This document shows positions 1 through 64,000 of a DNA stretch of 64,000 nt, piece by piece. The number at the start of each line of letters is the position of its first letter. Position 1 is the stretch's first letter. The translations under genes and the position numbers were made by a program. The notes below the pieces were generated by a model, which had not been told where the DNA came from, searched no databases, and was given only the letters and a program-made list of their open reading frames with translations. Source of the stretch: a virus; IMG/VR virus record IMGVR_UViG_3300044655_002353, positions 26,029 through 90,028 of that record; one strand, 5' to 3'.

Positions 1-1017
1 AACTTGATCAAATTCTATTGCAAATGCGTCACCTGCAGCAAAAGCAGTCGAACCTGCTAAAATAGTAAACGATATTTTACCTGCAACGTCAATGAATGGG
101 GTAGAACCACCAACTGTGCCGAATTGACCAGTTGTTGTAATTGCGTTAGTCACCGGATGATATCCGATAACTTTGAAGTTTGTTGCATCAAGAAACTCAA
201 CAATAAAGTTTTCTTCAACAGCATTAGCTTCAGGAACTAAGTCAATCAACGTACCATTACCTGTCATTGGTCCAACAGTAAAGTCAGTATACGCAAGACC
301 AGTCATTGCTGATGTACCTTTTTTAGCTGCGTAAACAGTATTGAATTCAAAGTAATCACCCGGCTTGAATACGGTAGCGCCATTAGTTATTGTCAACTGT
401 ATATTACTGTGAACAAATGCAGTACCATTGGCTTTAGCTACACCAATCATTCCTGATTTTGAACCGGTGATTGTAAATGATTCGTTACCAATAGTATCGG
501 TTCCTTGTAAGCCAATACATACTAAAGTAAATGATTCTGGTTCTTTCAATGCAGAAGGCACAGATATAGCTGAAAGAGTACCATTACCAACACCTACATA
601 ATTATATGAGCCTGCATCATATACAGGAATACCAGCCGAAATAAATTGACGAGGACTATCAGTCAAGTCAATGTTAGCACGAACTACATATGCAAGATTA
701 CCTATTCCTAAGAATTGGTTCAATGCAAACAATCCATACTCATTTCGGCAATCGCCATGATACTGTGCAGGTTCTCCAGCTCCACTATTATCTTTCCAGA
801 AATATGGAATACCATAAGTTTCTACTGATTGCCCAATAGATGTAATCGTACGAACTACACTATGTTCATTAGTACCTGCTGCAATATGAACACCATCAGG
901 TTGAAGCTTATTTGCACGAGTTGCGATAAAAATTAGCGGAACTGTTGAAGCAGAAGCCGGTATATAAAAAGATTGATCAGTAATAGTAACTGAAACACCT
1001 GGACTAACCATTGACAT
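1..1017 (-). CDS. 18: Tail sheath protein, gp18-like (3' end outside window)
   Basis: Contractile tail sheath subunit. The reading frame is open from ATG at 1017 to the window edge, 339 codons with no stop seen, so the C-terminus is missing. The N-terminus MSMVSPGVSVTITDQSFY followed by VPLIFIATRANK matches the start of phage sheath proteins (T4 gp18 begins MTLLSPGIELKE). An AGGAG ribosome site lies 7 nt before the start and a late promoter (ATAAATA) 48 bp upstream. It shares the minus strand with gp15- and gp14-like genes, as expected for a T4-type tail cluster. T4 gp18 is about 660 residues, so roughly half is present. Confidence 0.8.
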   Translation of the reverse strand, partial: MSMVSPGVSVTITDQSFYIPASASTVPLIFIATRANKLQPDGVHIAAGTNEHSVVRTITSIGQSVETYGIPYFWKDNSGAGEPAQYHGDCRNEYGLFALNQFLGIGNLAYVVRANIDLTDSPRQFISAGIPVYDAGSYNYVGVGNGTLSAISVPSALKEPESFTLVCIGLQGTDTIGNESFTITGSKSGMIGVAKANGTAFVHSNIQLTITNGATVFKPGDYFEFNTVYAAKKGTSAMTGLAYTDFTVGPMTGNGTLIDLVPEANAVEENFIVEFLDATNFKVIGYHPVTNAITTTGQFGTVGGSTPFIDVAGKISFTILAGSTAFAAGDAFAIEFDQV

Positions 1018-1064
1018 AAGAATTCTCCTATTTCATATTTGAAATTGTAATTTGTTTGATATAT

Positions 1065-1071
1065 TATTTAT
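1065..1071 (-). promoter_or_regulatory. Late promoter for the sheath gene
   Basis: ATAAATA on the minus strand, matching the core of the T4 late promoter TATAAATA, 48 bp before the sheath ATG. The same core recurs at similar distances before other virion genes in this window. Confidence 0.6.
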
Positions 1072-1141
1072 GACTTATCCAACTTTTTTAGCAAAAAATA
1101 TCTTTTTTATAAATCTGATAACCGGTAATCACTTTTAGCTA

Positions 1142-1169
1142 TTTACATTTTTGCTAACTGTTATACAAT
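1142..1169 (+). promoter_or_regulatory. Sigma70-type promoter for the lipoprotein gene
   Basis: TTTACA (1142-1147), 16-bp spacer, TACAAT (1164-1169), followed by an AGGAGG ribosome site before the ATG at 1204. Confidence 0.6.
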
Positions 1170-1203
1170 AGAACCATATTCTAGAACAGGAGGACTTTAT
1201 CAC

Positions 1204-1536
1204 ATGAACACTTCATCAGTCAACAAAGTTATTGCTTTAGCACTTACTTCTTCAATTGCTTTCACCGGATGTATGTCTACTTCTGGAGGTTATGGAAGTA
1301 ATGGCTATGGTCGAATGGAATATAGTAATGTTCAATACATTTATGGTTCTGATGAACCAGCTATGACATACGAAGAATTGTCAAAGTACAATGGCATTCG
1401 AGTTGGAGCTGATGGTTATGTAAAATCATTGGTTCAATTACCGCAAACTGCACGCGAAGACTTACCACATTTTACATATACTCCACCAGAGTATTTTAGA
1501 GATAACTATGAACGGGAACGTGGGTGGAAGAAGTGA
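1204..1536 (+). CDS. Small phage-encoded lipoprotein
   Basis: 110 residues with a short basic N-terminus, a hydrophobic stretch and a lipobox-like SIAFTGC, so Cys23 is the likely lipidated residue. The mature part starts Ser/Gly/Tyr-rich and is otherwise featureless. AGGAGG upstream sets the start. It has its own sigma70-type promoter and sits between minus-strand tail genes, so it looks like an inserted early or host-takeover gene acting at the envelope. Superinfection exclusion is a common role for phage lipoproteins, but nothing here proves it. No family recognised. Confidence 0.7.
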   Translation: MNTSSVNKVIALALTSSIAFTGCMSTSGGYGSNGYGRMEYSNVQYIYGSDEPAMTYEELSKYNGIRVGADGYVKSLVQLPQTAREDLPHFTYTPPEYFRDNYERERGWKK

Positions 1537-1569
1537 ATAAATAGTAGTATATTTTAACTACTACTATTT
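1537..1569 (+). promoter_or_regulatory. Late promoter overlapping an 11-bp hairpin before gene 1576
   Basis: ATAAATA (1537-1543) overlaps the left arm of a perfect inverted repeat: AAATAGTAGTA (1539-1549) and TACTACTATTT (1559-1569), followed by a short T run and the ATG at 1576. Read-through RNA would carry the full hairpin and could terminate; RNA begun at the late promoter would lose most of the left arm. No Shine-Dalgarno is visible before the ATG. Confidence 0.5.
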
Positions 1570-1575
1570 TTCGTT

Positions 1576-2418
1576 ATGAAATTGCAAGACCTATTGACTG
1601 AAGTACCAGCTGCTTCTAGTAAATCAGCTTTTCAACCAAATCTTAAACCTTGGATGTATCAAACTAAGGAAGAAATAGAAAAGTGGTTAAAGGATGCTAA
1701 AATTGAAGCTCAGATTTCTAAAGAACTTGAAGTTCATCCAACTCGTAAAGACCTTATATTAGGAAATTTATTTGGTAATGGACCAAAAGAATCTTTAGTT
1801 GAATATAATGGAAAGTGGTTACTTCCTGTTCAATTCAATACTGCTCCAGGAAAATTAGAAGTCAGTCATTTGGAACTCGGTTCAATGATTGGATTACCAC
1901 ATGTTGTATTAGGTCCTATGGTTCTATTGAATGTAGAAATTGAAGATTTTGAAGGATGTCCTAAACATATTTCAGGAACAGATTCTTCAGGGTTTTATGA
2001 TATTCAAATCGACTCAAAGAAACCTATCAAGTCTTTTGTTGGATGTCCGCCAGTACAATCTATGGATGTTAGCGATATCATTGGATTAGATGGGCTTCCT
2101 AATACTTTGACATGGTTACGAATTGGAAAGTTTTCAGACATTACCGCAATTTTGAAAAAATGTCCAAATCTTAAAACCCTTGGCATAGGTAATATTGAAA
2201 TTGGTAAAGACAATATCCAACCATTAAGTGTATTCAAATCGAAAAAGATTACTAGATTTAATATCTATCCGATAGATTTATCTACAGAGATACCACCTGA
2301 ATATAAACTAGCTAATACTATTATCAACAAACATTTGAAGTCAGAAGAAAGAAGTATGATTGCTTGTCAACGAGAATTGATTGAAAATGATTTAGATGAA
2401 AGCGGATGGGCTGAGTAG
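1576..2418 (+). CDS. Solitary array-family protein, LRR-like type, head-tag leader
   Basis: 280 residues. The N-terminus MKLQDLLTEVPA carries an LTE site like the capsid-targeting leader of T4 internal proteins. Residues about 110-220 hold leucine-rich-repeat-like units (DFEGCPKHISG, GLDGLPNTLTWLRIG, CPNLKTLGIG). The C-terminus IACQRELIENDLDESGWAE is the family tail, but the last residues depart from the usual DEYAEF. The NLKPW motif near residue 23 is shared with array members at 18079, 19491 and 20874 (N-x-A-P-W). It stands alone behind a hairpin-embedded late promoter and converges with the gp15-like gene. Function inferred only: a head-packaged, injected protein. Confidence 0.75.
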   Translation: MKLQDLLTEVPAASSKSAFQPNLKPWMYQTKEEIEKWLKDAKIEAQISKELEVHPTRKDLILGNLFGNGPKESLVEYNGKWLLPVQFNTAPGKLEVSHLELGSMIGLPHVVLGPMVLLNVEIEDFEGCPKHISGTDSSGFYDIQIDSKKPIKSFVGCPPVQSMDVSDIIGLDGLPNTLTWLRIGKFSDITAILKKCPNLKTLGIGNIEIGKDNIQPLSVFKSKKITRFNIYPIDLSTEIPPEYKLANTIINKHLKSEERSMIACQRELIENDLDESGWAE

Positions 2419-2424
2419 GTTATA

Positions 2425-3177
2425 CTATTCTTCATAATGAATGTTAAGAACAGGTCCATAGACTTCTTGGAACGGTTGTAATTCGCCGTCAGCGTCAACT
2501 TCATCTAGTGCCATGCCATTCATATTCCCAATACGTATATTGATTTCACGAATAATTTCATCTCTAATATCCATTGGCGCCGATAAGTAGATTTGAACTA
2601 AAAAGTTGAACGACCAAACTATAATTCTTTTTTCTGTTCCAATCGGATAATTCTCTTCATTATTGATACCTGTCAATTCAACGCTAGTAATCTTAGTCCA
2701 ATCAAAAGGAGCATCGCTAGTTTGAAGTTGTAGAACTGGGTCAAATAGCATTAGAATTTGTTCAATCATCTGATGCATTTGTTCAGTGTTACTAGCATAA
2801 ACAGCAAGTTCCATATTTGCATTATACGGAATAGGCATGATACGTTTGTTCAAGCGTAAGTCATCAGGAAATACGCCACCAGTTGGAAGGTAAACTTTTC
2901 TATCAACTACGCCAACTCCTTTGCGACGTTCAGGAGATAAGTCCAATCCAGACAATGTCGCTGACATCATAGGAATACTGAAAGGTTTGTTTTGAGTATT
3001 ACCTGACATAATTGCAGCTACAACTCTATCTCTACTTCCAACTACTATCGGAACGCGATATGTTGAAGGTTCGCCGGTCTCTCCAATGCCAGTGACAATA
3101 GTAAGTCCTGTAAAGATACCGCAAAATTGACGAATGTAGCTTCTTAGTTGTTTTGCATAAAAGTATTCTGTAATCAT
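2425..3177 (-). CDS. 15: Tail completion / sheath stabiliser, gp15-like
   Basis: 250 residues. In T4, gp15 forms the hexameric ring that caps the tail tube and sheath and docks to the head neck. The start MITEYFYAKQLRSYIRQFCG, then TYRVPIVVGSRD, parallels T4 gp15 (YFYNSSFRRY...RVPITYASKE), and the middle has the same VEQILPYF-like helix (here IEQILMLFDP). Length is close to T4's 272. The start codon overlaps the stop of the gp14-like gene (TAATG), so the pair is translationally coupled. Confidence 0.75.
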   Translation of the reverse strand: MITEYFYAKQLRSYIRQFCGIFTGLTIVTGIGETGEPSTYRVPIVVGSRDRVVAAIMSGNTQNKPFSIPMMSATLSGLDLSPERRKGVGVVDRKVYLPTGGVFPDDLRLNKRIMPIPYNANMELAVYASNTEQMHQMIEQILMLFDPVLQLQTSDAPFDWTKITSVELTGINNEENYPIGTEKRIIVWSFNFLVQIYLSAPMDIRDEIIREINIRIGNMNGMALDEVDADGELQPFQEVYGPVLNIHYEE

Positions 3178-4961
3178 TATATGTCAGTATCCTGTAAAGT
3201 TCTTCTTCCAAGGCTAATAAGAGCATTACGAACCGAGGGTTTATGACTTGAATATTCTCCTCGTCTATCAGTCTCAACATACAACCAACGATTTTTGATT
3301 GCGCTAAACTTATAGAGACGAGCAGGGATGTTTGTAGAACTTTCATAGTTGAGGCGATAGTATTCACCATCAGTTGCAACCGTGATGTCTGGAAGTTTGT
3401 AACCTTCACCATAAGGTTCTCCGTTTGGTGGAAGTCCGTTCTCAACATACATATTCGTTTGCTGAGGAGCTATCTTATCTTTCCATGGTTCAGGGATACG
3501 AGTGTCTAAATCAGTAATGTCTTCACCAACTTCAGGAACTGCTGCTTGGGACTCGACTTTAGTCGTTTCGCTTGCACGTAATGAAGTCGTTTCAATTTGA
3601 GTGATAGACTCGAAGAAAGAACCATCGCTTACGCGTTGAACAGCTTCTTCTGGCATTGGAAGAATGTCTCGTACTTCAATAGAAGGAATAAGCTGAATTG
3701 CTTGGAAGCGATAAAGCATTGGTTTCCATTGAGCAGAATAACCATCAGCACTCCATCCAGTGTCAGTGACTTCAAGATACTTTTTAACAGGCATCAAGTT
3801 ATGGTCATATGCAAGTTCAGGTGTCACTTCAATGACATCGCCTGTTACAACGGGTCTTCCTAACAGTTGGACCATACGAGCGAATGAACACGTAAAGACA
3901 TATTGGTCAAGGATTGAAAAGCCAAACTTGCCAAGGTCGCCAATGCTATCAAACGGTTGGTATTGACATTTGAGTGTGATGGAGTTCTGTGCATAGTCTC
4001 TATCACGATTTTCAAGGAACAAAGTGTCTTGAATGTTGTTGATGTTTGTTGATTGATAGTCTATCAGTTCAAGCTTTATGACTTCCCAATAGTCAGTGAT
4101 TCCTCCATTGAACATCAACGGAACTATTCGCCAAAAAGGTGAAGGCACACTAGGTCTTATTGCAATAGTTTCAACATTTGCACTATTTGGTAGATTGACA
4201 ATGTCTACGCGAAGCCAATTGAGTTCAAGTTTTATCGTAAAGGTATCACCTACACTGAACGGAATGCTGCCTGGTTGAATGGTAAAGCGAACATCTTGAT
4301 TAGCATAATGAACTCCAACAGTTGCATTAGGCTGAGGACCACGAATTGAGCTAAAGACTGAAAATGAAGTAGGCGTTAATGCAGTAACCAAGATGGTACA
4401 TTCAGACGGATTGAAGCCAGGTTGGATATTGACCAAAAGTCCGTTGCCAGAACCAATGAATGTGTTAGACGCTTTTAGCTCGCCTGTCGCTCTATCAACA
4501 CGGACTTGTAATGCTCGGTTTTGAGCAAGTGGTCCTTGTTGGATTTTAAGAGTTGTGATGTGATGCGAAAGCTTAGCAGGTGGAGCACTTGATGCTTGAC
4601 CCGTAATCGCTGATTTGACTGTTCCAAAGTTGTAGCCAAGATACGCTGGAGTCGATACAACTAGTGACCCAACTTGAGCAGAATGCCACGAAGTTGAGCT
4701 AATGTCAAATGCATTAGACGCATCAGACCCTGCCCCAGCACCACTTGAAAGTGGGTAACCCTGACCAGTTAGGTCTATCAATCGGCCTTGTTCGTGAACT
4801 CCAAGTAGCTTGAAAATGTTGATTGGGGCACCTGCTATCTCAAGGCTTTCGGCAATCAGGTTCTCAGTAAACTTTTCATCAAGCTTAGTACAATCATTCT
4901 GCATCGTCCAATCGCCGAAGCAAAAGTCTGCAGGTGGAACATAAGGAGTAATTTCGGCCAT
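3177..4961 (-). CDS. 14: Neck/virion structural protein, gp14-like with extra domain
   Basis: 594 residues, over twice the length of T4 gp14 (256). The N-terminal ENLIAESLEIAG resembles the LVAESIQMRG stretch of T4 gp14. About residues 100-300 look like an inserted beta-rich domain. The conserved block QDTLFLENRDRDYAQNS to GDVIEVTPELAYDHNLMPVK (about 315-400) fits the gp14 region containing GDLIYFP. It lies directly upstream of gp15 as in T4, with a late promoter 39 bp before the ATG. The gp14 assignment rests on order plus short matches; it could be a different neck or baseplate protein. Confidence 0.5.
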   Translation of the reverse strand: MAEITPYVPPADFCFGDWTMQNDCTKLDEKFTENLIAESLEIAGAPINIFKLLGVHEQGRLIDLTGQGYPLSSGAGAGSDASNAFDISSTSWHSAQVGSLVVSTPAYLGYNFGTVKSAITGQASSAPPAKLSHHITTLKIQQGPLAQNRALQVRVDRATGELKASNTFIGSGNGLLVNIQPGFNPSECTILVTALTPTSFSVFSSIRGPQPNATVGVHYANQDVRFTIQPGSIPFSVGDTFTIKLELNWLRVDIVNLPNSANVETIAIRPSVPSPFWRIVPLMFNGGITDYWEVIKLELIDYQSTNINNIQDTLFLENRDRDYAQNSITLKCQYQPFDSIGDLGKFGFSILDQYVFTCSFARMVQLLGRPVVTGDVIEVTPELAYDHNLMPVKKYLEVTDTGWSADGYSAQWKPMLYRFQAIQLIPSIEVRDILPMPEEAVQRVSDGSFFESITQIETTSLRASETTKVESQAAVPEVGEDITDLDTRIPEPWKDKIAPQQTNMYVENGLPPNGEPYGEGYKLPDITVATDGEYYRLNYESSTNIPARLYKFSAIKNRWLYVETDRRGEYSSHKPSVRNALISLGRRTLQDTDI

Positions 4962-4999
4962 GTTATGTGGTTATTCTACAATGTTTTAGATGATAGAGC

Positions 5000-5007
5000 T
5001 ATTTATC
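5000..5007 (-). promoter_or_regulatory. Late promoter for the gp14-gp15 operon
   Basis: GATAAATA on the minus strand, 39 bp before the ATG at 4961. Confidence 0.6.
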
Positions 5008-5200
5008 ACAACTTCTATAAATAAAATAGCATCGACTCGATACACATTACGGATTTTAGTGTAAAATGGATAGAGTAGGTGTAATCAAACTGAGGAGACG
5101 AGAGCGCGAGTTTAAAGTGCTCACGGAAGTCAAACTTTCTCGTAAGGCAACAATGCTAAACGGACTTTACAACATTGTTGCTTTACTACATCATCTACTA

Positions 5201-5228
5201 TTTACATCAGGCGAAAACTTGTTATAAT
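5201..5228 (+). promoter_or_regulatory. Sigma70-type promoter P1 of the secreted-protein cluster
   Basis: TTTACA (5201-5206), 16-bp spacer, TATAAT (5223-5228) with an extended -10 TG. Confidence 0.65.
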
Positions 5229-5327
5229 AGACACATATTCTGTTGAAACATTTACAAAATTGCTTCAACGGAAATAATCAAGTTTTTTATTGTAAAACAT
5301 TCTTACAAAGTTCCACAAAAATAAATG

Positions 5328-5356
5328 TTTACATCGACAAAAAACTAGATTATAAT
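5328..5356 (+). promoter_or_regulatory. Sigma70-type promoter P2 of the secreted-protein cluster
   Basis: TTTACA (5328-5333), 17-bp spacer, TATAAT (5351-5356). Confidence 0.65.
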
Positions 5357-5405
5357 AAATCTAACAAATGTTGTAAAAACTGATTTTAAAGCGATTGAAA
5401 AAATT

Positions 5406-5435
5406 TATACAGTCTGCAAAAAATTAGTTTATAAT
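5406..5435 (+). promoter_or_regulatory. Sigma70-type promoter P3, nearest to gene 5487
   Basis: TATACA (5406-5411), 18-bp spacer, TATAAT (5430-5435). Weaker -35 than P1 and P2. Confidence 0.5.
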
Positions 5436-5486
5436 ATATCTACTAAATGTTTTTATAACCACATAAGTTCGAGGAGTAAAGATGAG

Positions 5487-5861
5487 ATGAGACGAGTGGT
5501 AAGAAATTCGTTGTTAGTAACTGCTGCTTTATCTGCATTAGTATTAACTACTGATGTAATGGCATCAAAGCATGATAAAAATCGTCATGATAAAAATCAT
5601 CATGATAACAATCGTCATGATGAACATAATGAACAAATTTTCAAACAACCATTTGCAGGTAATACTCAAATCCAAACAAACAATGGCAATAACAATGGTG
5701 GCAATTTGCAAACCGGTGGAAATGGTGGTGGTAATAACGGTGTAGGTAATGGAAATGGTGGCCCAATTGTTCCGTCAGTTCCGGTGCCAGGTGCAGTATG
5801 GTTATTTGGTTCTGCATTAGTTGGGTTTGTAACAATTTCAAGGAATCGCAAGTCTAAGTAA
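5487..5861 (+). CDS. Secreted protein with PEP-CTERM-like sorting tail
   Basis: 124 residues. A signal peptide (RRVVRNSLLVTAALSALVL, cut near VMA-S) is followed by His/Asp/Asn-rich repeats (HDKNRHDKNHHDNNRHD), a Gly/Asn-rich linker and a C-terminal VPVPGAVWLFGSALVGF ending in a basic tail RNRKSK. This is the layout of PEP-CTERM proteins, which the host exosortase cleaves and sorts to the outer surface; the VPVPGAVWLFGS form is a known variant. The His/Asp repeats could bind metal. An earlier ATG at 5482 gives only Met-Arg-stop, whose TGA overlaps the true ATG. A host-derived gene carried by the phage is the simplest reading. Confidence 0.75.
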   Translation: MRRVVRNSLLVTAALSALVLTTDVMASKHDKNRHDKNHHDNNRHDEHNEQIFKQPFAGNTQIQTNNGNNNGGNLQTGGNGGGNNGVGNGNGGPIVPSVPVPGAVWLFGSALVGFVTISRNRKSK

Positions 5862-6195
5862 GGGATTCAAAAGGAAATGTAGGAAAAATAGTCGCAATGA
5901 TTATTTTAGTGAGGCATATTTTTGATATGCACGATATGGATACAGTTGGATATGTATGTGAATACCTATTCCCAACAATGCACGATGAGTTGAACTGAGG
6001 AGAAAATAGTTTCTATGCGATGAGAATACTAAACTATTTTAGTAATTCTGAGGAGAATAATATAACACTATTTATGTTGTCTTATCTCTTGAAATCGGTT
6101 GAGAAATGAAATCAAATTTCATGGATGTGGAGTAATTGAGAGAAGGATAATATGAATAGTTTTTCTACTTAAAATTATCAAAGGAAAACTTCAAT
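5862..6195 (+). other. 334-bp spacer with possible tiny reading frames
   Basis: No gene of normal size. Candidate small frames: 5897-5998 (33 codons, weak ribosome site), 6020-6109 (29 codons; an ATG-CGA-TGA dipeptide frame at 6015-6023 overlaps its start, with GAGGAG upstream) and 6152-6172 (6 codons, AAGGA upstream). CTGAGGAG recurs near 5995 and 6048. I cannot tell whether any of these is translated; the spacer may instead be a long 5' leader for gene 6196. Confidence 0.3.
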
Positions 6196-6855
6196 ATGAA
6201 AACTTCAATCAAAATGTTAACTGCTGTAATCGCTACTTTGGCTGCTGGCGCTGTGTTTGCAGAAGGTTATGGTCACTATGGTCACGGTGTGACTTCAACT
6301 GACACTTCTTCATTCTCAGGTGTTTCTGTTTCTTCCGGTAGTGAAATCGCTGTTGTAGGTAACGGTGCAGCTTATTCAAACCAAATCGTAGGTGCAGGCG
6401 CTCAAAACACTGCAACTGCAGTTGCTGAAGCTGGTCACGGTTCTGTTGGAACTTTGGCTGCTACTTCAGGTTCAACCGGTGTATTGGCTGCTAGCCAATC
6501 AGATGCAATTGGACATGCTTATGTAGATGCTGGAACTAGTGCTGTTGCTGTTCAAGGTGGTTCTGCTGAAGCTAATGCTGCTAATCGTTATCATCACCCT
6601 TCTTTGAGTGCTGAAAGCGAAGCTGCTGTAGGTTCTGTAAGCGGTGCTGGTACAAACGAAAATGGTTTTGGTATAGCTGGTCAAGAAACCTCTGCTGGCA
6701 ACATTGCTTGGGGTACTCGTGACGGACGTGGTGACACTGTAAGTACTTCTGCTGCTACTTTAGGTGGTACTTCTAACGAAGCGTTTAGCTTAGGTCAAGC
6801 TGGTTCATTAGGTTTCGCTGTAGAAGAAGGTGAAGTATTCTCAATCGTTCGTTAA
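6196..6855 (+). CDS. Secreted low-complexity Ala/Gly/Ser protein
   Basis: 219 residues. A clear signal peptide (MKTSIKMLTAVIATLAAGAVFA, cut before EGYGHYGHG) leads into an Ala-, Gly- and Ser-rich body with no long hydrophobic segment and no cysteine. Repeating small residues interspersed with Asn/Gln and Val suggest a beta-solenoid or fibrous secreted protein. AAAGGA upstream supports the start; a strong hairpin follows the stop. It shares signal peptide and composition with the next gene, so the two probably form one export cluster. No family recognised. Confidence 0.7.
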   Translation: MKTSIKMLTAVIATLAAGAVFAEGYGHYGHGVTSTDTSSFSGVSVSSGSEIAVVGNGAAYSNQIVGAGAQNTATAVAEAGHGSVGTLAATSGSTGVLAASQSDAIGHAYVDAGTSAVAVQGGSAEANAANRYHHPSLSAESEAAVGSVSGAGTNENGFGIAGQETSAGNIAWGTRDGRGDTVSTSAATLGGTSNEAFSLGQAGSLGFAVEEGEVFSIVR

Positions 6856-6900
6856 TACGAACTTTTGATTATACTAACTGCTTAGCGGTGTAAATTGAAT

Positions 6901-6940
6901 AGTGGGTGAGTATGTTTTTTATACTCACCCACTGTTTATT
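6901..6940 (+). terminator. Terminator-like hairpin after gene 6196
   Basis: Perfect 13-bp stem AGTGGGTGAGTAT (6901-6913) / ATACTCACCCACT (6921-6933) with a T-rich loop, then GTTTATT. The downstream T tract is short, so termination may be partial. Confidence 0.7.
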
Positions 6941-6967
6941 CAAATAATCTTTTTTAAAGGAAATGAC

Positions 6968-7597
6968 ATGAAAAAAATAATCGCAATTATCGCTTTGTTG
7001 TGTATTTCTGCAACTAGCTTTGCGGATGTGAACTCAGGTTCTGAAGCAAGATCGAATCAAACTCAAAGTGCCGGTGTTGCAGTTGGTGGTGAAGGTCGTG
7101 GTGCAGGTTTAGGTAATGATAACAGCGTAAACAATGTTGCTGCTTCTGATATGTCAAAAGCTGTTGGCTTTGCTGCTGCTCCTGCTTTGACAACTACTTT
7201 GACTGAAACCTGTATGGGTTCAACTTCAGTTGGTGGTGGTTTTTCTGGTGGTTCTTTCAGCTTTGGTACAACCTGGAGAGATTCAGCTTGCGTACGTCGT
7301 TTAGATGCTCGTGAGATTAAAACTTTCGGCGATGTTCAAGCTGCTAAAGAAATTATGTGTGACAGCGATTTAGTTCGTGAAGCATTTAAACGTGTTGGCC
7401 GTCCTTGTGCTGAAGACGGTGGTATCTATACTGTAGCGGCTCCTGCTCCTGCTCCAGCACCTGTTGCTGAAGTTGTAAAAGAAGTGCCTGCTCCTGCTAC
7501 TGATGCAGTTGTTCGTGATGACCAAGATGAAGTTGCAAAACGTACTCAAGAAATCTTGAATCAACTTGAACAAGCTCAAGCTTCACGCACTTACTAA
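6968..7597 (+). CDS. Secreted Cys-containing protein of unknown family
   Basis: 209 residues from ATG 6968 (AAAGGA 7-8 nt upstream); a GTG at 6902 lies inside the terminator hairpin and is rejected. Signal peptide MKKIIAIIALLCISATSFA, a Gly-rich segment, then a core with four Cys (TCMGSTS, GTTWRDSACVRRLDAREI, EIMCDSDLV, GRPCAED), probably two disulfides, an Ala-Pro repeat hinge and a charged C-terminal helix. From memory, related MGSTS...TW...CVRR proteins occur in other phages without known function. Probably periplasmic or surface-exposed. Confidence 0.7.
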   Translation: MKKIIAIIALLCISATSFADVNSGSEARSNQTQSAGVAVGGEGRGAGLGNDNSVNNVAASDMSKAVGFAAAPALTTTLTETCMGSTSVGGGFSGGSFSFGTTWRDSACVRRLDAREIKTFGDVQAAKEIMCDSDLVREAFKRVGRPCAEDGGIYTVAAPAPAPAPVAEVVKEVPAPATDAVVRDDQDEVAKRTQEILNQLEQAQASRTY

Positions 7598-7640
7598 GAA
7601 TAAGACTTACCGGTAAGTTTTAAATCTTAGACACAATACA

Positions 7641-7684
7641 AACTGCTGGTGTTGGATTTCGGTCTGATAACCGGCAGTTTTTGT
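7641..7684 (+). terminator. Rho-independent terminator after gene 6968
   Basis: Stem AACTGCTGGT (7641-7650) / ACCGGCAGTT (7670-7679) with one G-U pair, followed by TTTTTG. Confidence 0.7.
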
Positions 7685-7701
7685 TTATACCTACAGAGGT
7701 T

Positions 7702-8286
7702 ATGAATCAAATGTTTAAACATTCATCGTTGTTGTTAGTAATAGGTATTAGCATATTCTTAAGTACAGGTTGTATGACTATACAAGAATACGATGCTGAA
7801 AAATTAGAATATGATCAAATCAATAAAGTCAAAAACGCTCAGAAGAAAAAAGAAGACCCGTTTGTATCTGAAAAAACTGCAGACTATGTAAAGGTAAAAG
7901 AAGAAGATGATGTAGTTATTGAAGCTGTTCGTTCAGCACCAATTGAACATCGTGGTGTTAAACTCGATGTATGGGTTATCAATGGAAATAATAAATCTTC
8001 TACTCCAAAATGTGTTACTATAGATTGGAGATTACAAGATTTTACATTTGAAACTTCTCTTCCATATGAGTTCTTAATTGACAAAAATGCATTTATCAAA
8101 ATCGGTAAAATGACTCAAACTATTTGGGCTTTTGACGATGTTGCAATTGCAATACCCCCATCGGGTTATATCAATGAAATGAGAGTTCGTGATGCAGATT
8201 ATGAAAAAACTACTAATCGTTTAACCTGTGATACTCTTGAAGAAGATATCCAAACTCCAGAAGAAAAAGATACATTAGAACTATGA
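7702..8286 (+). CDS. Lipoprotein, unknown family
   Basis: 194 residues from ATG 7702; ATG 7711 is equally possible, since AGAGG sits 2 and 11 nt before them respectively. The lipobox is FLSTGC, Cys at about residue 24. The mature protein is charged, beginning with a Lys/Glu-rich segment, then a globular beta-rich part (RGVKLDVWVINGNN) ending in an acidic tail. Its stop overlaps the ATG of the L,D-transpeptidase-like gene by 4 nt (ATGA), so the two are co-translated and probably act together at the periplasm or outer membrane. Confidence 0.7.
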   Translation: MNQMFKHSSLLLVIGISIFLSTGCMTIQEYDAEKLEYDQINKVKNAQKKKEDPFVSEKTADYVKVKEEDDVVIEAVRSAPIEHRGVKLDVWVINGNNKSSTPKCVTIDWRLQDFTFETSLPYEFLIDKNAFIKIGKMTQTIWAFDDVAIAIPPSGYINEMRVRDADYEKTTNRLTCDTLEEDIQTPEEKDTLEL

Positions 8287-8777
8287 AATCAGTATTTGCC
8301 TTTTTGATAACGATTAGCTTTTCGCAGTTAGTAACAGCCTCTACTGACAAAGATCCTGTTATTATCGCGGATAAAAAACAAGCAACGATATCAGTATTTT
8401 ATCCTGAAACTGGTCAAAAAATTACTCAACCAGCTTTATTTGGTAAAGTGAAATCTGATAAGCTAGATATGAATGTATATGATTATCCGTCTAAAACGAA
8501 CTATGTCACTCCATCAGGTTCGTTCAAAACATCTAAAACTTTTTCATGGCGATTAGGTGAAGATATGCTAGTTTTTATCAAAGGTCAGAATGCAGTTGCA
8601 GCTATTCATCCACTTTGGAAGGGGAATCCTGACCAAAAAAGAATTGAAAGATTGAAAAGTCCGCAAATAGATGATAACCGTATTACCGGTGGATGTATCA
8701 ATGTTGATTCTGATTTCTTCTATCAAAAATTGAATACTTTGCCTGAAGGAACACTGCTAATCGTATTACCTGAATAA
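8283..8777 (+). CDS. L,D-transpeptidase (YkuD)-like exported protein
   Basis: 164 residues with signal peptide MKSVFAFLITISFSQLVTAS. YkuD hallmarks: TPSGSF (76-81), His109 in AAIHP, and TGGCIN with Cys138, the catalytic cysteine position of the S/T-HGC-x-N motif. The usual His before Gly-Cys is Gly here, so activity may be altered. L,D-transpeptidases crosslink peptidoglycan or attach proteins to it. Coupled by an ATGA overlap to a lipoprotein. In a phage it could modify the host wall during infection or block superinfection; that is inference. Confidence 0.65.
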   Translation: MKSVFAFLITISFSQLVTASTDKDPVIIADKKQATISVFYPETGQKITQPALFGKVKSDKLDMNVYDYPSKTNYVTPSGSFKTSKTFSWRLGEDMLVFIKGQNAVAAIHPLWKGNPDQKRIERLKSPQIDDNRITGGCINVDSDFFYQKLNTLPEGTLLIVLPE

Positions 8778-8814
8778 ACTTATAACCACATTTCTCACAA
8801 AGGAGAACTTAATT

Positions 8815-9111
8815 ATGAAATACTTACTAACCCTTTTACTTATCAGTGCTAACGTTTGTTTTGCACAACCTGTAGTTGTTACCCCTAAAACGGCTGCAGC
8901 CGCAACTGTAGTAAATGAATCAACCATGACAAACAATCCTGACCGTCGTCGTGTTGCCGGAAGTGCTATGATTCTAAAAACTGATGGTGTTATCGACGAT
9001 GCAACTATTCCAAAAATTGAAACACCTGAATCTGATGTACCGTCTAATGTTATCAATCCTCCATTACCTGAATTAGAATTCCCAAAATTAGAGCTTTCAA
9101 TTATCGACTAA
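8815..9111 (+). CDS. Small exported protein, unknown
   Basis: 98 residues. Signal peptide MKYLLTLLLISANVCFA, cut before QPVVVTPK. The mature 80 residues hold a basic PDRRRVAGSAMILK segment and a Pro/Glu-rich, probably disordered tail (PPLPELEFPKLEL). AAAGGAGA upstream gives a strong ribosome site. It is the last exported protein of the cluster. No family recognised. Confidence 0.6.
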   Translation: MKYLLTLLLISANVCFAQPVVVTPKTAAAATVVNESTMTNNPDRRRVAGSAMILKTDGVIDDATIPKIETPESDVPSNVINPPLPELEFPKLELSIID

Positions 9112-9112
9112 A

Positions 9113-9811
9113 ATGAGTTCGTTATCGATGGATAAGTTTAGAGAATTGTTTTTAGGTCAATTTGAGCCTGACTATTCTCAATCATACTTTGGAGACAGTG
9201 AACCGAATGTCAGTAAGATGACATTTTCCTCAGGGATGAGGATTTCTGTCAAAACAATGTATGATAATTATGTGGGTACCGCTTTTAATAATTGGCAATA
9301 TAATGTTCCATCAAGAGTTCAACAAAAACAACTTATAACATTTGAAAAAGTTCGTGGTAATATTGATTCCTGTATTCCAGATAGTCAGAAGAACGAGTTT
9401 TATCGATTACTTTCTTCCGTGGATGGCGATGTGATTGTTGAAGGAAATCTAACTTCTTTTGAAGGCATTCCAAAGAAAATCAATGGAAGATTAGATTTAT
9501 CAAGATGTCAATCATTACATTCTTTATCTGGCATTGATAAGTACTTTGGTAAAGATGGCTTTATTGCTGAACGATTACCTTTACCAAGTACTCTTGGATA
9601 TGCAATTCTTGGAGTACTAAAAATACCAAAACTAATAGGAATTAGTTTCAATGATGAATTTGGTGTATCTGAAGTTGGCACTCCTAATGAACGAGTAAAT
9701 GCTTTACGAACTCTGTCAGATATTGTCAATAGTCATATGAAATCAAAAGATGTAATTACGTGTCAACGTGAACTTATTGAAAACGATTTTGACGAGTATG
9801 CTACTTTTTAG
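9113..9811 (+). CDS. Solitary array-family protein, LRR-like, weak head tag
   Basis: 232 residues from ATG 9113; ATG 9131 would give MDKFRELFLGQFE, closer to the family leader but without an LxE site. Mid-protein SFEGIPKKINGRLDLS followed by SLHSLSGIDKYFG is the LRR-like unit, then LGYAILGVLKIPKL, the family core helix. The C-terminus ITCQRELIENDFDEYATF is the family tail with two substitutions. It ends tail-to-tail with the gp13 gene and has no downstream partner, which shows that the conserved C-terminus is kept for the protein and not only for coupling to a next gene. Confidence 0.7.
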   Translation: MSSLSMDKFRELFLGQFEPDYSQSYFGDSEPNVSKMTFSSGMRISVKTMYDNYVGTAFNNWQYNVPSRVQQKQLITFEKVRGNIDSCIPDSQKNEFYRLLSSVDGDVIVEGNLTSFEGIPKKINGRLDLSRCQSLHSLSGIDKYFGKDGFIAERLPLPSTLGYAILGVLKIPKLIGISFNDEFGVSEVGTPNERVNALRTLSDIVNSHMKSKDVITCQRELIENDFDEYATF

Positions 9812-11322
9812 CCTAATAAGAAAGCAACATTTCCGCCACCTACGTTGTTGCCAACTTCAAAATCGTTCATCTGTCTCATAAGTTCTGTATACATGGTTTC
9901 TGACTTCTGGAGTAACATGTCACCATTTAATGTCAATCCACCACCTGCTCCAGGTAACGTACCAAACTTAGAACGGTTCATCCCTAACATCTCCCAGCAT
10001 TTCGCTAATGCCCAGTCGCGTATCCAATTCTTAGCCCATCTATCTGTCAATAACTCTTGCTCAGAACGTTCCATAAAGCATTCTAATACTACTTTCTCAT
10101 CTTTATAGATTTTGCGAAGTATATTAAATTCTCGCTTAGCTTCATTCCATTCAAATGGCCAATCTGCTGCAAAGATTTTACCATACTCTTCTGCAAGTTG
10201 TTGAGCTAAGTGAATTGAAAGAATATCAATCTGACTTCCATAGAAAAACTGATTGTAAAAGATTTGCGAATAGATACCATTATCTCCACCCAATACATTC
10301 AAACCGATAGTGCTAACACGATGAGCTTTATAGATGTCAACTATTCTATCAGTTCCAACTGTCGGGTCATTCATGTAATAAGCATTTTGTCCAGCTGTAA
10401 CAGTAAAGAAAATATGTCTTCTTTCATATGCATTATCAGCACGTCTTCTAAACTCAGATAGTGAAATGTCGATAGCAGTCTCAAAATTTTCTTCCTTCAA
10501 TTCGACACATACTGAAGGCCAACCAAGTTGTGCTTTCAATACATTGACCAATCGAACTCGTTCGTCTAACGAACCTGTCGTGCCGATTGGAACCTTATCA
10601 TATGAAGGGGTTCCCACTTGGTCAACGTTAGCTTGTATCCATTGAACCGCATTCCATACATATAAGATATGTGTGTTTAAGTTATAGAAGAACTCACCAG
10701 CAATTGGAGAGGTTGGAAAAGCATGACCTGTTTTGACTGTACCTGCACTTGCAGGTATCCATGCAGCACCGTTCCACATTGATACAGAATTTGACACAGG
10801 GTTATAGAAGACCTGTCCAACTGTTGGATTGAGTGGAGGTGTTGTTGATTGAGGAATTGAACCAGTATATCCATCAACATTATGTTCAGCTCGTGACCCA
10901 TCTAGTGCATATGATTTTGAACCAAATGGATAGTACTGAATGACATTAGTACATATATGAATAGATGCGTAATAGACTTCGTTAGGGTCAGCATTAGTAA
11001 TAGTAACCGATTGAGTAGTAAGAGGGTCTTGAAATATCCAATAATTTGCAGATACTACTTGAGCGCCACCTATTGTATCAGCTGCAACTAATAAGTCAGT
11101 TGAACTCGTGTAACGAACACCATCGACAGGTTGTTGAGCAACTTCTAATGGAGAGGTCGAAAGAAGAACGACTTGACCTTTATAAGCAATGGTTGATGTT
11201 GGAATTGTCCAAGACAATTGAACTGTCGTTGGAGTAGGGCGAGTTAAGGTAAGAGTGACTGCTCGCCCTTCAGCCCAAAGTTCAGCAGTTGAAAATTCGT
11301 TATTGTCATTGATTGTTGTCAT
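9808..11322 (-). CDS. 13: Neck protein, gp13-like C-terminus with added N-terminal domains
   Basis: 504 residues versus 309 in T4 gp13. About residues 260-504 match gp13: LGWPSVCVELKEENF (T4 LGAPIINVELTPDQI), RWAKNWIRDWALAKCWEMLG and LPGAGGGLTLNGDMLLQKSE (T4 LPGGVTIDGQRLIEEA), ending VAFLLG (T4 FGILVG). The N-terminal 250 residues hold a fibronectin-like segment and two copies of a G-x-FFYN...W module (GQVFYNPVSNSVSMWNGAAW, GEFFYNLNTHILYVWNAVQW) of the kind found in fibre proteins. So the neck ring protein probably carries external decorations. A late promoter lies 47 bp upstream. Confidence 0.75.
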   Translation of the reverse strand: MTTINDNNEFSTAELWAEGRAVTLTLTRPTPTTVQLSWTIPTSTIAYKGQVVLLSTSPLEVAQQPVDGVRYTSSTDLLVAADTIGGAQVVSANYWIFQDPLTTQSVTITNADPNEVYYASIHICTNVIQYYPFGSKSYALDGSRAEHNVDGYTGSIPQSTTPPLNPTVGQVFYNPVSNSVSMWNGAAWIPASAGTVKTGHAFPTSPIAGEFFYNLNTHILYVWNAVQWIQANVDQVGTPSYDKVPIGTTGSLDERVRLVNVLKAQLGWPSVCVELKEENFETAIDISLSEFRRRADNAYERRHIFFTVTAGQNAYYMNDPTVGTDRIVDIYKAHRVSTIGLNVLGGDNGIYSQIFYNQFFYGSQIDILSIHLAQQLAEEYGKIFAADWPFEWNEAKREFNILRKIYKDEKVVLECFMERSEQELLTDRWAKNWIRDWALAKCWEMLGMNRSKFGTLPGAGGGLTLNGDMLLQKSETMYTELMRQMNDFEVGNNVGGGNVAFLLG

Positions 11323-11368
11323 ATGAGTAATATGTCCACGATAAAGTTATTGGATGATACGTATAAAC

Positions 11369-11384
11369 TATTTATCAATAAATA
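11369..11384. promoter_or_regulatory. Back-to-back divergent late promoters
   Basis: TATTTATC (11369-11376; GATAAATA on minus, 47 bp before the gp13 ATG) abuts ATAAATA (11378-11384, plus, 41 bp before the ATG at 11425). The pair forms an inverted repeat TATTTAT-CA-ATAAATA, so two polymerases could not load at once. Confidence 0.6.
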
Positions 11385-11424
11385 ACTTATCACTATAATC
11401 TAACTTATATCGGTTTGTACTCTC

Positions 11425-12609
11425 ATGAAAATATTTGAACTCTTTTCTTCTACTAATAAAGTTATTATAGAAGAAGATAATTTCTTTGAACTTCTATTTG
11501 AAGATTTGAAGAATCTTTCTTTCATTGAACCTGATTTACTAAAGGTTCTAAAAACTTCACTTGAATATGAAAGAGGACGATATTATGGCGGAAGCGTTAA
11601 TTATTCTCGTACTACTAAACATAAGTTCCCGTCGTTCTTAGGACAATATGCAAAGATAGATGAAGTTCCAAACGCTAAAAGTGCAGCTGAACTGCATCGT
11701 CTAATTAAAGATGATGAAACTGTCAAGGGCGTAGTAATACTATTTGATGATAGACAAGTGCTATCGCTTTTGAAACTTCCACCTCATCCTGGACATGACA
11801 ACAAAGAACTTTACATTTGGGCATGTTCTTGGCAAAACTTTTTCAAAGATGACCATGATTTGATGAATCAATCTTCTGAAATTATGGCTGCCTTCAAGAA
11901 AGCGGAACTTGAAGACCTCAAAACATCTGAAGGTTCAGAAGGAAAACTATATAAAGCACTTATTGCATTAATGAAAGGTCAAAAAGAAATTTATGGTAAA
12001 ACAGGTTCAATCAAAGTAAAAGTTATCAGAAGCGATGAAGAACGAACTGCCCTAAATGCTCGACGCAAAAAAGCTCGTGAGATTGATGCTAAGTATGCTC
12101 ATTTAATAACTCCGCCTAAAGAAGATTTATCTACTGAAAAAGGTATGAGAAATTGGATAAGCATGATGAAAGCTAAGTTGAACGCTCGTTTAGATACTTA
12201 CAAAGAACATAAAGCTCCAGCAGCAGATACTCCAGAAGAATTTCTTGACTTAATAAAGAATGAAGGGTTCTTGGACAAAATCAAAATTAATGGTCTTCCG
12301 TACATATTGAAGTACAACCGTTTAGACTTTGATTACCTTCGTGCTAAACAAGTTGCTGAACATAATCGTAGTCACATTGAATACCAGTTAGACTCACAGA
12401 GTAATGAGTATCATAACTATTGGAAAGCATTAAGTGAATATCGCAAAAATATTAGAAACGAATACCCTAATGATGAAGAAGCTTTAGAAGTTGCAATGGA
12501 AAAGTTTAGGGTTCCTTCCGCAATTAAAGTTTATATGAAACTTGACAAATCTTCAATCGTGGTCGATTCAATCAACATTGAGAGCTTCAATAAATGGAAT
12601 GCCAAATAA
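11425..12609 (+). CDS. Unknown 394-aa protein with tag-like start, heads array-1 operon
   Basis: Begins MKIFELFSST, like the array family leaders, with an I-I-E at residues 14-16 as a possible prohead-protease site. The rest is unrelated: a mixed alpha/beta part with RGRYYGGSVNYSR and KGVVILFDDR, then long charged helices (about 150-270, KARREID-like and MKAKLNARLDTYKEH). It lacks the QRELIE-DLDEYAEF tail. First gene behind the plus late promoter at 11378. A non-family packaged protein is a reasonable guess; no homologue recognised. Confidence 0.6.
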   Translation: MKIFELFSSTNKVIIEEDNFFELLFEDLKNLSFIEPDLLKVLKTSLEYERGRYYGGSVNYSRTTKHKFPSFLGQYAKIDEVPNAKSAAELHRLIKDDETVKGVVILFDDRQVLSLLKLPPHPGHDNKELYIWACSWQNFFKDDHDLMNQSSEIMAAFKKAELEDLKTSEGSEGKLYKALIALMKGQKEIYGKTGSIKVKVIRSDEERTALNARRKKAREIDAKYAHLITPPKEDLSTEKGMRNWISMMKAKLNARLDTYKEHKAPAADTPEEFLDLIKNEGFLDKIKINGLPYILKYNRLDFDYLRAKQVAEHNRSHIEYQLDSQSNEYHNYWKALSEYRKNIRNEYPNDEEALEVAMEKFRVPSAIKVYMKLDKSSIVVDSINIESFNKWNAK

Positions 12610-12806
12610 CAATTTCTGGTTACGAACCCTTCCTGTTCATGCCTGGTATGACCATTGAAGCAGCTATTCGTTATAAGAATAAGTACATTCATGGCGAAAT
12701 CTTGAAGCAGCTAATGGACAAGTTCAATGAAGTCAATGGCTTACGAGTTCCTAAAGCAGGTGAAAGCTTTTTGATTCCTGTAATGGAGGAAGGGCCAGGT
12801 GTCTAA
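12594..12806 (+). CDS. Small LysM/tail-X-like protein
   Basis: 70 residues; its ATG overlaps the end of the previous gene by 16 nt. The pattern of a leading MPGMTIEAAIRYKN, a helix with FNEVNGL and a closing GESFLIPV resembles LysM or phage tail-protein-X domains (G-D-T-L...N-x-L...G-x-x-L-x-I-P). The match is short. It ends 8 nt inside the first array gene. It could be a minor tail protein lying between unrelated genes. Confidence 0.45.
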   Translation: MECQITISGYEPFLFMPGMTIEAAIRYKNKYIHGEILKQLMDKFNEVNGLRVPKAGESFLIPVMEEGPGV

Positions 12807-13437
12807 TACTTTCAAACAATACTTACTAAAAGAAGAACGCGAATCGACTTTCTATACTAAGAAGTCTCAAATCAATGCTTGGATGAAAGCTCATGGCATT
12901 GGTCAGGGGAATTATGAAATTCATAAAGATATGAGTATCACATGTCATTGGAGTTTATCAATTTCTGGAAGTGATTTGGTCTGGTACAAAGGGAAGCAGT
13001 GTGTATTGCCAATCAACTTTAGAGAATGTACTAAAGATGTTCATGTATTAGCAAATGATATGATTGACTTGAAAGGGGTACCAAAATTTGTGGGTGGACA
13101 GTTCAATGTAAAGGGTAAGAACATTACTTCAGTTGAATACTTACCTGAAGAAGCTGAAGATATCTATCTGCATAATACAGGTATTATCAATTTCAAAGGT
13201 ATTGAAAAAGTGGTCAAAAAAGTCTATTCAATTTCAATACCTGAAGAAACTAAAGGGTTACTAAGCTTTGTTAAGATACAAAACCTAATGAAGGTTTCGC
13301 CATTATCAACTGCTTCTGACGAACTAAAGGAAGCATGCAAAATTGTAACTAAATATTGTGAAGCAAATCGACATGATGCTATTGCTTGTCAACGTAAACT
13401 TATTGAAAGCGACTTGGACGAATATGCAGAGTTTTAA
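12799..13437 (+). CDS. Array 1 gene 1: LRR-like type
   Basis: 212 residues from GTG 12799, chosen because GGAGGA lies 8 nt upstream and the product starts SNTFKQYLLKEE, a leader with an LKE site. LRR-like units: DLKGVPKFVGGQFNVKG, ITSVEYLPEEAEDIYL, IINFKGIEKVVKK. Core helix KGLLSFVKIQNL. Tail IACQRKLIESDLDEYAEF. It opens a run of 13 genes without a single intergenic base. Confidence 0.75.
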   Translation: MSNTFKQYLLKEERESTFYTKKSQINAWMKAHGIGQGNYEIHKDMSITCHWSLSISGSDLVWYKGKQCVLPINFRECTKDVHVLANDMIDLKGVPKFVGGQFNVKGKNITSVEYLPEEAEDIYLHNTGIINFKGIEKVVKKVYSISIPEETKGLLSFVKIQNLMKVSPLSTASDELKEACKIVTKYCEANRHDAIACQRKLIESDLDEYAEF

Positions 13438-14095
13438 AGAATACTTACAAGAAGTAGAAACTGATTCAAATATTCAACTTGGGATGTTTGTTGAAACTAA
13501 AGTCAAAATTGAATATTCTCCATATTCTTTAGAATCTGAGCTTAAAAATTTGATAATAAAAGTAGCAAAAAAGAAAGGTTATGATATTTCAAGTTATCTC
13601 AGTACTACTTATGGAATTGATTTGAAGTTTAAGATAACAAAACAAATCCAGTGTCAAGCAGAAACTATTCAAAAGTTACGTGATACTATTAGTTCAACTG
13701 TGAATGAGTTTTTTACGACTAAGATTTCACCTGAATTACAAGTAAAATTTTCTACAGCTGAGTTATCTTGTTTTGGATTTCCAAATTTTAAGCTAAGTAT
13801 AAATGATGGTAACATTTCATATTGGTGTGAAGAAGGTCAATCGATTTCTAACTTAGATAAAGTTATTCTAAAGTGTGATGAGTTCAGACTTTATAAAGCA
13901 AATATGATAAAAGGGGGAATACTTAGTTTGCTCAAACTAAAAATGCCAGTCAATATTATTGGCGCAGGTCCTTTTGGAAGTAATAGCCCACGATGGTATT
14001 CAATTGTCAATCCTTATTTGCAAGGCAATAGAAATGCTATTGCTTGCCAACGAGAACTCATTGAAAAAGACTTAGACGAATATGCGGAGTTTTAA
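13424..14095 (+). CDS. Array 1 gene 2: alpha/beta type
   Basis: 223 residues from ATG 13424, inside the stop region of gene 1 (14-nt overlap); an in-frame ATG at 13358 lies too far upstream. Leader MQSFKEYLQEVE with LQE. The N-terminal 150 residues alternate strands and helices without LRR units. Core helix GGILSLLKLKMP, then RWYSIVNPYL and the tail IACQRELIEKDLDEYAEF. Confidence 0.75.
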   Translation: MQSFKEYLQEVETDSNIQLGMFVETKVKIEYSPYSLESELKNLIIKVAKKKGYDISSYLSTTYGIDLKFKITKQIQCQAETIQKLRDTISSTVNEFFTTKISPELQVKFSTAELSCFGFPNFKLSINDGNISYWCEEGQSISNLDKVILKCDEFRLYKANMIKGGILSLLKLKMPVNIIGAGPFGSNSPRWYSIVNPYLQGNRNAIACQRELIEKDLDEYAEF

Positions 14096-14768
14096 AGAAT
14101 ACTTAGCAGAAGGCAATGATCATTGGGTAGAACCAATTCGCCCATTGCTTCTTCAAATAAAAGTACGTGGAGATGATTACATTTCTCCAAAGTATAATAG
14201 AGAACAGCTTTTTCAGCGAAACAATATAATTATTCGTGAATTATCTGAACTCTGTGAAAAAGCAAATCTTCCTAAAGTAAAAGAAGTCTATCATTTTGGA
14301 GTTGATAGAGTAACGTTTCATTTAGTTCTTGAACCCCATACTCATTATACTAAACCGCAACTTGATACTATAGCAACAAAGTTTATCAAGTTAGCAGATA
14401 AGTATGAAATTTATAAGAATGACTTTGAACCAGTATCTTCTGAAATGCCAGTAGTTATCTTAGAAGATAACTTTGATAAAACGACTACAGTTGAAGTCAA
14501 TCACGTTATCATTGAAGAAAGTGTCAAATCCTTACAAGATATACATAAAGTCATATTATCTGCTAAACAGATTTCTATGGGTGACTCTTCTAATATAACA
14601 CAAAATGTATTAGGATTACTAAAGATAAAGAATGCTATAACATTATATGCTTCAGCTAAAGTTCAATGGTTTAACATTGTAAAGGAATATTTCGATACAG
14701 GAAAAGACTTTATAGCTTGCCAACGAAAACTAATTGAACTTGACTTGGACGATTATGCAGAGCTTTAA
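14082..14768 (+). CDS. Array 1 gene 3: alpha/beta type
   Basis: 228 residues; leader MRSFKEYLAEGND (LAE). Alpha/beta N-terminal domain, then SLQDIHKVILSAKQISM, the I-H-K motif found across the family, core helix QNVLGLLKIKNA, and FNIVKEYF. Tail IACQRKLIELDLDDYAEL, with Leu and Asp replacing the usual Lys and Glu. 14-nt overlaps at both ends. Confidence 0.75.
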   Translation: MRSFKEYLAEGNDHWVEPIRPLLLQIKVRGDDYISPKYNREQLFQRNNIIIRELSELCEKANLPKVKEVYHFGVDRVTFHLVLEPHTHYTKPQLDTIATKFIKLADKYEIYKNDFEPVSSEMPVVILEDNFDKTTTVEVNHVIIEESVKSLQDIHKVILSAKQISMGDSSNITQNVLGLLKIKNAITLYASAKVQWFNIVKEYFDTGKDFIACQRKLIELDLDDYAEL

Positions 14769-15423
14769 GCAATACTTATCTGAAGCTTCTAATCCGGATG
14801 ATAAACAAATCCGTGAAATGATTGGAAAGTATAAGAGTGGAGAACTTGGCAGATGTAGGTTTCCGAATAAATTTCCACGACATGCAGTTAAGAATGGAAA
14901 AATCTATTTGAAGAAACCTTTAATTATTGAGCATTGCATGTTTGATGACAATGATGAATTACTATTTCCAATTGCAGAAGCTCTTCGATTAGTAATATGG
15001 AATGTTCCTAAGACGTTCAAGAACTTTCCTGAAATAGTTGGCGAAGGTGGTATTGAATTTTCTACAGGTAACCAAATACAATCTCTTGATGGATTTCCAT
15101 CAGATATTAGTAATAGACTTGATACATCAAGAATTAGAAACTTTGATTTTACAAATTTCAATAAGTATGTCAAAAGACTTGATGGATGGTTAATAACTAG
15201 TGCTTTATATGAAGGGCCCTTATTATCATTACTAAAAATTAGAGACTTGAAGCATGTAGGATTTATTGACCACCATTCTGGTAAATCTCAAGATGAAGTA
15301 AAAATTAAAGTGAATTTAAGAAATGCTTGTAATATTATCAACAAATATTTACCACTTGGAAATTTTATTGAATGCCAACGAGAACTTATTGAAAACGACC
15401 TGGACGAATACGCAGAACTATGA
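14755..15423 (+). CDS. Array 1 gene 4: LRR-like type
   Basis: 222 residues from ATG 14755; leader MQSFKQYLSEASN with LSE followed by Ala, as in the T4 IxE-A cleavage site. LRR-like units: TFKNFPEIVGEGGIEFS, IQSLDGFPSDISNRLDTS, then FTNFNKYVKRLD. Core helix GPLLSLLKIRDLKHV. Tail IECQRELIENDLDEYAEL; the final Leu codon runs into the next ATG (ATGA overlap). Confidence 0.75.
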   Translation: MQSFKQYLSEASNPDDKQIREMIGKYKSGELGRCRFPNKFPRHAVKNGKIYLKKPLIIEHCMFDDNDELLFPIAEALRLVIWNVPKTFKNFPEIVGEGGIEFSTGNQIQSLDGFPSDISNRLDTSRIRNFDFTNFNKYVKRLDGWLITSALYEGPLLSLLKIRDLKHVGFIDHHSGKSQDEVKIKVNLRNACNIINKYLPLGNFIECQRELIENDLDEYAEL

Positions 15424-16097
15424 AAATCTCTGAACTACTAACTGAAGAAACTGCCGAAGATAAAGCTGTACGACTCGAAATAAATGCGATTCGTAAAGGT
15501 AAGTATGCATCACATCCGATGCCAGTCAGCTTTGGGAAATTTAGCGTTGTTAATAGTATGGTATCAATTGATGGACGTTGGAACTTAAAGAATACTCTTA
15601 TTCCTAAAGATGGACCTGATGCCGGTAAGCTAACTTTCAAAATGATAAAGTGTGGTCAGATTGAATTGGGTGCCAATAGATTATCATCATTTGAAGGATT
15701 TCCACCAGATGTATCATTCACCGGCGATAAGATGTATGGAAGAACTGCTATCGTGACTACCTGTGCGCATCCACTTCTAACAAAGTTAGATGGCATTTCA
15801 AAACGAATTGATGGAAACCTTGGATTAGGCTTGTGTCATAATCTTGATTGGTCTAATGCTCACAAACATTTTGAATACATAGATGGCACTTTAACAATTT
15901 CTAATCAATGGAAAGGTGGTGTCTTATGGGCATTAAAGATTCCAAAACTTCAAGCTTTGTTTTTTGGCCAATGTTCAAGCGAACACCGAGATGTTCAAGT
16001 AATTATTAGCAAATACTTAAGGTCAGAGTCAAAAGATATTGTAGCTTGTCAACGTGAACTTATCGAAAAGGATTTAGACGAATATGCAGAGTTTTAA
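15420..16097 (+). CDS. Array 1 gene 5: LRR-like type
   Basis: 225 residues; leader MKISELLTEETAED (LTE), the only MKI-type leader between MQ-type leaders in the first ten genes. LRR-like units: LSSFEGFPPDVSF, LTKLDGISKRIDGNLGLG, LDWSNAHKHFEYID. Core GGVLWALKIPKLQAL has Trp instead of the usual small residue. Tail VACQRELIEKDLDEYAEF. Starts by a 4-nt overlap. Confidence 0.75.
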   Translation: MKISELLTEETAEDKAVRLEINAIRKGKYASHPMPVSFGKFSVVNSMVSIDGRWNLKNTLIPKDGPDAGKLTFKMIKCGQIELGANRLSSFEGFPPDVSFTGDKMYGRTAIVTTCAHPLLTKLDGISKRIDGNLGLGLCHNLDWSNAHKHFEYIDGTLTISNQWKGGVLWALKIPKLQALFFGQCSSEHRDVQVIISKYLRSESKDIVACQRELIEKDLDEYAEF

Positions 16098-16788
16098 AGA
16101 ATTCTTATTGAAAGAAGAAATTATTAATCATGAACTTCCCACTAACGCGTACATTGATATTAGCACTGGTATCTTTACGTCTGAGGTTGAGCAATGGATT
16201 ACTGACGGTGATGGTGACGATAATCCACATATTACTTTCGAAAAATGGATAACATCTCATCTTCAAGATTACTTTGGACATAATGAAGTTGAAGCTTTTT
16301 TCGGAGCTGATGAAATGCTTATTACATATGAACTAGATGAGACTAACTTACATGCTAATCATGTTAGAGAAATACGTAAAAAATGCACTGAAATAGTTGA
16401 TGAGCTTTTAGGAACCGATATATTTCACCGTGATGAAGACAATACATACATATCTTTTAGAGAACAACTTGGTCCAAATGTTTATACTGATTGGCCATAT
16501 ATCGAATTTTACTTAGATCATTCTCCTTCAATATCTCTAAAAGATATTCATAAGAAAATGCCTCATTGCAAAAAAATTATTTTCTATAATGCGATTAATA
16601 AAATAAATTCTAATGTATTAGGATTATTAAAGTTAAAAGAATTGAAGCATATTACAATTTGGCCACGTTCTCAAAAGATACCTCCTTGGTATGAAATTGT
16701 AATGAAACATTTCGACGCCGATAAAAACTTCATCGCGTGTCAACGTGAACTAATTGAAAAAGATTTAGACGAGTATGCGGAGTTATAA
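16084..16788 (+). CDS. Array 1 gene 6: alpha/beta type
   Basis: 234 residues; leader MQSFKEFLLKEEI (LKE). Acidic N-terminal domain (DGDGDDNPH; NEVEAFFGADEMLITYELDE) resembling the one in the gene at 17424. Then ISLKDIHKKMPHCKKI, core SNVLGLLKLKELKHI, and PPWYEIVMKHFD. Tail IACQRELIEKDLDEYAEL. Confidence 0.75.
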   Translation: MQSFKEFLLKEEIINHELPTNAYIDISTGIFTSEVEQWITDGDGDDNPHITFEKWITSHLQDYFGHNEVEAFFGADEMLITYELDETNLHANHVREIRKKCTEIVDELLGTDIFHRDEDNTYISFREQLGPNVYTDWPYIEFYLDHSPSISLKDIHKKMPHCKKIIFYNAINKINSNVLGLLKLKELKHITIWPRSQKIPPWYEIVMKHFDADKNFIACQRELIEKDLDEYAEL

Positions 16789-17437
16789 CATGTCAAATGG
16801 CGCACAAAGAATTACCTATTATGTTTATTGTAAGGTTCCCGGTAACCTACCAAATTCTTCATTACCCTCGACTTCAGAAACAATAGAAAATGCAATCGGC
16901 AATCTGTTACATAATCAATTTGAGAATAGAATAGTTTCTATAGAATACCGAGATAAAGAATTTGCTTTTAAAGTACCAATCACAAATGCAACTGAAGGTA
17001 GTACAGAAGGTATTAGTGCTTTTGACAAAAAACTGCTTGGTCTGCTAAATAACTATTACAAAGATATTATTACTAAACCCTTGAAGTTAAAAGAACAGTT
17101 TGTAAGTATCTTTAATATCATACCCCCATTTAAAATTGAGCATCCTAAGGTGGCTCTTAACTTTACAGTAAATGGTGGTGCTGAAGTATCTTTACATGAT
17201 ATTCATAAAGCTATAAATCCTAAAGATTTGGCTTTATACGTAAGTGCCGCGGTTAAAGTCACTGGGCAAGTATTAGGATTGTTGAAAATGACAAATCTTC
17301 AAAATCTTGAATGGGCAATGAGTAATGAACCAGAATGGTTTAAGATTGTTCATAGACATTTTGAAAATAATAACGATATTATTGAATGCCAACGCGAACT
17401 TATTATAAAGGATTTAGACGAGTATGCAGAGCTTTAA
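16775..17437 (+). CDS. Array 1 gene 7: alpha/beta type lacking a head-tag leader
   Basis: 220 residues from ATG 16775, or 215 from ATG 16790. The conserved junction sequence is kept (ATGCGGAGTTATAA), but the product reads MRSYNMSNGAQRI: no YL/FL and no LxE. The rest is normal: SLHDIHKAINPKDLAL, GQVLGLLKMTNLQNL, WFKIVHRHF, tail IECQRELIIKDLDEYAEL (Ile in place of Glu). If leaders direct packaging, this member should stay in the cell, which makes it a natural control. Confidence 0.7.
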   Translation: MRSYNMSNGAQRITYYVYCKVPGNLPNSSLPSTSETIENAIGNLLHNQFENRIVSIEYRDKEFAFKVPITNATEGSTEGISAFDKKLLGLLNNYYKDIITKPLKLKEQFVSIFNIIPPFKIEHPKVALNFTVNGGAEVSLHDIHKAINPKDLALYVSAAVKVTGQVLGLLKMTNLQNLEWAMSNEPEWFKIVHRHFENNNDIIECQRELIIKDLDEYAEL

Positions 17438-18092
17438 ACAATACTTACTAAAAGAAAATGAATCTCCATTTGTTTTCCCATGGCTTGTCTTAGAACTAGA
17501 GAACAAAGAAACTTTTGGCGAAGCTATGGGAAATCATAGAAATCGCGATGCTTTTGATAATGAAGTTGAAAAGTTTGTCAACGATCTTAAAAGTCATTTA
17601 GGTATGAAAGATATTGATTGGGGTTTCAATAGAGATGACAATCTACAAGTTGAAATTAAACTAAGCAATCGACATTATGTACAAGATGAGTTAGAAGAAA
17701 TAGCGACTGAAGCAGCGAATTTTTCTAATCGTGAGCTAAGCGGTGGATTGACACTAGATGAAGTCAATCCAAGTGTATGGTTCTTTGGTCCGGTCAATCC
17801 TAATACTATCATACATTATCCAGTCATAGTATTTGATTTGAAACGTAATAAAAGTATCTCACTTAGCAACTTTGACAAACATTTCCCTGATACTCAAGTG
17901 TTCAGGTTTGAACATATAGTAGGAGAAGTCACTAACGTGTTGAGTATGTTGAAGATAAAATCATTACATTCAGTATTAGGAAAAAATGAACACTGGATTG
18001 AAATACTAAATAAATATGCAAAATCCCATGACACTATTGCTGCCCAACGCGAACTAATTGAAAACGACCTGGACGAATATGCAGAATTTTAA
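17424..18092 (+). CDS. Array 1 gene 8: alpha/beta type
   Basis: 222 residues; leader MQSFKQYLLKENE (LKE). Acidic alpha/beta domain (DNEVEKFVNDLKSHLG; DDNLQVEIKLSNRHYV) related to gene 6. Family core ISLSNFDKHFPDTQVF, TNVLSMLKIKSLHSV, HWIEILNKYA. Tail IAAQRELIENDLDEYAEF: the usual Cys is Ala, so this cysteine is not essential in every member. Confidence 0.75.
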   Translation: MQSFKQYLLKENESPFVFPWLVLELENKETFGEAMGNHRNRDAFDNEVEKFVNDLKSHLGMKDIDWGFNRDDNLQVEIKLSNRHYVQDELEEIATEAANFSNRELSGGLTLDEVNPSVWFFGPVNPNTIIHYPVIVFDLKRNKSISLSNFDKHFPDTQVFRFEHIVGEVTNVLSMLKIKSLHSVLGKNEHWIEILNKYAKSHDTIAAQRELIENDLDEYAEF

Positions 18093-18873
18093 GAACTTTA
18101 TTGCTGAAGCTAAGCAAACGAACTTGGCACCTTGGCACCCAACAACTCCAGAAGCAACTAAGGAAGTACTTCATGAGTTTTATCTTGAACATTATGGAAA
18201 TAAATATTTGCCAACTACATTCGTATTCCTAAAGAATGGAAGTATTTCTGTTCGAGGAGAGCAATTCTTCGCTATTCGTGAAATCGGACCTGTTGATAAT
18301 GGTGAAGTTGGACTACTTGTAAAGTATAACAATATCAATTGCCCAGGTAGAGTTAGTATAAAAGATTTCAATACTAGGAAATTGACTACATTAGAATATG
18401 GACCTAATAAAGTCGGAATGAGTTTAAACATACAACTTTCACAAATTACTTCATTCAAAGGATTTGCATGTGAAGTTAAAGAGGCATTGATATTGACCGA
18501 TTGTCTAAAGTTGAAAGAATGGGGTCAAGGATGTCAAATTACATGTCATAGATTAGTGCTTGACTACGAATTTGACTATGAATTGTTTAGAACTATCGGA
18601 CAACATTTCAAAATAGTAAATAACATAACATTGTCTAATGCCGCAGCAAAAACTTTAGTTGGAAAAGGATTACTTAGTATATTCAAAATTAAAAAGCCTA
18701 CACGAAATATGTTTGGTATTCAACTTTACTTTTCTGATAAAACTAAAGTAAACGAAGAATTAGTTGAAGCAACTAGAATAGTCAATACATACTTAGCGTC
18801 AAACAACCCTGATATTATTGGATGCCAACGTAAACTAATAGAAAACGACTTGGACGAATATGCAGAGTTTTAA
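18079..18873 (+). CDS. Array 1 gene 9: LRR-like type with FIAEA leader
   Basis: 264 residues from ATG 18079; the longer frame from 18058 is rejected in favour of the conserved 14-nt junction. Leader MQNFKNFIAEAKQ shares F-I-A-E-A with the capsid-targeting leader and cleavage site of T4 internal protein III. NLAPWHP follows at about residue 15, a subgroup motif also seen at 1576, 19491 and 20874. LRR-like: LTTLEYGPNKVGMSLNI, ITSFKGFACEVKEALIL. Core KGLLSIFKIKKP. Tail IGCQRKLIENDLDEYAEF. Confidence 0.78.
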   Translation: MQNFKNFIAEAKQTNLAPWHPTTPEATKEVLHEFYLEHYGNKYLPTTFVFLKNGSISVRGEQFFAIREIGPVDNGEVGLLVKYNNINCPGRVSIKDFNTRKLTTLEYGPNKVGMSLNIQLSQITSFKGFACEVKEALILTDCLKLKEWGQGCQITCHRLVLDYEFDYELFRTIGQHFKIVNNITLSNAAAKTLVGKGLLSIFKIKKPTRNMFGIQLYFSDKTKVNEELVEATRIVNTYLASNNPDIIGCQRKLIENDLDEYAEF

Positions 18874-19504
18874 AGAATACTTATTAGAAAGTGCTGGACA
18901 CTTACCAATTGTCAATGTACAAATTGACTTTGCTGGTCCTATTTCTGTCGGCAAACGTAAAACTCTAGTATTCCTAATTACAAAATTTATCAAGGAAGAA
19001 TACAACCTTTCTAATACAATAGAGTTCACTTCTATTTTTGATTCAATAATTGTCAAAATACACGATGTTCCGCAACATCTTTTTGAAACTGTTGATTTCT
19101 TAGGTGATATACATGACATAGTTACTGACCACTTTGAACCTGTTGACGCTTACAGTCATATTGAATGTCATTGGCCACCTGCTTTCAAGATGGTCATTCA
19201 AAATCATTTGACTACTATCTATACTAACCAAGAGTCTGTTAAAGGTATCGAAAAACTAATAGAAGGTTCAAGTGCATTTCAATTGGACATTCGTTTTGAA
19301 GCACCGGCTAAATCAATTGGAATACTATCGCTTCTAAAAGTAAAAGGTTTTGATAGCATCATGATAAATGGTCCAGATGAATTACTTAGCGACCTTAAAA
19401 TTGTTAATGACATTTTACATAAATACTATAATGGGAGTAAAGATACTATTGGCTTTCAACGAGAACTAATTGAACGTGACTTAGACGAATATGCAGAATT
19501 TTAA
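18860..19504 (+). CDS. Array 1 gene 10: alpha/beta type
   Basis: 214 residues; leader MQSFKEYLLESAGH (LLE). Alpha/beta N-terminal domain with VNVQIDFAGPISVGKRKTL. Core SVKGIEKLIEGSSAF and IGILSLLKVKGFDSI. Tail IGFQRELIERDLDEYAEF, with Phe in the Cys position, a change shared with the gene at 20228. Confidence 0.75.
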   Translation: MQSFKEYLLESAGHLPIVNVQIDFAGPISVGKRKTLVFLITKFIKEEYNLSNTIEFTSIFDSIIVKIHDVPQHLFETVDFLGDIHDIVTDHFEPVDAYSHIECHWPPAFKMVIQNHLTTIYTNQESVKGIEKLIEGSSAFQLDIRFEAPAKSIGILSLLKVKGFDSIMINGPDELLSDLKIVNDILHKYYNGSKDTIGFQRELIERDLDEYAEF

Positions 19505-20228
19505 ATCTTATCTTGCTGAAAAGTTAGCAACCAATTTTGCCCCTTGGCATATTACTGACCCTGAGAAAGTTCAGTACTATATGAAAAATTATGCTAATAT
19601 GTCTGGATGGAAAGTGAATAAAGACGGAACTGTATCTGTCACTAAGTCGGACTATTCGCCTAATGGGGTATATGGCGACATTGGCGGATACGGTCATGGT
19701 GAAACTGCACTCATGGTAAAGTACAGAACTGCTAAGAAGTTTGAAATAAATGTTGCAGATGGTTCAAATTTCAAATCACTTTGGGGAATTCCTGATGCAT
19801 GCGACCAATTGAATATAAGTGTTCCGTCATTAGAAACATTAGAACATTGTACTCCAGTTATCAAAGATTCGTTATATCTCTATACTCCTAACTTGAAAAG
19901 TTTTGATTGTGGAAAAGTTTCGATTGCACAAGAACTAAAAATTGGAAGTATTGGGAAAGCACCGCTTAGAGATTTACACAAACATTTTGCAGTTCCACAA
20001 ATTCGTTTCTATAACACCGCTCTACACCTAATCAAACAAAAACCGCTGTTATCATTGTTGAAATGTAATGCTAAATTGACATGGGGTTCAATTATGACAA
20101 TTAATGGAACGTCTCTAACTGAAGTAGTAGAAGTGTTAAAAATACTAAATAAGTATAATAGTTCTAGTATTATACAATGTCAGCGAGAACTTATCGAAAA
20201 AGACCTAGACGAATATGCGGAGTTTTAA
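19491..20228 (+). CDS. Array 1 gene 11: LRR-like type
   Basis: 245 residues; leader MQNFKSYLAEKLA (LAE), then NFAPWHI, placing it with 18079 and 20874. LRR-like strands: LWGIPDACDQLNISVPSL, LEHCTPVIKDSLYLYTPNL, LRDLHKHFAVPQI. Core KPLLSLLKCNAKL. Tail IQCQRELIEKDLDEYAEF. Its TAA shares one base with the next ATG. Confidence 0.75.
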   Translation: MQNFKSYLAEKLATNFAPWHITDPEKVQYYMKNYANMSGWKVNKDGTVSVTKSDYSPNGVYGDIGGYGHGETALMVKYRTAKKFEINVADGSNFKSLWGIPDACDQLNISVPSLETLEHCTPVIKDSLYLYTPNLKSFDCGKVSIAQELKIGSIGKAPLRDLHKHFAVPQIRFYNTALHLIKQKPLLSLLKCNAKLTWGSIMTINGTSLTEVVEVLKILNKYNSSSIIQCQRELIEKDLDEYAEF

Positions 20229-20887
20229 TGAAAATAAAAGAACTATTTGAGAATGAATTACCGATGACGACACAAGGCAGAGTTAGTAGTGGAACATATG
20301 TTGTAGACCTTTCTCTTGAAAATCTTCCATCAGAAAATCTTAGACAAAGGATAGTCAAAAACATCAAGTTTGTCTATCCTCAAGCTGAAGTTCATATTGA
20401 TAAAGAAGCTATTTTGACTAAAATACCAAAGATTGTGGCATCTTATATTCATGAACTACCGGATATACATGATGACATTATTCAAACAGTTGAAGAAACA
20501 GTTAATGATTTTAATAATAAAGATGAAGATCCTATTGCTCATGGTCAATCAGAATTAGTTTTCGATGGTGTTCCATCATTCAAAGTTATTACTGAAAGAG
20601 TAACTATCAATTGTCAAGAAAATTCCATTGGTCTTACCGGGTTAGACAAGCTCATAGGACCAGAAGTTCAAGAACTATTCATTAACGATATTCAAAAGCT
20701 GAAAGGTCATATCTTGTCATTATGCAAAATACCTATGAGCGTTGATATGTATCTCTATTCAAGATCGTCTGGAGATTTACATCATAAGATTGACGAAATG
20801 CTGATAAAGCATCGTCCTACACAGGATGTCATTGGTTTTCAACGTGAACTTATCGAAAAGGATTTAGACGAATATGCAGAGTTTTAA
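20228..20887 (+). CDS. Array 1 gene 12: alpha/beta type
   Basis: 219 residues from ATG 20228 in a TAATG junction; GGAG inside the previous gene's last codons lies 5 nt upstream and is its ribosome site. Leader MKIKELFENELP (LFE). Alpha/beta domain (YVVDLSLENLPSENLRQRI). Core IGLTGLDKLIGPEVQ, GHILSLCKIPMSV. Tail IGFQRELIEKDLDEYAEF. Confidence 0.75.
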   Translation: MKIKELFENELPMTTQGRVSSGTYVVDLSLENLPSENLRQRIVKNIKFVYPQAEVHIDKEAILTKIPKIVASYIHELPDIHDDIIQTVEETVNDFNNKDEDPIAHGQSELVFDGVPSFKVITERVTINCQENSIGLTGLDKLIGPEVQELFINDIQKLKGHILSLCKIPMSVDMYLYSRSSGDLHHKIDEMLIKHRPTQDVIGFQRELIEKDLDEYAEF

Positions 20888-21623
20888 AACATATCTAGCA
20901 GAAGCATCTGCCAAAAACCTTGCTCCATGGCAAGACCCGTCTAATCCAGCATATGTTAATGTCAATGTAAGTGATTACTTTAGAGGAAGTGTAAAGAGGA
21001 ATAAGAATGGTACTTATTCAACTTCTGCGCCTCATGGATATTTTATTTCGTGTCTAAAGTTAGATAATGGTAAGCAATACGTACTACCTGTCAAGTTTTC
21101 AATTATGAGTTACTTTGAAACTATTTCCGGTGTTGAAAATGGTCTTACTACTCTTCAAGGTTGTCCTGATACAATAAGACATGAAATGGTTATTGACTCA
21201 AAGAACTTAACCACCTTAGATTATCTTTATACTCAAGTACATTGGAAGCTCAGCATTCAATGTCCTAATCTCAAAACATTTGGAGATGCAAAAACAAAAT
21301 GTCTTGACTTAGTTCTATATGACATTGGTGATGTTCCTCTCAAAGAGGTTCAATATCACGTTGAAGTAATTCATACTATCTATCTTGGATTTGATGCTGC
21401 CTATAAAAAACCTGTCTTATCAATATTCAAAATCAAAGGACATTGGGTTTCAATAGAACAAAGAACCAGTTTTGACCAATGGAAGTCAGACCCAGATGGT
21501 TCTAAAGCTAAAGAATTTGATTTAGTATGCAAAATACTAAGCAAGTATGCTAAATCTCGAAACGCCATTGCGTGCCAACGCGAACTAATTGAAAATGACT
21601 TGGATGAATACGCAGAGTTCTAA
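20874..21623 (+). CDS. Array 1 gene 13 (last): LRR-like type
   Basis: 249 residues; leader MQSFKTYLAEASA (LAE-A), then NLAPWQD. LRR-like strands: LTTLQGCPDTIRHEMVIDS, LTTLDYLYTQVHWKLSIQ, LKTFGDAKTKCLDLVLYD. Core KPVLSIFKIKGHWVSI. Tail IACQRELIENDLDEYAEF, still complete although no gene follows on this strand. Its TAA overlaps the stop codon of the converging minus-strand gene. Confidence 0.75.
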   Translation: MQSFKTYLAEASAKNLAPWQDPSNPAYVNVNVSDYFRGSVKRNKNGTYSTSAPHGYFISCLKLDNGKQYVLPVKFSIMSYFETISGVENGLTTLQGCPDTIRHEMVIDSKNLTTLDYLYTQVHWKLSIQCPNLKTFGDAKTKCLDLVLYDIGDVPLKEVQYHVEVIHTIYLGFDAAYKKPVLSIFKIKGHWVSIEQRTSFDQWKSDPDGSKAKEFDLVCKILSKYAKSRNAIACQRELIENDLDEYAEF

Positions 21624-21829
21624 GAGTTTAACAAGTTAGTCAAAAAGTCTATCTTAACAGCAAGTTCGAGTTTCTCTGCTTCCATTTTTCCTATTGCATT
21701 ATTGATATTGTCGAGACCGTTTACTCTGGCGTAAAAGTTATAGTTTTCTTTAAAAAACCCTAATGATTTTGCGACGAATTCATAATCTTGACTTAGTTTT
21801 TCTAAATATTCTGCTGAAAAGTTATTCAT
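21620..21829 (-). CDS. Small helical protein, unknown
   Basis: 69 residues, MNNFSAEYLEKLSQDYEFV, predicted almost entirely helical with a possible coiled coil. It converges on array 1, with overlapping stop codons (CTAA). Separated by 6 nt from the minus-strand zinc-finger gene, so probably one small operon. No family recognised. Confidence 0.45.
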   Translation of the reverse strand: MNNFSAEYLEKLSQDYEFVAKSLGFFKENYNFYARVNGLDNINNAIGKMEAEKLELAVKIDFLTNLLNS

Positions 21830-21835
21830 GTGTTT

Positions 21836-22147
21836 TTATCCCTCTTTATTTTGATATCTTAAATGTAGTCCACAACTTGCTTTTCCACAAGTTGTTCTAT
21901 AGCCTCTGTATAATACATAAGACCGTTTATTGCCACAGAACTGGCATAATGGCATATCATCAATATTATTCAATATGCAATAAATCCGTTCATGAAGTGT
22001 AGCTTCTTTTGGAAGAAAAAGTGTCTCACGTAGAATACTTTCGAATAAGTCAGGGTCAATAGACTCAAGATATTCAGTCTTTCTTGAGTTCAACTTTTTC
22101 TTATTAGATACTAATAAAGATTGTTCTATTTGAGATTTGATTTCCAT
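21836..22147 (-). CDS. Zinc-ribbon protein, possible homing-endonuclease remnant
   Basis: 103 residues. Helical start, then ATLHERIYCILNNIDDMPLC and a four-cysteine finger (C-x2-C in LCQFCGNK; TTCGKASCG). This N-terminal module (K/H-E-R-I-Y-C-I-L-N...P-x-C-x-x-C-G) commonly precedes nuclease domains in phage mobile endonucleases. No nuclease domain follows, so it may be truncated. TATAAATA on the minus strand lies only 7 nt before the ATG, which would give a near-leaderless mRNA. Confidence 0.5.
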   Translation of the reverse strand: MEIKSQIEQSLLVSNKKKLNSRKTEYLESIDPDLFESILRETLFLPKEATLHERIYCILNNIDDMPLCQFCGNKRSYVLYRGYRTTCGKASCGLHLRYQNKEG

Positions 22148-22153
22148 ATACTC

Positions 22154-22161
22154 TATTTATA
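22154..22161 (-). promoter_or_regulatory. Consensus late promoter very close to gene 22147
   Basis: TATAAATA on the minus strand, 7 nt from the ATG of the zinc-ribbon gene. A 7-bp inverted repeat (ATATGTA/TACATAT) flanks it upstream. Confidence 0.45.
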
Positions 22162-22203
22162 TGTAGGGTTACATACATATTTCGAGAATTAGAAGGCTCT
22201 AAT

Positions 22204-22211
22204 GATAAATA
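22204..22211 (+). promoter_or_regulatory. Late promoter for the tail tube gene
   Basis: GATAAATA, 61 bp before the ATG at 22272; AAAGGAGAG precedes the ATG. Confidence 0.6.
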
Positions 22212-22271
22212 CTCTCATATAGAAATATAATTCTTTATATATATAATTCAATTTCAAAGGAGAGCTTACTT

Positions 22272-22865
22272 ATGGCAACTTTATCACAAACAGGGATACC
22301 ATTATCTGGTAACGGTATTCTTCATCCTAAACACCGTAATAGATTTCAAGTTCAATTCGTAGGTATGTTGAACGACGGCACAAACCTAACAAGACAGGTT
22401 GTTACATGTAATCGTCCAACATTAACATTTGATGAAGTCCCATTACATCGTTACAATTCAATCTCATTTGTTGCAGGAAAGCATTCTTGGTCAGATTTCC
22501 AAGTAACTTTGGAAGATGACTTGACAGGTTTAGCATCTTCTGCTGTTCAAGCTCAATTAGAAAGACAACAGCGTTTGATTGGTGCTGACCATGCTTCAGG
22601 TCAATTTTTGAATACTGCAGCGACTGCATCAGGTTACAAATTTGGTGTAGTTCTTCAAATGCTTGATGGTAATGAAGCTATTGCGGAACAATGGAAAATG
22701 GAAGGTGCTTGGATAAAAGAAGCAACTTATGGAGACCTTGACTATTCGTCAGCTGACCAAGTTCAAATCCAATTATCAATCAAATATGACCATGCATGGC
22801 AAGAATTGAATAATGGCGTAGTTGGAACTGATGGTATAAATGCTACAGCTGGTTTCTTGTTGTAA
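22272..22865 (+). CDS. 19: Tail tube protein, gp19-like
   Basis: 197 residues (T4 gp19: 163). Tube subunit through which DNA passes. Signature order: HRNRFQVQFVG (T4 RPNLFQVEISYLG), QVVTCNRPTLTFDEVPLHRY, FVAGKHSWSDFQVTLEDDL (T4 VAGDRTFDDWTVTVMNDE), WKMEGAWIKEATYGDLDY (T4 IKGLWPTNVGELQLDW) and QIQLSIKYDHA (T4 FEVTLALDYW). Its own late promoter and the strong terminator behind it fit a highly expressed structural gene. Confidence 0.85.
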   Translation: MATLSQTGIPLSGNGILHPKHRNRFQVQFVGMLNDGTNLTRQVVTCNRPTLTFDEVPLHRYNSISFVAGKHSWSDFQVTLEDDLTGLASSAVQAQLERQQRLIGADHASGQFLNTAATASGYKFGVVLQMLDGNEAIAEQWKMEGAWIKEATYGDLDYSSADQVQIQLSIKYDHAWQELNNGVVGTDGINATAGFLL

Positions 22866-22884
22866 GTTTCATACTCATAGAAGG

Positions 22885-22919
22885 GGGGAGAATACCAATA
22901 AAGTATTCTCCCCTTTTTT
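22885..22919 (+). terminator. Rho-independent terminator after the tail tube gene
   Basis: Stem GGGGAGAATAC (22885-22895) / GTATTCTCCCC (22903-22913), 7-nt loop, then TTTTTT. Confidence 0.9.
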
Positions 22920-22956
22920 GTTTATATTATTAGTAAATATTAGTTTTCCAAATAAA

Positions 22957-22964
22957 GATAAATA
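22957..22964 (+). promoter_or_regulatory. Late promoter for the gp54-like to terminase operon
   Basis: GATAAATA, 43 bp before the ATG at 23007. No strong terminator was noticed downstream until past the large terminase, so this promoter may also read through array 2. Confidence 0.6.
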
Positions 22965-23006
22965 CATTTAGTACATGTATTACCAGAAAACAAGGAACTT
23001 ATATAA

Positions 23007-24275
23007 ATGTCAGCAATTGATTTTAGCAAAATAGTCAGTGGAGCAGGGATACAGCTCGAACAAGCAGCTTATAACAAATTTGGAGCAGCGGTCGACCAGT
23101 TTACTCGTGCTCCATTTTCTGACATGATTACCGCAAGGACTTCGAGTTTTGGAGGTTTAGACCCGCATTTTAGACCAGACCAAAAAGGAATATGGCGACC
23201 TGCTAACTATGCGCAGGATTTAATTACGTATCAACCGAAACATAGGTTTATGTTTCGTGTATTGTTCGAAATGAATCCTAACTTTACTGAACTGATAGGC
23301 GGAAGAAAAGACGTATTTCAATATGTTATCAAAAATATTGATAGACCTAAATTGAACTTTGATTATGAAGCTGTCAATATGTATAACTATAAGACAAAGG
23401 TTTTGAAGACAATCAACCATGAACCTTTGTCAATGACGTTGATTGACGATATCGCAGATACTTTTCATGCGTTCTTTGCTGCTTATCTTCGTGCTCATTC
23501 ACCAGCGGCTCGTTCATGGACACCAGAAAAGTCATTAGCTATGATGGAAAGCAGTGGTATGGCTTTTTCCAAATCACGTGACGGAACGCAGATTGACTCT
23601 GCTGCGCGAGGTGCTTTACCTGATGATGCTATCAATCCATTTCGTTCTATTCGTCTTATTCAGTACTTTGGACATGCTACACAATTGAATACTTTTTGGT
23701 TTGTCAATCCACGTATCCTTGACATTTCTTATGACTCTGCTGATAATGAAGGTGGAGATGTTGGTAACCATGCCACTATAAGATTTGATTATGATGCTTT
23801 GTCAATTGGACAACCGACACAAGTCACAGGTCGTTCAGAATATGCTGCTCCAGGGTCTGATATGTTTAGTCCAGAAATCCCAGTTCAAAACATTGGTTTT
23901 CCTTCTCCTCATTGGTACGGTGATAGTGCCGGTCCTGGAGGATTTGGTGGAGGTGGAGGATGGTTAGGTAATGTGTTATCAGGTGTTGTAGGAGGAGCAG
24001 TCAATCAAGTAGCAAGTGGAATAGTAGGTAACATCAAAATTCCAATTCTTGGACAAGCAGCACGAAATGTTGTCTTTGGAGCTTCACGTCAGATTACCAA
24101 TACTACTCGTAATACTTTATTTGGTGTAACTGGCGGTTTAAGTTCAGCTATCTCTAACTCAGCATCAAGTGCTGGACGATGGATAAGTGACTCGGTGTCT
24201 AACATGGGGAAAACTTCACCGCCAGTAGGAACTCAAACATCTGATGAAATGTTTAGGAAAATAAGAGAAGAATAA
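23007..24275 (+). CDS. Tail-tube-fold baseplate protein (gp54/gp48-like)
   Basis: 422 residues. Residues about 75-260 resemble a tail-tube fold: YQPKHRFMFRVLFEMN, VIKNIDRPKLNFDYEAVNMYN, then LSMTLIDDIADTFHAFFAAYLRAH, the pattern T4 gp54 and gp48 share with gp19. The C-terminal 120 residues are Gly/Ala/Ser-rich with GFGGGGGWLG and small hydrophobic stretches. Position next to gp19 supports a tube-initiator or baseplate-cap role, but which of gp48 or gp54 it matches I cannot tell. Confidence 0.5.
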   Translation: MSAIDFSKIVSGAGIQLEQAAYNKFGAAVDQFTRAPFSDMITARTSSFGGLDPHFRPDQKGIWRPANYAQDLITYQPKHRFMFRVLFEMNPNFTELIGGRKDVFQYVIKNIDRPKLNFDYEAVNMYNYKTKVLKTINHEPLSMTLIDDIADTFHAFFAAYLRAHSPAARSWTPEKSLAMMESSGMAFSKSRDGTQIDSAARGALPDDAINPFRSIRLIQYFGHATQLNTFWFVNPRILDISYDSADNEGGDVGNHATIRFDYDALSIGQPTQVTGRSEYAAPGSDMFSPEIPVQNIGFPSPHWYGDSAGPGGFGGGGGWLGNVLSGVVGGAVNQVASGIVGNIKIPILGQAARNVVFGASRQITNTTRNTLFGVTGGLSSAISNSASSAGRWISDSVSNMGKTSPPVGTQTSDEMFRKIREE

Positions 24276-24279
24276 GATT

Positions 24280-24855
24280 ATGGCTCAAGGTCGTTTTATT
24301 CCGCGCAATCCTCAAAAGTATTTTGGAAATGCTGCTCAAATCTTCTTTCGTTCTTCATGGGAACTAACTGTCATGAAGTTCTTTGATAGTTCTATAAGTG
24401 TTACTAGATGGAATAGTGAAGAAGTTGCAATACCTTACATTTCTCCAAAAGATGGACGAGTCCATCGGTATTATCCTGACTTTATGTTTGAGATGATAAA
24501 TACAAATCAAGAAGTTGAAAGATGGATAGTTGAAGTAAAACCGTTGAAAGAAGCAAGTGCTGAACATGCTAAGTCAGCTTATGATAGAGTTGCACTTATG
24601 GTCAATGAAGCGAAGTGGATTGCCGCTGAAAGGTTTTGCCAGGTCAATGGAATGAAATTCAAGGTCATCACTGAAGTTGATATCTATCGAATGATGCCAC
24701 GAACTGCAAAGAAGAAAGCACCAAAAGTCAAAAAGCTAGCTGCCAATGGAACTAAGAAACCTGTAGCACCAAGAAAACCGAAAACTGCAAGTAAGACATC
24801 TATAACAAGAGCGCCAACAAATGATAAAAGAAAATCTAAAAAAACATCCGCTTGA
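24280..24855 (+). CDS. 4: Head completion protein, gp4-like
   Basis: 191 residues. RFIPRNPQKYFGNAAQIFFR then SSWELTVMKFFD, EEVAIPYISPKDGRVHRY and WIVEVKPLKE follow T4 gp4 (FKPKNPSKYTGN...RSSWELKYMKYLD...IPYISPID...YLVEIKPFKQ). The E-x-K after a conserved Asp (YYPDF) suggests a nuclease fold. T4 gp4 acts after packaging to complete the head. The last 45 residues are a Lys/Arg-rich disordered tail not in T4, perhaps for DNA binding. Ends inside the small terminase gene (35-nt overlap). Confidence 0.75.
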   Translation: MAQGRFIPRNPQKYFGNAAQIFFRSSWELTVMKFFDSSISVTRWNSEEVAIPYISPKDGRVHRYYPDFMFEMINTNQEVERWIVEVKPLKEASAEHAKSAYDRVALMVNEAKWIAAERFCQVNGMKFKVITEVDIYRMMPRTAKKKAPKVKKLAANGTKKPVAPRKPKTASKTSITRAPTNDKRKSKKTSA

Positions 24856-25294
24856 AGATATCTTCAACATTGAACCAGGTTCAACTTATGATATGACTAC
24901 AAGTTCATCATCTTCATATGAAGATGATATGATTGCTGTTCCTCAACAAACGGTTGCCCAATCATATCAAGATGATGCAGAAGATATTGATATCAACAAT
25001 AAGATTGAGAGTATTTTTGAAGCTGCTATGGATGCTTATGAAAACCAAACAGCACTTACTGAAATAGTAGAACCTCGATATGCTGCAAGGAATGCAGAAG
25101 TGGCGGCACAGTACCTCAATACTGCGTTGAATGCAACGGCTCTTAAAGCAAGAACTAAAAATGACAAAAGAAAGACTGCTCCATTTATTCCATTTGGAAA
25201 TAATACAAATATTTCTGGGAACAACATCGTTGTCGCGGATAGAAATCAGATATTAGAAATGTTACGTAACAAAAACAAGGATTCGTTAGACTAA
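24821..25294 (+). CDS. 16: Small terminase subunit, gp16-like (probable)
   Basis: 157 residues (T4 gp16: 164). Acidic N-terminus, then two long helices (DINNKIESIFEAAMDAYENQ; AARNAEVAAQYLNTALNATA) like the central hairpin of gp16, a basic patch KARTKNDKRK, and GNNIVVADRNQILEMLRNKN, similar to the C-terminal segment of gp16 homologues. Small terminase recognises DNA and regulates the motor. It sits between gp4 and the large terminase, interrupted from the latter by 14 array genes; its stop is joined to the first of them by TAATG. Confidence 0.6.
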   Translation: MIKENLKKHPLEDIFNIEPGSTYDMTTSSSSSYEDDMIAVPQQTVAQSYQDDAEDIDINNKIESIFEAAMDAYENQTALTEIVEPRYAARNAEVAAQYLNTALNATALKARTKNDKRKTAPFIPFGNNTNISGNNIVVADRNQILEMLRNKNKDSLD

Positions 25295-25971
25295 TGAAAA
25301 TAAAAGAATTATTTGAAACATCAAGTACTCAACAAATGACTAATCCAGAAGTCCGTGAGTTAATTCAATACTGGGTTGATAAGGGTTGGCTAAAGGAAGG
25401 TTTTAACAATGGTGATTCTATACATGGTTTCCAAGTAGCTTCTGATGGTTCTGCTGAACGTAAACTTGATAAGCTAGAAATAGTGAATGAAATGCTAACT
25501 CCTGAAGGAACCTTTCCGTTCAAGTTATCTCGTGCTAAGTATGTCGCAGTTAGAGCAAATAATCTTTCTTCGTTCAAAAACTTTCCTGAACAAATTGAAC
25601 ATCGAATTTCTGGCAATCTTTTGTGTCTTGACATGTTAGCACCTAGCTTCCCTCATCTTACATCTTTAGAAGGATGTCCAAAATACTGTAGAGGTCACGC
25701 GAGATTATCACGAGCAAAAAATCTATCATATGCTAACGTTCATAAACATATCTTAGCTGCAGATGTGATTTCTATAAATGAAGAATATGTTGGCCCAATG
25801 TTAGGATTTCTAAAGATAGTCAATCTTAAAGAAATTAGACACTTATATTCAGAAAATGGAAAATTAGCTGAAGCAGCAGAGATTATCAATGAGTATCTAC
25901 CAAAAGGAGATTCTGTTGCATGCCAACGAAAACTAATTGAAAATGATTTAGACGAGTACGCGGAGTTTTAA
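25294..25971 (+). CDS. Array 2 gene 1: LRR-like type
   Basis: 225 residues; leader MKIKELFETSSTQQM (LFE). LRR-like units: LSSFKNFPEQIEHRISGNL, LTSLEGCPKYCRGHARLS, LSYANVHKHILAADVISI. Core GPMLGFLKIVNLKEI. Tail VACQRKLIENDLDEYAEF. Close in layout to 28044 and 34527. Coupled by TAATG to the small terminase stop. Confidence 0.75.
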   Translation: MKIKELFETSSTQQMTNPEVRELIQYWVDKGWLKEGFNNGDSIHGFQVASDGSAERKLDKLEIVNEMLTPEGTFPFKLSRAKYVAVRANNLSSFKNFPEQIEHRISGNLLCLDMLAPSFPHLTSLEGCPKYCRGHARLSRAKNLSYANVHKHILAADVISINEEYVGPMLGFLKIVNLKEIRHLYSENGKLAEAAEIINEYLPKGDSVACQRKLIENDLDEYAEF

Positions 25972-26642
25972 TGAAAATTAAAGAACTATTATCAGAAGAT
26001 ACTGTCAAAGAATGCACATTAGAATGCGTTTATTATTTTCCATTTACAGTTAACGGTTATGATAAACTTTCTAAAACATTGATTAGAAAAGCTGTATATA
26101 ATCTTTTAAAAGGATTTAAATACTCAATAGAGAATGTTAGCGAACACTCATTCAATATCAAAATAAAAAGTCCTGATAGTAATTTGCTAAAATCAAAAGC
26201 AAATCAATTCAAGTTTCATGATAAAGTAATGGAAGCTGTTTGTGATGCTATTGGTGAAAATTATATTGACGTTATCAATAATCAGTTATTTCAAGTATTT
26301 TGTAATATCTATAGTAACTATATCCCAACTTTTCCGGTTGAATGTGAGTTCTTTAAATTGACAATAACTCCAGATATCAAATTTACTGGAATACATAAAG
26401 TATTAGATTGTTTCCAATTACAATTAAATGACTTTCATAATTTCAAAGGTGGGGGCTTATTAAGTTTATTGAAACTTAACCCGTCAACTACAGTAAGACT
26501 TAGTATAAACGGAAAAATGTACCCGGAATTAGCTAGTGCTTGGAACATTATTCAAACATATTTATCATCAAAAAATCGTGATCTCGTTGCATGTCAACGA
26601 AAACTAATTGAAAAGGATTTAGACGAGTACGCAGAACTATGA
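25971..26642 (+). CDS. Array 2 gene 2: alpha/beta type
   Basis: 223 residues; leader MKIKELLSEDTV (LSE). The N-terminal domain LECVYYFPF, GFKYSIENVSEHSFNIKI, PDSNLLKSKANQF, MEAVCDAIG is a close relative of that in 33866 (PDSNWLKSEKAQF, MEAVCSEY), so these two share a recent ancestor about 8 kb apart. FTGIHKVLDCFQLQL, core GGLLSLLKLNPST. Tail VACQRKLIEKDLDEYAEL. Confidence 0.75.
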   Translation: MKIKELLSEDTVKECTLECVYYFPFTVNGYDKLSKTLIRKAVYNLLKGFKYSIENVSEHSFNIKIKSPDSNLLKSKANQFKFHDKVMEAVCDAIGENYIDVINNQLFQVFCNIYSNYIPTFPVECEFFKLTITPDIKFTGIHKVLDCFQLQLNDFHNFKGGGLLSLLKLNPSTTVRLSINGKMYPELASAWNIIQTYLSSKNRDLVACQRKLIEKDLDEYAEL

Positions 26643-27355
26643 AAATACGAGAACTACTTCAAGAAGCACCTAAAGTTTCAGAAGAAACAAAACGAGTTAG
26701 AGCCATTATTAAACAATGGCGAGAAGAAATAAAAGCTAATCCGCAATTTTCAGAATCTGCTTTTGGTCACTTCGAGCTAACCCCAGATAATCATCTTATT
26801 CATAAAGGACGAGCATTAGTAATTCGAAACTACATGTTAGATGAAAATGGAGAATTACCAATCAAAATCCATAGTTGTTATAAGTTATCAGTTGGAACTC
26901 CAAAAATTAAGTCATTCAAAAACTTTCCTAATGAAATACTTAGAGATTATAGAAATAAAGTAGGATTTGGAAGATTTGATTGGTCACTTAACTTTGGAGG
27001 GGTTTATTCAAATGATGAACGATATGATCATATCACTTCGTTAGAAGGAATTACTCCAGAAGTTCAGGGTGGTATTGATATGAGCATGCTAGAAAAAGTG
27101 AATTTTTCTAATGTTGATAAGTATATCAAAAGTTGTTCTGTTGTTGCTATTGACCGTGATTATGTTGGCCCATTACTAAGTTTTCTGAAAATACCAAACT
27201 TGCAAAAAATTAATGGTCCAACATTACAAAATGCTACAACTAATAAAGAAAAAGCTTGTGCTATTGTTACTGAACATTTAAAAGGTAAAAGAAACATCAT
27301 TGAGTGCCAACGAGAACTAATTGAAAAGGATTTAGACGAGTACGCAGAACTATGA
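26639..27355 (+). CDS. Array 2 gene 3: LRR-like type
   Basis: 238 residues; leader MKIRELLQEAPK (LQE-A). Units: IKSFKNFPNEILRDYRN, ITSLEGITPEVQGGIDMS, VNFSNVDKYIKSCSVV. Core GPLLSFLKIPNLQKI. Tail IECQRELIEKDLDEYAEL. Starts and ends with 4-nt ATGA overlaps. The DNA around its stop is nearly identical to that at 26600-26645 and 30590-30640. Confidence 0.75.
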   Translation: MKIRELLQEAPKVSEETKRVRAIIKQWREEIKANPQFSESAFGHFELTPDNHLIHKGRALVIRNYMLDENGELPIKIHSCYKLSVGTPKIKSFKNFPNEILRDYRNKVGFGRFDWSLNFGGVYSNDERYDHITSLEGITPEVQGGIDMSMLEKVNFSNVDKYIKSCSVVAIDRDYVGPLLSFLKIPNLQKINGPTLQNATTNKEKACAIVTEHLKGKRNIIECQRELIEKDLDEYAEL

Positions 27356-28044
27356 AAATTGGAGAGTTGTTAAATGAAGCAGTAAAGAAGCATCCGGAAG
27401 AATTTGCTATCATGGCTAAGATACATAAATGGCGAACCAAAATTGCTTCTGAAAAAGCTGCAACATATTCTTCATGGTATCCACCATTCGGAAAATATAA
27501 AATAGTTCCATATAAAGGTGGAGGTTATGGTGTAGAGCATTTGAGCGAAAATCTAAAACTTTATGAATGGATGTTTGAGAACGGAGAGCTTCCATTCAAG
27601 TTTATATCATGTATTTCACTTGATGTTTATGGTGTTAATGCAATGACAACGTTTAAAAACTTTCCAGATAAAGTTCTTAATAATAGTAATGGCACAATGC
27701 TGAACATATTCGGAGTTAATAGCACAATGAAAGGGCCTAATATTCATTCATTAGAAGGTGTGCCTCGACATATTAATGGTTCCGCAGATTTTTCTCATTT
27801 TCCGAAACTATCTTTTGCAAATGTTCATAAACATATCGATTATGTTGAAGGTGTTAAATTTCCATATCCGTATAAAGGTCCTATTCTTGGATTTCTAAAG
27901 ATAAATGGATTGAGTTCAGTTACAGACCATGGTGATAAGTGGCAACAGATACTAAATAAACATTTAGCAAGTTCTAAACGAGATGCCATTGCATGTCAAC
28001 GCGAATTGATTGAAAAAGATTTAGACGAGTACGCGGAGTTTTAA
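27352..28044 (+). CDS. Array 2 gene 4: LRR-like type
   Basis: 230 residues; leader MKIGELLNEAVKK (LNE-A). Units: MTTFKNFPDKVLNNSNG, IHSLEGVPRHINGSADFS, LSFANVHKHIDYVEGV. Core GPILGFLKINGLSSV. Tail IACQRELIEKDLDEYAEF ending in GCGGAG, which serves as ribosome site for the next gene (TAATG). Confidence 0.75.
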   Translation: MKIGELLNEAVKKHPEEFAIMAKIHKWRTKIASEKAATYSSWYPPFGKYKIVPYKGGGYGVEHLSENLKLYEWMFENGELPFKFISCISLDVYGVNAMTTFKNFPDKVLNNSNGTMLNIFGVNSTMKGPNIHSLEGVPRHINGSADFSHFPKLSFANVHKHIDYVEGVKFPYPYKGPILGFLKINGLSSVTDHGDKWQQILNKHLASSKRDAIACQRELIEKDLDEYAEF

Positions 28045-28709
28045 TGAAAATACAAGAACTATTTGAACAAACATCTAGTAATCAACAAATGTCTAAGGAT
28101 GAAGTACTTGCTATTATTGATGAATGGCGAAGTTGGCAAACTTTTCCGCATGATTACTATGACAAATTTGTAGTCGCTAAAGATGGAACAGTTTCATGCA
28201 ATATGCCAAAATTTCAAATTACGGAAAGAATGCTAACGCCAGAAGGAACTCTTCCATTCAAGATTACCCGAGCTAAATGTATTCACGTTTATACGTCTGC
28301 ACTTTCTTCATTCAAAAACTTTCCAGAGTATATTGAAACTCCTAAAAGCTCAAAGATTGATGCTCTAAAATTAGAGGGAGTAAATTTCCCTAAGCTTACT
28401 TCTTTAGAAAGTATTCCAAAGTATTCCAAAGGAGTATTGAATTTATGGGAAGCTCAAAATTTATCATTCGCTAATGTTCATAACCATATCTTAGAAGCTG
28501 ATAAGATTTATATTTCTGGGAATAAGCCAAGTCCGATATTAGGATTTTTGAAAATCAAAAACCTTAAAACTGTTTGGATATCAAGTGAAAGTATTGACGA
28601 TTTCGAAAGAGCAATTGATATTCTCAATGAATTCTTACCTAATGGCAACACCATTGCGTGCCAACGAAAACTAATTGAAAATGACTTAGACGAGTATGCG
28701 GAGTTTTAA
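28044..28709 (+). CDS. Array 2 gene 5: LRR-like type
   Basis: 221 residues; leader MKIQELFEQTSSNQQM (LFE). Units: LSSFKNFPEYIETPKSS, LTSLESIPKYSKGVLNL, LSFANVHNHILEADKIYI. Core SPILGFLKIKNLKTV. Tail IACQRKLIENDLDEYAEF. N-terminal region close to 25294 (SNQQM / STQQM), pointing to duplication of that gene. Confidence 0.75.
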   Translation: MKIQELFEQTSSNQQMSKDEVLAIIDEWRSWQTFPHDYYDKFVVAKDGTVSCNMPKFQITERMLTPEGTLPFKITRAKCIHVYTSALSSFKNFPEYIETPKSSKIDALKLEGVNFPKLTSLESIPKYSKGVLNLWEAQNLSFANVHNHILEADKIYISGNKPSPILGFLKIKNLKTVWISSESIDDFERAIDILNEFLPNGNTIACQRKLIENDLDEYAEF

Positions 28710-29350
28710 TGAAAATAAAAGAATTGTTTGAACAGGAAGAAGAACAAATACCATATAAAGTAGCAGAGCAATTGAGAATGCTTACTCAAGGTACTATCAA
28801 TCTAAATAAAATGGGCATATTATATGCTAATTCTAAATTAGACTTATCGCAATCTGATACGGCATTTGGAGCTTTCGCTGATAAAGTTGAAAATGGATAT
28901 GAACTAAAATATAAACTTGACGTAGTATTAGGTGATTTTGATATTGAAGATAGACAAATAGTTTCATTCAAAAACTTTCCAAACTCGGTTCATGGTGCTG
29001 TAAATTGTTATAAAAATAATATTACTTCACTTGAAGGTGCTCCTTATAATATAAGTGGTTCTTTAGATTTGATTGATAATCCTATCACTTCATTCAAAGA
29101 TATTCATAAACATATTCAGAGTTGCAGTAAGATTTATGTTCCTGTATCAGTTCAATCAAACTTATTAGGTGTATTGAAGATGAAAAATATTCCTTTACTT
29201 TCTACTGCTTCAACTGATAGATGGAAAGAAGGTTATAATACTTTATTAAAAGCTATATCTATCATAAATAGTTATCAAACAGCCAATGATTGGATTGCAT
29301 GTCAACGAAAACTAATTGAAAACGACCTGGACGAGTACGCAGAATTATGA
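28709..29350 (+). CDS. Array 2 gene 6: LRR-like type
   Basis: 213 residues; leader MKIKELFEQEEEQ (LFE). Clear LRR-like run: IVSFKNFPNSVHGAVNCYKN, ITSLEGAPYNISGSLDLIDN, ITSFKDIHKHIQSCSKI, each unit about 21-22 residues. Core SNLLGVLKMKNIPLL. Tail IACQRKLIENDLDEYAEL, joined by ATGA. Confidence 0.75.
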   Translation: MKIKELFEQEEEQIPYKVAEQLRMLTQGTINLNKMGILYANSKLDLSQSDTAFGAFADKVENGYELKYKLDVVLGDFDIEDRQIVSFKNFPNSVHGAVNCYKNNITSLEGAPYNISGSLDLIDNPITSFKDIHKHIQSCSKIYVPVSVQSNLLGVLKMKNIPLLSTASTDRWKEGYNTLLKAISIINSYQTANDWIACQRKLIENDLDEYAEL

Positions 29351-30003
29351 AAATATCAGAATTATTAAATGAAGCAACAAGTAATAGAACCGATACTTTT
29401 GAAATAAAGTTATCGTTTGAAACACATTTTGCACCAAAAGTAATTGCTATTCGAGATGCTTTGATTAAAGCTAATCTTACTGGCGTAAAAGTTAAACTTG
29501 TCGATAAACCATCATCAAGTAACCAAGTACGAATAACTTTGAACGGAAAACTTCCATTCAACAAAACTAATATTGAACATCAATTAGAAAGAGTTCGCGA
29601 AGTAGTCGAAAGCTTTAACAAAATCGATAAAAGCCCTTATAACGAAGGTTCATCATTTCCTATTGTCTTTATTGACAATATGCCAAATAGCCCAATTGAA
29701 TGGCCGGTTATCTATTTGAACTCAAATAGTAATACAGCTCTTTCATTAGCAGGTGTTGATAAACTTATTAAAGCAGATGAATTATTTAGAATTGAATATG
29801 CTAATATGATTAGCGATAGTGTTGTAGGGTTATTGAAAATCAAAGGCAAACTCATTCTAAATAATGCAGATTGGGGTAATAAGTTTAAAACTGTTGAATG
29901 GGTTAAAATTATTACTAGTTATAGAAAATCAGAAAATCAAGATATAGTTGCATGTCAACGTGAAATGATTGAACAAGACTTAGACGAATACGCGGAATTT
30001 TAA
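29347..30003 (+). CDS. Array 2 gene 7: alpha/beta type
   Basis: 218 residues; leader MKISELLNEATSN (LNE-A). N-terminal domain FEIKLSFETHFAPKVI, VKVKLVDKPSSSNQVRITL. Then LSLAGVDKLIKADELF, core DSVVGLLKIKGKLIL. Tail VACQREMIEQDLDEYAEF, with Met and Gln substitutions unique in the array. Confidence 0.75.
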   Translation: MKISELLNEATSNRTDTFEIKLSFETHFAPKVIAIRDALIKANLTGVKVKLVDKPSSSNQVRITLNGKLPFNKTNIEHQLERVREVVESFNKIDKSPYNEGSSFPIVFIDNMPNSPIEWPVIYLNSNSNTALSLAGVDKLIKADELFRIEYANMISDSVVGLLKIKGKLILNNADWGNKFKTVEWVKIITSYRKSENQDIVACQREMIEQDLDEYAEF

Positions 30004-30638
30004 TGAAAATAAAAGAACTATTTGAAACCTCAGTTAGAAAAGATTATTTTATAGACTTATGGCTGTCGTATAATGCTCTAACTACTACTTTAACAAAACT
30101 CAATGAAAATCCTAAAAAGATAACTGATGCTATTGACAAAAAAACCGGATTGAGTTCAATTATTCAAGTTGGTAAAGGTACATTTGATATTAGCCTTGAA
30201 GTTCCAGAACATCAGGTGAATGATTTTGCGAATTACATAGATGATGTCAATGCTGTTCTTAAAGCGTTTTTTGATATCACTGAAATTCGTGAAGATTCAG
30301 GGTCGCATATAGTTCATTTAACATTTGACAAACAGGTTCCTTCATTACCAATACCAATTGAGTTTCCGAATATCTTTATTCAGAACCTTAATAAAACTTC
30401 ATTATCTGGTATTCATAAAATAATAAAAGATTTTAGTTATTTAGAAATCAATAATTCTGAGAATATTACAGGTGGTGTTTTGGGTTTGATAAAGTTAGCA
30501 AAACATGGAGTAATAAAAATCAATACTCCAAATCCTGAATGGGCTAACATTGTTTTAAAATATTTAAACTCGGGTGATGTCATTGCATGTCAACGAAAAC
30601 TAATTGAAAAGGATTTAGACGAGTACGCAGAACTATGA
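30003..30638 (+). CDS. Array 2 gene 8: alpha/beta type
   Basis: 211 residues, the shortest member. Leader MKIKELFETSVRK (LFE). N-terminal domain with DAIDKKTGLSSIIQVGKGTF and a DFANYIDDVNAVLKAF helix matches the gene at 33211 (NEKTGTDSIILV; DAFDNYRENVLDVLNEF). Then LSGIHKIIKDFSYLEI, core GGVLGLIKLAKHG. Tail IACQRKLIEKDLDEYAEL. Confidence 0.75.
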   Translation: MKIKELFETSVRKDYFIDLWLSYNALTTTLTKLNENPKKITDAIDKKTGLSSIIQVGKGTFDISLEVPEHQVNDFANYIDDVNAVLKAFFDITEIREDSGSHIVHLTFDKQVPSLPIPIEFPNIFIQNLNKTSLSGIHKIIKDFSYLEINNSENITGGVLGLIKLAKHGVIKINTPNPEWANIVLKYLNSGDVIACQRKLIEKDLDEYAEL

Positions 30639-31561
30639 AAATATCAGAATTGTTAAATGAAGCATCTAAAGGTGCAGACTATTCAGCGGTCATTGACCAA
30701 TTAGAACAAACTCCAGAGTTTAAGGACTTCTCGAAGTACTTTGACTTGAACTCCACGAAAATACAAAGAAAGAATGGTTCTTTGCAAATAGTGACTAAAG
30801 ATACCTATCTAAAAGAACCACGAGAATACTTTGTCAATTATGCAGGTGATATCAAAGTCAAAAATTCTTACGCCTCTATTTGGGGTAAAGCGGGTTATGG
30901 TGCGGGTCCAGACGGTTCATTACAAATGTATCTGAACTGTTTAGATACAATACATACCCATTTTGTGAATTGGTTTGCAAAACGTCTAAAGAATGCTAAA
31001 GATGATGTGCGTAATCTTAGTCTTACTACGCTAAAAGGCAGAATTTATCCAAATAAGATTTCAAACTTCAATTGTTCTTACAATAATCTTACAACCTTAG
31101 AAGGAGCACCTGAACTTAATGCGGCGGGGGATTTCTCAGTAGGTGGGGATTTCTATTGTAACAACAATGAACTGACTTCGCCTTTAGTTGGTGGTCCTGA
31201 ACAATGTAGATTGTTTAATGCTGCTAATAATAAGCTAACATCTTTTGAAGGATTTCCAAAGCATGCTCAGTTTATTCAAGCGTATGGTAATCCAATCACT
31301 TCATTCTCTGACGTTCATAAGCATATTCCGAGGTGTCAAGGATTTACTTTACCGCCAGTCAAAACTGGGGTCTTAGCATTTTTCAAAGTAAAAGATTGTA
31401 CTTCAATTGCATTTACTATAAATGGTAGAAAAACAGAAGATGGAGAATTTGGTTTAGTTGCTCAAATTGTTTCTAAGCATTTATTCTCTAGTGAACGAAG
31501 TGCTATCAAATGTCAACGTGAACTAATTGAAAACGACTTGGATGATTATGCAGAGTTTTAG
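30635..31561 (+). CDS. Array 2 gene 9: LRR-like type, extended
   Basis: 308 residues; leader MKISELLNEASKG (LNE-A). The best LRR-like run in the window: ISNFNCSYNNLTTLEGAP, GDFYCNNNELTSPLVGGP, CRLFNAANNKLTSFEGFP, FIQAYGNPITSFSDVHKHIP. The N-x-L-T-S-L-x-G-x-P pattern with Asn ladders fits a short solenoid. Core TGVLAFFKVKDCTSI. Tail IKCQRELIENDLDDYAEF. Confidence 0.78.
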   Translation: MKISELLNEASKGADYSAVIDQLEQTPEFKDFSKYFDLNSTKIQRKNGSLQIVTKDTYLKEPREYFVNYAGDIKVKNSYASIWGKAGYGAGPDGSLQMYLNCLDTIHTHFVNWFAKRLKNAKDDVRNLSLTTLKGRIYPNKISNFNCSYNNLTTLEGAPELNAAGDFSVGGDFYCNNNELTSPLVGGPEQCRLFNAANNKLTSFEGFPKHAQFIQAYGNPITSFSDVHKHIPRCQGFTLPPVKTGVLAFFKVKDCTSIAFTINGRKTEDGEFGLVAQIVSKHLFSSERSAIKCQRELIENDLDDYAEF

Positions 31562-32273
31562 ACAATACTTATTAAAAGAACAGGCTAACAACGATTTCGA
31601 CTTTTGGCCGGAAGAAGATATTATCGACTGGATTACTAGAAATGGTCATCGAGTTCTAAAGAAGTATAACATTGAAGATTTAGACCCTGGCAACTTTGAA
31701 AATGCAAAGTATGATTATGGTATTGTAAATGCTACGGCTGTGTTATTATCTGGTGATGAAGAATGTTTGCCACGTATTAATGGTTCAACTCATCTTCGTT
31801 ATTTGCCATGTCAGTTTGGACAAATAGAAAGGAACTTCTTTATAGCAAATTGTAGTTTAGGTTCTTTGAAAGGATGTCCTAAAATCGTGGGTGGTCGTTT
31901 TAGCATTAGCAACAATCCAGAAATCACATCACTTGATTATTTTCCTGAAAGAGCTTCTTCATATATACTTCGTGGAACTGGTATTACTTCTTTGAGTGGC
32001 ATTCACAAAGTCATCAAAGAAATAAGACCTAATAGACAAGGTGATGGTGAAATTGTCGTTCCGCATACTTTGACTAATTCTATATTAGGCTTGCTAAAGA
32101 TACCAGGATTGAGAACTATTTCATATCCAGCAACTGAAAGAGCTAAATACTCTAATGAACTTCGCCAAGCAATTGGAATAGTCTATAACCATTTACAAAC
32201 AGACGAAAAAAATGCTATTGCCTGCCAACGAGAACTAATTGAAAATAATCTAGACGATTACGCGGAGTTTTAA
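31548..32273 (+). CDS. Array 2 gene 10: LRR-like type
   Basis: 241 residues from ATG 31548; the upstream in-frame ATG at 31527 lies inside the previous gene's tail codons and is rejected. Leader MQSFRQYLLKEQA (LKE). Units: LGSLKGCPKIVGGRFSISN, ITSLDYFPERASSYILRG, ITSLSGIHKVIKEI. Core NSILGLLKIPGLRTI. Tail IACQRELIENNLDDYAEF. First MQ-type leader in array 2. Confidence 0.75.
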   Translation: MQSFRQYLLKEQANNDFDFWPEEDIIDWITRNGHRVLKKYNIEDLDPGNFENAKYDYGIVNATAVLLSGDEECLPRINGSTHLRYLPCQFGQIERNFFIANCSLGSLKGCPKIVGGRFSISNNPEITSLDYFPERASSYILRGTGITSLSGIHKVIKEIRPNRQGDGEIVVPHTLTNSILGLLKIPGLRTISYPATERAKYSNELRQAIGIVYNHLQTDEKNAIACQRELIENNLDDYAEF

Positions 32274-33211
32274 TGAAACTAAATGAACTATTTCCATTAC
32301 TAAAAGAAGCCGGTGTTTCGATACCTGCTGTTAAAGATTTGCCGCCTATTGACCCGGTTGATTTAGCTGATACTCTAAATAAAGTCAAACAATCAAACGA
32401 ATATAAAGAAATACTTTCAAAAACATTTGATATCAGTTCTGCTATAAAACTAAAAAACGGAACTTTAACATTCAAGTTGAAAAATGGAACTATGGATTAT
32501 TCGATTTATTCTAATGGACAGATAAGAGCTCAGGCAGCACATGCTGATAGAGCCACTAAGATGAATTCGCCTATTCCCGTTCCTAATCTATATGTTCGTT
32601 ATATCAACTGTTTAAAAAAGCTGAAAGACATAGCTGAAAAAAAATTAGCTAAGAAAGAAGAAAATAAAACAATTATATTATCTGGAGAAATGGGCCCTGA
32701 CTTAACTCAAATTGAATTCCCAAAAGATACAATTTATCTCAATGTTCTTAAATCTTCAATTCGTTCCCTAAAAGGTTGTCCGCCAACAATTGAACATTTG
32801 ATGATAAGTGACAATGAAAATCTAATATCTTTAGAAGGTTGTCCATCTAAATTAACAAATTTAGCTATATGGGATAATAAAAACTTATCATCATTAGAAC
32901 ATATTGCTTCTGATATTGATGGTAATCTACAAATTTATCGTAATGCAAAAATTACTTCTTTTGACAATTTAGATAAGTTAGTAAAAAGAATAGGCATCAT
33001 GTTACAATTTGACCCAACTATTAAAAGTGGTGTTCTTTCTATTTTGAAAATTAAAGGATTAGAACAAGGTGTTCGACAAACAAAACCACCACAAGAAGTT
33101 GATCTTATCTTAGGTAAAATTCTAACTAAACATATATTTGCAGGGCGCAACAGGATTGCGTGCCAACGTGATCTAATTGAAAACGACCTAGACGAGTACG
33201 CGGAGTTTTAA
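32273..33211 (+). CDS. Array 2 gene 11: LRR-like type, longest member
   Basis: 312 residues; leader MKLNELFPLLKEAGV with LKE-A at residues 10-13, slightly later than in other members. Units: IRSLKGCPPTIEHLMISD, LISLEGCPSKLTNLAIWD, LSSLEHIASDIDGNLQIY, ITSFDNLDKLVKRIG. Core SGVLSILKIKGLEQG. Tail IACQRDLIENDLDEYAEF (Asp in place of Glu/Lys). Confidence 0.75.
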   Translation: MKLNELFPLLKEAGVSIPAVKDLPPIDPVDLADTLNKVKQSNEYKEILSKTFDISSAIKLKNGTLTFKLKNGTMDYSIYSNGQIRAQAAHADRATKMNSPIPVPNLYVRYINCLKKLKDIAEKKLAKKEENKTIILSGEMGPDLTQIEFPKDTIYLNVLKSSIRSLKGCPPTIEHLMISDNENLISLEGCPSKLTNLAIWDNKNLSSLEHIASDIDGNLQIYRNAKITSFDNLDKLVKRIGIMLQFDPTIKSGVLSILKIKGLEQGVRQTKPPQEVDLILGKILTKHIFAGRNRIACQRDLIENDLDEYAEF

Positions 33212-33879
33212 TGAAAGTAAAAGAACTATTTGAACACGAAGCTATTCCAAAGTTAAAACAAAATCATATGATAGAGCTTACATTAGAATTTAGCGGATTG
33301 ACTGACTTATGTAAGAAGATGAAAGCAAATTTGCAACAGTTCAAAAAACTTATCAATGAAAAGACTGGAACTGATAGTATTATATTAGTTAGTACTATTT
33401 CATTTTCTATTAAATTATTGATTGAAGATAAAAATGTTGATGCTTTTGATAATTATCGTGAAAATGTTTTAGACGTATTGAATGAATTTGCAGGTGATTC
33501 TTCTAACTATCGAGAAAATCATGAAGACCACCATGTTAATCTATTCTTTTCACATGAGGTTCCTAAACTTTCAATTCCAATTTCATATGATACTGTTTAT
33601 GTAAATGTAGAAAATAAATCTTCATTATCCGGAATTGATAAAATTATATCTTCTTTTAGAAACTTATATATTCGTAATTGTGAAAACGTTACCGGAAAGG
33701 CATTAGGCATTATTAGGTTAGCTAAGAAAGGTAAAGCAATCAACTTATCAACATCAGATTATCATGAATTGCATTGGATGTATGTTATCAATAAGCATTT
33801 GAATCCTGAACGTCAAAATGTTGTAGCTTGTCAACGAGAACTAATTGAACGTGATTTAGACGAATATGCAGAATTTTAA
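33211..33879 (+). CDS. Array 2 gene 12: alpha/beta type
   Basis: 222 residues; leader MKVKELFEHEAIP (LFE). Domain paralogous to 30003: IELTLEFSGLTDLCKKM, LINEKTGTDSIILV. Then LSGIDKIISSFRNLYI, core GKALGIIRLAKKGKA. Tail VACQRELIERDLDEYAEF. The two relatives are separated by three LRR-type genes, so the order has been shuffled. Confidence 0.75.
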   Translation: MKVKELFEHEAIPKLKQNHMIELTLEFSGLTDLCKKMKANLQQFKKLINEKTGTDSIILVSTISFSIKLLIEDKNVDAFDNYRENVLDVLNEFAGDSSNYRENHEDHHVNLFFSHEVPKLSIPISYDTVYVNVENKSSLSGIDKIISSFRNLYIRNCENVTGKALGIIRLAKKGKAINLSTSDYHELHWMYVINKHLNPERQNVVACQRELIERDLDEYAEF

Positions 33880-34540
33880 ACAATACTTGCAAGAAGGTGA
33901 AACTCAGAATTCAGTTTATCTTGAATGTTGTTATTACTTTCCAGGAAATCCTATAACAGACATAACTTCAGCAAAAGTTCGTGGTATAGTCTCACCAGTG
34001 TTGAAAGGCTTTAAGTTTTCACTTCAAGATGTAAGCACTGAAGGTTTTGTTGTAGTTATTATAGACCCTGATAGTAATTGGTTGAAATCTGAAAAAGCTC
34101 AGTTTGATTTGCATGGTAAGATTATGGAAGCAGTTTGCTCTGAGTATAAAATGAACTTTGCGCATGTCATTAATCATCATAAGTTTTCGGCTAATTGTAA
34201 TATAGGATTGAATAGATTACTTCCATTTCAAGTAGTTTGTCATTTATTGTCTATCAATGTTCAAGTTGATACAGTTTTTACAAATATCAAAAAGCTAGTA
34301 AAATGTGATGCGATTCACATTTATCAAATGGAGTATTTTAATGGAGGGTTATTAGGATTATTACAAATACCTCATCCAACTCAAGTTTGGTTTTCTTCTA
34401 ATAGTATTAGATTAGCAAAATACGATAAATTAAATGAGGCCATTCGAATTGTCAGAACACATTTAGATGGTGATAGAAATGTTGTAGCTTGTCAACGAGA
34501 ACTAATTGAAAAGGATTTAGATGAATATGCAGAGCTTTAA
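33866..34540 (+). CDS. Array 2 gene 13: alpha/beta type
   Basis: 224 residues; leader MQNFKQYLQEGET (LQE). Domain paralogous to 25971 (LECCYYFPG; PDSNWLKSEKAQF; MEAVCSEY), but with the other leader class: MQ-type here, MKI-type there. That leader swap on a related body is direct evidence of recombination between leader and body. Core GGLLGLLQIPHPTQV. Tail VACQRELIEKDLDEYAEL. Confidence 0.76.
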   Translation: MQNFKQYLQEGETQNSVYLECCYYFPGNPITDITSAKVRGIVSPVLKGFKFSLQDVSTEGFVVVIIDPDSNWLKSEKAQFDLHGKIMEAVCSEYKMNFAHVINHHKFSANCNIGLNRLLPFQVVCHLLSINVQVDTVFTNIKKLVKCDAIHIYQMEYFNGGLLGLLQIPHPTQVWFSSNSIRLAKYDKLNEAIRIVRTHLDGDRNVVACQRELIEKDLDEYAEL

Positions 34541-35228
34541 ACAATACTTACAAGAAGACACGGCTTCAAATAGCGAATACGTTCAACGTATTCGAGACCT
34601 ATTAAATGATTGGGCAAGTCAAGAACTTATACCGAATGACCCAAAGAAAAACTCTTTGCACGGTTTCAAAATATCTGCATCTGGGATAGTTGATTGTCAG
34701 TTAGGAACTCTTATAATTTATGATGAAATGTTAGATGCTAATGGTGAATTCCCATTCAAAATCCGAAATGCAAAATATATGATTTTGGAGCGTTTAGAAA
34801 AATTAAAATCATTCAAAAACTTTCCTGAAAAATTAGTATGTAAATCAGATTATAGGGATGTTTTTATAACATATCATCTTTTTAAGTATCGTAAAATTAC
34901 ATCTTTTGAGAATTTTCCAAAATATTGTCCTAATGGAGAAATACAACTAGAGGCATTTGTAAATGCTTCTTTTTCAAATATTCATAAACATATTTTGGAT
35001 GCAGAAACAATAAGAATAAATCCTAATTATGTTGGACCTATTTTATCATTTTTAAAGATTCCAACTTTAACAGATGTATATGCATTTACGGGGGATGTAA
35101 ATGACGAAAGTGAATCATGTAAAGAAGCTCTTAGTATTCTAAATAAACATTTAAATGGTAATAGAGACTTTATTGCATGTCAACGAGAACTAATTGAAAA
35201 GGATTTAGATGAATATGCTGAATTATAA
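34527..35228 (+). CDS. Array 2 gene 14 (last): LRR-like type
   Basis: 233 residues from ATG 34527; ATG 34521 would only add Met-Asn. Leader MQSFKQYLQEDTA (LQE). Units: LKSFKNFPEKLVCKSDYRD, ITSFENFPKYCPNGEIQLE, ASFSNIHKHILDAETIRI. Core GPILSFLKIPTLTDV. Tail IACQRELIEKDLDEYAEL. Body close to 25294 despite the different leader class. A late promoter and hairpin follow, before the large terminase. Confidence 0.76.
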   Translation: MQSFKQYLQEDTASNSEYVQRIRDLLNDWASQELIPNDPKKNSLHGFKISASGIVDCQLGTLIIYDEMLDANGEFPFKIRNAKYMILERLEKLKSFKNFPEKLVCKSDYRDVFITYHLFKYRKITSFENFPKYCPNGEIQLEAFVNASFSNIHKHILDAETIRINPNYVGPILSFLKIPTLTDVYAFTGDVNDESESCKEALSILNKHLNGNRDFIACQRELIEKDLDEYAEL

Positions 35229-35231
35229 GAA

Positions 35232-35271
35232 TATAAATATAGATATTAATTACTATTCTAATATCTATATT
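35232..35271 (+). promoter_or_regulatory. Consensus late promoter within a 13-bp hairpin, before the large terminase
   Basis: TATAAATA (35232-35239), the exact T4 late consensus, overlaps the left arm of a perfect 13-bp inverted repeat: AATATAGATATTA (35236-35248) and TAATATCTATATT (35259-35271). The right arm ends 2 nt before the terminase ATG and no Shine-Dalgarno is visible. Transcripts from the array would fold the hairpin over the start; transcripts from this promoter would lack most of the left arm. Confidence 0.6.
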
Positions 35272-35273
35272 AT

Positions 35274-36833
35274 ATGGCAAATCCTTATCTAAAGCGAGCG
35301 AATACAGAAACTGAATACGAAGCTTGGCAAATCCAAGAACTTGAGAAGTGTATGAATGACCCGATATACTTCATCAAAAACTATGTCAAAATTCAGCATG
35401 CTATTAAAGGTACGGTTCTATTTGAGCTGTTTGACTATCAAGAAGAATTCATTCTAGCAATTCACAATAACAAAGATACGTTAGCACTAATGTCTCGCCA
35501 GCTTGGTAAGACAACTACTGCGGCAATCTACATCTTTTGGCTTTCTGCTTTTACTGATGACCAAGCATGTGTGATAGCATCTAAGAACATGGACCATGCT
35601 ACAGACATCATGGCCAAAATCAAATTTGCATATGAAGAGCTTCCAAATTGGTTGAAGCCTGGAGTCAAGTTCTACAATCGTACATCAATCGAATTTGACA
35701 ATGGTTCAATCATCAAATCACAAGCAACTACAGAAAAAACTGGTCGTGGTAATTCACCATCAATTCTAATGCTTGACGAGATTAGCTTTATTTCAACTCG
35801 TATCCAAGAAAAGATTTGGGCTTCAATTGCTCCGGCTCTTTCAACTGGTGGTAAGTTGATTATGACAACTACTCCTAATGGTGATACTGACTTGTTTGCT
35901 AGATTGTGGAGAGAATGTCTTGCAGGTCTAAACAGCTTTAGTCATACTTTTGCTCATTATACTCAACATCCTGAACGTGGTCCTGAATCTGGTTATCGAG
36001 AAGAAATGCTTGCAAAACTAGGGGAACTTGTTGTACGAGTAGAACTTGATTGCGAATTCCTTTCTTCTGATGCTCTTCTTATCCAATCACAACGTCTTAT
36101 CGAACTTAGACATCAACAACCAATCTTTATTGACAAGGGCTTTTCTTTCTGGGAAAACATTCGTGCTGATGCTGCTTATCTTGTAGGTGTTGATATTGCA
36201 ACGGGTTCGGGTCGAGATTACAGTGTTGTTGAAGTGTTTGAGTTTCCATCACTTATTCAAGTTGCTGAGCTTCGAACTAATAGTCTAAACATACCTGACT
36301 TATATGATAGAATAAAGTGGTTACTAAACAAAATGTCAAGTCATACTATGAATAACAAACGACCTGAAGTATTCTGGACATTTGAACGAAATGGAGTTGG
36401 TGAAGCTATTGGTGCTCTTTATAATACCGATGAACATCCACCTGAGTATGCCGAACTTATCAATGATGTGCCTGGCAAGTTAGGAATGCAAACAACAAAT
36501 CGTAACAAAATCCTCGCTTGTCTTCAACTAAAGTCTATGGTTGAAAAGATAAAGAACGGATTGGAGATAAGGTCTGAAATCAATATCTTTGAACTTAAGA
36601 ACTTTATTGCTTCAGGTGGTTCTTATGCCGCTAAGATTGGAGCTACTGATGACAGTGTGTCTGCATTATTACTTATTATTAGATTGCTAAAGCATGTAAG
36701 TGAGTTTGATGACAAAGCTAGAAAGTTGTTATATGAATATAATGCCGAAGATTATAACCCAGCGGTAAATAGCTTTGGACCTGACACTCCATTAGATGAA
36801 AGTGATGAAGCAATACCTTTTATGGTGCTTTGA
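35274..36833 (+). CDS. 17: Large terminase subunit, gp17-like
   Basis: 519 residues (T4 gp17: 610). ATP-driven packaging motor with nuclease. Walker A SRQLGKTT (74-81, identical to T4), Walker B SILMLDE (163-169) with catalytic Glu169, coupling motif MTTTPNG (197-203). The RNase H-fold nuclease has GVDIATG with Asp307, Glu371 in FERNGVG and Asp459/460 in TDDSVSA. A shorter N-terminus accounts for the size difference. Separated from the small terminase by array 2; expressed from its own late promoter in a hairpin. Confidence 0.95.
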   Translation: MANPYLKRANTETEYEAWQIQELEKCMNDPIYFIKNYVKIQHAIKGTVLFELFDYQEEFILAIHNNKDTLALMSRQLGKTTTAAIYIFWLSAFTDDQACVIASKNMDHATDIMAKIKFAYEELPNWLKPGVKFYNRTSIEFDNGSIIKSQATTEKTGRGNSPSILMLDEISFISTRIQEKIWASIAPALSTGGKLIMTTTPNGDTDLFARLWRECLAGLNSFSHTFAHYTQHPERGPESGYREEMLAKLGELVVRVELDCEFLSSDALLIQSQRLIELRHQQPIFIDKGFSFWENIRADAAYLVGVDIATGSGRDYSVVEVFEFPSLIQVAELRTNSLNIPDLYDRIKWLLNKMSSHTMNNKRPEVFWTFERNGVGEAIGALYNTDEHPPEYAELINDVPGKLGMQTTNRNKILACLQLKSMVEKIKNGLEIRSEINIFELKNFIASGGSYAAKIGATDDSVSALLLIIRLLKHVSEFDDKARKLLYEYNAEDYNPAVNSFGPDTPLDESDEAIPFMVL

Positions 36834-37191
36834 GGAAAAACCTCGTTTTTCTTAAAAAATTGCCGAGTGATTAGTCATGGAAAATGATGTGTTTGAAAAC
36901 TAGTAATAAAATCAATAAGTTACGAAGATAATGATAAATATTTTTAGTAATAAAATCAACTACTTAGAAAAACGTCAACTTCTAGTAATAACGAAATTGA
37001 AGAGGAGAGGAGAGAGACAACTGAATATAATATATACCCTTAGTCTGTCAGTTTTTCGAGTAATAAAATCAACTGCTTAGACACGAGCGAAATCAATTAT
37101 ATAGTCTGTCAGTTTTTTAGCTTGCATAGATTATGGCTTAGGTGTAAATAGTAAATCAAACATTTATATAAAGAGAGAGAGAACATCTATC
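36834..37191. repeat. 358-bp non-coding leader with direct repeats
   Basis: Three near-exact direct repeats of AGTAATAAAATCAA (within 36901-36915, 36945-36959 and 37059-37072), two of which continue ACTRCTTAG, plus a partial copy TAGTAATA at 36983. A second repeat TAGTCTGTCAGTTTTT occurs at 37041-37056 and 37102-37117. GATAAATA (36933-36940) lies between copies. No reading frame of note. Irregular spacing and short length argue against CRISPR. It may be a regulator- or replication-protein-binding region. Confidence 0.6.
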
Positions 37192-37608
37192 ATGAAACTT
37201 ATCGACATCAAACCACATGTTATCAGTGAGTCAAGCACTCCTATACATATGACTATGCTTCTTGACGAAGTAAGAAACGCAGGCAAAATCACTAACACTG
37301 CACAAACTGTTCTGATTGCACAACTTGTTCAATTGTTCAAGTTTTCACCAGTCAATCCGCAGAATGATATTCTTCAGTTCCAACAATCTCATAGTGCAAT
37401 GAAACCTCGTTATGTCTATGAGAATCCAACTCCTAAGGAATTACTTGATGATATCAAAGGTCTGAAAGATGATGAACAAGTCAAGTTAGCAGAATGGCTA
37501 TTACGTCAACTTGCAATCGTTGAGGCAAATGAAGATTTGGAACTTTATCATAATCCTGAAATGGCATTGAATAAATGGATAAGCCTTGTAACGAAGGCTC
37601 AACATTAA
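37192..37608 (+). CDS. Unknown helical protein behind the repeat leader
   Basis: 138 residues, MKLIDIKPHVISESS; ISE at residues 11-13 could be a prohead-protease site, but the start is unlike the array leaders. Mostly helical (AQTVLIAQLVQLFKF; EQVKLAEWLLRQLAI). AGAGAGAGA upstream may serve as ribosome site. No family recognised. Followed by a late promoter overlapping its stop. Confidence 0.5.
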   Translation: MKLIDIKPHVISESSTPIHMTMLLDEVRNAGKITNTAQTVLIAQLVQLFKFSPVNPQNDILQFQQSHSAMKPRYVYENPTPKELLDDIKGLKDDEQVKLAEWLLRQLAIVEANEDLELYHNPEMALNKWISLVTKAQH

Positions 37609-37614
37609 TAAATA
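37608..37614 (+). promoter_or_regulatory. Late promoter for the fibre-like gene
   Basis: ATAAATA starting on the last base of the preceding stop codon, 47 bp before the ATG at 37661. Confidence 0.55.
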
Positions 37615-37660
37615 TTATTATATTCAAATACTCGCTTTCTATAGATGGAGCTAAATTAAC

Positions 37661-38098
37661 ATGACTTATCAAATAAAACATGCTGATACTTCGGTCGCAG
37701 ATATACCTCTTGCGCCGCTTACTACAGATGATACTTCAACTTCATTGACCTTTGTTGGTCGTGGAGTTCCAAATCATGGGCAAATACATCAAACAAATTT
37801 TTTGAAAATACTTGAAAACTTTGCTTCTGATACTGCGCCTCTTCATCCTGTTTACGGACAACAATGGTACAGTAAGACGCTAAAACAACTGAAAGTCTGG
37901 GATGGGACAGCTTGGATACTTTCACAGTCTTGCGCATGTCAGGTTGGTCCAACTGCTCCAACTTTTATCGCAAAAGGTCAAATGTGGTATAATACTACTA
38001 CAAGCATGTTGATGGTGCAGATAGGAAATACTGCAGGAACTTCTAAATGGGTTACCGCAATTGATGAGAGCTTGTTATACTTAGCACTTCTCATGTAA
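37661..38098 (+). CDS. Fibre/structural protein N-terminal-like module
   Basis: 145 residues. Layout typical of short virion proteins of T4-like phages: TSLTFVGRGVPNHGQIHQTN, LKILENFASDTAPLHPVYGQ then QWYSKTLKQLKVWDGTAW, followed by a second G-Q-MWYNTTTSMLMVQ unit. The GQxWY...VWDGTAW module also occurs twice in the N-terminus of the gp13-like protein in this window, so both may belong to the same exterior structure. The short length suggests an attachment module and not a whole fibre. Confidence 0.6.
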   Translation: MTYQIKHADTSVADIPLAPLTTDDTSTSLTFVGRGVPNHGQIHQTNFLKILENFASDTAPLHPVYGQQWYSKTLKQLKVWDGTAWILSQSCACQVGPTAPTFIAKGQMWYNTTTSMLMVQIGNTAGTSKWVTAIDESLLYLALLM

Positions 38099-38131
38099 TT
38101 CGCAACACTTATTTCTGGAGTATCTTTTCAT

Positions 38132-38761
38132 ATGTCAATTTTAGTCGCAGTTAGCGGAACTCACGGTTCTGGAAAATCCGCAATTCTTGAGGGATTATCA
38201 GCAAATTCTCAATTTACAGTAGATACATTCAAAGTATCTCGTGCTGTTCAAGAAGAACTCGGTGTAGAAAATCTTCAAGAAGTATTGACATCTTTCTACA
38301 AAATGAAAGATTATCAAGAAAAAGTTTTTGAATACAAATGGAGTCATGATAGTGCTTTAGCTAAAGCAGAAGATTCCAAACTCGTTTTGACTGAAAGGTC
38401 ATTCTTCGATATTGCAGCTTATACTGAGATTTGGGTATCTCGTCTAAATAGAACTTCTGAAGCACAACGTACCTGGTTTGCAGATTTCAAAGCAAGATGT
38501 ATTGAAGCTCAACGTATCTACAACGGGTTAGTCATCGTACATGCTCATCCAAACATTCCATTTGAACTTGACCCGAATCGTGCTGATGAACAAAGTAGAG
38601 CTCAATTTGAAAACTTGCTGATTTCATATTCTACTTTATATGGTGATGCTATACGTCGTCCAGCAACTAAGAACTTTTATGCTAAGTTGGATGTCTTCTG
38701 CGAAGGAAGAACAGAACGTGTTGAACTTGTTACTGACTTTTTGAACCATTTACATTCGTAG
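38132..38761 (+). CDS. P-loop nucleotide kinase / AAA-type ATPase
   Basis: 209 residues. Walker A GTHGSGKS (9-16), DxR-like VLTERSFFDIAAY near residue 90 (Walker B/lid region of the nucleotide-kinase family) and an Arg-rich helix after AHPNIPFELDPNRAD. The size fits a (deoxy)nucleotide or nucleoside kinase, used by phages to feed DNA synthesis. Substrate cannot be told. A weak ribosome site TGGAG precedes the ATG. Confidence 0.6.
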   Translation: MSILVAVSGTHGSGKSAILEGLSANSQFTVDTFKVSRAVQEELGVENLQEVLTSFYKMKDYQEKVFEYKWSHDSALAKAEDSKLVLTERSFFDIAAYTEIWVSRLNRTSEAQRTWFADFKARCIEAQRIYNGLVIVHAHPNIPFELDPNRADEQSRAQFENLLISYSTLYGDAIRRPATKNFYAKLDVFCEGRTERVELVTDFLNHLHS

Positions 38762-38771
38762 CAACACCTGA

Positions 38772-38803
38772 TATAATTGAACCTATACTACTTTTATTAG
38801 GTT
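38772..38803 (+). promoter_or_regulatory. Extended -10 promoter followed by small hairpin before the exonuclease gene
   Basis: TATAAT (38772-38777) with TG upstream; then AACCTA (38780-38785) / TAGGTT (38798-38803) ends 9 nt before the ATG at 38813. No clear Shine-Dalgarno. Confidence 0.4.
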
Positions 38804-38812
38804 TAACTTTAT

Positions 38813-39418
38813 ATGACTTTGCAACTTTATACATCTCGTGCCCCTAAGTTAGGTCTTTGCCTTGACTTTGAGACTTCAGGTTCAACGTGGGGCGGTGATA
38901 GTTCTATTGACCATCAAGCACTAAGTTTGGGTATGGCAGTGTTCAACACTCGAACGTTAGATGTTGTGGATTCTCTCTATCTTGAGATGAAGTTTGATGC
39001 AAGCCGATACAAATGGTCTGCTGAAGCTGAAGCAATACACGGACTTTCACAAGCATATCTGGAAGAACACGGGCTGTCTAACGAAGATGCGGTTGTGCAA
39101 ATTGTCGAATTTTTGTTGAAGTATTTTGGACCTAATCCGGAAATCATGGTCATGGGTCACAATGTCGATTATGACTTATTGTTTATGCGTCAGATGTTAG
39201 TTCCACATAACATGATGTTTCATGTTCATAATGTGAAGATTGATACTGCAGGTGTTAGCTTTGTCAATTTTGTGACATATAAATCAGACCACTTGTTCGA
39301 AATAACAGGAGTTGGCGACCGTGATACACATAATGCATTGGCTGATGTGTTCATGACAATTGCTGCTGTAAAGTTTATGCGAGACTTAGTTGAGATGGCT
39401 TTAACTGATGGTAATTGA
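38813..39418 (+). CDS. DEDDh 3'-5' exonuclease (DnaQ/oligoribonuclease-like)
   Basis: 201 residues. Exo I LDFETSG with Asp18 and Glu20, Exo II HNVDYDLLFM with the third Asp, and Exo III RDTHNALADV supplying His and the last Asp. This is the DEDDh set of proofreading and RNA-trimming exonucleases. The replicative polymerase has its own exonuclease domain, so this enzyme more likely trims nucleic acid ends or degrades short oligonucleotides. Its end overlaps the next gene by 11 nt. Confidence 0.75.
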   Translation: MTLQLYTSRAPKLGLCLDFETSGSTWGGDSSIDHQALSLGMAVFNTRTLDVVDSLYLEMKFDASRYKWSAEAEAIHGLSQAYLEEHGLSNEDAVVQIVEFLLKYFGPNPEIMVMGHNVDYDLLFMRQMLVPHNMMFHVHNVKIDTAGVSFVNFVTYKSDHLFEITGVGDRDTHNALADVFMTIAAVKFMRDLVEMALTDGN

Positions 39419-39608
39419 TAAAGATTTATGTTATGTCTATGACGGTTTAGAAGTCCGTCAAACTGGTCGAACGGCAGTTAAAACTATTGGCAAAAATCTG
39501 CGAGCTAAAGAGCAGACTATAGTTGAAATAACTCCTGCTCTTGATGCAGGTTTATGGTTCAAATGGGTAAGACCTGAAGACCTTTATGTAATACATCCAT
39601 CAGAATAA
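39408..39608 (+). CDS. Small beta-rich protein, unknown
   Basis: 66 residues, mostly strands (DLCYVYDGLEVRQTGRTAV; LWFKWVRPEDLYVIHPSE), like a small SH3-type barrel. It overlaps the exonuclease gene by 11 nt and is followed after 2 nt by the next ATG, so co-translation is likely. No family recognised. Confidence 0.5.
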   Translation: MVIDKDLCYVYDGLEVRQTGRTAVKTIGKNLRAKEQTIVEITPALDAGLWFKWVRPEDLYVIHPSE

Positions 39609-39610
39609 TA

Positions 39611-40768
39611 ATGGCTGCAAATAAAAAATTCGTTACTTATAAATGCAATACATGTAATAGAACAAAAGATGTTGAGGCTTCGTCTTTACACAGCTTCATA
39701 AACCTATGTTCAATTACTTTGAACTGTAGTGGGAAGTTATTACCTATAGCTACTAAAAGTTTGCGTAATGTTTTGGCTTCTGCCCCTGTCGACGGCGTTC
39801 CTGATTGGATTTCTCGTTTTGAAATTAGTAGAAATCAAACATCTTCAACTATAAATAGTTCTGAACAAAATCTTTATGTTACTTTAGCATCTTCTAGTTC
39901 TTTGGCTTTATCTTTAGCAGTCAAACGTCAAAATCCGTCAATAAACAACAATCCGTCTTCTTTATCAATTTCGTTTGCTACTCAACAATCTGAAGTAAAT
40001 ACTTTTGATGAATTTACATACTTTATTTCTTCTACTTTCAATTCTGTTTCTGGCCCTGACTCTACATCAAGTAAAAAGGTTTTGCGATTTACATCTTCAG
40101 ATATTGTAAAAGTTTTTTTGAATGGAGTTGAATTAATTGAAGGAACGCTAATCAATGATTATAGATTAAACTATAATGGTCAAAATGGTTATCAAGTAGT
40201 TTTCAATACTTCTTATTCAATTAGTTCAGTAGTAAAAGTAATAGTTTATCAAAATCAAAATATTGTTTTATCTAATCCAATAACTTTTACTCGTAATACT
40301 TTATTAGTTTCTAATTTAGAAAATCAAACTTCATGGACAAATGTTTCTACTATTGAATATGGAAATGATACTTATGATGTTTATACATGTTTAGATACTT
40401 TATCTTTACCTGCTAATCAAATTTTGAATTTGTATCCAAATGGAAATCATTTTTCAAGCAATGTTATTTACACTGATTTGAATAACTTTAGATTTTTATT
40501 AGCGTATCCTCCATTTTCTGTTATTGATAGAATTTATTCAGCTTTTGTTGATTTTAATAATCTTTCAGATGTAGATTATCATTTACGACTTTATTCAAAT
40601 AATGGCTCTATTACTTTAGAAGTTTCTAAAAATTCTATTTCTTACGTTAGCTTTGCCCCTTTAATACATGTCGCTGATGATAACTTAGAATGGTTATCAT
40701 CAGCAGATGTCATCACGGATGATACTTCGTTAATTCCTAACAATCCAAAAATCATCGGCCCAATATAA
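39611..40768 (+). CDS. Ser/Asn-rich virion-like protein with N-terminal zinc motif
   Basis: 385 residues. The N-terminus has TYKCNTCNRTKDVE and a later LCSITLNCSG, four cysteines that could bind zinc. The remaining 330 residues are Ser-, Asn- and Thr-rich with many beta strands (VKVFLNGVELIEG; IDRIYSAFVDFNNLSD), as in phage fibre or decoration proteins. Codon choice (many TCT, AAT, TTA) is more AT-rich than in neighbours. A virion surface role is inferred from composition only. Confidence 0.45.
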   Translation: MAANKKFVTYKCNTCNRTKDVEASSLHSFINLCSITLNCSGKLLPIATKSLRNVLASAPVDGVPDWISRFEISRNQTSSTINSSEQNLYVTLASSSSLALSLAVKRQNPSINNNPSSLSISFATQQSEVNTFDEFTYFISSTFNSVSGPDSTSSKKVLRFTSSDIVKVFLNGVELIEGTLINDYRLNYNGQNGYQVVFNTSYSISSVVKVIVYQNQNIVLSNPITFTRNTLLVSNLENQTSWTNVSTIEYGNDTYDVYTCLDTLSLPANQILNLYPNGNHFSSNVIYTDLNNFRFLLAYPPFSVIDRIYSAFVDFNNLSDVDYHLRLYSNNGSITLEVSKNSISYVSFAPLIHVADDNLEWLSSADVITDDTSLIPNNPKIIGPI

Positions 40769-41260
40769 ATGTTCTTTTATACTATAGAAGCGTTTCAACC
40801 GTTTCTTGAACGGTTATTGCCTGGAATTTCATGCGATGACTTGTTTAAGGTTACCGTTATCTCAAATGAGTATCAATATGATATGTTTGCTATAGAAGCA
40901 GCAGAAGAAGCTATAAATGAATTGCTTCTAACTGAAGAACAGGAATTTTTATCTATTGAGTTTAATCCTGATTTCTATCCTGCAGCAGTTGCATATGGCG
41001 AAGATACCGATGAAGAGGAAGAAGAACTAATCAAAGAACTAGAACTCCAAGAATTAGGTGAAGAAGATGATAACCTATTTCAAATTGCATTAGATGGATT
41101 ACCTCGAACAGAAAGAGATTTAACTATCAATGACTATATTCAATTAACTTACGTATTAGCTGATGAAGAAATGCATGCACTACAATTACGGCTTAATATA
41201 GTAACTACACCTGAAGCAGCTGAATTGATTGATTTCGATACTAATAGAACGGTGCATTAA
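40769..41260 (+). CDS. Acidic protein, unknown
   Basis: 163 residues, strongly acidic in the middle (EDTDEEEEELIKELELQEL). Begins one base after the previous stop. Mixed alpha/beta start MFFYTIEAFQPFLERLLPG. The acidic core might mimic DNA or bind a basic partner. No family recognised. Confidence 0.5.
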   Translation: MFFYTIEAFQPFLERLLPGISCDDLFKVTVISNEYQYDMFAIEAAEEAINELLLTEEQEFLSIEFNPDFYPAAVAYGEDTDEEEEELIKELELQELGEEDDNLFQIALDGLPRTERDLTINDYIQLTYVLADEEMHALQLRLNIVTTPEAAELIDFDTNRTVH

Positions 41261-41261
41261 A

Positions 41262-41684
41262 ATGATACAAGATATAGATAATAGATTCTTTTCATTTGTA
41301 GTTAGTTTAGAATTGAAGAAACCTTCATTTGAACATCATGAGTTTATCAAACTATTCAATGGTGTTAATGCAACTATAGAAAGTAATGGATTCAATGATT
41401 ATAAAGAATGTGTTACTTCTTGCAATAAGTTTTTTAACGAATTGGCTGCAGACCTTAACGAGTTGAATCATTCATTGAAACATTTACTTGCGTGGGAATC
41501 AAATCCTAAAACTAACTCTGGTGAATTACCTCATATTACACCTGCTAACGAATGGCTTGAAGGCGAGCTCGTAAGACTTTACCTTGTAGTCAATCAACAA
41601 GGCCCAATCAACAACAGCAATCTTGACCCGGTTGTACGGGGTTCAATCTTTACTGGCAAACGAGACACTTCTACATCTTGTTAG
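41262..41684 (+). CDS. Unknown helical protein
   Basis: 140 residues from ATG 41262; a TTG at 41229 inside the previous gene is rejected. Helical (FVVSLELKKPSF; FFNELAADLNELNHSLKHLL), C-terminus polar. Followed by an extended -10 promoter for the dsbA-like gene. No family recognised. Confidence 0.45.
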   Translation: MIQDIDNRFFSFVVSLELKKPSFEHHEFIKLFNGVNATIESNGFNDYKECVTSCNKFFNELAADLNELNHSLKHLLAWESNPKTNSGELPHITPANEWLEGELVRLYLVVNQQGPINNSNLDPVVRGSIFTGKRDTSTSC

Positions 41685-41708
41685 CATCACTTCTACATAA
41701 AAGTGTGG

Positions 41709-41714
41709 TATAAT
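41709..41714 (+). promoter_or_regulatory. Extended -10 promoter for the replication cluster
   Basis: TGGTATAAT with no good -35; followed by a T run. A small inverted repeat CACTT/AAGTG lies just upstream. Confidence 0.5.
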
Positions 41715-41752
41715 AATTTTTTGTTCAACATCACATAAAAGGCATAAAGCAT

Positions 41753-42055
41753 ATGGCAGCTAAAGAGAAAAAACAAATCGTATCAATTGAATCTATCTTG
41801 GCTAACCCAAGTGACAAGTCTAAGTTAATGACGTTCTTGGATGAAGCAGTTCGTTGTAAGCTTCGTATTGCGGACGAAATGGAAGCAATCAAAGGCTTAC
41901 GTGAAGAAGCAACTGAAAAACTTGGACTTGAATCAAAGCTATTCAATCAATTGGTCAAAGTGTCTTTCAACAACTCTTACATCGAAACCAGAGCTGAAAT
42001 TTCAGCACTTGAAAGTGCAATCGAAATCTTATTCCCTGAATCTGATTCTCAATAA
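41753..42055 (+). CDS. dsbA: DsbA-like double-stranded DNA-binding protein
   Basis: 100 residues (T4 DsbA: 89). FLDEAVRCKLRIADEMEAIK then REEATEKLGLESKLFNQLVK aligns with T4 DsbA (FIKEASDHKLKISGYNELIK...RAKDELGVDGKMFNRLLA). T4 DsbA binds DNA near late promoters and modulates late transcription. Its presence fits the ATAAATA late promoters in this window. Directly upstream of DNA polymerase. Confidence 0.75.
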   Translation: MAAKEKKQIVSIESILANPSDKSKLMTFLDEAVRCKLRIADEMEAIKGLREEATEKLGLESKLFNQLVKVSFNNSYIETRAEISALESAIEILFPESDSQ

Positions 42056-42063
42056 GGACATTA

Positions 42064-44925
42064 ATGTCTAATCCTCAAGAAAATAATTCATCTTATATTG
42101 GAGTCTGTAACGACTACCGAAGTGATAAGATTATTGCTTGGGAACGGACCTCACTGGGAGGTCCTAGGACCTCCCAGACATATACTCCTCCTCGCTATTT
42201 CTTTGTTGAAGACGAAGATGGACCATACAATTCAATGTATGGTACTCCTCTAAAAAAGATAGTTTTTGACACCAAAGAAGAATACGAAGCAGCTAAGAAC
42301 ATCTTCAAACTAAAGTTTGAAAGTGATATCAATCCTGTTCAACGTATTATGATGGATGAGTATTATGGCCGTCCTGTTCCTAAAATTCACTTTGCGTTTT
42401 TTGACATTGAATCAGAAGTAATGAAGGGAAGAGGGTTCTCGAAACCTTCTGACCCATTTGCTCCAATCAATGCAATAACCATTTACAAACAATGGCTTAA
42501 TAAGTTTGTATGTATTGCGGTTCCACCATCATTTATTCCAAATCTTGAAACTACTTGGACTAATGGTTTAAACAAGTTTCCAATCAAAGTCGAAGATTAT
42601 GATTACGACCCAATTGATTGCGACTTAATTCTCGTTGAATCTGAAGTAGAATTGTTGAGCATCTTTCTCGATGAATTGGAAGATATTGATTTTATTTCAG
42701 GATGGCATTCTGAGTTTTATGACTTGCCATATATCTACAAACGAATCGAACAGCTATTAGGTGATAAGGCTACTTTACGATTATGTTTTCCTGGTGCGGG
42801 AAGACCTCGTGAAAAATTGGTTGAACGATATGGCAAAGAAGAACTAACTGTCCAGTTACAAGGTAGGACTCACCTTGACTATATGGACATGTTCAAGAAG
42901 TTTACATTTGAAGGACGAGAAAGTTATACTTTGGAAGCAATTGCATCTGAAGAAGTAGGTGCTTCTAAACTAAAGCATGAAGGTTTAGAAAAGCTATATC
43001 GATTAGACTTTGTTAAGTTCATCCATTACAACATTATCGACGTTGTTCTTATTAAGTTGCTCAATGAAAAGTTTAGATTCGTTGAACTTGTCAATCAAAT
43101 GGCACATGAGAATACTGTTCCATTTGAAGCTATACTTGGTACAACTAAGTATGTTGATATGGGTATCTCCAACTTTGCGATTAACAACATTGGGGTTAGG
43201 GTAAAAGATAAAGATTCCTATGTAGTAACAGGTAAAGTCGAAGGTGCTATCGTTATGACACCTCGAATAGGATTACATGAATGGGTTGGTTCAGTTGATA
43301 TCAACTCGCTATATCCTTCAACTATTCGTAGTCTTAATATGTCACCTGAAAAGGTTATAGGTCAATTTGATACTGACGAAACGATTGAAAGATTGTTTAT
43401 TGAGAATCCTGAATTTGCTGAAGCTGTAGAAAAAGCAGAACGAGCAGGTATTGATACTATTTCTTTTATCAAATCAACTGCTAAAGAAGCGGATTGGAAA
43501 GGTATTCGTGATGAAGATAATCATCCGCATACTTTACATTTTGTAAATGGTGAAGAATCTCTAACTCTAACTGGTAAAGAATGGAAAGAAGTTCTGCTTG
43601 AACAAAAATGGGCTATCTCTGCTTATGGAACGGTATTCGACCAATCTTCAGGTAAGGGTATTGTGCCTATGCTTTTGGAATCTTGGTATTCTGAACGTAA
43701 AAAGATGCAAGCAGAGAAAAAGAAATGGACTAAGATTCTCAAAGAACTTGAAGGAAAAGATTCTTCTGACCTAAACGAAGCAAAGATTCAAGAAGCTCAA
43801 TATGAACTGCTTCAGCTAACTAAGAAAATCTCACTCAATTCACTTTATGGAGCATTATTAGCGAAAGGTTTCCGCTGGGCATTCAGAGAATGGTTAGGAG
43901 CTTCAACTACATATTGTGGTCGAGCTATTACTTCGCATATGATTTGTTTTGCAGGTCATGCATTGACTAATAACAATGTCATTCTAACTAAATCATATGA
44001 AGTTGAAGGTGGAGATAAGGCTAGAATATCAAATGTCTATACAACTGATAATGAAGCTATTATCTATGGAGATACTGATAGTGCGTATTTCAAAACCTTT
44101 GCATCAACTAAAGATGAAGCAGTAGAAATAGCTGATGCTATCGCTGATGAAATCAATGATAGCTTTCCTCAGTTTATGAGAGATTCTTTCTGTTGTCAGC
44201 CAGGATTCGATACTTTGATTGCAGCAGGTCGAGAAGTAGTTGCAGAACGTGGATTATTTCAAGCTCGTAAAAAGTATATGTTGAAAGTTGTCGATTTAGA
44301 TGGCTTTGCTACTAATAAGATGAAAGCTATGGGTTCGGAGATTAAGAAATCTGATACTCCAAAAATCATTCAAAAGTTTCTAAAGAAAACTGTTGATATG
44401 ATTCTAAATGGTGATTCTTATGATGCTCTTGTAGAATTTGTGAATAACGAAAGAAGCAGATTGTTCAAAGGTGATATTGATTCCGAAGATAAACTTCTTT
44501 TTGGTATTTCTAAAGCAGCAAACAATCTTGAACTAATGACTCGTGCATATGACGCTGAACTTGCAGGAAAACCGATGTTGAATGCGAAGGGTAAAGGTAA
44601 GCTGACAATCCCTGGTCATTGTCGTGCGGCAATCAACTTCAATAAACTATCAACATTGTTTGAGGGTGCTGACGGGTTCCAGATAAGCTCTGGTGATAAA
44701 GTCAAAATCTTTGAATTGAGACCTAATGACCATAACTTTACAAGTATTGCCATTCCTGCTGAAGCTGAAGAGTTTCCATTTTGGCTTGAAGAAGAATTTG
44801 AAATCGATTTCAAAAAGACTGAAGAAAAATTGATTACTGCTAAACTTGAAGGTATCTTTTCAGCTTTAGGAAAAGAAGTTCCAACACCATTTAGTGCTCG
44901 TGTCAATAAACTTATGGTCTTTTAA
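42064..44925 (+). CDS. 43: Family B DNA polymerase, gp43-like
   Basis: 953 residues (T4: 898). Replicative polymerase with proofreading. Exo I FFDIESE with Asp114 and Glu116; polymerase motif A DINSLYPS from Asp412; motif B KKISLNSLYG (587-596); motif C YGDTDS (668-673) with catalytic Asp670 and Asp672. All key residues are present. C-terminal ARVNKLMVF resembles the clamp-binding tail of gp43. Ten bases after dsbA, upstream of the clamp gene. Confidence 0.97.
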   Translation: MSNPQENNSSYIGVCNDYRSDKIIAWERTSLGGPRTSQTYTPPRYFFVEDEDGPYNSMYGTPLKKIVFDTKEEYEAAKNIFKLKFESDINPVQRIMMDEYYGRPVPKIHFAFFDIESEVMKGRGFSKPSDPFAPINAITIYKQWLNKFVCIAVPPSFIPNLETTWTNGLNKFPIKVEDYDYDPIDCDLILVESEVELLSIFLDELEDIDFISGWHSEFYDLPYIYKRIEQLLGDKATLRLCFPGAGRPREKLVERYGKEELTVQLQGRTHLDYMDMFKKFTFEGRESYTLEAIASEEVGASKLKHEGLEKLYRLDFVKFIHYNIIDVVLIKLLNEKFRFVELVNQMAHENTVPFEAILGTTKYVDMGISNFAINNIGVRVKDKDSYVVTGKVEGAIVMTPRIGLHEWVGSVDINSLYPSTIRSLNMSPEKVIGQFDTDETIERLFIENPEFAEAVEKAERAGIDTISFIKSTAKEADWKGIRDEDNHPHTLHFVNGEESLTLTGKEWKEVLLEQKWAISAYGTVFDQSSGKGIVPMLLESWYSERKKMQAEKKKWTKILKELEGKDSSDLNEAKIQEAQYELLQLTKKISLNSLYGALLAKGFRWAFREWLGASTTYCGRAITSHMICFAGHALTNNNVILTKSYEVEGGDKARISNVYTTDNEAIIYGDTDSAYFKTFASTKDEAVEIADAIADEINDSFPQFMRDSFCCQPGFDTLIAAGREVVAERGLFQARKKYMLKVVDLDGFATNKMKAMGSEIKKSDTPKIIQKFLKKTVDMILNGDSYDALVEFVNNERSRLFKGDIDSEDKLLFGISKAANNLELMTRAYDAELAGKPMLNAKGKGKLTIPGHCRAAINFNKLSTLFEGADGFQISSGDKVKIFELRPNDHNFTSIAIPAEAEEFPFWLEEEFEIDFKKTEEKLITAKLEGIFSALGKEVPTPFSARVNKLMVF

Positions 44926-44950
44926 TAATCATATTTTTCAAACAATATAT

Positions 44951-44979
44951 AACACATATGATAAAAATAGTGTTATAAT
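44951..44979 (+). promoter_or_regulatory. Extended -10 promoter for the clamp gene
   Basis: TGTTATAAT (TATAAT 44974-44979), with a small inverted repeat AACAC (44951-44955) / GTGTT (44970-44974) on its upstream side. Confidence 0.5.
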
Positions 44980-45016
44980 ACATACACATAATACATAAAC
45001 ATAGGACTATAAACAT

Positions 45017-45751
45017 ATGAAATTGACCGCAACTGATATTACTAACTTAAATAACGTTATCAATGTCTGCTCTTTAGTTGGCATTGATATGCTTTTACTT
45101 GATGCATCTGGGGATACTCCTCGTTTATCAGGAATCAATTCCGATAGAACTTGTGTTGTTATCACTGAAGATAATATCCCTGTTCTTGAATCAGGAACTA
45201 AGTTAGCACTTAAAAAACTCAAGGTATTGAAACAACGTTTAGATTTGTTCAAAACTGACCCTCAACTTTCAATTGAACTAAAAAAGAAAGCTAATGGTGA
45301 TGTCAATGATTTGGTATTGAAAGGTTCAAAAGCTTCTTCTCAGTATCGTGCTGCTAATATCAATAGTGTGCAATGCCCAAAAAGCATTGACGATACTCCG
45401 TTAAAAACGATTAAGATGACTCGCGATGAAGTAGCACTGTTCTTAAATGCTGAAAAAGCAATGGGTTCTAAAAAGATTACTATTGCTATCAAAAAAGGCG
45501 TGAACGTTAGTATTGAACTATCAGATGGCGGCAATGATTTATTCTCAATTCCATTAACAACTTTGGCCGAAGATATTAGCGATGACCCACAAGATACTGT
45601 CATTTCATATTTCCATACTGATGGATTTTCTCCATTAGTTCGTGCTGCATCAGTAGAAAACGAATTAGTTGCAATCGATATATATGAAGCTTCTGCTAAA
45701 ATTGTTGTAAATGGATATGTTCTTACAATGATTTCTCCAATTGATAACTAA
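45017..45751 (+). CDS. 45: Sliding clamp, gp45-like
   Basis: 244 residues (T4: 228). Trimeric ring that tethers the polymerase and, in T4-type phages, activates late transcription. Start MKLTATDITNLNNVIN resembles T4 MKLSKDTTALLKNFAT; KLALKKLKVLKQRLDLF fits the T4 LNGFLGILSLV helix, and the second half (MTRDEVALFLNAEKAMGSKK ... FSIPLTTL) follows the second clamp domain. Position after gp43 supports it. Identity is weak, so the call leans on layout. Confidence 0.7.
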   Translation: MKLTATDITNLNNVINVCSLVGIDMLLLDASGDTPRLSGINSDRTCVVITEDNIPVLESGTKLALKKLKVLKQRLDLFKTDPQLSIELKKKANGDVNDLVLKGSKASSQYRAANINSVQCPKSIDDTPLKTIKMTRDEVALFLNAEKAMGSKKITIAIKKGVNVSIELSDGGNDLFSIPLTTLAEDISDDPQDTVISYFHTDGFSPLVRAASVENELVAIDIYEASAKIVVNGYVLTMISPIDN

Positions 45752-45754
45752 AAT

Positions 45755-46117
45755 ATGAATAGCTCAATAAGCACCGCAAGCTTAAACGATTATGCAGTAT
45801 TGAATGAAATACTGCATACGACCCAACAAGAAAATGCTCGACTTCGTGAAGAACTGGAAAAGTATAAACCAGGCCTTTTTATGTCTATCAACACTGATGA
45901 CAAAAGCATTACTGGAAAAATTACACATCTCGGCAAAGTGTTGGCCGTAACGATGCCACAAATTGATGTTGATTACAATGATGCAAACAATAAAGCTTTA
46001 TTGTTTGCAGATGAAATGTGTAAGATACTTCATCAGTATATTGTCGATGAAATTAAACCCATCTTAGTAAAAGCTGATGCAAACATTGAACAGCTTAGGA
46101 AGAAAGGCATATGGTAA
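45755..46117 (+). CDS. Unknown, coiled-coil N-terminus
   Basis: 120 residues; LHTTQQENARLREELEKY is a short coiled coil. Starts 3 nt after the clamp stop. In T4 the clamp loader genes lie here, but this protein does not resemble gp44 or gp62. No family recognised. Confidence 0.5.
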   Translation: MNSSISTASLNDYAVLNEILHTTQQENARLREELEKYKPGLFMSINTDDKSITGKITHLGKVLAVTMPQIDVDYNDANNKALLFADEMCKILHQYIVDEIKPILVKADANIEQLRKKGIW

Positions 46118-46503
46118 AGTTCCTAAACTGGTTAGTTGAAAAACTAATGTCAAGACGTAAGAAACCTTGGGCACGATTGGTTTTGAATGGTATAAGCAAG
46201 ACTAATGAAGTTAAGTTTGAAGTTGCTTATAATAAAGCTTTTATTCGAAACTTAGATGCTCAAGGTTTGACTGGTGCTAATGATGAAGAGACTGTTCAAA
46301 ACTTTTTGTTTGGTACATTCATGGCTCCTAAATCGATATTTGATGAACTTGATGGTTTGTACGAAGAATCCTCAGTTGAATCGAACTCGCATCCTAACTT
46401 ATCAAGTGAAGCTTCTGACGCAATGAAAGGTTTTAGATTTAGAGATGGTAATGCAAAATCCCCATTAGCGGCTGGTATAGCTTCTACATCTAAAGGAAAA
46501 TAA
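46111..46503 (+). CDS. Unknown basic protein
   Basis: 130 residues with a basic amphipathic start MVKFLNWLVEKLMSRRKKPW, then VAYNKAFIRNLDAQGL and a disordered Ser/Gly-rich end. 7-nt overlap with the previous gene. It may bind nucleic acid or membrane. No family recognised. Confidence 0.45.
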   Translation: MVKFLNWLVEKLMSRRKKPWARLVLNGISKTNEVKFEVAYNKAFIRNLDAQGLTGANDEETVQNFLFGTFMAPKSIFDELDGLYEESSVESNSHPNLSSEASDAMKGFRFRDGNAKSPLAAGIASTSKGK

Positions 46504-46506
46504 CGA

Positions 46507-46833
46507 ATGTTGCGTACGGTGAATGACGTTCAATATAAAGACTTTCTTAAAGAGCTTTTTGAAATGATTTCGGTGATTCATAATCCGGATTCCGATGAAG
46601 CTCTTGTAGAAGCAACCATTCAAAAGCTAGACATTACATTGAAAATTGCAAAGTTCTTTGTACATGCTCAGCCAGTCTTAGTGACCATTGGGTACTTGCG
46701 AACTACATTTGTACTCCGAAATAGATTACAATATTGGCAACCCCTTTTAGATGAAGCACATTATCGTTTTAGCATAAAGTTCAAAGAATATAAAGTCAAA
46801 TCTCTTCTACGTGGATTATCTGATAACATATGA
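46507..46833 (+). CDS. Unknown helical protein
   Basis: 108 residues, nearly all helical (YKDFLKELFEMISVIHNPDS; AKFFVHAQPVLVTIGYLRTT). Overlaps the RNase H gene by 4 nt. No family recognised. Confidence 0.45.
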   Translation: MLRTVNDVQYKDFLKELFEMISVIHNPDSDEALVEATIQKLDITLKIAKFFVHAQPVLVTIGYLRTTFVLRNRLQYWQPLLDEAHYRFSIKFKEYKVKSLLRGLSDNI

Positions 46834-47801
46834 AATTACTAATCATTGACGTTCCAAACTTATTCTATCGTACAGTGTCAGCTCATTCCAACAAGTATGG
46901 TGGAACAGCTGAAGATAAAGCTGGATTGGCATTACATTCTTGTTTGATTGGTATGAACAAGTGGTATAACACTATAAAGCCAGACCAATTAGCTGTAGTG
47001 TTTGAAGGCAATAAAAACTGGCGAAAAAGCTATACTGCTAGCAATGATTGCAAATCTAAAGTTCTATATAAGGGGAATCGTGTTAAAGACCCAAGTATGG
47101 AACACTTGTATGAAGTCATCAACGACTTTGAAAAATTAGCACGAGAACATACTTCTATCGTTTGCCTTTCTGCACCTGAATTAGAAGGCGATGATTTGAT
47201 TGCTGGAGTGGTTCAAAAGTATTCTACTAACGGTGATGAAGTGGTTATTTTGTCAGGTGATAAGGACTTCAAACAACTCCTAAAACATTCAAAAGTATCA
47301 CTTATCAATCCTGATGACGGAAAACCTCGTCAGTGTGATGACCCGGAATTCTTTATGTTTGAAAAAGCAATTCGTGGTGATACTGGTGATAATGTAAGGT
47401 CTGCTTTCCCACGAGTAAGAGTGACAAGATTGGAAAAAGCATTCAAAGACCCGTATGAAATGACACTTCTAATGAATGAAACTTTTCAAGGTATTGACCC
47501 AGTAACACAAGAACCTAAAGAGTTTATCGTACGTGAGTTATTTGAAGAAAACAACTTGCTAATGAACTTGGAAAAACAACCATCTGAAATTCGTCAAATT
47601 ATTGATGAAACAATTGAACATGGTTTTAATACTCATGGTAAGTTTTCGCTATTTGCATTTACAAAGTTTTTAGGTCAGCATGGTCTAAAACAAATAGGCG
47701 ATAACTCTCAAAAGTTTGTCAATCTGTTAAGCTGCAGACCAACTTCTTCAACTCAATCTACAATATCAACATCTGGTAAACGTGGTATTCTAACATTCTA
47801 A
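46830..47801 (+). CDS. rnh: RNase H / 5'-3' flap exonuclease (FEN family)
   Basis: 323 residues (T4 Rnh: 305). Removes RNA primers and flaps from lagging strands. LLIIDVPNLFYRT with Asp7, CLSAPELEGDDLIAGVV with the acidic metal-binding cluster, ILSGDKDFKQLL and GDTGDNV (helix-hairpin region) are the standard FEN blocks in order. The C-terminal SGKRGILTF may bind the single-strand protein or clamp, as C-terminal motifs do in T4. Confidence 0.8.
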   Translation: MKLLIIDVPNLFYRTVSAHSNKYGGTAEDKAGLALHSCLIGMNKWYNTIKPDQLAVVFEGNKNWRKSYTASNDCKSKVLYKGNRVKDPSMEHLYEVINDFEKLAREHTSIVCLSAPELEGDDLIAGVVQKYSTNGDEVVILSGDKDFKQLLKHSKVSLINPDDGKPRQCDDPEFFMFEKAIRGDTGDNVRSAFPRVRVTRLEKAFKDPYEMTLLMNETFQGIDPVTQEPKEFIVRELFEENNLLMNLEKQPSEIRQIIDETIEHGFNTHGKFSLFAFTKFLGQHGLKQIGDNSQKFVNLLSCRPTSSTQSTISTSGKRGILTF

Positions 47802-47822
47802 ATATGATGATTTTTCCTACTA

Positions 47823-47864
47823 ATAAATAAGATTAGAACATAAACTGACATTTATGTTTGTTTT
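47823..47864 (+). terminator. Hairpin with T tract after rnh, next to a late-promoter core
   Basis: Stem AACATAAA (47837-47844) / TTTATGTT (47851-47858), then TTGTTTT: a weak terminator. ATAAATA (47823-47829) lies directly upstream; if used, transcripts would begin at the hairpin, giving a protected 5' end for gene 47948. Confidence 0.45.
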
Positions 47865-47947
47865 AGTAAAAATACTTATAATCTTATAAAAGAATAATGA
47901 TAGGTTTATAGTCGTTATTCTATTTCCATATAATAGGAGAAATCTAA

Positions 47948-48424
47948 ATGGCAACTGCACCAAAATCAGTCAATACCGCATCAACTGGACCAGTCTCTTC
48001 CGGCAAAATTGAGATGAAAGCTACAAACATTCCTCATATCTTCATGATTGACATCGATGATTCTGGTATGTATCGCGAGTGTGCCGTCGTAAAACTTTTT
48101 GAAGATGGTTCAATTGCTTATGTTCAAATTGATACACTTCATCCAATTGATAAAGCAAGATTGAAAAAAGTTGTAACTAGCATTCATGCTGACAAATATC
48201 CATTGTTTGAACTTTTGTCACAAGCTAAGTTCAGTAACGGTCTTAACGCACTTGATTACATTCACACTAACTTTGTGAAAATCAAAAGACCAAAAGGTGC
48301 GTCTATGACATCTAACAGCATCCTTTCAACTAGTATTTTCAAAGATGCTGACCACATGATTGGCGCAGACTTTGTCAATCCTGCAGAAGCAATGTTAGAC
48401 CAGAACACAAAAACGTTCGCATAA
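47948..48424 (+). CDS. Unknown, 158 aa
   Basis: Polar start (ATAPKSVNTASTGPVSSGK), then a compact domain with IFMIDIDDSGMYRECAVVKL and IDKARLKKVVTSIHADKYPL. TAGGAGAAA gives a good ribosome site. Might be a late structural or DNA-binding protein; no family recognised. Followed by the promoter hairpin at 48448. Confidence 0.5.
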   Translation: MATAPKSVNTASTGPVSSGKIEMKATNIPHIFMIDIDDSGMYRECAVVKLFEDGSIAYVQIDTLHPIDKARLKKVVTSIHADKYPLFELLSQAKFSNGLNALDYIHTNFVKIKRPKGASMTSNSILSTSIFKDADHMIGADFVNPAEAMLDQNTKTFA

Positions 48425-48436
48425 AAAAGAAAACCG

Positions 48437-48503
48437 TTTACATTTAGATGGACCCTGTGGTATAATAAACTAACATTTATACTACTACACAGGGTCCATT
48501 TTT
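48437..48503 (+). promoter_or_regulatory. Promoter nested in a 12-bp hairpin before gene 48504
   Basis: TTTACA (48437-48442), 18-bp spacer, extended -10 TGGTATAAT (TATAAT 48461-48466). ATGGACCCTGTG (48448-48459) pairs perfectly with CACAGGGTCCAT (48488-48499), with an inner GTATAA/TTATAC pair and a TTTTT run reaching the ATG. Read-through RNA would form a terminator; RNA started at this promoter would lack the left arm. Confidence 0.65.
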
Positions 48504-48890
48504 ATGTCTGATGAAAAAAACGTTCGGTTGTATTTTGGTCGCAAACCTGAAAATTCAATGAAAATTGATGATTTTTTCATAGGCTTTATGGAAAAACATG
48601 ACTATTTGATTGACAAAGCAGTTGATGAATTGATACATGCAATGAAAACATTGAATATTTCTATAAATGTTTTTCATACAATGAACCCACTCATTCCTAA
48701 CTATATGTTAGATAAAGTCGCAATTGAATTGATGTGGATGATTGACGAAGAAGGCAATCATATTAGTATGAAAGACGATATGCACTTACGTTCCAAGCTG
48801 GATTGGATGGCACCAGGTGAAGCTCTTTGCGATGATGCTCGGTCTTTCAAATCTTTACCTGTAGAACCACAAGAGAGTGTCAATAAATGA
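48504..48890 (+). CDS. Unknown, 128 aa
   Basis: Begins SDEKNVRLYFGRKPENSMKI; helical middle (KHDYLIDKAVDELIHAMKTL). The ATG directly follows the T run of the hairpin, with no Shine-Dalgarno. Overlaps the next gene by 4 nt. No family recognised. Confidence 0.5.
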   Translation: MSDEKNVRLYFGRKPENSMKIDDFFIGFMEKHDYLIDKAVDELIHAMKTLNISINVFHTMNPLIPNYMLDKVAIELMWMIDEEGNHISMKDDMHLRSKLDWMAPGEALCDDARSFKSLPVEPQESVNK

Positions 48891-49111
48891 ACAACACGTT
48901 ACCAACCTTTAGAGTTATCAAGACATCAATCAATTCGCTTTATGTCACTGATAATCTGAATGAACTTATCTGTTATCTTTTGCAAAGTGATGAAGAGGAT
49001 ACCATTCTTGTTATAAAATCGGACCATCGTGGACATCGTATCATCAAGCTTGATGGTTGTACTATGTCATATGATGCTCTTGAAATGTGCTTATTAGAAA
49101 GCATAATGTGA
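48887..49111 (+). CDS. Small protein, distant relative of the 49197/49411 pair
   Basis: 74 residues. FRVIKTSINSLYVTDNLNEL, then HRGHRIIKLDGCTMSYDALE follows the same strand-helix-strand pattern as the two downstream paralogues (YYVIHRRTGHTEIF; KGERIVDVSKC). Identity is low, so relatedness is tentative. Function unknown. Confidence 0.5.
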   Translation: MNNTLPTFRVIKTSINSLYVTDNLNELICYLLQSDEEDTILVIKSDHRGHRIIKLDGCTMSYDALEMCLLESIM

Positions 49112-49134
49112 TAACCAGTTATCAAAAATAACCA

Positions 49135-49162
49135 TTTACAAATCTAGAAAACCGTTTATAAT
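49135..49162 (+). promoter_or_regulatory. Sigma70-type promoter for the 49197-50434 unit
   Basis: TTTACA (49135-49140), 16-bp spacer, TATAAT (49157-49162). Confidence 0.7.
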
Positions 49163-49196
49163 AGACTCATATTATAAAGAAGAGTGGAGAACTACG

Positions 49197-49406
49197 ATGG
49201 CTGATACGACCTATTATGTAATACATAGAAGAACTGGACATACTGAGATTTTTCATAATGCTTCTTTAGTTTCATCTTTTATGTTGGTGCGAAGATTATC
49301 ATCAGGATTATTTGTAAAAGTTGATGAAAAAGGCGAACGAATAGTTGATGTATCAAAATGTTCTGATAAAACGTCAGAACTTGAACAAATTTTAGAAGAG
49401 GCATAA
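49197..49406 (+). CDS. Tandem paralogue A, unknown
   Basis: 69 residues, MADTTYYVIHRRTGHTEIFH. Aligns end to end with the next gene without gaps, including a shared C-terminus E-L-x-Q-I-L-x-E-A. A small alpha/beta fold with one Cys. Sigma70-type promoter suggests early or middle expression. Function unknown. Confidence 0.6.
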   Translation: MADTTYYVIHRRTGHTEIFHNASLVSSFMLVRRLSSGLFVKVDEKGERIVDVSKCSDKTSELEQILEEA

Positions 49407-49410
49407 GAAA

Positions 49411-49620
49411 ATGGCTGACACGACCTATTATGTAATACACAAAAGAACTGGTAACACTCAGCTTTTTTATGATGCTTCGTCTGTTGTAACATTTATGTGG
49501 GGCCAAAAAATTGCTTCTTATTATTTTCTAAAGGCTGATGATAAAGGACCAAGAGTGGTTGATATATCACAATGGTCTGGAGATTTATCAGAACTTGCAC
49601 AAATTTTGAAAGAGGCATAA
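49411..49620 (+). CDS. Tandem paralogue B, unknown
   Basis: 69 residues, MADTTYYVIHKRTGNTQLFY; same length as paralogue A, 4 nt after its stop. The first 9 codons are nearly identical at DNA level, the middle has diverged (SSVVTFMWGQKIASYYFLK). A recent tandem duplication directly upstream of thg1. Confidence 0.6.
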   Translation: MADTTYYVIHKRTGNTQLFYDASSVVTFMWGQKIASYYFLKADDKGPRVVDISQWSGDLSELAQILKEA

Positions 49621-49624
49621 GACG

Positions 49625-50434
49625 ATGGCAAGTATAGATTTCCAATCATTGGGTGACGAACAGAAGAAGTTAGAGTTGATTTCAGCTGGAGCTCGATTAG
49701 TTTCTGGAGTGCCAGTGATTGCTCGTCTTGACGGGCGAGCTTTTCATACTCTGACTAAAGATGCGAATAAGCCGTTTGACTGTCGTATTGTTGGTTCAAT
49801 GGAGCATACTGCTAAAACATTGGTTGAAGCTTTTCAACCAGATGTTGGTTATACTCAAAGCGATGAGATAACTTTGGTCTGGGAAAGTTTGGATATGTTT
49901 GATGGTCGAATCCAAAAGATATGTTCAACTCTTGCGTCATATGCATCGGTAATTTTTGCAAAAGAAATGGACCAATATCGGTTTCCAATTCCACGTGGCA
50001 TTGTTCCAACATTTGATTGTCGTGTATGGCATGTTCCATCATTAAGTTCTGCGGTTGATAATTTGACATGGCGGGAATGGGATGCTTCTAAGAACAGTGT
50101 AAGCATGTGTGCTCATACAAAGTTTACGAATGTCCAACTTAAAGGGGTTCCAACTAAACGTCGGGTTCAAATGCTATACGAAGTAGGGTTCGATTGGAAC
50201 GGATTGGCTGATAACTTCAAACGCGGTTCTTACTGGCAACGTAAGACGTTCATGGAGTTCTTGACTGAAGAAGAATGCGAAAGAATTCCGGCACAACACA
50301 GACCTGCTGGAGCAATATCTCGGAGTAGAGTGGTAAGAATGAACTTTCCACGGTTAGTTCAAGTATCAAATGCAGTTGGGATGATATTTAGAGCCGAAGA
50401 ACCACAATTTAGAGATGTAATAGGAATTGAATGA
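49625..50434 (+). CDS. thg1: Thg1-like 3'-5' nucleotidyltransferase (tRNA-His guanylyltransferase family)
   Basis: 269 residues. ARLDGRAFHTLT with metal-binding Asp36 and GYTQSDEITLVW with Asp80 are the Thg1 catalytic motifs; KRGSYWQRKT and a C-terminal ISRSRVVRMNFP follow as in the family. Thg1 adds G to the 5' end of tRNA-His; the bacterial and phage Thg1-like proteins repair 5' ends of truncated tRNAs by 3'-5' addition. No tRNA gene was seen in this window, so a host-tRNA repair role against nuclease defence is possible. Followed by a candidate structured RNA. Confidence 0.85.
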   Translation: MASIDFQSLGDEQKKLELISAGARLVSGVPVIARLDGRAFHTLTKDANKPFDCRIVGSMEHTAKTLVEAFQPDVGYTQSDEITLVWESLDMFDGRIQKICSTLASYASVIFAKEMDQYRFPIPRGIVPTFDCRVWHVPSLSSAVDNLTWREWDASKNSVSMCAHTKFTNVQLKGVPTKRRVQMLYEVGFDWNGLADNFKRGSYWQRKTFMEFLTEEECERIPAQHRPAGAISRSRVVRMNFPRLVQVSNAVGMIFRAEEPQFRDVIGIE

Positions 50435-50453
50435 AAGCTATAAATTAAGAAGC

Positions 50454-50461
50454 GATAAATA
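50454..50461 (+). promoter_or_regulatory. Late promoter upstream of the structured RNA
   Basis: GATAAATA, 20 nt after the thg1 stop and directly before the first stem of the candidate RNA; the next ATG is 283 bp downstream. Confidence 0.5.
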
Positions 50462-50743
50462 ATAGACCAGCTCCATAAAAGCTGGTGTGACCACCAAAGG
50501 CGGCTACCTGATTAGCCATCTACTCTAATGTATTATGCATAGAGTGGTCTTTCAATGGCCTTGAAGCACGGGAACATTCTACAGTTCCATATTCATGTGA
50601 TTCAAGGTAACGGTGCGGAAAAGCCAAAAAACCGAAGGCTTGCACCCCGTTGGGCAACATAGAGAATGAGATTCACGTTGATTTATCTGATGAGAATCTT
50701 TATGGAGTGCTTGATGCGAACTAAACAAATAGAGAGGGAGTAA
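50462..50743 (+). ncRNA. Candidate structured RNA / long folded 5' leader
   Basis: No reading frame of note, but dense pairing. ACCAGCT/AGCTGGT (50466-50472, 50480-50486). GACCAC (50489-50494) with GTGGTC (50544-50549) closes a junction holding GGCTA/TAGCC and ACTCTA(A)TG/CATAGAGT. TTCAA/TTGAA near 50551-50565. GGAAC/GTTCC near 50571-50588. A long nested stem AACGG...CCGTT enclosing GTGC/GCAC and AAGCC/GGCTT (about 50609-50652). AGATTC/GAATCT near 50670-50699. Base composition is less AT-rich than flanking spacers. It matches no tRNA, tmRNA or RNase P signature I could find. Either an independent RNA or a regulatory leader of the transglycosylase gene. Confidence 0.55.
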
Positions 50744-51418
50744 ATGAAACTCAACACACTAACCTTAGTGGCAACACTGGGGATGGCATTGCTATCTCCG
50801 TCTGTTTCTGCGAAAGTGCACCATGTTTACGACCGTCACCAGAAAGGTCATCATCACAATAACTTTTCTAATGACACTGATAATGTATCAGAAAAAGTTG
50901 TAAGAGTAAGGCATGGAAGGGGTGAAAGTGGAAAGTCATCGCATAAGAATGAACCGCTTTCTGTAAATCAAAAGAACATCATTACTTTAGCTTATAATAC
51001 GGCAAAGGAAGATGGACTTAGACAACCAGAAGTTCTAGCTGGAATCATTTTCCAGGAAAGCAAAGCCGGTGAGGCGGCTAAGTTTAGAACCTCAAAACAT
51101 AAGAAGGCTTGTGACCAAACTGTTGGCTTAGGGCAAATCAAAACAGGAACAGCGAAAGCAGTTCTAAAAAGATTTCCTGAATTGAAGAAAAAGTTTGGAA
51201 TCCCAGATAGCCAGATAACAAATGCTCTTGCACATAACGACAAGTTCAATGTGGCAGTGGCAAGTAAGTATCTTGTTTATCTGAGTACAATGTATCGAGG
51301 AGATGCATTGATTGCAAGTTATAACATGGGTGAAGGTGGCGTTAAAAAGCTACGTAATCCATCAAAACTTCATTATGTTAGAATGGTCAATAAACATATT
51401 GACACATTAAATCTATAA
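50744..51418 (+). CDS. Exported lytic transglycosylase (SLT, GH23-like)
   Basis: 224 residues. Signal peptide to SVSA, a His/Asp-rich spacer (HHVYDRHQKGHHH), then the SLT domain: catalytic Glu105 in IIFQESKAGE, GLGQIK (128-133), ASYNMGEGGV and HYVRMVNKHI. Cleaves the glycan strand of peptidoglycan. Being exported by signal peptide it may act in lysis or wall remodelling, without needing a tail. AGAGAGGGAG ribosome site. Expressed behind the folded leader. Confidence 0.8.
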   Translation: MKLNTLTLVATLGMALLSPSVSAKVHHVYDRHQKGHHHNNFSNDTDNVSEKVVRVRHGRGESGKSSHKNEPLSVNQKNIITLAYNTAKEDGLRQPEVLAGIIFQESKAGEAAKFRTSKHKKACDQTVGLGQIKTGTAKAVLKRFPELKKKFGIPDSQITNALAHNDKFNVAVASKYLVYLSTMYRGDALIASYNMGEGGVKKLRNPSKLHYVRMVNKHIDTLNL

Positions 51419-51425
51419 CGACAGA

Positions 51426-51471
51426 ACATGTGAATGGGTGTTATAATGTACCTATTCACATGTCACTTTTT
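51426..51471 (+). promoter_or_regulatory. Extended -10 promoter in the loop of a 14-bp hairpin before primase
   Basis: ACATGTGAATGGGT (51426-51439) pairs with ACCTATTCACATGT (51450-51463), one G-U pair. The loop contains TGTTATAAT (TATAAT 51442-51447). A TTTTT run follows at 51467-51471 and the primase ATG is at 51482. Same plan as at 48437. Confidence 0.65.
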
Positions 51472-51481
51472 CTAAGTACCT

Positions 51482-52522
51482 ATGTCATCATCAGCAGTAA
51501 ATGATTTCGCATCAAAACTTACTAACCTCATTCACACCCACATTCCACTAACAGGCAAAACTTCTGCTACAGGTTTTCAACAGATAAGATGTGCTTGCTG
51601 TTCTGACCATTCACCTCGTGGTGGCTGGAAGATTGAACCGTCTGAAATAGTGTATCACTGTTTCAATTGTGGTATTGCAAGTGGTTGGAAGTTAGGTGAT
51701 GAAAAGATACGTAAAGACTTCGAACAAATCCTAAAAGCTTTTGGAGTTCCTGTTCATGAGCTCAACGAAATCAAGAGCCAGCTATTCTTCAATCAACCGC
51801 CTAGGCAAGAAGACAAGACTATCACTCTTGAAACATTACATAAAGTCAATCTTTATACTCCTGAAGTATCATTGCCTGAAGGTTCAGTTCGATTAGACGA
51901 ATCTCATATCAATGAATGTCAGTTCTTGTTGAACAAGTATAGACTAACATGTCATGATTATCCATTTTTTGTTAGCACTACATTACCAAATCGTGTTATA
52001 ATACCTTTTTACAAACAAAGTAAAGTCATCTACTGGCAAGCAAGAACTATTTTGTCAGATGAACGTCTTCGTTATCGAAACTGCGAAGTCAAAAAGGAAG
52101 CAGTCATCTTCAATAATGACGAACTATTTCGTTATTCAGAAAAACCGTTATTCATATGTGAAGGTGTCTTTGATGCTATACACGTGAATGGTATCAGTCT
52201 TTTAGGTAGTAAGCTCACAGAATCCAAAATAGAGCTACTCCGAAAATCACGACGCGAACTCGTGTTTGTGATTGATAAAGATGCTAATGGTCAATCCTTA
52301 GCATTTCATGTGTTGAAAGAGAAGTTAGGTAGTATCACTTTCGTGACAAACCCTTCCACAACGAAATCAAAAGCTGACATATCATCTAGGATTGTCGAAA
52401 CTGGCAAAATCTGGACGATGTATGAACTCCTTCAAAATAGGATTTACGATGAAAAGAAAGCAAAACTCTACATAAACTTTTTACCCAAAAACACAACAAG
52501 AGGATTCAATGAAAGGAAATGA
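51482..52522 (+). CDS. 61: DNA primase, gp61-like
   Basis: 346 residues (T4: 342). N-terminal zinc finger CACC (37-40) and HCFNC (59-63), TOPRIM core with FICEGVFDA (Glu227) and VFVIDKDANG (Asp265, Asp267). Makes RNA primers for lagging-strand synthesis with the helicase. Its end overlaps the helicase gene by 14 nt, so the two are made together, as suits a primosome. Confidence 0.88.
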   Translation: MSSSAVNDFASKLTNLIHTHIPLTGKTSATGFQQIRCACCSDHSPRGGWKIEPSEIVYHCFNCGIASGWKLGDEKIRKDFEQILKAFGVPVHELNEIKSQLFFNQPPRQEDKTITLETLHKVNLYTPEVSLPEGSVRLDESHINECQFLLNKYRLTCHDYPFFVSTTLPNRVIIPFYKQSKVIYWQARTILSDERLRYRNCEVKKEAVIFNNDELFRYSEKPLFICEGVFDAIHVNGISLLGSKLTESKIELLRKSRRELVFVIDKDANGQSLAFHVLKEKLGSITFVTNPSTTKSKADISSRIVETGKIWTMYELLQNRIYDEKKAKLYINFLPKNTTRGFNERK

Positions 52523-53900
52523 ACAAATTGAATATGATGTTGATGTACAGAAATTATTAGTTGAAAACTTACTAAGTAATCCTGAACTATTCGCACGATG
52601 CAACAGAATACTGTCACATGAGTATTTTGACCAATCGCTTATAAAACCGGTCAAGTTTATTCGTGAATACTTCGAAGAATATCGAACTGTTCCAAATTCA
52701 AAAACTATCAAAGCTACTACTGGAGTATCATTTGATACTGCTGAAGTTCTAACTAAAGCTGACCAAGATTTTACTGCAACGTTAATAGAAACATTCTGTA
52801 GAAACTCTGCAGTTTGGAATGCAGTTATGAAAGCACCTGAGCTCCATGATAAAGGGGATTATGGTGCAATATGGCAACTCATCAAAGAAGCTGATGCTAT
52901 TTCTCTAAATCGAGATTTAGGTATCAATTACTTTGAAAATGTTGGAGATAGATTACGAGACCTATTGAATAACTCTCCAACTATTCCAACAGGTTGGGAT
53001 GATGTCGATGAAGCAATAGGTGGTGGTATCAATAGACAAGAACTATTGCTACTAACTGCTGCATCAGGTATTGGTAAGAGTATCTGTATGTCTAATCTTG
53101 GTATCAATCTTGTCAAGCAAGGGTATAATGGAATCTACTTTTCATTAGAACTTGCAGATAGAATCGTATGTAAACGATTTGATAGTATGGTGACAGGTAT
53201 TGGTCAAGCAGATATTCTCAAAAGTATTGAAGCAGTTGAATCGAAAGTAGATGCATTTCATCGAGGTGCAAATGCTCAATTGTATGTCAAGCGATATCCA
53301 GAAAGTGTCACGACTGCAAATGATTTAAGAGCATATCTAAAGGAGTTTCAGCAAACTCACGGATTTACTCCTGACTTCATTATAGTTGACTATCTTGATT
53401 TGATGGCGACTAATAGAGGTATTAGCAATGAGAACATCTGGTTAGCTGACAAATACAAAGCTGAAGAATTGCGAGCAATTGGATTAGATTTTGATTGTGC
53501 AGTTATTACTGCTTCTCAGTTAGGAAGAGGTTCTTTAGAAGCTGAGAAAGTCGGACAGCAACATATTCAAGGTGGATATTCAAAAGTTCAAACTTGTGAT
53601 ATAATGATTGCTATTATTCAATCAGATTTGATGAGAGCTAATGGTGAATATGCATTTGAATATACTAAAACCCGTAACGCTAGTGGGGTAGGTACTACTT
53701 CTTATTTGAAATGGGACCCTATCGCTCTACGAGTTACTAATATGGAGGAAGGAAATCAAAGCTTACGTTTGAAGCCCAAAACTGAAACTATAAATACTAT
53801 TTTGAATACCAATGGAACTATGTTTGGGAATCAGGGAAAAATCAATGATTCCGTTATTGGAAAAAAACCTAATCTTTTAGAATTATCTGGAAGAAAATAA
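52509..53900 (+). CDS. 41: Replicative DnaB-type helicase, gp41-like
   Basis: 463 residues (T4: 475). Hexameric helicase at the fork. Walker A ASGIGKS (185-191) in the RecA core, Walker B FIIVDYLDLM around Asp294, then TASQLGRGSLEAEKVGQQHI, the DnaB H3/H4 region with QLGR, and TKTRNASGVGTT with arginine finger candidates. All helicase motifs appear intact. Confidence 0.92.
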   Translation: MKGNEQIEYDVDVQKLLVENLLSNPELFARCNRILSHEYFDQSLIKPVKFIREYFEEYRTVPNSKTIKATTGVSFDTAEVLTKADQDFTATLIETFCRNSAVWNAVMKAPELHDKGDYGAIWQLIKEADAISLNRDLGINYFENVGDRLRDLLNNSPTIPTGWDDVDEAIGGGINRQELLLLTAASGIGKSICMSNLGINLVKQGYNGIYFSLELADRIVCKRFDSMVTGIGQADILKSIEAVESKVDAFHRGANAQLYVKRYPESVTTANDLRAYLKEFQQTHGFTPDFIIVDYLDLMATNRGISNENIWLADKYKAEELRAIGLDFDCAVITASQLGRGSLEAEKVGQQHIQGGYSKVQTCDIMIAIIQSDLMRANGEYAFEYTKTRNASGVGTTSYLKWDPIALRVTNMEEGNQSLRLKPKTETINTILNTNGTMFGNQGKINDSVIGKKPNLLELSGRK

Positions 53901-53935
53901 TTTATTATCAACAACATAAAAAAGAGGAAATACAA

Positions 53936-54199
53936 ATGGCAGAAGCTAACGAACAAGTTCAAACTATCACTATCGACGGTGTACAACACGAACTTGCAAA
54001 ATTTTCAACCGAAGTACAACGTTTAGTTCAAATTCACCAAATCTGGGAACAAAAAGTTATCGAAGCTGAGCTTGAATATGCTCGTGCTCGTGCTGCCGTT
54101 CGCGATTTGAATAATGAATTGCTTGCTAAATTGAAAGCAGAACTTGAGCCTGCTGCTCCTGAACAAGAAGTTGCTCCAGCAGCTGACGTAGCAGTATAA
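53936..54199 (+). CDS. Small DUF6447-like protein
   Basis: 87 residues. ITIDGVQHELAKFSTEVQRL followed by a helix (IWEQKVIEAELEYARARAAV) matches small phage and bacterial proteins I recall as DUF6447; function unknown. Ala/Pro/Glu-rich tail. AGAGGAAA ribosome site. A strong terminator follows, closing the replication operon. Confidence 0.55.
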   Translation: MAEANEQVQTITIDGVQHELAKFSTEVQRLVQIHQIWEQKVIEAELEYARARAAVRDLNNELLAKLKAELEPAAPEQEVAPAADVAV

Positions 54200-54228
54200 A
54201 TGCTGTAATAGTTAGAAACTAAGAAGAA

Positions 54229-54262
54229 GGGCCGAATATGAAAGTATTCGGCCCTTTTGTTT
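54229..54262 (+). terminator. Rho-independent terminator closing the replication operon
   Basis: Perfect stem GGGCCGAATA (54229-54238) / TATTCGGCCC (54245-54254), 6-nt loop, then TTTTGTTT. Confidence 0.92.
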
Positions 54263-54273
54263 ATCAGTAAGTA

Positions 54274-54281
54274 GATAAATA
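54274..54281 (+). promoter_or_regulatory. Late promoter for the 54318-64000 unit
   Basis: GATAAATA, 37 bp before the ATG at 54318 and just after the terminator. Confidence 0.65.
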
Positions 54282-54317
54282 GTTACATACTATTCTTATT
54301 CAAATAAACTTGTAAAT

Positions 54318-57212
54318 ATGACTGCATCAACATTCGAAGACTTACCAATAAAAAAGTTTATAGCACAACTGAAATCGTTGGGTTCTTATACTATTTCAGC
54401 TCAAGCAGATGGACTTACTTTTTATTTTGGTATTGATTCAGATAATCAGTTTTATACGTCAGCCTATTCTCCAAACAAAAGAACTAAGTTTTCATATAAA
54501 GTTACTGACTATCAATTAAGAGTTGAGAACAATCAATTCAGAGCAGCACATAAAGCAATTTCTCAGTTTCAATCTGATATCAAAGATATCCTTGAAGCTG
54601 GACAAGTTATTGAGTGTCAATTAGAAGCTAAGGCAGAAACTCAATTTGGCAATACATTTAGCAAAATCGTTTTGGTACGACCTGTTATTGGAGAAGCGAC
54701 TATTGCTGATAGTAAAGTAATTGACCAACTCTATACCGCGATTGGAGATAAAAAGGTCCAAGTTAAAGTCAAACAAATGTCATCAATCAATGGCGAAGAT
54801 TTAGAAGAACAAGAAGTCTTGACTACATGGAAAGTGTTCAAAACTAAATCAGTCAAAGGTGGAGGAATGCTTTCGTCTGGAAAACTAAAAAGCATTCTTT
54901 CAAAGTTAGAAGCATTCCTTGCCAAAGATAATGAGGTAGCACATCGTCACAGTCTTGAAATGTCTAACTATGAAGTTGCTGCTGTTAATCTTACACAAGT
55001 TCCAATGAAGTATCGTGATGTGATTGAAACCGAACGTGAGAAGCTAAACAATGTTATTCTTACTCAATTCAAGTTCCCTATCAAGACTGAACTATTGAAG
55101 TCAATTGAAGATAATGTTGGTTCTCAAGCAGCGTTAATTCATAAAGGAAGTGATAGCACTTGGATTGCATCAAGCGAGTTTAAAGCTGATGGTCGATTTG
55201 ATACTATTCCTAAACGCGAACTAAGTGGAATGATTCGTACTACTGACAAGAAAGCATCTCTTGAAGATAGAGGTGGAATTGAAGGTGTATTCCAACAACG
55301 AATTGCTCAATTATTTGGAGTCCCAGAACTTCAACGTCCTCAATCGGTTGGCAATGTATTCAAATCTTTTAGAGGTACTAACCCTCGTGATACTGCCGCA
55401 GCTTTTGCTCAACAGTTCAAAGAGATGAGCTTCAACGGTGTTAAAACTAAAATCTTAGCAGTATTAAAGTATTCAAAAGAACAAGCAGAGAAAAAGTTAC
55501 AAGAGTTCAAAGATACTAGTAATGATTTCAAACAAGTTACAGGTGAGTCAGAGATTACTTATACTCAAGATGAAATCAAAGATAACTTAGGATTCTATGC
55601 ACAAGCAATTAATGGGTATGATGATAGAATGTCTGAAATTAAAAGAAGTAAAAGCTTTACGGACATTATCTTAGCCTTATATGGAAATGCAATATATTCA
55701 TTACATGGACAGCGAATAGCAGAAAGTATCATTATAGAAGGTAGTAAATTACAAAACGTATCATTAGACCAAATCAAGCATATGCATGGACATGATATAT
55801 GCAGTGCTTATACTGCTACGTTACTTGCATCAATGTTATTACTTCGCACTCAAACTAAAGGTGCAGTTCCTCTAATCAAAGATATGAAACATGCAACACT
55901 AAAGCATAAACCTGATGCAACAATGAGTCAACTAAACTTTTGGGGAACAATGGTTTTTAGCCCATACATTGCAGTAATGAAAGGTAGTATGTCAGCCGAA
56001 ACAACAAGTGAACTTAAAAAGTTATCAGGTCGAATAACAAAGCAACGAGTAGAAAAAATCCATAAGACATTATCATCAGGAAGTTTTGTCCAGGATTGGG
56101 ATTTGCAAGAAGATAATGCTAAATTGATTACTATGCGTCTAGAAACCCGTAGTCAATCAATAAATACTGCAATTGCAGGTATAAGACACTGGGATGATAT
56201 TGAACTTAGCGACAAAAATACTGTCATTGCGAAAGTGTTTTATTATTTACAACAGCATGTTCACGGTTCTCCATTGTTAGGACCTTTACGACAGTTAGCA
56301 TCTAACACGTTGACCCATGCTGCTATTGATGCAAACAAAACACAAAATAAAGAGGGTACTGACTTGACGACGACGACAAATAAGAAGAAACAATCTTCAC
56401 TACAAGACATTGATGAGACACTTACATTCATGCAATCATTATCTTCTTTAGTAAATGAAACTGAAATGGGAGCTAATGCATCCCAAACCGCGATTAGTAA
56501 TGGCGCTAACGTTGCTGCTTGGGCAGATTTTGGTGTAGCAACTGACCCATCTTCAGACGGACAGACAAAACAAAATAAAGCTAGTCTTGGAAATAAATCC
56601 TTATCAAATAATCACTTATTAGTCAAATTTATGAATGGAAAACCGATAGTTAGAAGAAAGCGAGACTTTACTAAAAAGCCAAAATTTACTCGCAATGCAG
56701 AAGAACAAATCGTTAGAGAAGAAGGAGAAGAAGGTGGAGCCGAAGCAGGTGATATTAGCTCAGCTGCAATTGCTACATTTCCTTCAAGATTATTTGACAC
56801 GTCTGATAAAAAGAAAGGACAGGTTGCGGTGTCTAAAAGTGTTTCTTCTAAAAAGAAAAAACGAATTTTGAAACGAGTAATTCCAGGATTTAGTCATCTT
56901 ACCGCAGTAAGTGAAGTTAGTAATCCTGCTGCAATGTTCAGCGATTTATTTTATGCTATTGTAGAATGGACTGATGAAGATTTTACCGGCGATCCTTTGA
57001 CAGATGAAGGATTCAAATTCTTGAAAGAAGAAAGATATTTACTTGCATCAATAATTACTACTCCTTCTAATGAAAAAGATGGTAGTAACCAAAAATGGCC
57101 TTCAGTCAAACTAATTGGAACAAAAGAACATTTAACATCATTCTTATCTAAAGACTATCAGGCAGATGCATCATTTATAGCTTCTGCAATCACACCAATG
57201 ATTGGGGAGTAA
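54318..57212 (+). CDS. Large DUF6267-like protein, possible ligase/nucleotidyltransferase fold
   Basis: 964 residues. The first 180 (TISAQADGLTFYFGIDSDNQ ... NNQFRAAHKAISQF ... AGQVIECQLEAKAE) follow the DUF6267 pattern of large phages, which looks like a nucleotidyltransferase/ligase core, but a clear catalytic Lys in K-x-D-G is replaced by Q-A-D-G, so it may be inactive. The rest is helical, with a Lys/Glu-rich linker near 785-835. Late promoter upstream suggests a virion or packaging-associated role. No firm function. Confidence 0.45.
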   Translation: MTASTFEDLPIKKFIAQLKSLGSYTISAQADGLTFYFGIDSDNQFYTSAYSPNKRTKFSYKVTDYQLRVENNQFRAAHKAISQFQSDIKDILEAGQVIECQLEAKAETQFGNTFSKIVLVRPVIGEATIADSKVIDQLYTAIGDKKVQVKVKQMSSINGEDLEEQEVLTTWKVFKTKSVKGGGMLSSGKLKSILSKLEAFLAKDNEVAHRHSLEMSNYEVAAVNLTQVPMKYRDVIETEREKLNNVILTQFKFPIKTELLKSIEDNVGSQAALIHKGSDSTWIASSEFKADGRFDTIPKRELSGMIRTTDKKASLEDRGGIEGVFQQRIAQLFGVPELQRPQSVGNVFKSFRGTNPRDTAAAFAQQFKEMSFNGVKTKILAVLKYSKEQAEKKLQEFKDTSNDFKQVTGESEITYTQDEIKDNLGFYAQAINGYDDRMSEIKRSKSFTDIILALYGNAIYSLHGQRIAESIIIEGSKLQNVSLDQIKHMHGHDICSAYTATLLASMLLLRTQTKGAVPLIKDMKHATLKHKPDATMSQLNFWGTMVFSPYIAVMKGSMSAETTSELKKLSGRITKQRVEKIHKTLSSGSFVQDWDLQEDNAKLITMRLETRSQSINTAIAGIRHWDDIELSDKNTVIAKVFYYLQQHVHGSPLLGPLRQLASNTLTHAAIDANKTQNKEGTDLTTTTNKKKQSSLQDIDETLTFMQSLSSLVNETEMGANASQTAISNGANVAAWADFGVATDPSSDGQTKQNKASLGNKSLSNNHLLVKFMNGKPIVRRKRDFTKKPKFTRNAEEQIVREEGEEGGAEAGDISSAAIATFPSRLFDTSDKKKGQVAVSKSVSSKKKKRILKRVIPGFSHLTAVSEVSNPAAMFSDLFYAIVEWTDEDFTGDPLTDEGFKFLKEERYLLASIITTPSNEKDGSNQKWPSVKLIGTKEHLTSFLSKDYQADASFIASAITPMIGE

Positions 57213-57219
57213 ACAATCA

Positions 57220-59220
57220 ATGAAGAATAACCTAGATTTTCTAAATGACATATTATCTGAAGTTGAAAAGGGAAGTACTTTTAGCGCTCCTAAAGACCAA
57301 AATACTGAAGCTGCTCCTAAAGACCATTTTACATTACCTAAAGGTATTTCATTTGACTCAAATTCCAAATTAACACAACGTGATGCTGCTAACCTTATCC
57401 AACAAGCACAAGATAAAGCAGAAGAAGTAGATACTATTGCTTTTGGACTTGAATTGAATGATGGAGAAATTGTTAAAGTATATGTCGCAACTCAAGATGC
57501 TGAAGCATTTGAGAAAGCAATGAGTGACTTATTAGGCAAAGAAGATGACATTGAAACTGCTATCAATGACTTAGCTGGTGAGTTTGACATTGTGTCAGTT
57601 GAATGGCCAGAAGATGACATGACTGGCGATGGCGGTTCATCATCTGATGTAGGCGATGCAGCAGATGATGCAATGGCGGGTGAAGATGGTGACGGGAATA
57701 TAGATGACTTAGCAGATAAAAAAGAAAAGAAAACTAAACTTGGTTTTGACCTAAATCAATCGAAAGAAGAAGACGAGAAAGATGATGCTAATGCTGACAA
57801 AGATGAAGATAATCTTGACGCTCCTGATGATGATAAAGATAAAGAAGAGGATGACGCATTTGGTGGATTAGATTTCGGTAATAAAGAAGACGATAATGAA
57901 GAAAAAGACGATGAAGAAGACGCATTGACATCACCTGATGATGAAGAAGAAAAAGATGGCAAAAAGAAACCTACTTCTAAAAAGAAAAAGAAACCTGTTG
58001 CCGCATCTAAAAAGAAAGGTGATGAGAAATTGGTTGATAGTATTCAACAAACTTCAACAAGTTCATGGTTATTCTCGTCATTTCTAAAAGAAGAACCTGA
58101 CTTTGGAATAGTTTCAGAAGAAAGTAAAAAAGAAGACAAAGCAGAAGAAAAGATAGAAGACTTATTCAAAACTGCAATGCAACGTAAGATTATTCGTCTT
58201 ATCATTCTTCTTGGAATGCCAGCATTGCGTTTATCTCAAGGTAAATCATTACTTCGTCATGGCGTACGAGAAGCTGCGTTAGGAATGGTGGATAACCCAA
58301 AAGGTCGTATCTTTCTACATCGTGCATTGAAAGAGTTAGAAGATATCTTAGGAACAGGTGAAGCTGAAAAAGCTGAGAAAGAACTTGCTAAAAAGAAAGA
58401 TAGCGATGAGAAAGAAAAGATTGATGAGTCTGCTGGACAAGGAACTAATGTTATGTTTGAACACATTCTTCAGCTACTTGAAGCATTGGGAGTTCCGCAT
58501 CAATTATTGCATACTCGTAAATCGATGCTAAGACAAGCATTGAAACCTACTATTGTGCATCTTATCAAACATGGTAAACTACGTAACTACATTGCAGGAT
58601 TATCTAAAGCATTGGGTATCAAACCGTTACATCATAGTGATACTGAATCACAAGAAGATGAAGAAGTAGTAAAAGAAGCAATTGACCTTGGTAATGATGC
58701 TTACTTATCATTAGTTTCAACCTTAGCGTCGTCACTTGGAATTCCTGATGAAAACTTAAACTACAAAAGATCAAATCTTATTCAATCATTACGTCAACGT
58801 AAACAACAACTTAACTTACCTGCAGTTAGAGTTCGAGCTGCAGCATTAGCAAAAGCTTTAGCAAGTAATGCAAATGCAAATGTGAATGAGGAGTTTATGT
58901 ACGAAGAAGCATCTCGTCATTTTCGAGACAATGCAGTAGACCTTGGCGCTTGGAGTATCGGTAAAACTGGCGAACGAATTCGTCTTGCAATTGATAGTCT
59001 TGAAATAAAGCTAAGTTCAACTGAAGCTAAGAACTTGCATCATGCTATTGACAATGGATTTGAAACCACTGTTCGTTCAGGTAATGAGCACTTCAATTTC
59101 AAACCAATTACTCACGGTGTTGAATATGTTGTTATACCACTTGACTCAGATAATGAATTCCATAAAGATGGTATCAAGTTAGGTAAAAAGTCGGTTGAAG
59201 CATTCTTGAACCTATGGTAA
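57220..59220 (+). CDS. Large acidic protein with three-fold internal repeat
   Basis: 666 residues from ATG 57220; a TTG 18 nt upstream is rejected because GGGGAG lies 10 nt before this ATG. Start MKNNLDFLNDILSEVEKG has an LSE like a prohead-protease site. Residues about 150-275 are very Asp/Glu/Lys-rich and disordered. Then three related helical repeats: LGMPALRLSQGKSLLRHGVR, LGVPHQLLHTRKSMLRQALK and LGIPDENLNYKRSNLIQSLR. A folded C-terminus follows (YVVIPLDSDNEFHKDGIKLG). Function unknown; possibly a head-internal protein. Confidence 0.5.
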   Translation: MKNNLDFLNDILSEVEKGSTFSAPKDQNTEAAPKDHFTLPKGISFDSNSKLTQRDAANLIQQAQDKAEEVDTIAFGLELNDGEIVKVYVATQDAEAFEKAMSDLLGKEDDIETAINDLAGEFDIVSVEWPEDDMTGDGGSSSDVGDAADDAMAGEDGDGNIDDLADKKEKKTKLGFDLNQSKEEDEKDDANADKDEDNLDAPDDDKDKEEDDAFGGLDFGNKEDDNEEKDDEEDALTSPDDEEEKDGKKKPTSKKKKKPVAASKKKGDEKLVDSIQQTSTSSWLFSSFLKEEPDFGIVSEESKKEDKAEEKIEDLFKTAMQRKIIRLIILLGMPALRLSQGKSLLRHGVREAALGMVDNPKGRIFLHRALKELEDILGTGEAEKAEKELAKKKDSDEKEKIDESAGQGTNVMFEHILQLLEALGVPHQLLHTRKSMLRQALKPTIVHLIKHGKLRNYIAGLSKALGIKPLHHSDTESQEDEEVVKEAIDLGNDAYLSLVSTLASSLGIPDENLNYKRSNLIQSLRQRKQQLNLPAVRVRAAALAKALASNANANVNEEFMYEEASRHFRDNAVDLGAWSIGKTGERIRLAIDSLEIKLSSTEAKNLHHAIDNGFETTVRSGNEHFNFKPITHGVEYVVIPLDSDNEFHKDGIKLGKKSVEAFLNLW

Positions 59221-59226
59221 TCATTC

Positions 59227-59883
59227 ATGCATACTTTTCCAAAGTTGAAACGCGTTGAAGAAAGCGGGTATCGATTATATGAAACACCGGAGGGAAACTT
59301 CTATCCCTCCATCACAACCGTCTTAGGTCATACTGTAAGTGAGGAAAAGAAAGCTATTCTAACCAGCTGGCAAAACTCATTAGGGGTTTCTAAAGCTGAT
59401 GCTTATACTAAAGCTGCTGCTTCTAAAGGAACTAACGTTCATACTATGATTGAACGTTATCTCCTGAAACAAGAACTGAATACTTCTGAGTTTTCATATG
59501 AAGATGTCAATGTATTCAATGCACTAAAGCTAAAGCTAAATCGTATTACTGATGTCATTGGATTAGAAGCACCACTTTATTCTGACTTATTAGAATTAGC
59601 TGGAACTACTGATTGTATTGGAACTTATAAAGGTATTCCATCGATTATTGACTTTAAAACTTCTTGTAGAATAAAATCTGAAAAAGATATTGCTGACTAT
59701 AAACTCCAATGTTGCTTTTATGGTGTTGCAATGAATGAAAAGTATGGGACTGATATTGACCAAGGTGTTATTCTAATGAGTTCTCAAACCGGATTTCCAC
59801 AAGAATTTACATTTAGATTATCAGCTTCACTTAATACTCTGATAGAACGAGTCGATCACTTCTATTCTAAATTAGCTAAATAG
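59227..59883 (+). CDS. PD-(D/E)XK exonuclease
   Basis: 218 residues. GTNVHTMIERYL (the upstream His/Glu motif), LAGTTDCIG (Asp), IIDFKTS (D-x-K) and YKLQCCFYGVAM (Q-x-x-x-Y) are the Cas4/RecB-type nuclease motifs in order. Phage relatives act as exonucleases in DNA processing or recombination. It is 6 bp from the previous stop, probably in the same late operon. Confidence 0.75.
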   Translation: MHTFPKLKRVEESGYRLYETPEGNFYPSITTVLGHTVSEEKKAILTSWQNSLGVSKADAYTKAAASKGTNVHTMIERYLLKQELNTSEFSYEDVNVFNALKLKLNRITDVIGLEAPLYSDLLELAGTTDCIGTYKGIPSIIDFKTSCRIKSEKDIADYKLQCCFYGVAMNEKYGTDIDQGVILMSSQTGFPQEFTFRLSASLNTLIERVDHFYSKLAK

Positions 59884-59931
59884 AGTATATCTTTTAACGA
59901 ATTGCCTCACACTTGCGGAGTTACATATACT

Positions 59932-60411
59932 ATGTTTCCTTATCTAAATCCAGAACCTACAGAAATAACTTTTTCAAATCCTATTGATAGTGTTCCAACT
60001 TCGCCATTTAGCGATGATACTGGAATTGAACAAGTTCCAACCATTGGCCCTGCACCCGTAGAACCAGAACAAATCGACATTTCCCAATATTACTTCTATG
60101 TTGGTGAAGCCCGTCAAACAAACTATGATGTTCCTACATCGGCTTATGAACCAGGTAATAATGAACCTGCTCCAATCAATAACGACTTCTTTGTTGATAT
60201 TGACATTATAGTCAATGGTCCAGGTAAGAATAGCAGAATAACTAAACGTATCAAGTTGTGCAAACAATCATTAGCTCGTGAAGCCCAATGTAAAGATGCA
60301 ATGCTAAATGCTTTAGCAACAGTTGTTGAAAATAAGACTGAACAAAAATCTCAAACTCAGCGAATGTTAGAGCTTGCGGGTATTAACCATCCAAAAAACT
60401 ACGTTCTATAA
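59932..60411 (+). CDS. Unknown Pro/Glu-rich protein
   Basis: 159 residues from ATG 59932 (GGAG 12 nt upstream); a TTG at 59902 is less likely. The N-terminal 60 residues are Pro-rich and probably disordered (YLNPEPTEITFSNPIDSV). The remainder has NDFFVDIDIIVNGPGKNSRI and a basic helix. It ends LAGINHPKNYVL, a short motif similar to phage proteins of the LAGI type. No function assigned. Confidence 0.45.
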   Translation: MFPYLNPEPTEITFSNPIDSVPTSPFSDDTGIEQVPTIGPAPVEPEQIDISQYYFYVGEARQTNYDVPTSAYEPGNNEPAPINNDFFVDIDIIVNGPGKNSRITKRIKLCKQSLAREAQCKDAMLNALATVVENKTEQKSQTQRMLELAGINHPKNYVL

Positions 60412-60423
60412 AGAGTATTCAAC

Positions 60424-61926
60424 ATGGCAAAAACTCTCATCATATTGACGACCGAACCTGAGAACTGGGTTCCTAAAGAACTTGATAAAGTTGCACAAGA
60501 AAAAGGGTTCACTGTTCAAACTATCAACCCAGACACTTGCTTTATCTCACTAGCTCAAGACCCATTCATTGCTCATGAAGGCAAAAGATTTTCTGGAGCT
60601 GACATCGTTATACCTCGTCTTTCGGAAGATAACCTTGATTATAAGTGTGCGATTATCAATCATTTAGAAAAGATGGACATTAAGGTATTGAACACTGGTA
60701 AGTCAATGCGAATTGCTAGTAACAAAGTTGAAACTCAAATCTTACTGAATGATGCTGGTCTCAAAACTCCAAAGACTGCTGTATTCACTAATGAAGAACA
60801 AGTTGATGCTGCATTAGAAGCAATAGGTAATAAGTTTCCAGTCATTGTCAAAACTTTATTCGGAACACATGGCGTTGGTGTTGTTCGTGCAGATAGTAAA
60901 GCAAGTTTGACTTCAATCATTCAATTGCTATTGAAATCAGGTGAGCAGTTTATGTTACAAGAGTTCATTGAACATTCTGAAAGTGCTCGTGTTCTATTGT
61001 TAGATGGAAAAGTATTAGCTGCAGTTATGAGAAGTATTCCTGACGGTGACTTCCGCAGTAATGCACATCAAGGTGCTGAACTTAAAGAACATAAACCAAC
61101 TGAAGAAGAAATTGAAGCCTGTATCAAAGCGGCAGAAACTTTAGGTATTTCTTTGGCCGCAGTTGATTACATTATTGATGGTGATGATATTGTACTTCTT
61201 GAAGTTAACGGCTCTCCAGGATTTGAAGCAATGCAAAAGGTTATTGACAAACCAATCGCAGATGCTATCATTGATTACTGTAATGAAAAAGTTGGAGATG
61301 GTGGTAGTGATGAAGAGAAAGAAAAGCCTGCTGAAGAAGAAGAACCTCCAGTTGAGGAAAAGCCAGAAGAGAAAGAAGAAGAGGAACCAACTCCTGAAGT
61401 TACAGATGACAAAGTTATTGAGGTTCCAATTCATGACATTGAAGGTGATAAGATTGTTGGCTCACTTACTAAAGTTACTATCAAACATTTCAACAATGAA
61501 GAGCCGATTGAAGCTCGAGTTGATACAGGTGCAAATGTAAGCTCTATTCATGGAACGGATATTGAAGTAACCGACTCGTCTGTCAAATTTACGTTTGGCA
61601 AATCACGTTACAAGTTCCACCTTGTTCGTTCAGCAAGCATTAAGCAATCAAGTATTTCTGACGAAGACGAAAGACCAGTCATTCGTGTTGACATGGTCAT
61701 AGACGGAATTACTTTACGAAATGTTGAACTTTCTGTTACTGACCGTGAACATATGGAGTATAATATACTTTTGGGACGTAAGACATTAAGTGCTGGGGGA
61801 TTTTTAGTCAATCCTGCTGCAGGTATTCTAGACAATGGCGAAGAATCGGCACCGACGCCAGCAAAAGAAAGCAATAACGACGAAGAAGAAGACAAAGATA
61901 GTCAACAAAAGAAAGAAGAAGAATAA
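60424..61926 (+). CDS. RimK-like ATP-grasp ligase fused to a RimB/retropepsin-like protease
   Basis: 500 residues. Residues 1-290 are a RimK-type ATP-grasp amino-acid ligase: glycine loop FGTHGVGV (146-153), QEFIEHSESARVLLLDGK and metal-binding ENGS-like EVNGSPGFE (Glu260, Asn262). An E/K/P-rich linker (about 295-335) leads to an aspartic-protease fold with ARVDTGANVSSIH (Asp367-Thr-Gly) and the closing NILLGRKTL, as in the RimB (PF05618-type) family. In bacteria the two are separate and control glutamate tails on ribosomal S6. Here they are one chain; the target is unknown. Confidence 0.75.
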   Translation: MAKTLIILTTEPENWVPKELDKVAQEKGFTVQTINPDTCFISLAQDPFIAHEGKRFSGADIVIPRLSEDNLDYKCAIINHLEKMDIKVLNTGKSMRIASNKVETQILLNDAGLKTPKTAVFTNEEQVDAALEAIGNKFPVIVKTLFGTHGVGVVRADSKASLTSIIQLLLKSGEQFMLQEFIEHSESARVLLLDGKVLAAVMRSIPDGDFRSNAHQGAELKEHKPTEEEIEACIKAAETLGISLAAVDYIIDGDDIVLLEVNGSPGFEAMQKVIDKPIADAIIDYCNEKVGDGGSDEEKEKPAEEEEPPVEEKPEEKEEEEPTPEVTDDKVIEVPIHDIEGDKIVGSLTKVTIKHFNNEEPIEARVDTGANVSSIHGTDIEVTDSSVKFTFGKSRYKFHLVRSASIKQSSISDEDERPVIRVDMVIDGITLRNVELSVTDREHMEYNILLGRKTLSAGGFLVNPAAGILDNGEESAPTPAKESNNDEEEDKDSQQKKEEE

Positions 61927-61967
61927 ATTTTTTCACATAAACATTATACTTATAAAATAAACTTAAT

Positions 61968-62624
61968 ATGATAAAATCGCCGTTTTATGTAGTCCAAGAC
62001 TTTTTGTCACCAAAGCAGTGTGAAGAATTAGTATCTCAATACCAAGTTAAGACTCCTAATACTAATTTAACCGGTGACCCAGTTAAATTAGAAAAAACAA
62101 TGGAACCTGCTAAAGGTCAAACTGTAATCATGCAAAAGTTACGTGAGCACATTCCGCTAATTGAACAGCATTATGATGCAACGTATCGCGGAACCGAGTC
62201 ATTAGTTCTTACTCATTATCCAGAGTTTGAAAAAGCTCCGGCTGAACAACCGGGATGTGAAAACTCAAAGTATATCAAACGTAAATGGTTAAAGATAAAA
62301 GATGTTGATTTGACAGGGATTATTTGGCTAAAAGAATATCATGATAGCATTCCATTAGACCCTCGTTATGAAGTATATGGTGGAAAGACAGAGTTTCCTA
62401 CTTATAACTTTTCATTAGTGCCACAACGTGGTTCTTTGATTATCTTTCCTGCTTATCCACATTTTGTTCATTGTATAAGTCCAATTTTAGTTGGTGATTT
62501 ATATCAAATAAAAGTGAATATTGCATTAAGCCATAAAAATGGTGGAATGTGGATGTATCAACCTAAAGAGTTTCAAGCCAATGGTTCTGATTTTATCGGT
62601 TCTTGGTTTAAAGATTTTTTATAA
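61968..62624 (+). CDS. 2OG-Fe(II) oxygenase / prolyl 4-hydroxylase-like protein
   Basis: 218 residues. Start FYVVQDFLSPKQCEELV is typical of P4H-like enzymes. TGIIWLKEYHD, GGKTEFPTYNFSLVPQRGSL and IIFPAYPHFVHCISPI with G-D-x-Y-Q-I-K give the double-stranded beta-helix with the distal His and the 2OG-binding Lys. The proximal H-x-D is not obvious (EYHDS). Phage members hydroxylate unknown substrates. No strong ribosome site seen. Confidence 0.65.
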   Translation: MIKSPFYVVQDFLSPKQCEELVSQYQVKTPNTNLTGDPVKLEKTMEPAKGQTVIMQKLREHIPLIEQHYDATYRGTESLVLTHYPEFEKAPAEQPGCENSKYIKRKWLKIKDVDLTGIIWLKEYHDSIPLDPRYEVYGGKTEFPTYNFSLVPQRGSLIIFPAYPHFVHCISPILVGDLYQIKVNIALSHKNGGMWMYQPKEFQANGSDFIGSWFKDFL

Positions 62625-62692
62625 ATGAATATGATGTTAGGGGCTATAAACCCTAAATATAAAGTAAAGAAATAATATTAGGATTTATTCAA

Positions 62693-64000
62693 ATGCAAAC
62701 TAAATATCAACGACTTATTATTGAAGGATTTGAAGTAAGAAAGTGGAAGGAAGGAACGGTTAAGTTTAGCGAGTCTAAACTTACAGACCCGCACATACAA
62801 AAAATTCTAGCAGAAACTGCTAGAATTACAAATCGTTCTGTTAAAGAAATTGAAGATGATTTTAATAAAAAACTTGCAAGTTTTTCTGATATTGCTGCTA
62901 AAGCCCCCATCTTATATGGAACTATTCTAAAAAACATTATTGAAGATGAATCTTTTAAGTTGATGGAAGAACATAGTATATCTTCGCCAACTTGTCCAAA
63001 GTTCAACAGAAATATTTTTCAACAATTAGTAACGCGCGTAAAAGCCGACCATGAGCAGTTTTATCCGCTCCGCTCATTCTTAAATCATAAACGTTTATAT
63101 GATGCAGCAACTATCTTTACTGATAATCCGGATTATCCGGAGTTTGCAGATATACCTACTGCATGTGCTACTCCTAATGGCATATTTGCATTTAATGCTG
63201 TTTTTTGTCAAAGGTTAATGGAATTAGCTCACTTAAAGCAAGTTAAGCCAAAAGGCAAAAAGTATCAATGTAATGGCGGTAATTTTCCAGATGAATATTG
63301 CTATTGTGAATTTGCAATCATTCATGAATTTATGCACTATACTTATGATGATTTTCATTATCAAAAGATTATTCCTAATGCTGATCCAGATATAATCAAT
63401 TGGGTTGGAGATTTTAGAACTAATTATTTGTTAGTCAAATCAGGATATGAACAACTTCCGATGGGACTATTCAACGATAAAATCAATTATGATAGACAAA
63501 GCTCATATAAAGAAATGTATGACCTTGTTGAAAGTGAATTCAAAAAACTAAATAATGAACAGCAACAACGATTGAAAAAAGCTTTAGATGAAATGGGTGA
63601 TGATCACCAACCCGGTCAAGAAAAAGGTAAAGAAATGGATGAAGGAGGAGAGGGAGGTCAAAAAGGCAAAGGAGAAGGAGAGGGCCAGGAAGGAGAGGGG
63701 GAAGGTGAAGGCACTGGAGGTAGTGGAAATCCATGGGATAAAATTGATAAACAGAATGAAAAAACTGAAGGACAGATGAAGGATGCTAAGGATAAAGATA
63801 CTAAAGAAGCGGCTGACGATTTGCGAAAACGTGATGAAGAACGTGCAAAGCAAGCAAATGACGCGAAAAAAGGTGGAAGAGGTTCAAATAAGGGTACTTC
63901 TACCGAAATGGATTATACCAAAGTTGCTCCGAAACATGATTGGCGATCATTGTTAAGATTACTTCTTCCTAGTAATTCTGACAAAGTTGAGGAATCTCGA
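62693..64000 (+). CDS. Putative metallopeptidase of the VWA/DUF2201 type (3' end outside window)
   Basis: 436 codons, open at the right edge. IIHEFMHYTYDDF has an H-E-x-x-H zinc motif from His211, preceded by a Cys-rich stretch (YQCNGGNFPDEYCYC). A Gly/Glu/Lys-rich disordered linker (about 300-420) leads to HDWRSLLRLLLPS, the usual lead-in to a VWA-like domain, which would lie beyond the window. Such proteins partner a MoxR-type AAA ATPase in bacteria and phages. TTAGGA precedes the ATG and CTAAATA lies 35 bp upstream. Confidence 0.65.
   Translation, partial: MQTKYQRLIIEGFEVRKWKEGTVKFSESKLTDPHIQKILAETARITNRSVKEIEDDFNKKLASFSDIAAKAPILYGTILKNIIEDESFKLMEEHSISSPTCPKFNRNIFQQLVTRVKADHEQFYPLRSFLNHKRLYDAATIFTDNPDYPEFADIPTACATPNGIFAFNAVFCQRLMELAHLKQVKPKGKKYQCNGGNFPDEYCYCEFAIIHEFMHYTYDDFHYQKIIPNADPDIINWVGDFRTNYLLVKSGYEQLPMGLFNDKINYDRQSSYKEMYDLVESEFKKLNNEQQQRLKKALDEMGDDHQPGQEKGKEMDEGGEGGQKGKGEGEGQEGEGEGEGTGGSGNPWDKIDKQNEKTEGQMKDAKDKDTKEAADDLRKRDEERAKQANDAKKGGRGSNKGTSTEMDYTKVAPKHDWRSLLRLLLPSNSDKVEESR

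What the first reader, a model, noticed from the sequence alone, without database searches (positions are those of the whole stretch)
50462..50743. Densely folded non-coding stretch between thg1 and the transglycosylase gene
Seen: at least seven complementary stems in 280 nt, including a long-range junction (GACCAC/GTGGTC) around two hairpins and a nested stem near 50609-50652, directly after a late-promoter core. It matches no RNA class I recognise. Inference: an independent phage RNA, or a long regulatory leader controlling the cell-wall enzyme. Adjacency to Thg1, an enzyme acting on RNA 5' ends, raises the possibility that it is a Thg1 substrate.
Basis: partly seen in the sequence, partly recalled or inferred. 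Interest (0 to 1): 0.75.

Follow-up and report, generated by a model that had tools for sequence, protein, structure and literature searches.

The report
Conserved folded leader before phage lysin
A 280-base stretch in front of a phage cell-wall-cutting enzyme gene is a real folded RNA that related phages keep even though much of its sequence has changed, and it most likely acts as a built-in control region for when or how much of that enzyme is made.

Summary
The observation largely holds. Window 50466-50743 lies between thg1 and an exported lytic-transglycosylase (SLT) gene. It folds better than all 200 dinucleotide shuffles (z -3.18; opposite strand -1.40) and matches no Rfam family. I found it upstream of the same SLT gene in two further phage lineages (SLT identity 85% and 53%). 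A covariance model built without the most distant lineage finds it at E=3e-10. Across lineages, 11 base pairs of the 3' core change on both sides, 90 of 92 cells stay paired, and the 5' hairpin is rebuilt in different sequence. The core is more conserved than the flanking genes. Indels exclude a coding reading. All copies start at a T4-type late-promoter octamer and run without a terminator into the SLT Shine-Dalgarno, so the simplest reading is a structured late-mRNA leader acting in cis on the SLT gene. The Thg1 link is not supported: thg1 is missing at this locus in one lineage, separated from the RNA by a terminator-like hairpin in another, and 239 kb from the SLT gene in a fourth phage. 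The GACCAC/GTGGTC junction is not conserved. What the leader does is inferred, and a processed independent RNA is not excluded.

The parts
50454..50461 (+). T4-type late-promoter octamer GATAAATA (TATAAATA in relatives L011 and L013)
   Evidence: Sequence; exact TATAAATA at the homologous place in L011:5699 and L013:5720. Not experimentally tested; such octamers are not over-represented in the window as a whole.
50466..50486 (+). Hairpin H1 at the predicted 5' end: ACCAGCU/AGCUGGU
   Evidence: Six or seven pairs kept in all lineages; five pairs changed on both sides between window and L013, one between window and L011.
50497..50518 (+). Hairpin C, AAGGCGGCUACCURAUUAGCCA: near-identical in window and L013, missing in L010-L012
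   Evidence: exact pattern found in viral contigs only in these phages.
50520..50547 (+). Hairpin D (CUACUCU/AGAGUGG); L011 GUAGACAU/AUGUCUAC, L013 GAAGGGC/GUCUUUC
   Evidence: MFE folds; same position, different sequence.
50558..50608 (+). Hairpin A: long stem with a 3' 6-8 nt bulge
   Evidence: Six pairs with changes on both sides.
50609..50651 (+). Hairpin B with conserved 11-nt loop AAAAMMCCGAA (50626-50636)
   Evidence: Five pairs with changes on both sides; two of these belong to the AAC/GUU extension that competes with helix E.
50649..50715 (+). Helix E (50649-50656/50708-50715) and F (50658-50665/50697-50704) enclosing the conserved UGAUUUAUCUGWUGAGA (50679-50695)
   Evidence: E is in the unconstrained MFE of this sub-domain in all four sequences; consistent one-sided changes in E and a two-sided change in F; motif pattern found only in these phages.
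50732..50746 (+). Shine-Dalgarno GAGAGGGAG and ATG of the SLT gene
   Evidence: Sequence; conserved in all lineages.
50744..51418 (+). SLT lytic transglycosylase with N-terminal signal sequence, the gene under the leader
   Evidence: PF01464 E=3.4e-7; active-site Glu of QES and the GLGQ and YN motifs invariant.
51426..51463 (+). Intrinsic-terminator-like hairpin closing the transcription unit
   Evidence: 16-bp stem with T-rich tail; same place in L011.
49625..50434 (+). thg1, neighbouring gene, apparently not part of the unit
   Evidence: PF04446 E=6.1e-28; linkage to the RNA not conserved.

Best explanation
The stretch is the structured 5' leader of the late mRNA for a phage-coded exported lytic transglycosylase. 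Transcription starts at the T4-type late octamer within a few bases of hairpin H1. The RNA folds into H1, (C), D, A, B and E/F, leaves a short single-stranded stretch with the Shine-Dalgarno, and continues through the SLT gene to a terminator. Shown here by comparison: the RNA fold, selection on it, the + strand as the acting strand, the non-coding nature and the linkage to the SLT gene. Inferred: late expression and cis action. Most likely the leader sets the amount or timing of the wall-cutting enzyme, by an RNA-binding protein or ligand recognising the invariant loops (AAAAMMCCGAA, UGAUUUAUCUGWUGAGA) and/or by shielding the mRNA from decay at its 5' end.
For: Fold z -3.18 on the + strand against -1.40 on the - strand; z -2.7 and -2.5 in the two relatives. 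A model built from window, L011 and L012 only finds L013 at E=2.8e-10 in 200 kb. Eleven core pairs changed on both sides, 90 of 92 cells paired, slid controls at most 41 of 84, and none of 5000 permutations of L013 letters reach the paired count. G-U intermediates (A-U, G-U, G-C at one pair) place the RNA on the + strand. The plain MAFFT alignment of the whole leader, not guided by structure, gives alifold z -3.6, 0 of 200. Core identity exceeds the flanking genes (91.6% against 76-85%; 73% against 62-69%). Same position before SLT in all lineages, terminator-like hairpin after SLT. Indels of 2 and 6 nt, plus a 1-nt deletion in L012, break every frame.
Against: Only three independent lineages. 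The variable helices were aligned by hand, with the register anchored by identical blocks. The number of two-sided changes alone is not outside the permutation control (360 of 5000 reach 11); the paired count is. The MAFFT alignment of the core alone is weak (z -1.7) because it misplaces L013. No consistent masking of the Shine-Dalgarno: predicted largely free in L011 and L012, mostly paired in the window, mixed in L013. A fourth relative (L037) has SLT, primase and helicase in the same order but no such RNA. No expression data; late promoter assigned by sequence only.
Confidence: 0.6

Rival explanations
1. A separate non-coding RNA that acts in trans, released by processing from the SLT transcript; the SLT gene is only its neighbour.
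For: Several strictly conserved stretches are in loops and unpaired parts, the Shine-Dalgarno is not consistently masked, and a relative has SLT without the RNA.
Against: No terminator-like site at the end of the RNA on the + strand; conservation runs unbroken into the SLT Shine-Dalgarno with constant spacing; never found away from SLT.
Confidence: 0.22
2. A ligand-sensing riboswitch that uses the mutually exclusive pairings of GUU 50649-50651 (with AAC of hairpin B, or with helix E).
For: Both pairings are kept in L013 by base changes; the alternative state lies 0.6-3.7 kcal/mol above the best one.
Against: No terminator or consistent Shine-Dalgarno mask for a switch to act on; the energy gap differs between lineages; no known aptamer in Rfam.
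Confidence: 0.1
3. A substrate or partner RNA of Thg1.
For: Adjacent to thg1 in the window and in L013.
Against: RNA without thg1 at the locus in L010-L012; terminator-like hairpin between them in L013; thg1 far from SLT and without such an RNA in the 368-kb relative; no tRNA-like fold.
Confidence: 0.03
4. A T4 gene e-type block in which early read-through RNA hides the start site and late RNA lacks the block.
For: Late promoter and wall-degrading enzyme, as in T4 (PMC3014915).
Against: Here the late promoter lies in front of the whole structure, so late RNA carries all of it; no conserved Shine-Dalgarno mask.
Confidence: 0.05

Closest known systems
T4 gene e (lysozyme), soc, 49 and I-TevI leaders (PMC3014915, PMC2988022)
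   Same: Late promoter with TATAAATA and RNA structure in front of a late gene, for e a wall-degrading enzyme.
   Different: In T4 a hairpin hides the start site on early RNA and the late promoter sits inside it, so late RNA is free of it. Here the late promoter precedes the whole leader of about 280 nt and the Shine-Dalgarno is not consistently hidden.
T4 gene 43 and gene 32 mRNA operators (PMC3014915)
   Same: Conserved hairpin loop or structured element some distance upstream of the start, a site for a phage protein.
   Different: Those are one hairpin or a pseudoknot; this leader has five or six hairpins, and no binding protein is known.
manA and wcaG motifs of cyanophages (PMC2864571; RF01745, RF01761)
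   Same: Covarying structured RNAs in potential 5' UTRs of T4-like phage genes.
   Different: Different families: no Rfam hit here, and a lysis-type gene instead of metabolic genes.
GOLLD and ROOL ornate RNAs (PMC12286853)
   Same: Large structured RNAs; phage linkage of some is recalled from general knowledge, not tested.
   Different: Not detected by Rfam here; this RNA is joined to an mRNA.

Membership tests
Any Rfam 15 RNA family | Score at or above the family's gathering cut-off | tested here: not met
   0 matches in the whole window; at permissive threshold only a chance XIST repeat hit, minus strand, E=2.5.
Covarying structured RNA (as a kind) | Compensatory changes in homologues | tested here: met
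   11 core pairs changed on both sides, 90 of 92 cells paired, H1 rebuilt in new sequence.
Phage 5' mRNA leader element | Promoter upstream, no terminator before the gene, conserved linkage to one gene | tested here: met
   (promoter by sequence only).
T4 gene e-type inhibitory leader | Late promoter inside the structure so late RNA lacks it | tested here: not met
   Octamer at 50454-50461, before the first hairpin at 50466, same order in all lineages.
T4 gene e-type inhibitory leader | Shine-Dalgarno or AUG sequestered in a helix | tested here: inconclusive
   Predicted paired in the window, largely free in L011 and L012, mixed in L013.
Riboswitch | Ligand-dependent change of an expression platform | not testable with these tools
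   Mutually exclusive B/E pairings exist but no ligand or platform is known.
Thg1 substrate (tRNA-like RNA) | tRNA-like fold and linkage to thg1 | tested here: not met
Protein-coding stretch | Reading frame kept between relatives | tested here: not met
   2-nt and 6-nt indels between window and L011 and a 1-nt deletion in L012.
Intrinsic terminator or attenuator | GC-rich hairpin plus U run on the + strand between the RNA and SLT | tested here: not met
   None found in the window leader or the L013 leader; only a weak site within hairpin A in L011.

The most novel reading that the evidence does not exclude
A new class of phage RNA whose invariant loops sense a phage protein or small molecule and thereby gate the export-competent wall-cutting enzyme, or that is cut out and acts in trans on the host late in infection.
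Probability: 0.25. Interest if true: 0.75.

Novelty: new variant of a known kind. Interest (0 to 1): 0.5.

Why it matters
It is a covariation-supported structured RNA outside Rfam, tied to a lysis-type enzyme in a group of large phages with no close isolate in the phage collection searched. If it controls that enzyme, it puts lysis control at the level of a long late-mRNA leader, opposite in layout to the classic T4 lysozyme case where late RNA escapes the structure. The conserved loops give defined targets for probing and reporter tests.

Tried and rejected
Hidden small protein: an ATG ORF at 50555 with an A-AAA-AAC slippery site would give 56 aa (family and tblastn searches negative); rejected because relatives differ by indels not divisible by three and L011 lacks the ATG. 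In L011 a TTG frame runs into SLT, but a 1-nt deletion in L012 breaks it. Hammerhead-like CUGAUGAG at 50687-50694: L013 has CUGUUGAG and there is no GAAAC partner; judged by eye, rejected. Broader RNA pattern: six extra hits, all chance on reading; the genome-contig hit L049 lies in GC-rich, apparently coding DNA and is taken as chance. A weak model hit in G005 (E=0.88) shows no resemblance. Searches in isolate phages by DNA and by SLT protein found no homologue. Whole-window z-score scans timed out twice. MAFFT misplaces L013 in hairpin B, so the core alignment was made by hand.

Full report
What is there. The region lies between thg1 (49625-50434, PF04446) and a gene for an SLT-type lytic transglycosylase with an N-terminal signal sequence (50744-51418, PF01464). 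The catalytic Glu in QES and the GLGQ and YN motifs are invariant between relatives. The record is a 90-kb virus contig with a phage DNA polymerase, DnaB-type helicase, primase and terminase. The best polymerase matches are large phages at about 34% identity, so there is no close isolate in that collection.

The observation. As RNA the + strand folds with z -3.18, better than all of 200 shuffles; the - strand gives -1.40. In a sample of 151 windows it ranks fourth, so energy alone would not prove function. No Rfam family and no tRNA.

Relatives. IMG/VR holds the same phage in other contigs (100% identical, L002-L009), a second lineage (L010-L012; SLT 85% over the full alignment) and a third (L013; SLT 53%). 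All three carry the RNA directly before SLT. A covariance model built without L013 finds L013 with 45 bits, E=2.8e-10. Pattern scans with different pieces find no further home in viral contigs, and a scan of about 85,000 prokaryote genomes gives one chance hit. A fourth, more distant phage (L037) has SLT, primase and helicase in the same order, but only a 118-nt gap before SLT without this RNA.

Structure and covariation. From the late octamer to the start codon the order is: H1 (50466-50486), C (50497-50518), D (50520-50547), A (50558-50608), B (50609-50651), E/F (50649-50715), then about 28 nt with the Shine-Dalgarno. In the hand alignment of A and B, whose register is fixed by identical blocks (CCUU, AAGGU, CCAAAA, CCGAAGG, CCC), 90 of 92 cells are standard pairs and 11 pairs change on both sides; sliding the partners by 1-3 columns leaves at most 41 of 84 paired. 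Permuting the L013 letters never reaches the paired count in 5000 trials, though 360 reach the number of two-sided changes, so the paired count is the stronger statistic. H1 keeps its stem with five two-sided changes against L013. A plain MAFFT alignment of the whole leader, not guided by structure, still gives alifold z -3.6. Intermediates such as A-U, G-U, G-C at one pair fit the + strand and would be mismatches on the other. Helix E is part of the free MFE of the 3' domain in all four sequences; an alternative extension of B that uses the same GUU lies 0.6-3.7 kcal/mol higher.

Constraint and coding. The 3' core is 91.6% identical between window and L011, where the SLT, primase and helicase genes are 85, 76 and 80%; against L013 it is 73% where the genes are 62-69%. 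Indels of 2, 6 and 1 nt exclude a conserved reading frame.

Transcription unit. The octamer GATAAATA in the window corresponds to exact TATAAATA in L011 and L013. There is no terminator between the RNA and SLT in the window or in L013, and a terminator-like hairpin after SLT in the window and in L011. The unit thus looks like late promoter, leader, SLT, terminator. That it is late is inferred from the octamer only; octamers of this kind are not over-represented in the window.

Thg1. L010-L012 carry the RNA without thg1 in their partial contigs; in L011 a different ORF stands in the thg1 position. L013 has a terminator-like hairpin between thg1 and the RNA. In the 368-kb relative thg1 is at 50 kb and SLT near 290 kb, with another ORF immediately after thg1. 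Adjacency in the window is therefore no evidence for a functional link.

Mechanism. Most likely a cis-acting leader of the late SLT mRNA. T4 supplies the precedent that phages use RNA structure before lysozyme and other late genes (PMC3014915; PMC2988022), but the layout differs: in T4 the late promoter removes the structure from late RNA, here late RNA carries all of it and the Shine-Dalgarno is not consistently hidden. The invariant loops AAAAMMCCGAA and UGAUUUAUCUGWUGAGA, and the C hairpin shared by window and L013, suggest a bound partner; a 5'-terminal hairpin may also slow decay. These last steps are inference. A processed trans-acting RNA remains possible.

Verdict. A real, selected, structured RNA outside Rfam, in a narrow phage group, best read as a long late leader of a wall-cutting enzyme. 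Interest 0.5.

Noticed in passing
13358-21623 and 24280-35228: Runs of about 25 head-to-tail ORFs of roughly 160-310 aa; the one tested has no PHROG match. Looks like a large array of related genes, but relatedness was not tested.
   Followed up: no
49197-49406 and 49411-49620: Two related 69-aa ORFs (both beginning MADTTYYVIH) in tandem just before thg1, behind a sigma-70-like promoter at 49135-49162.
   Followed up: no
about 6700-6981 and 42094-42375: Windows with stronger folding than the finding (z about -5.6 and -5.5); the second lies at the start of the DNA polymerase gene.
   Followed up: no
L011 5449-5682: In the second lineage a different ORF of about 77 aa stands where thg1 is in the window.
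   Followed up: partly
50507-50512 and 50649-50654; L013 homologues: Loop of hairpin C (CCUGAU; L013 CCUAAU) is complementary to GUUGGG (L013 AUUAGG) in helix E, a possible kissing contact; seen by eye, lineage L011 lacks hairpin C.
   Followed up: no
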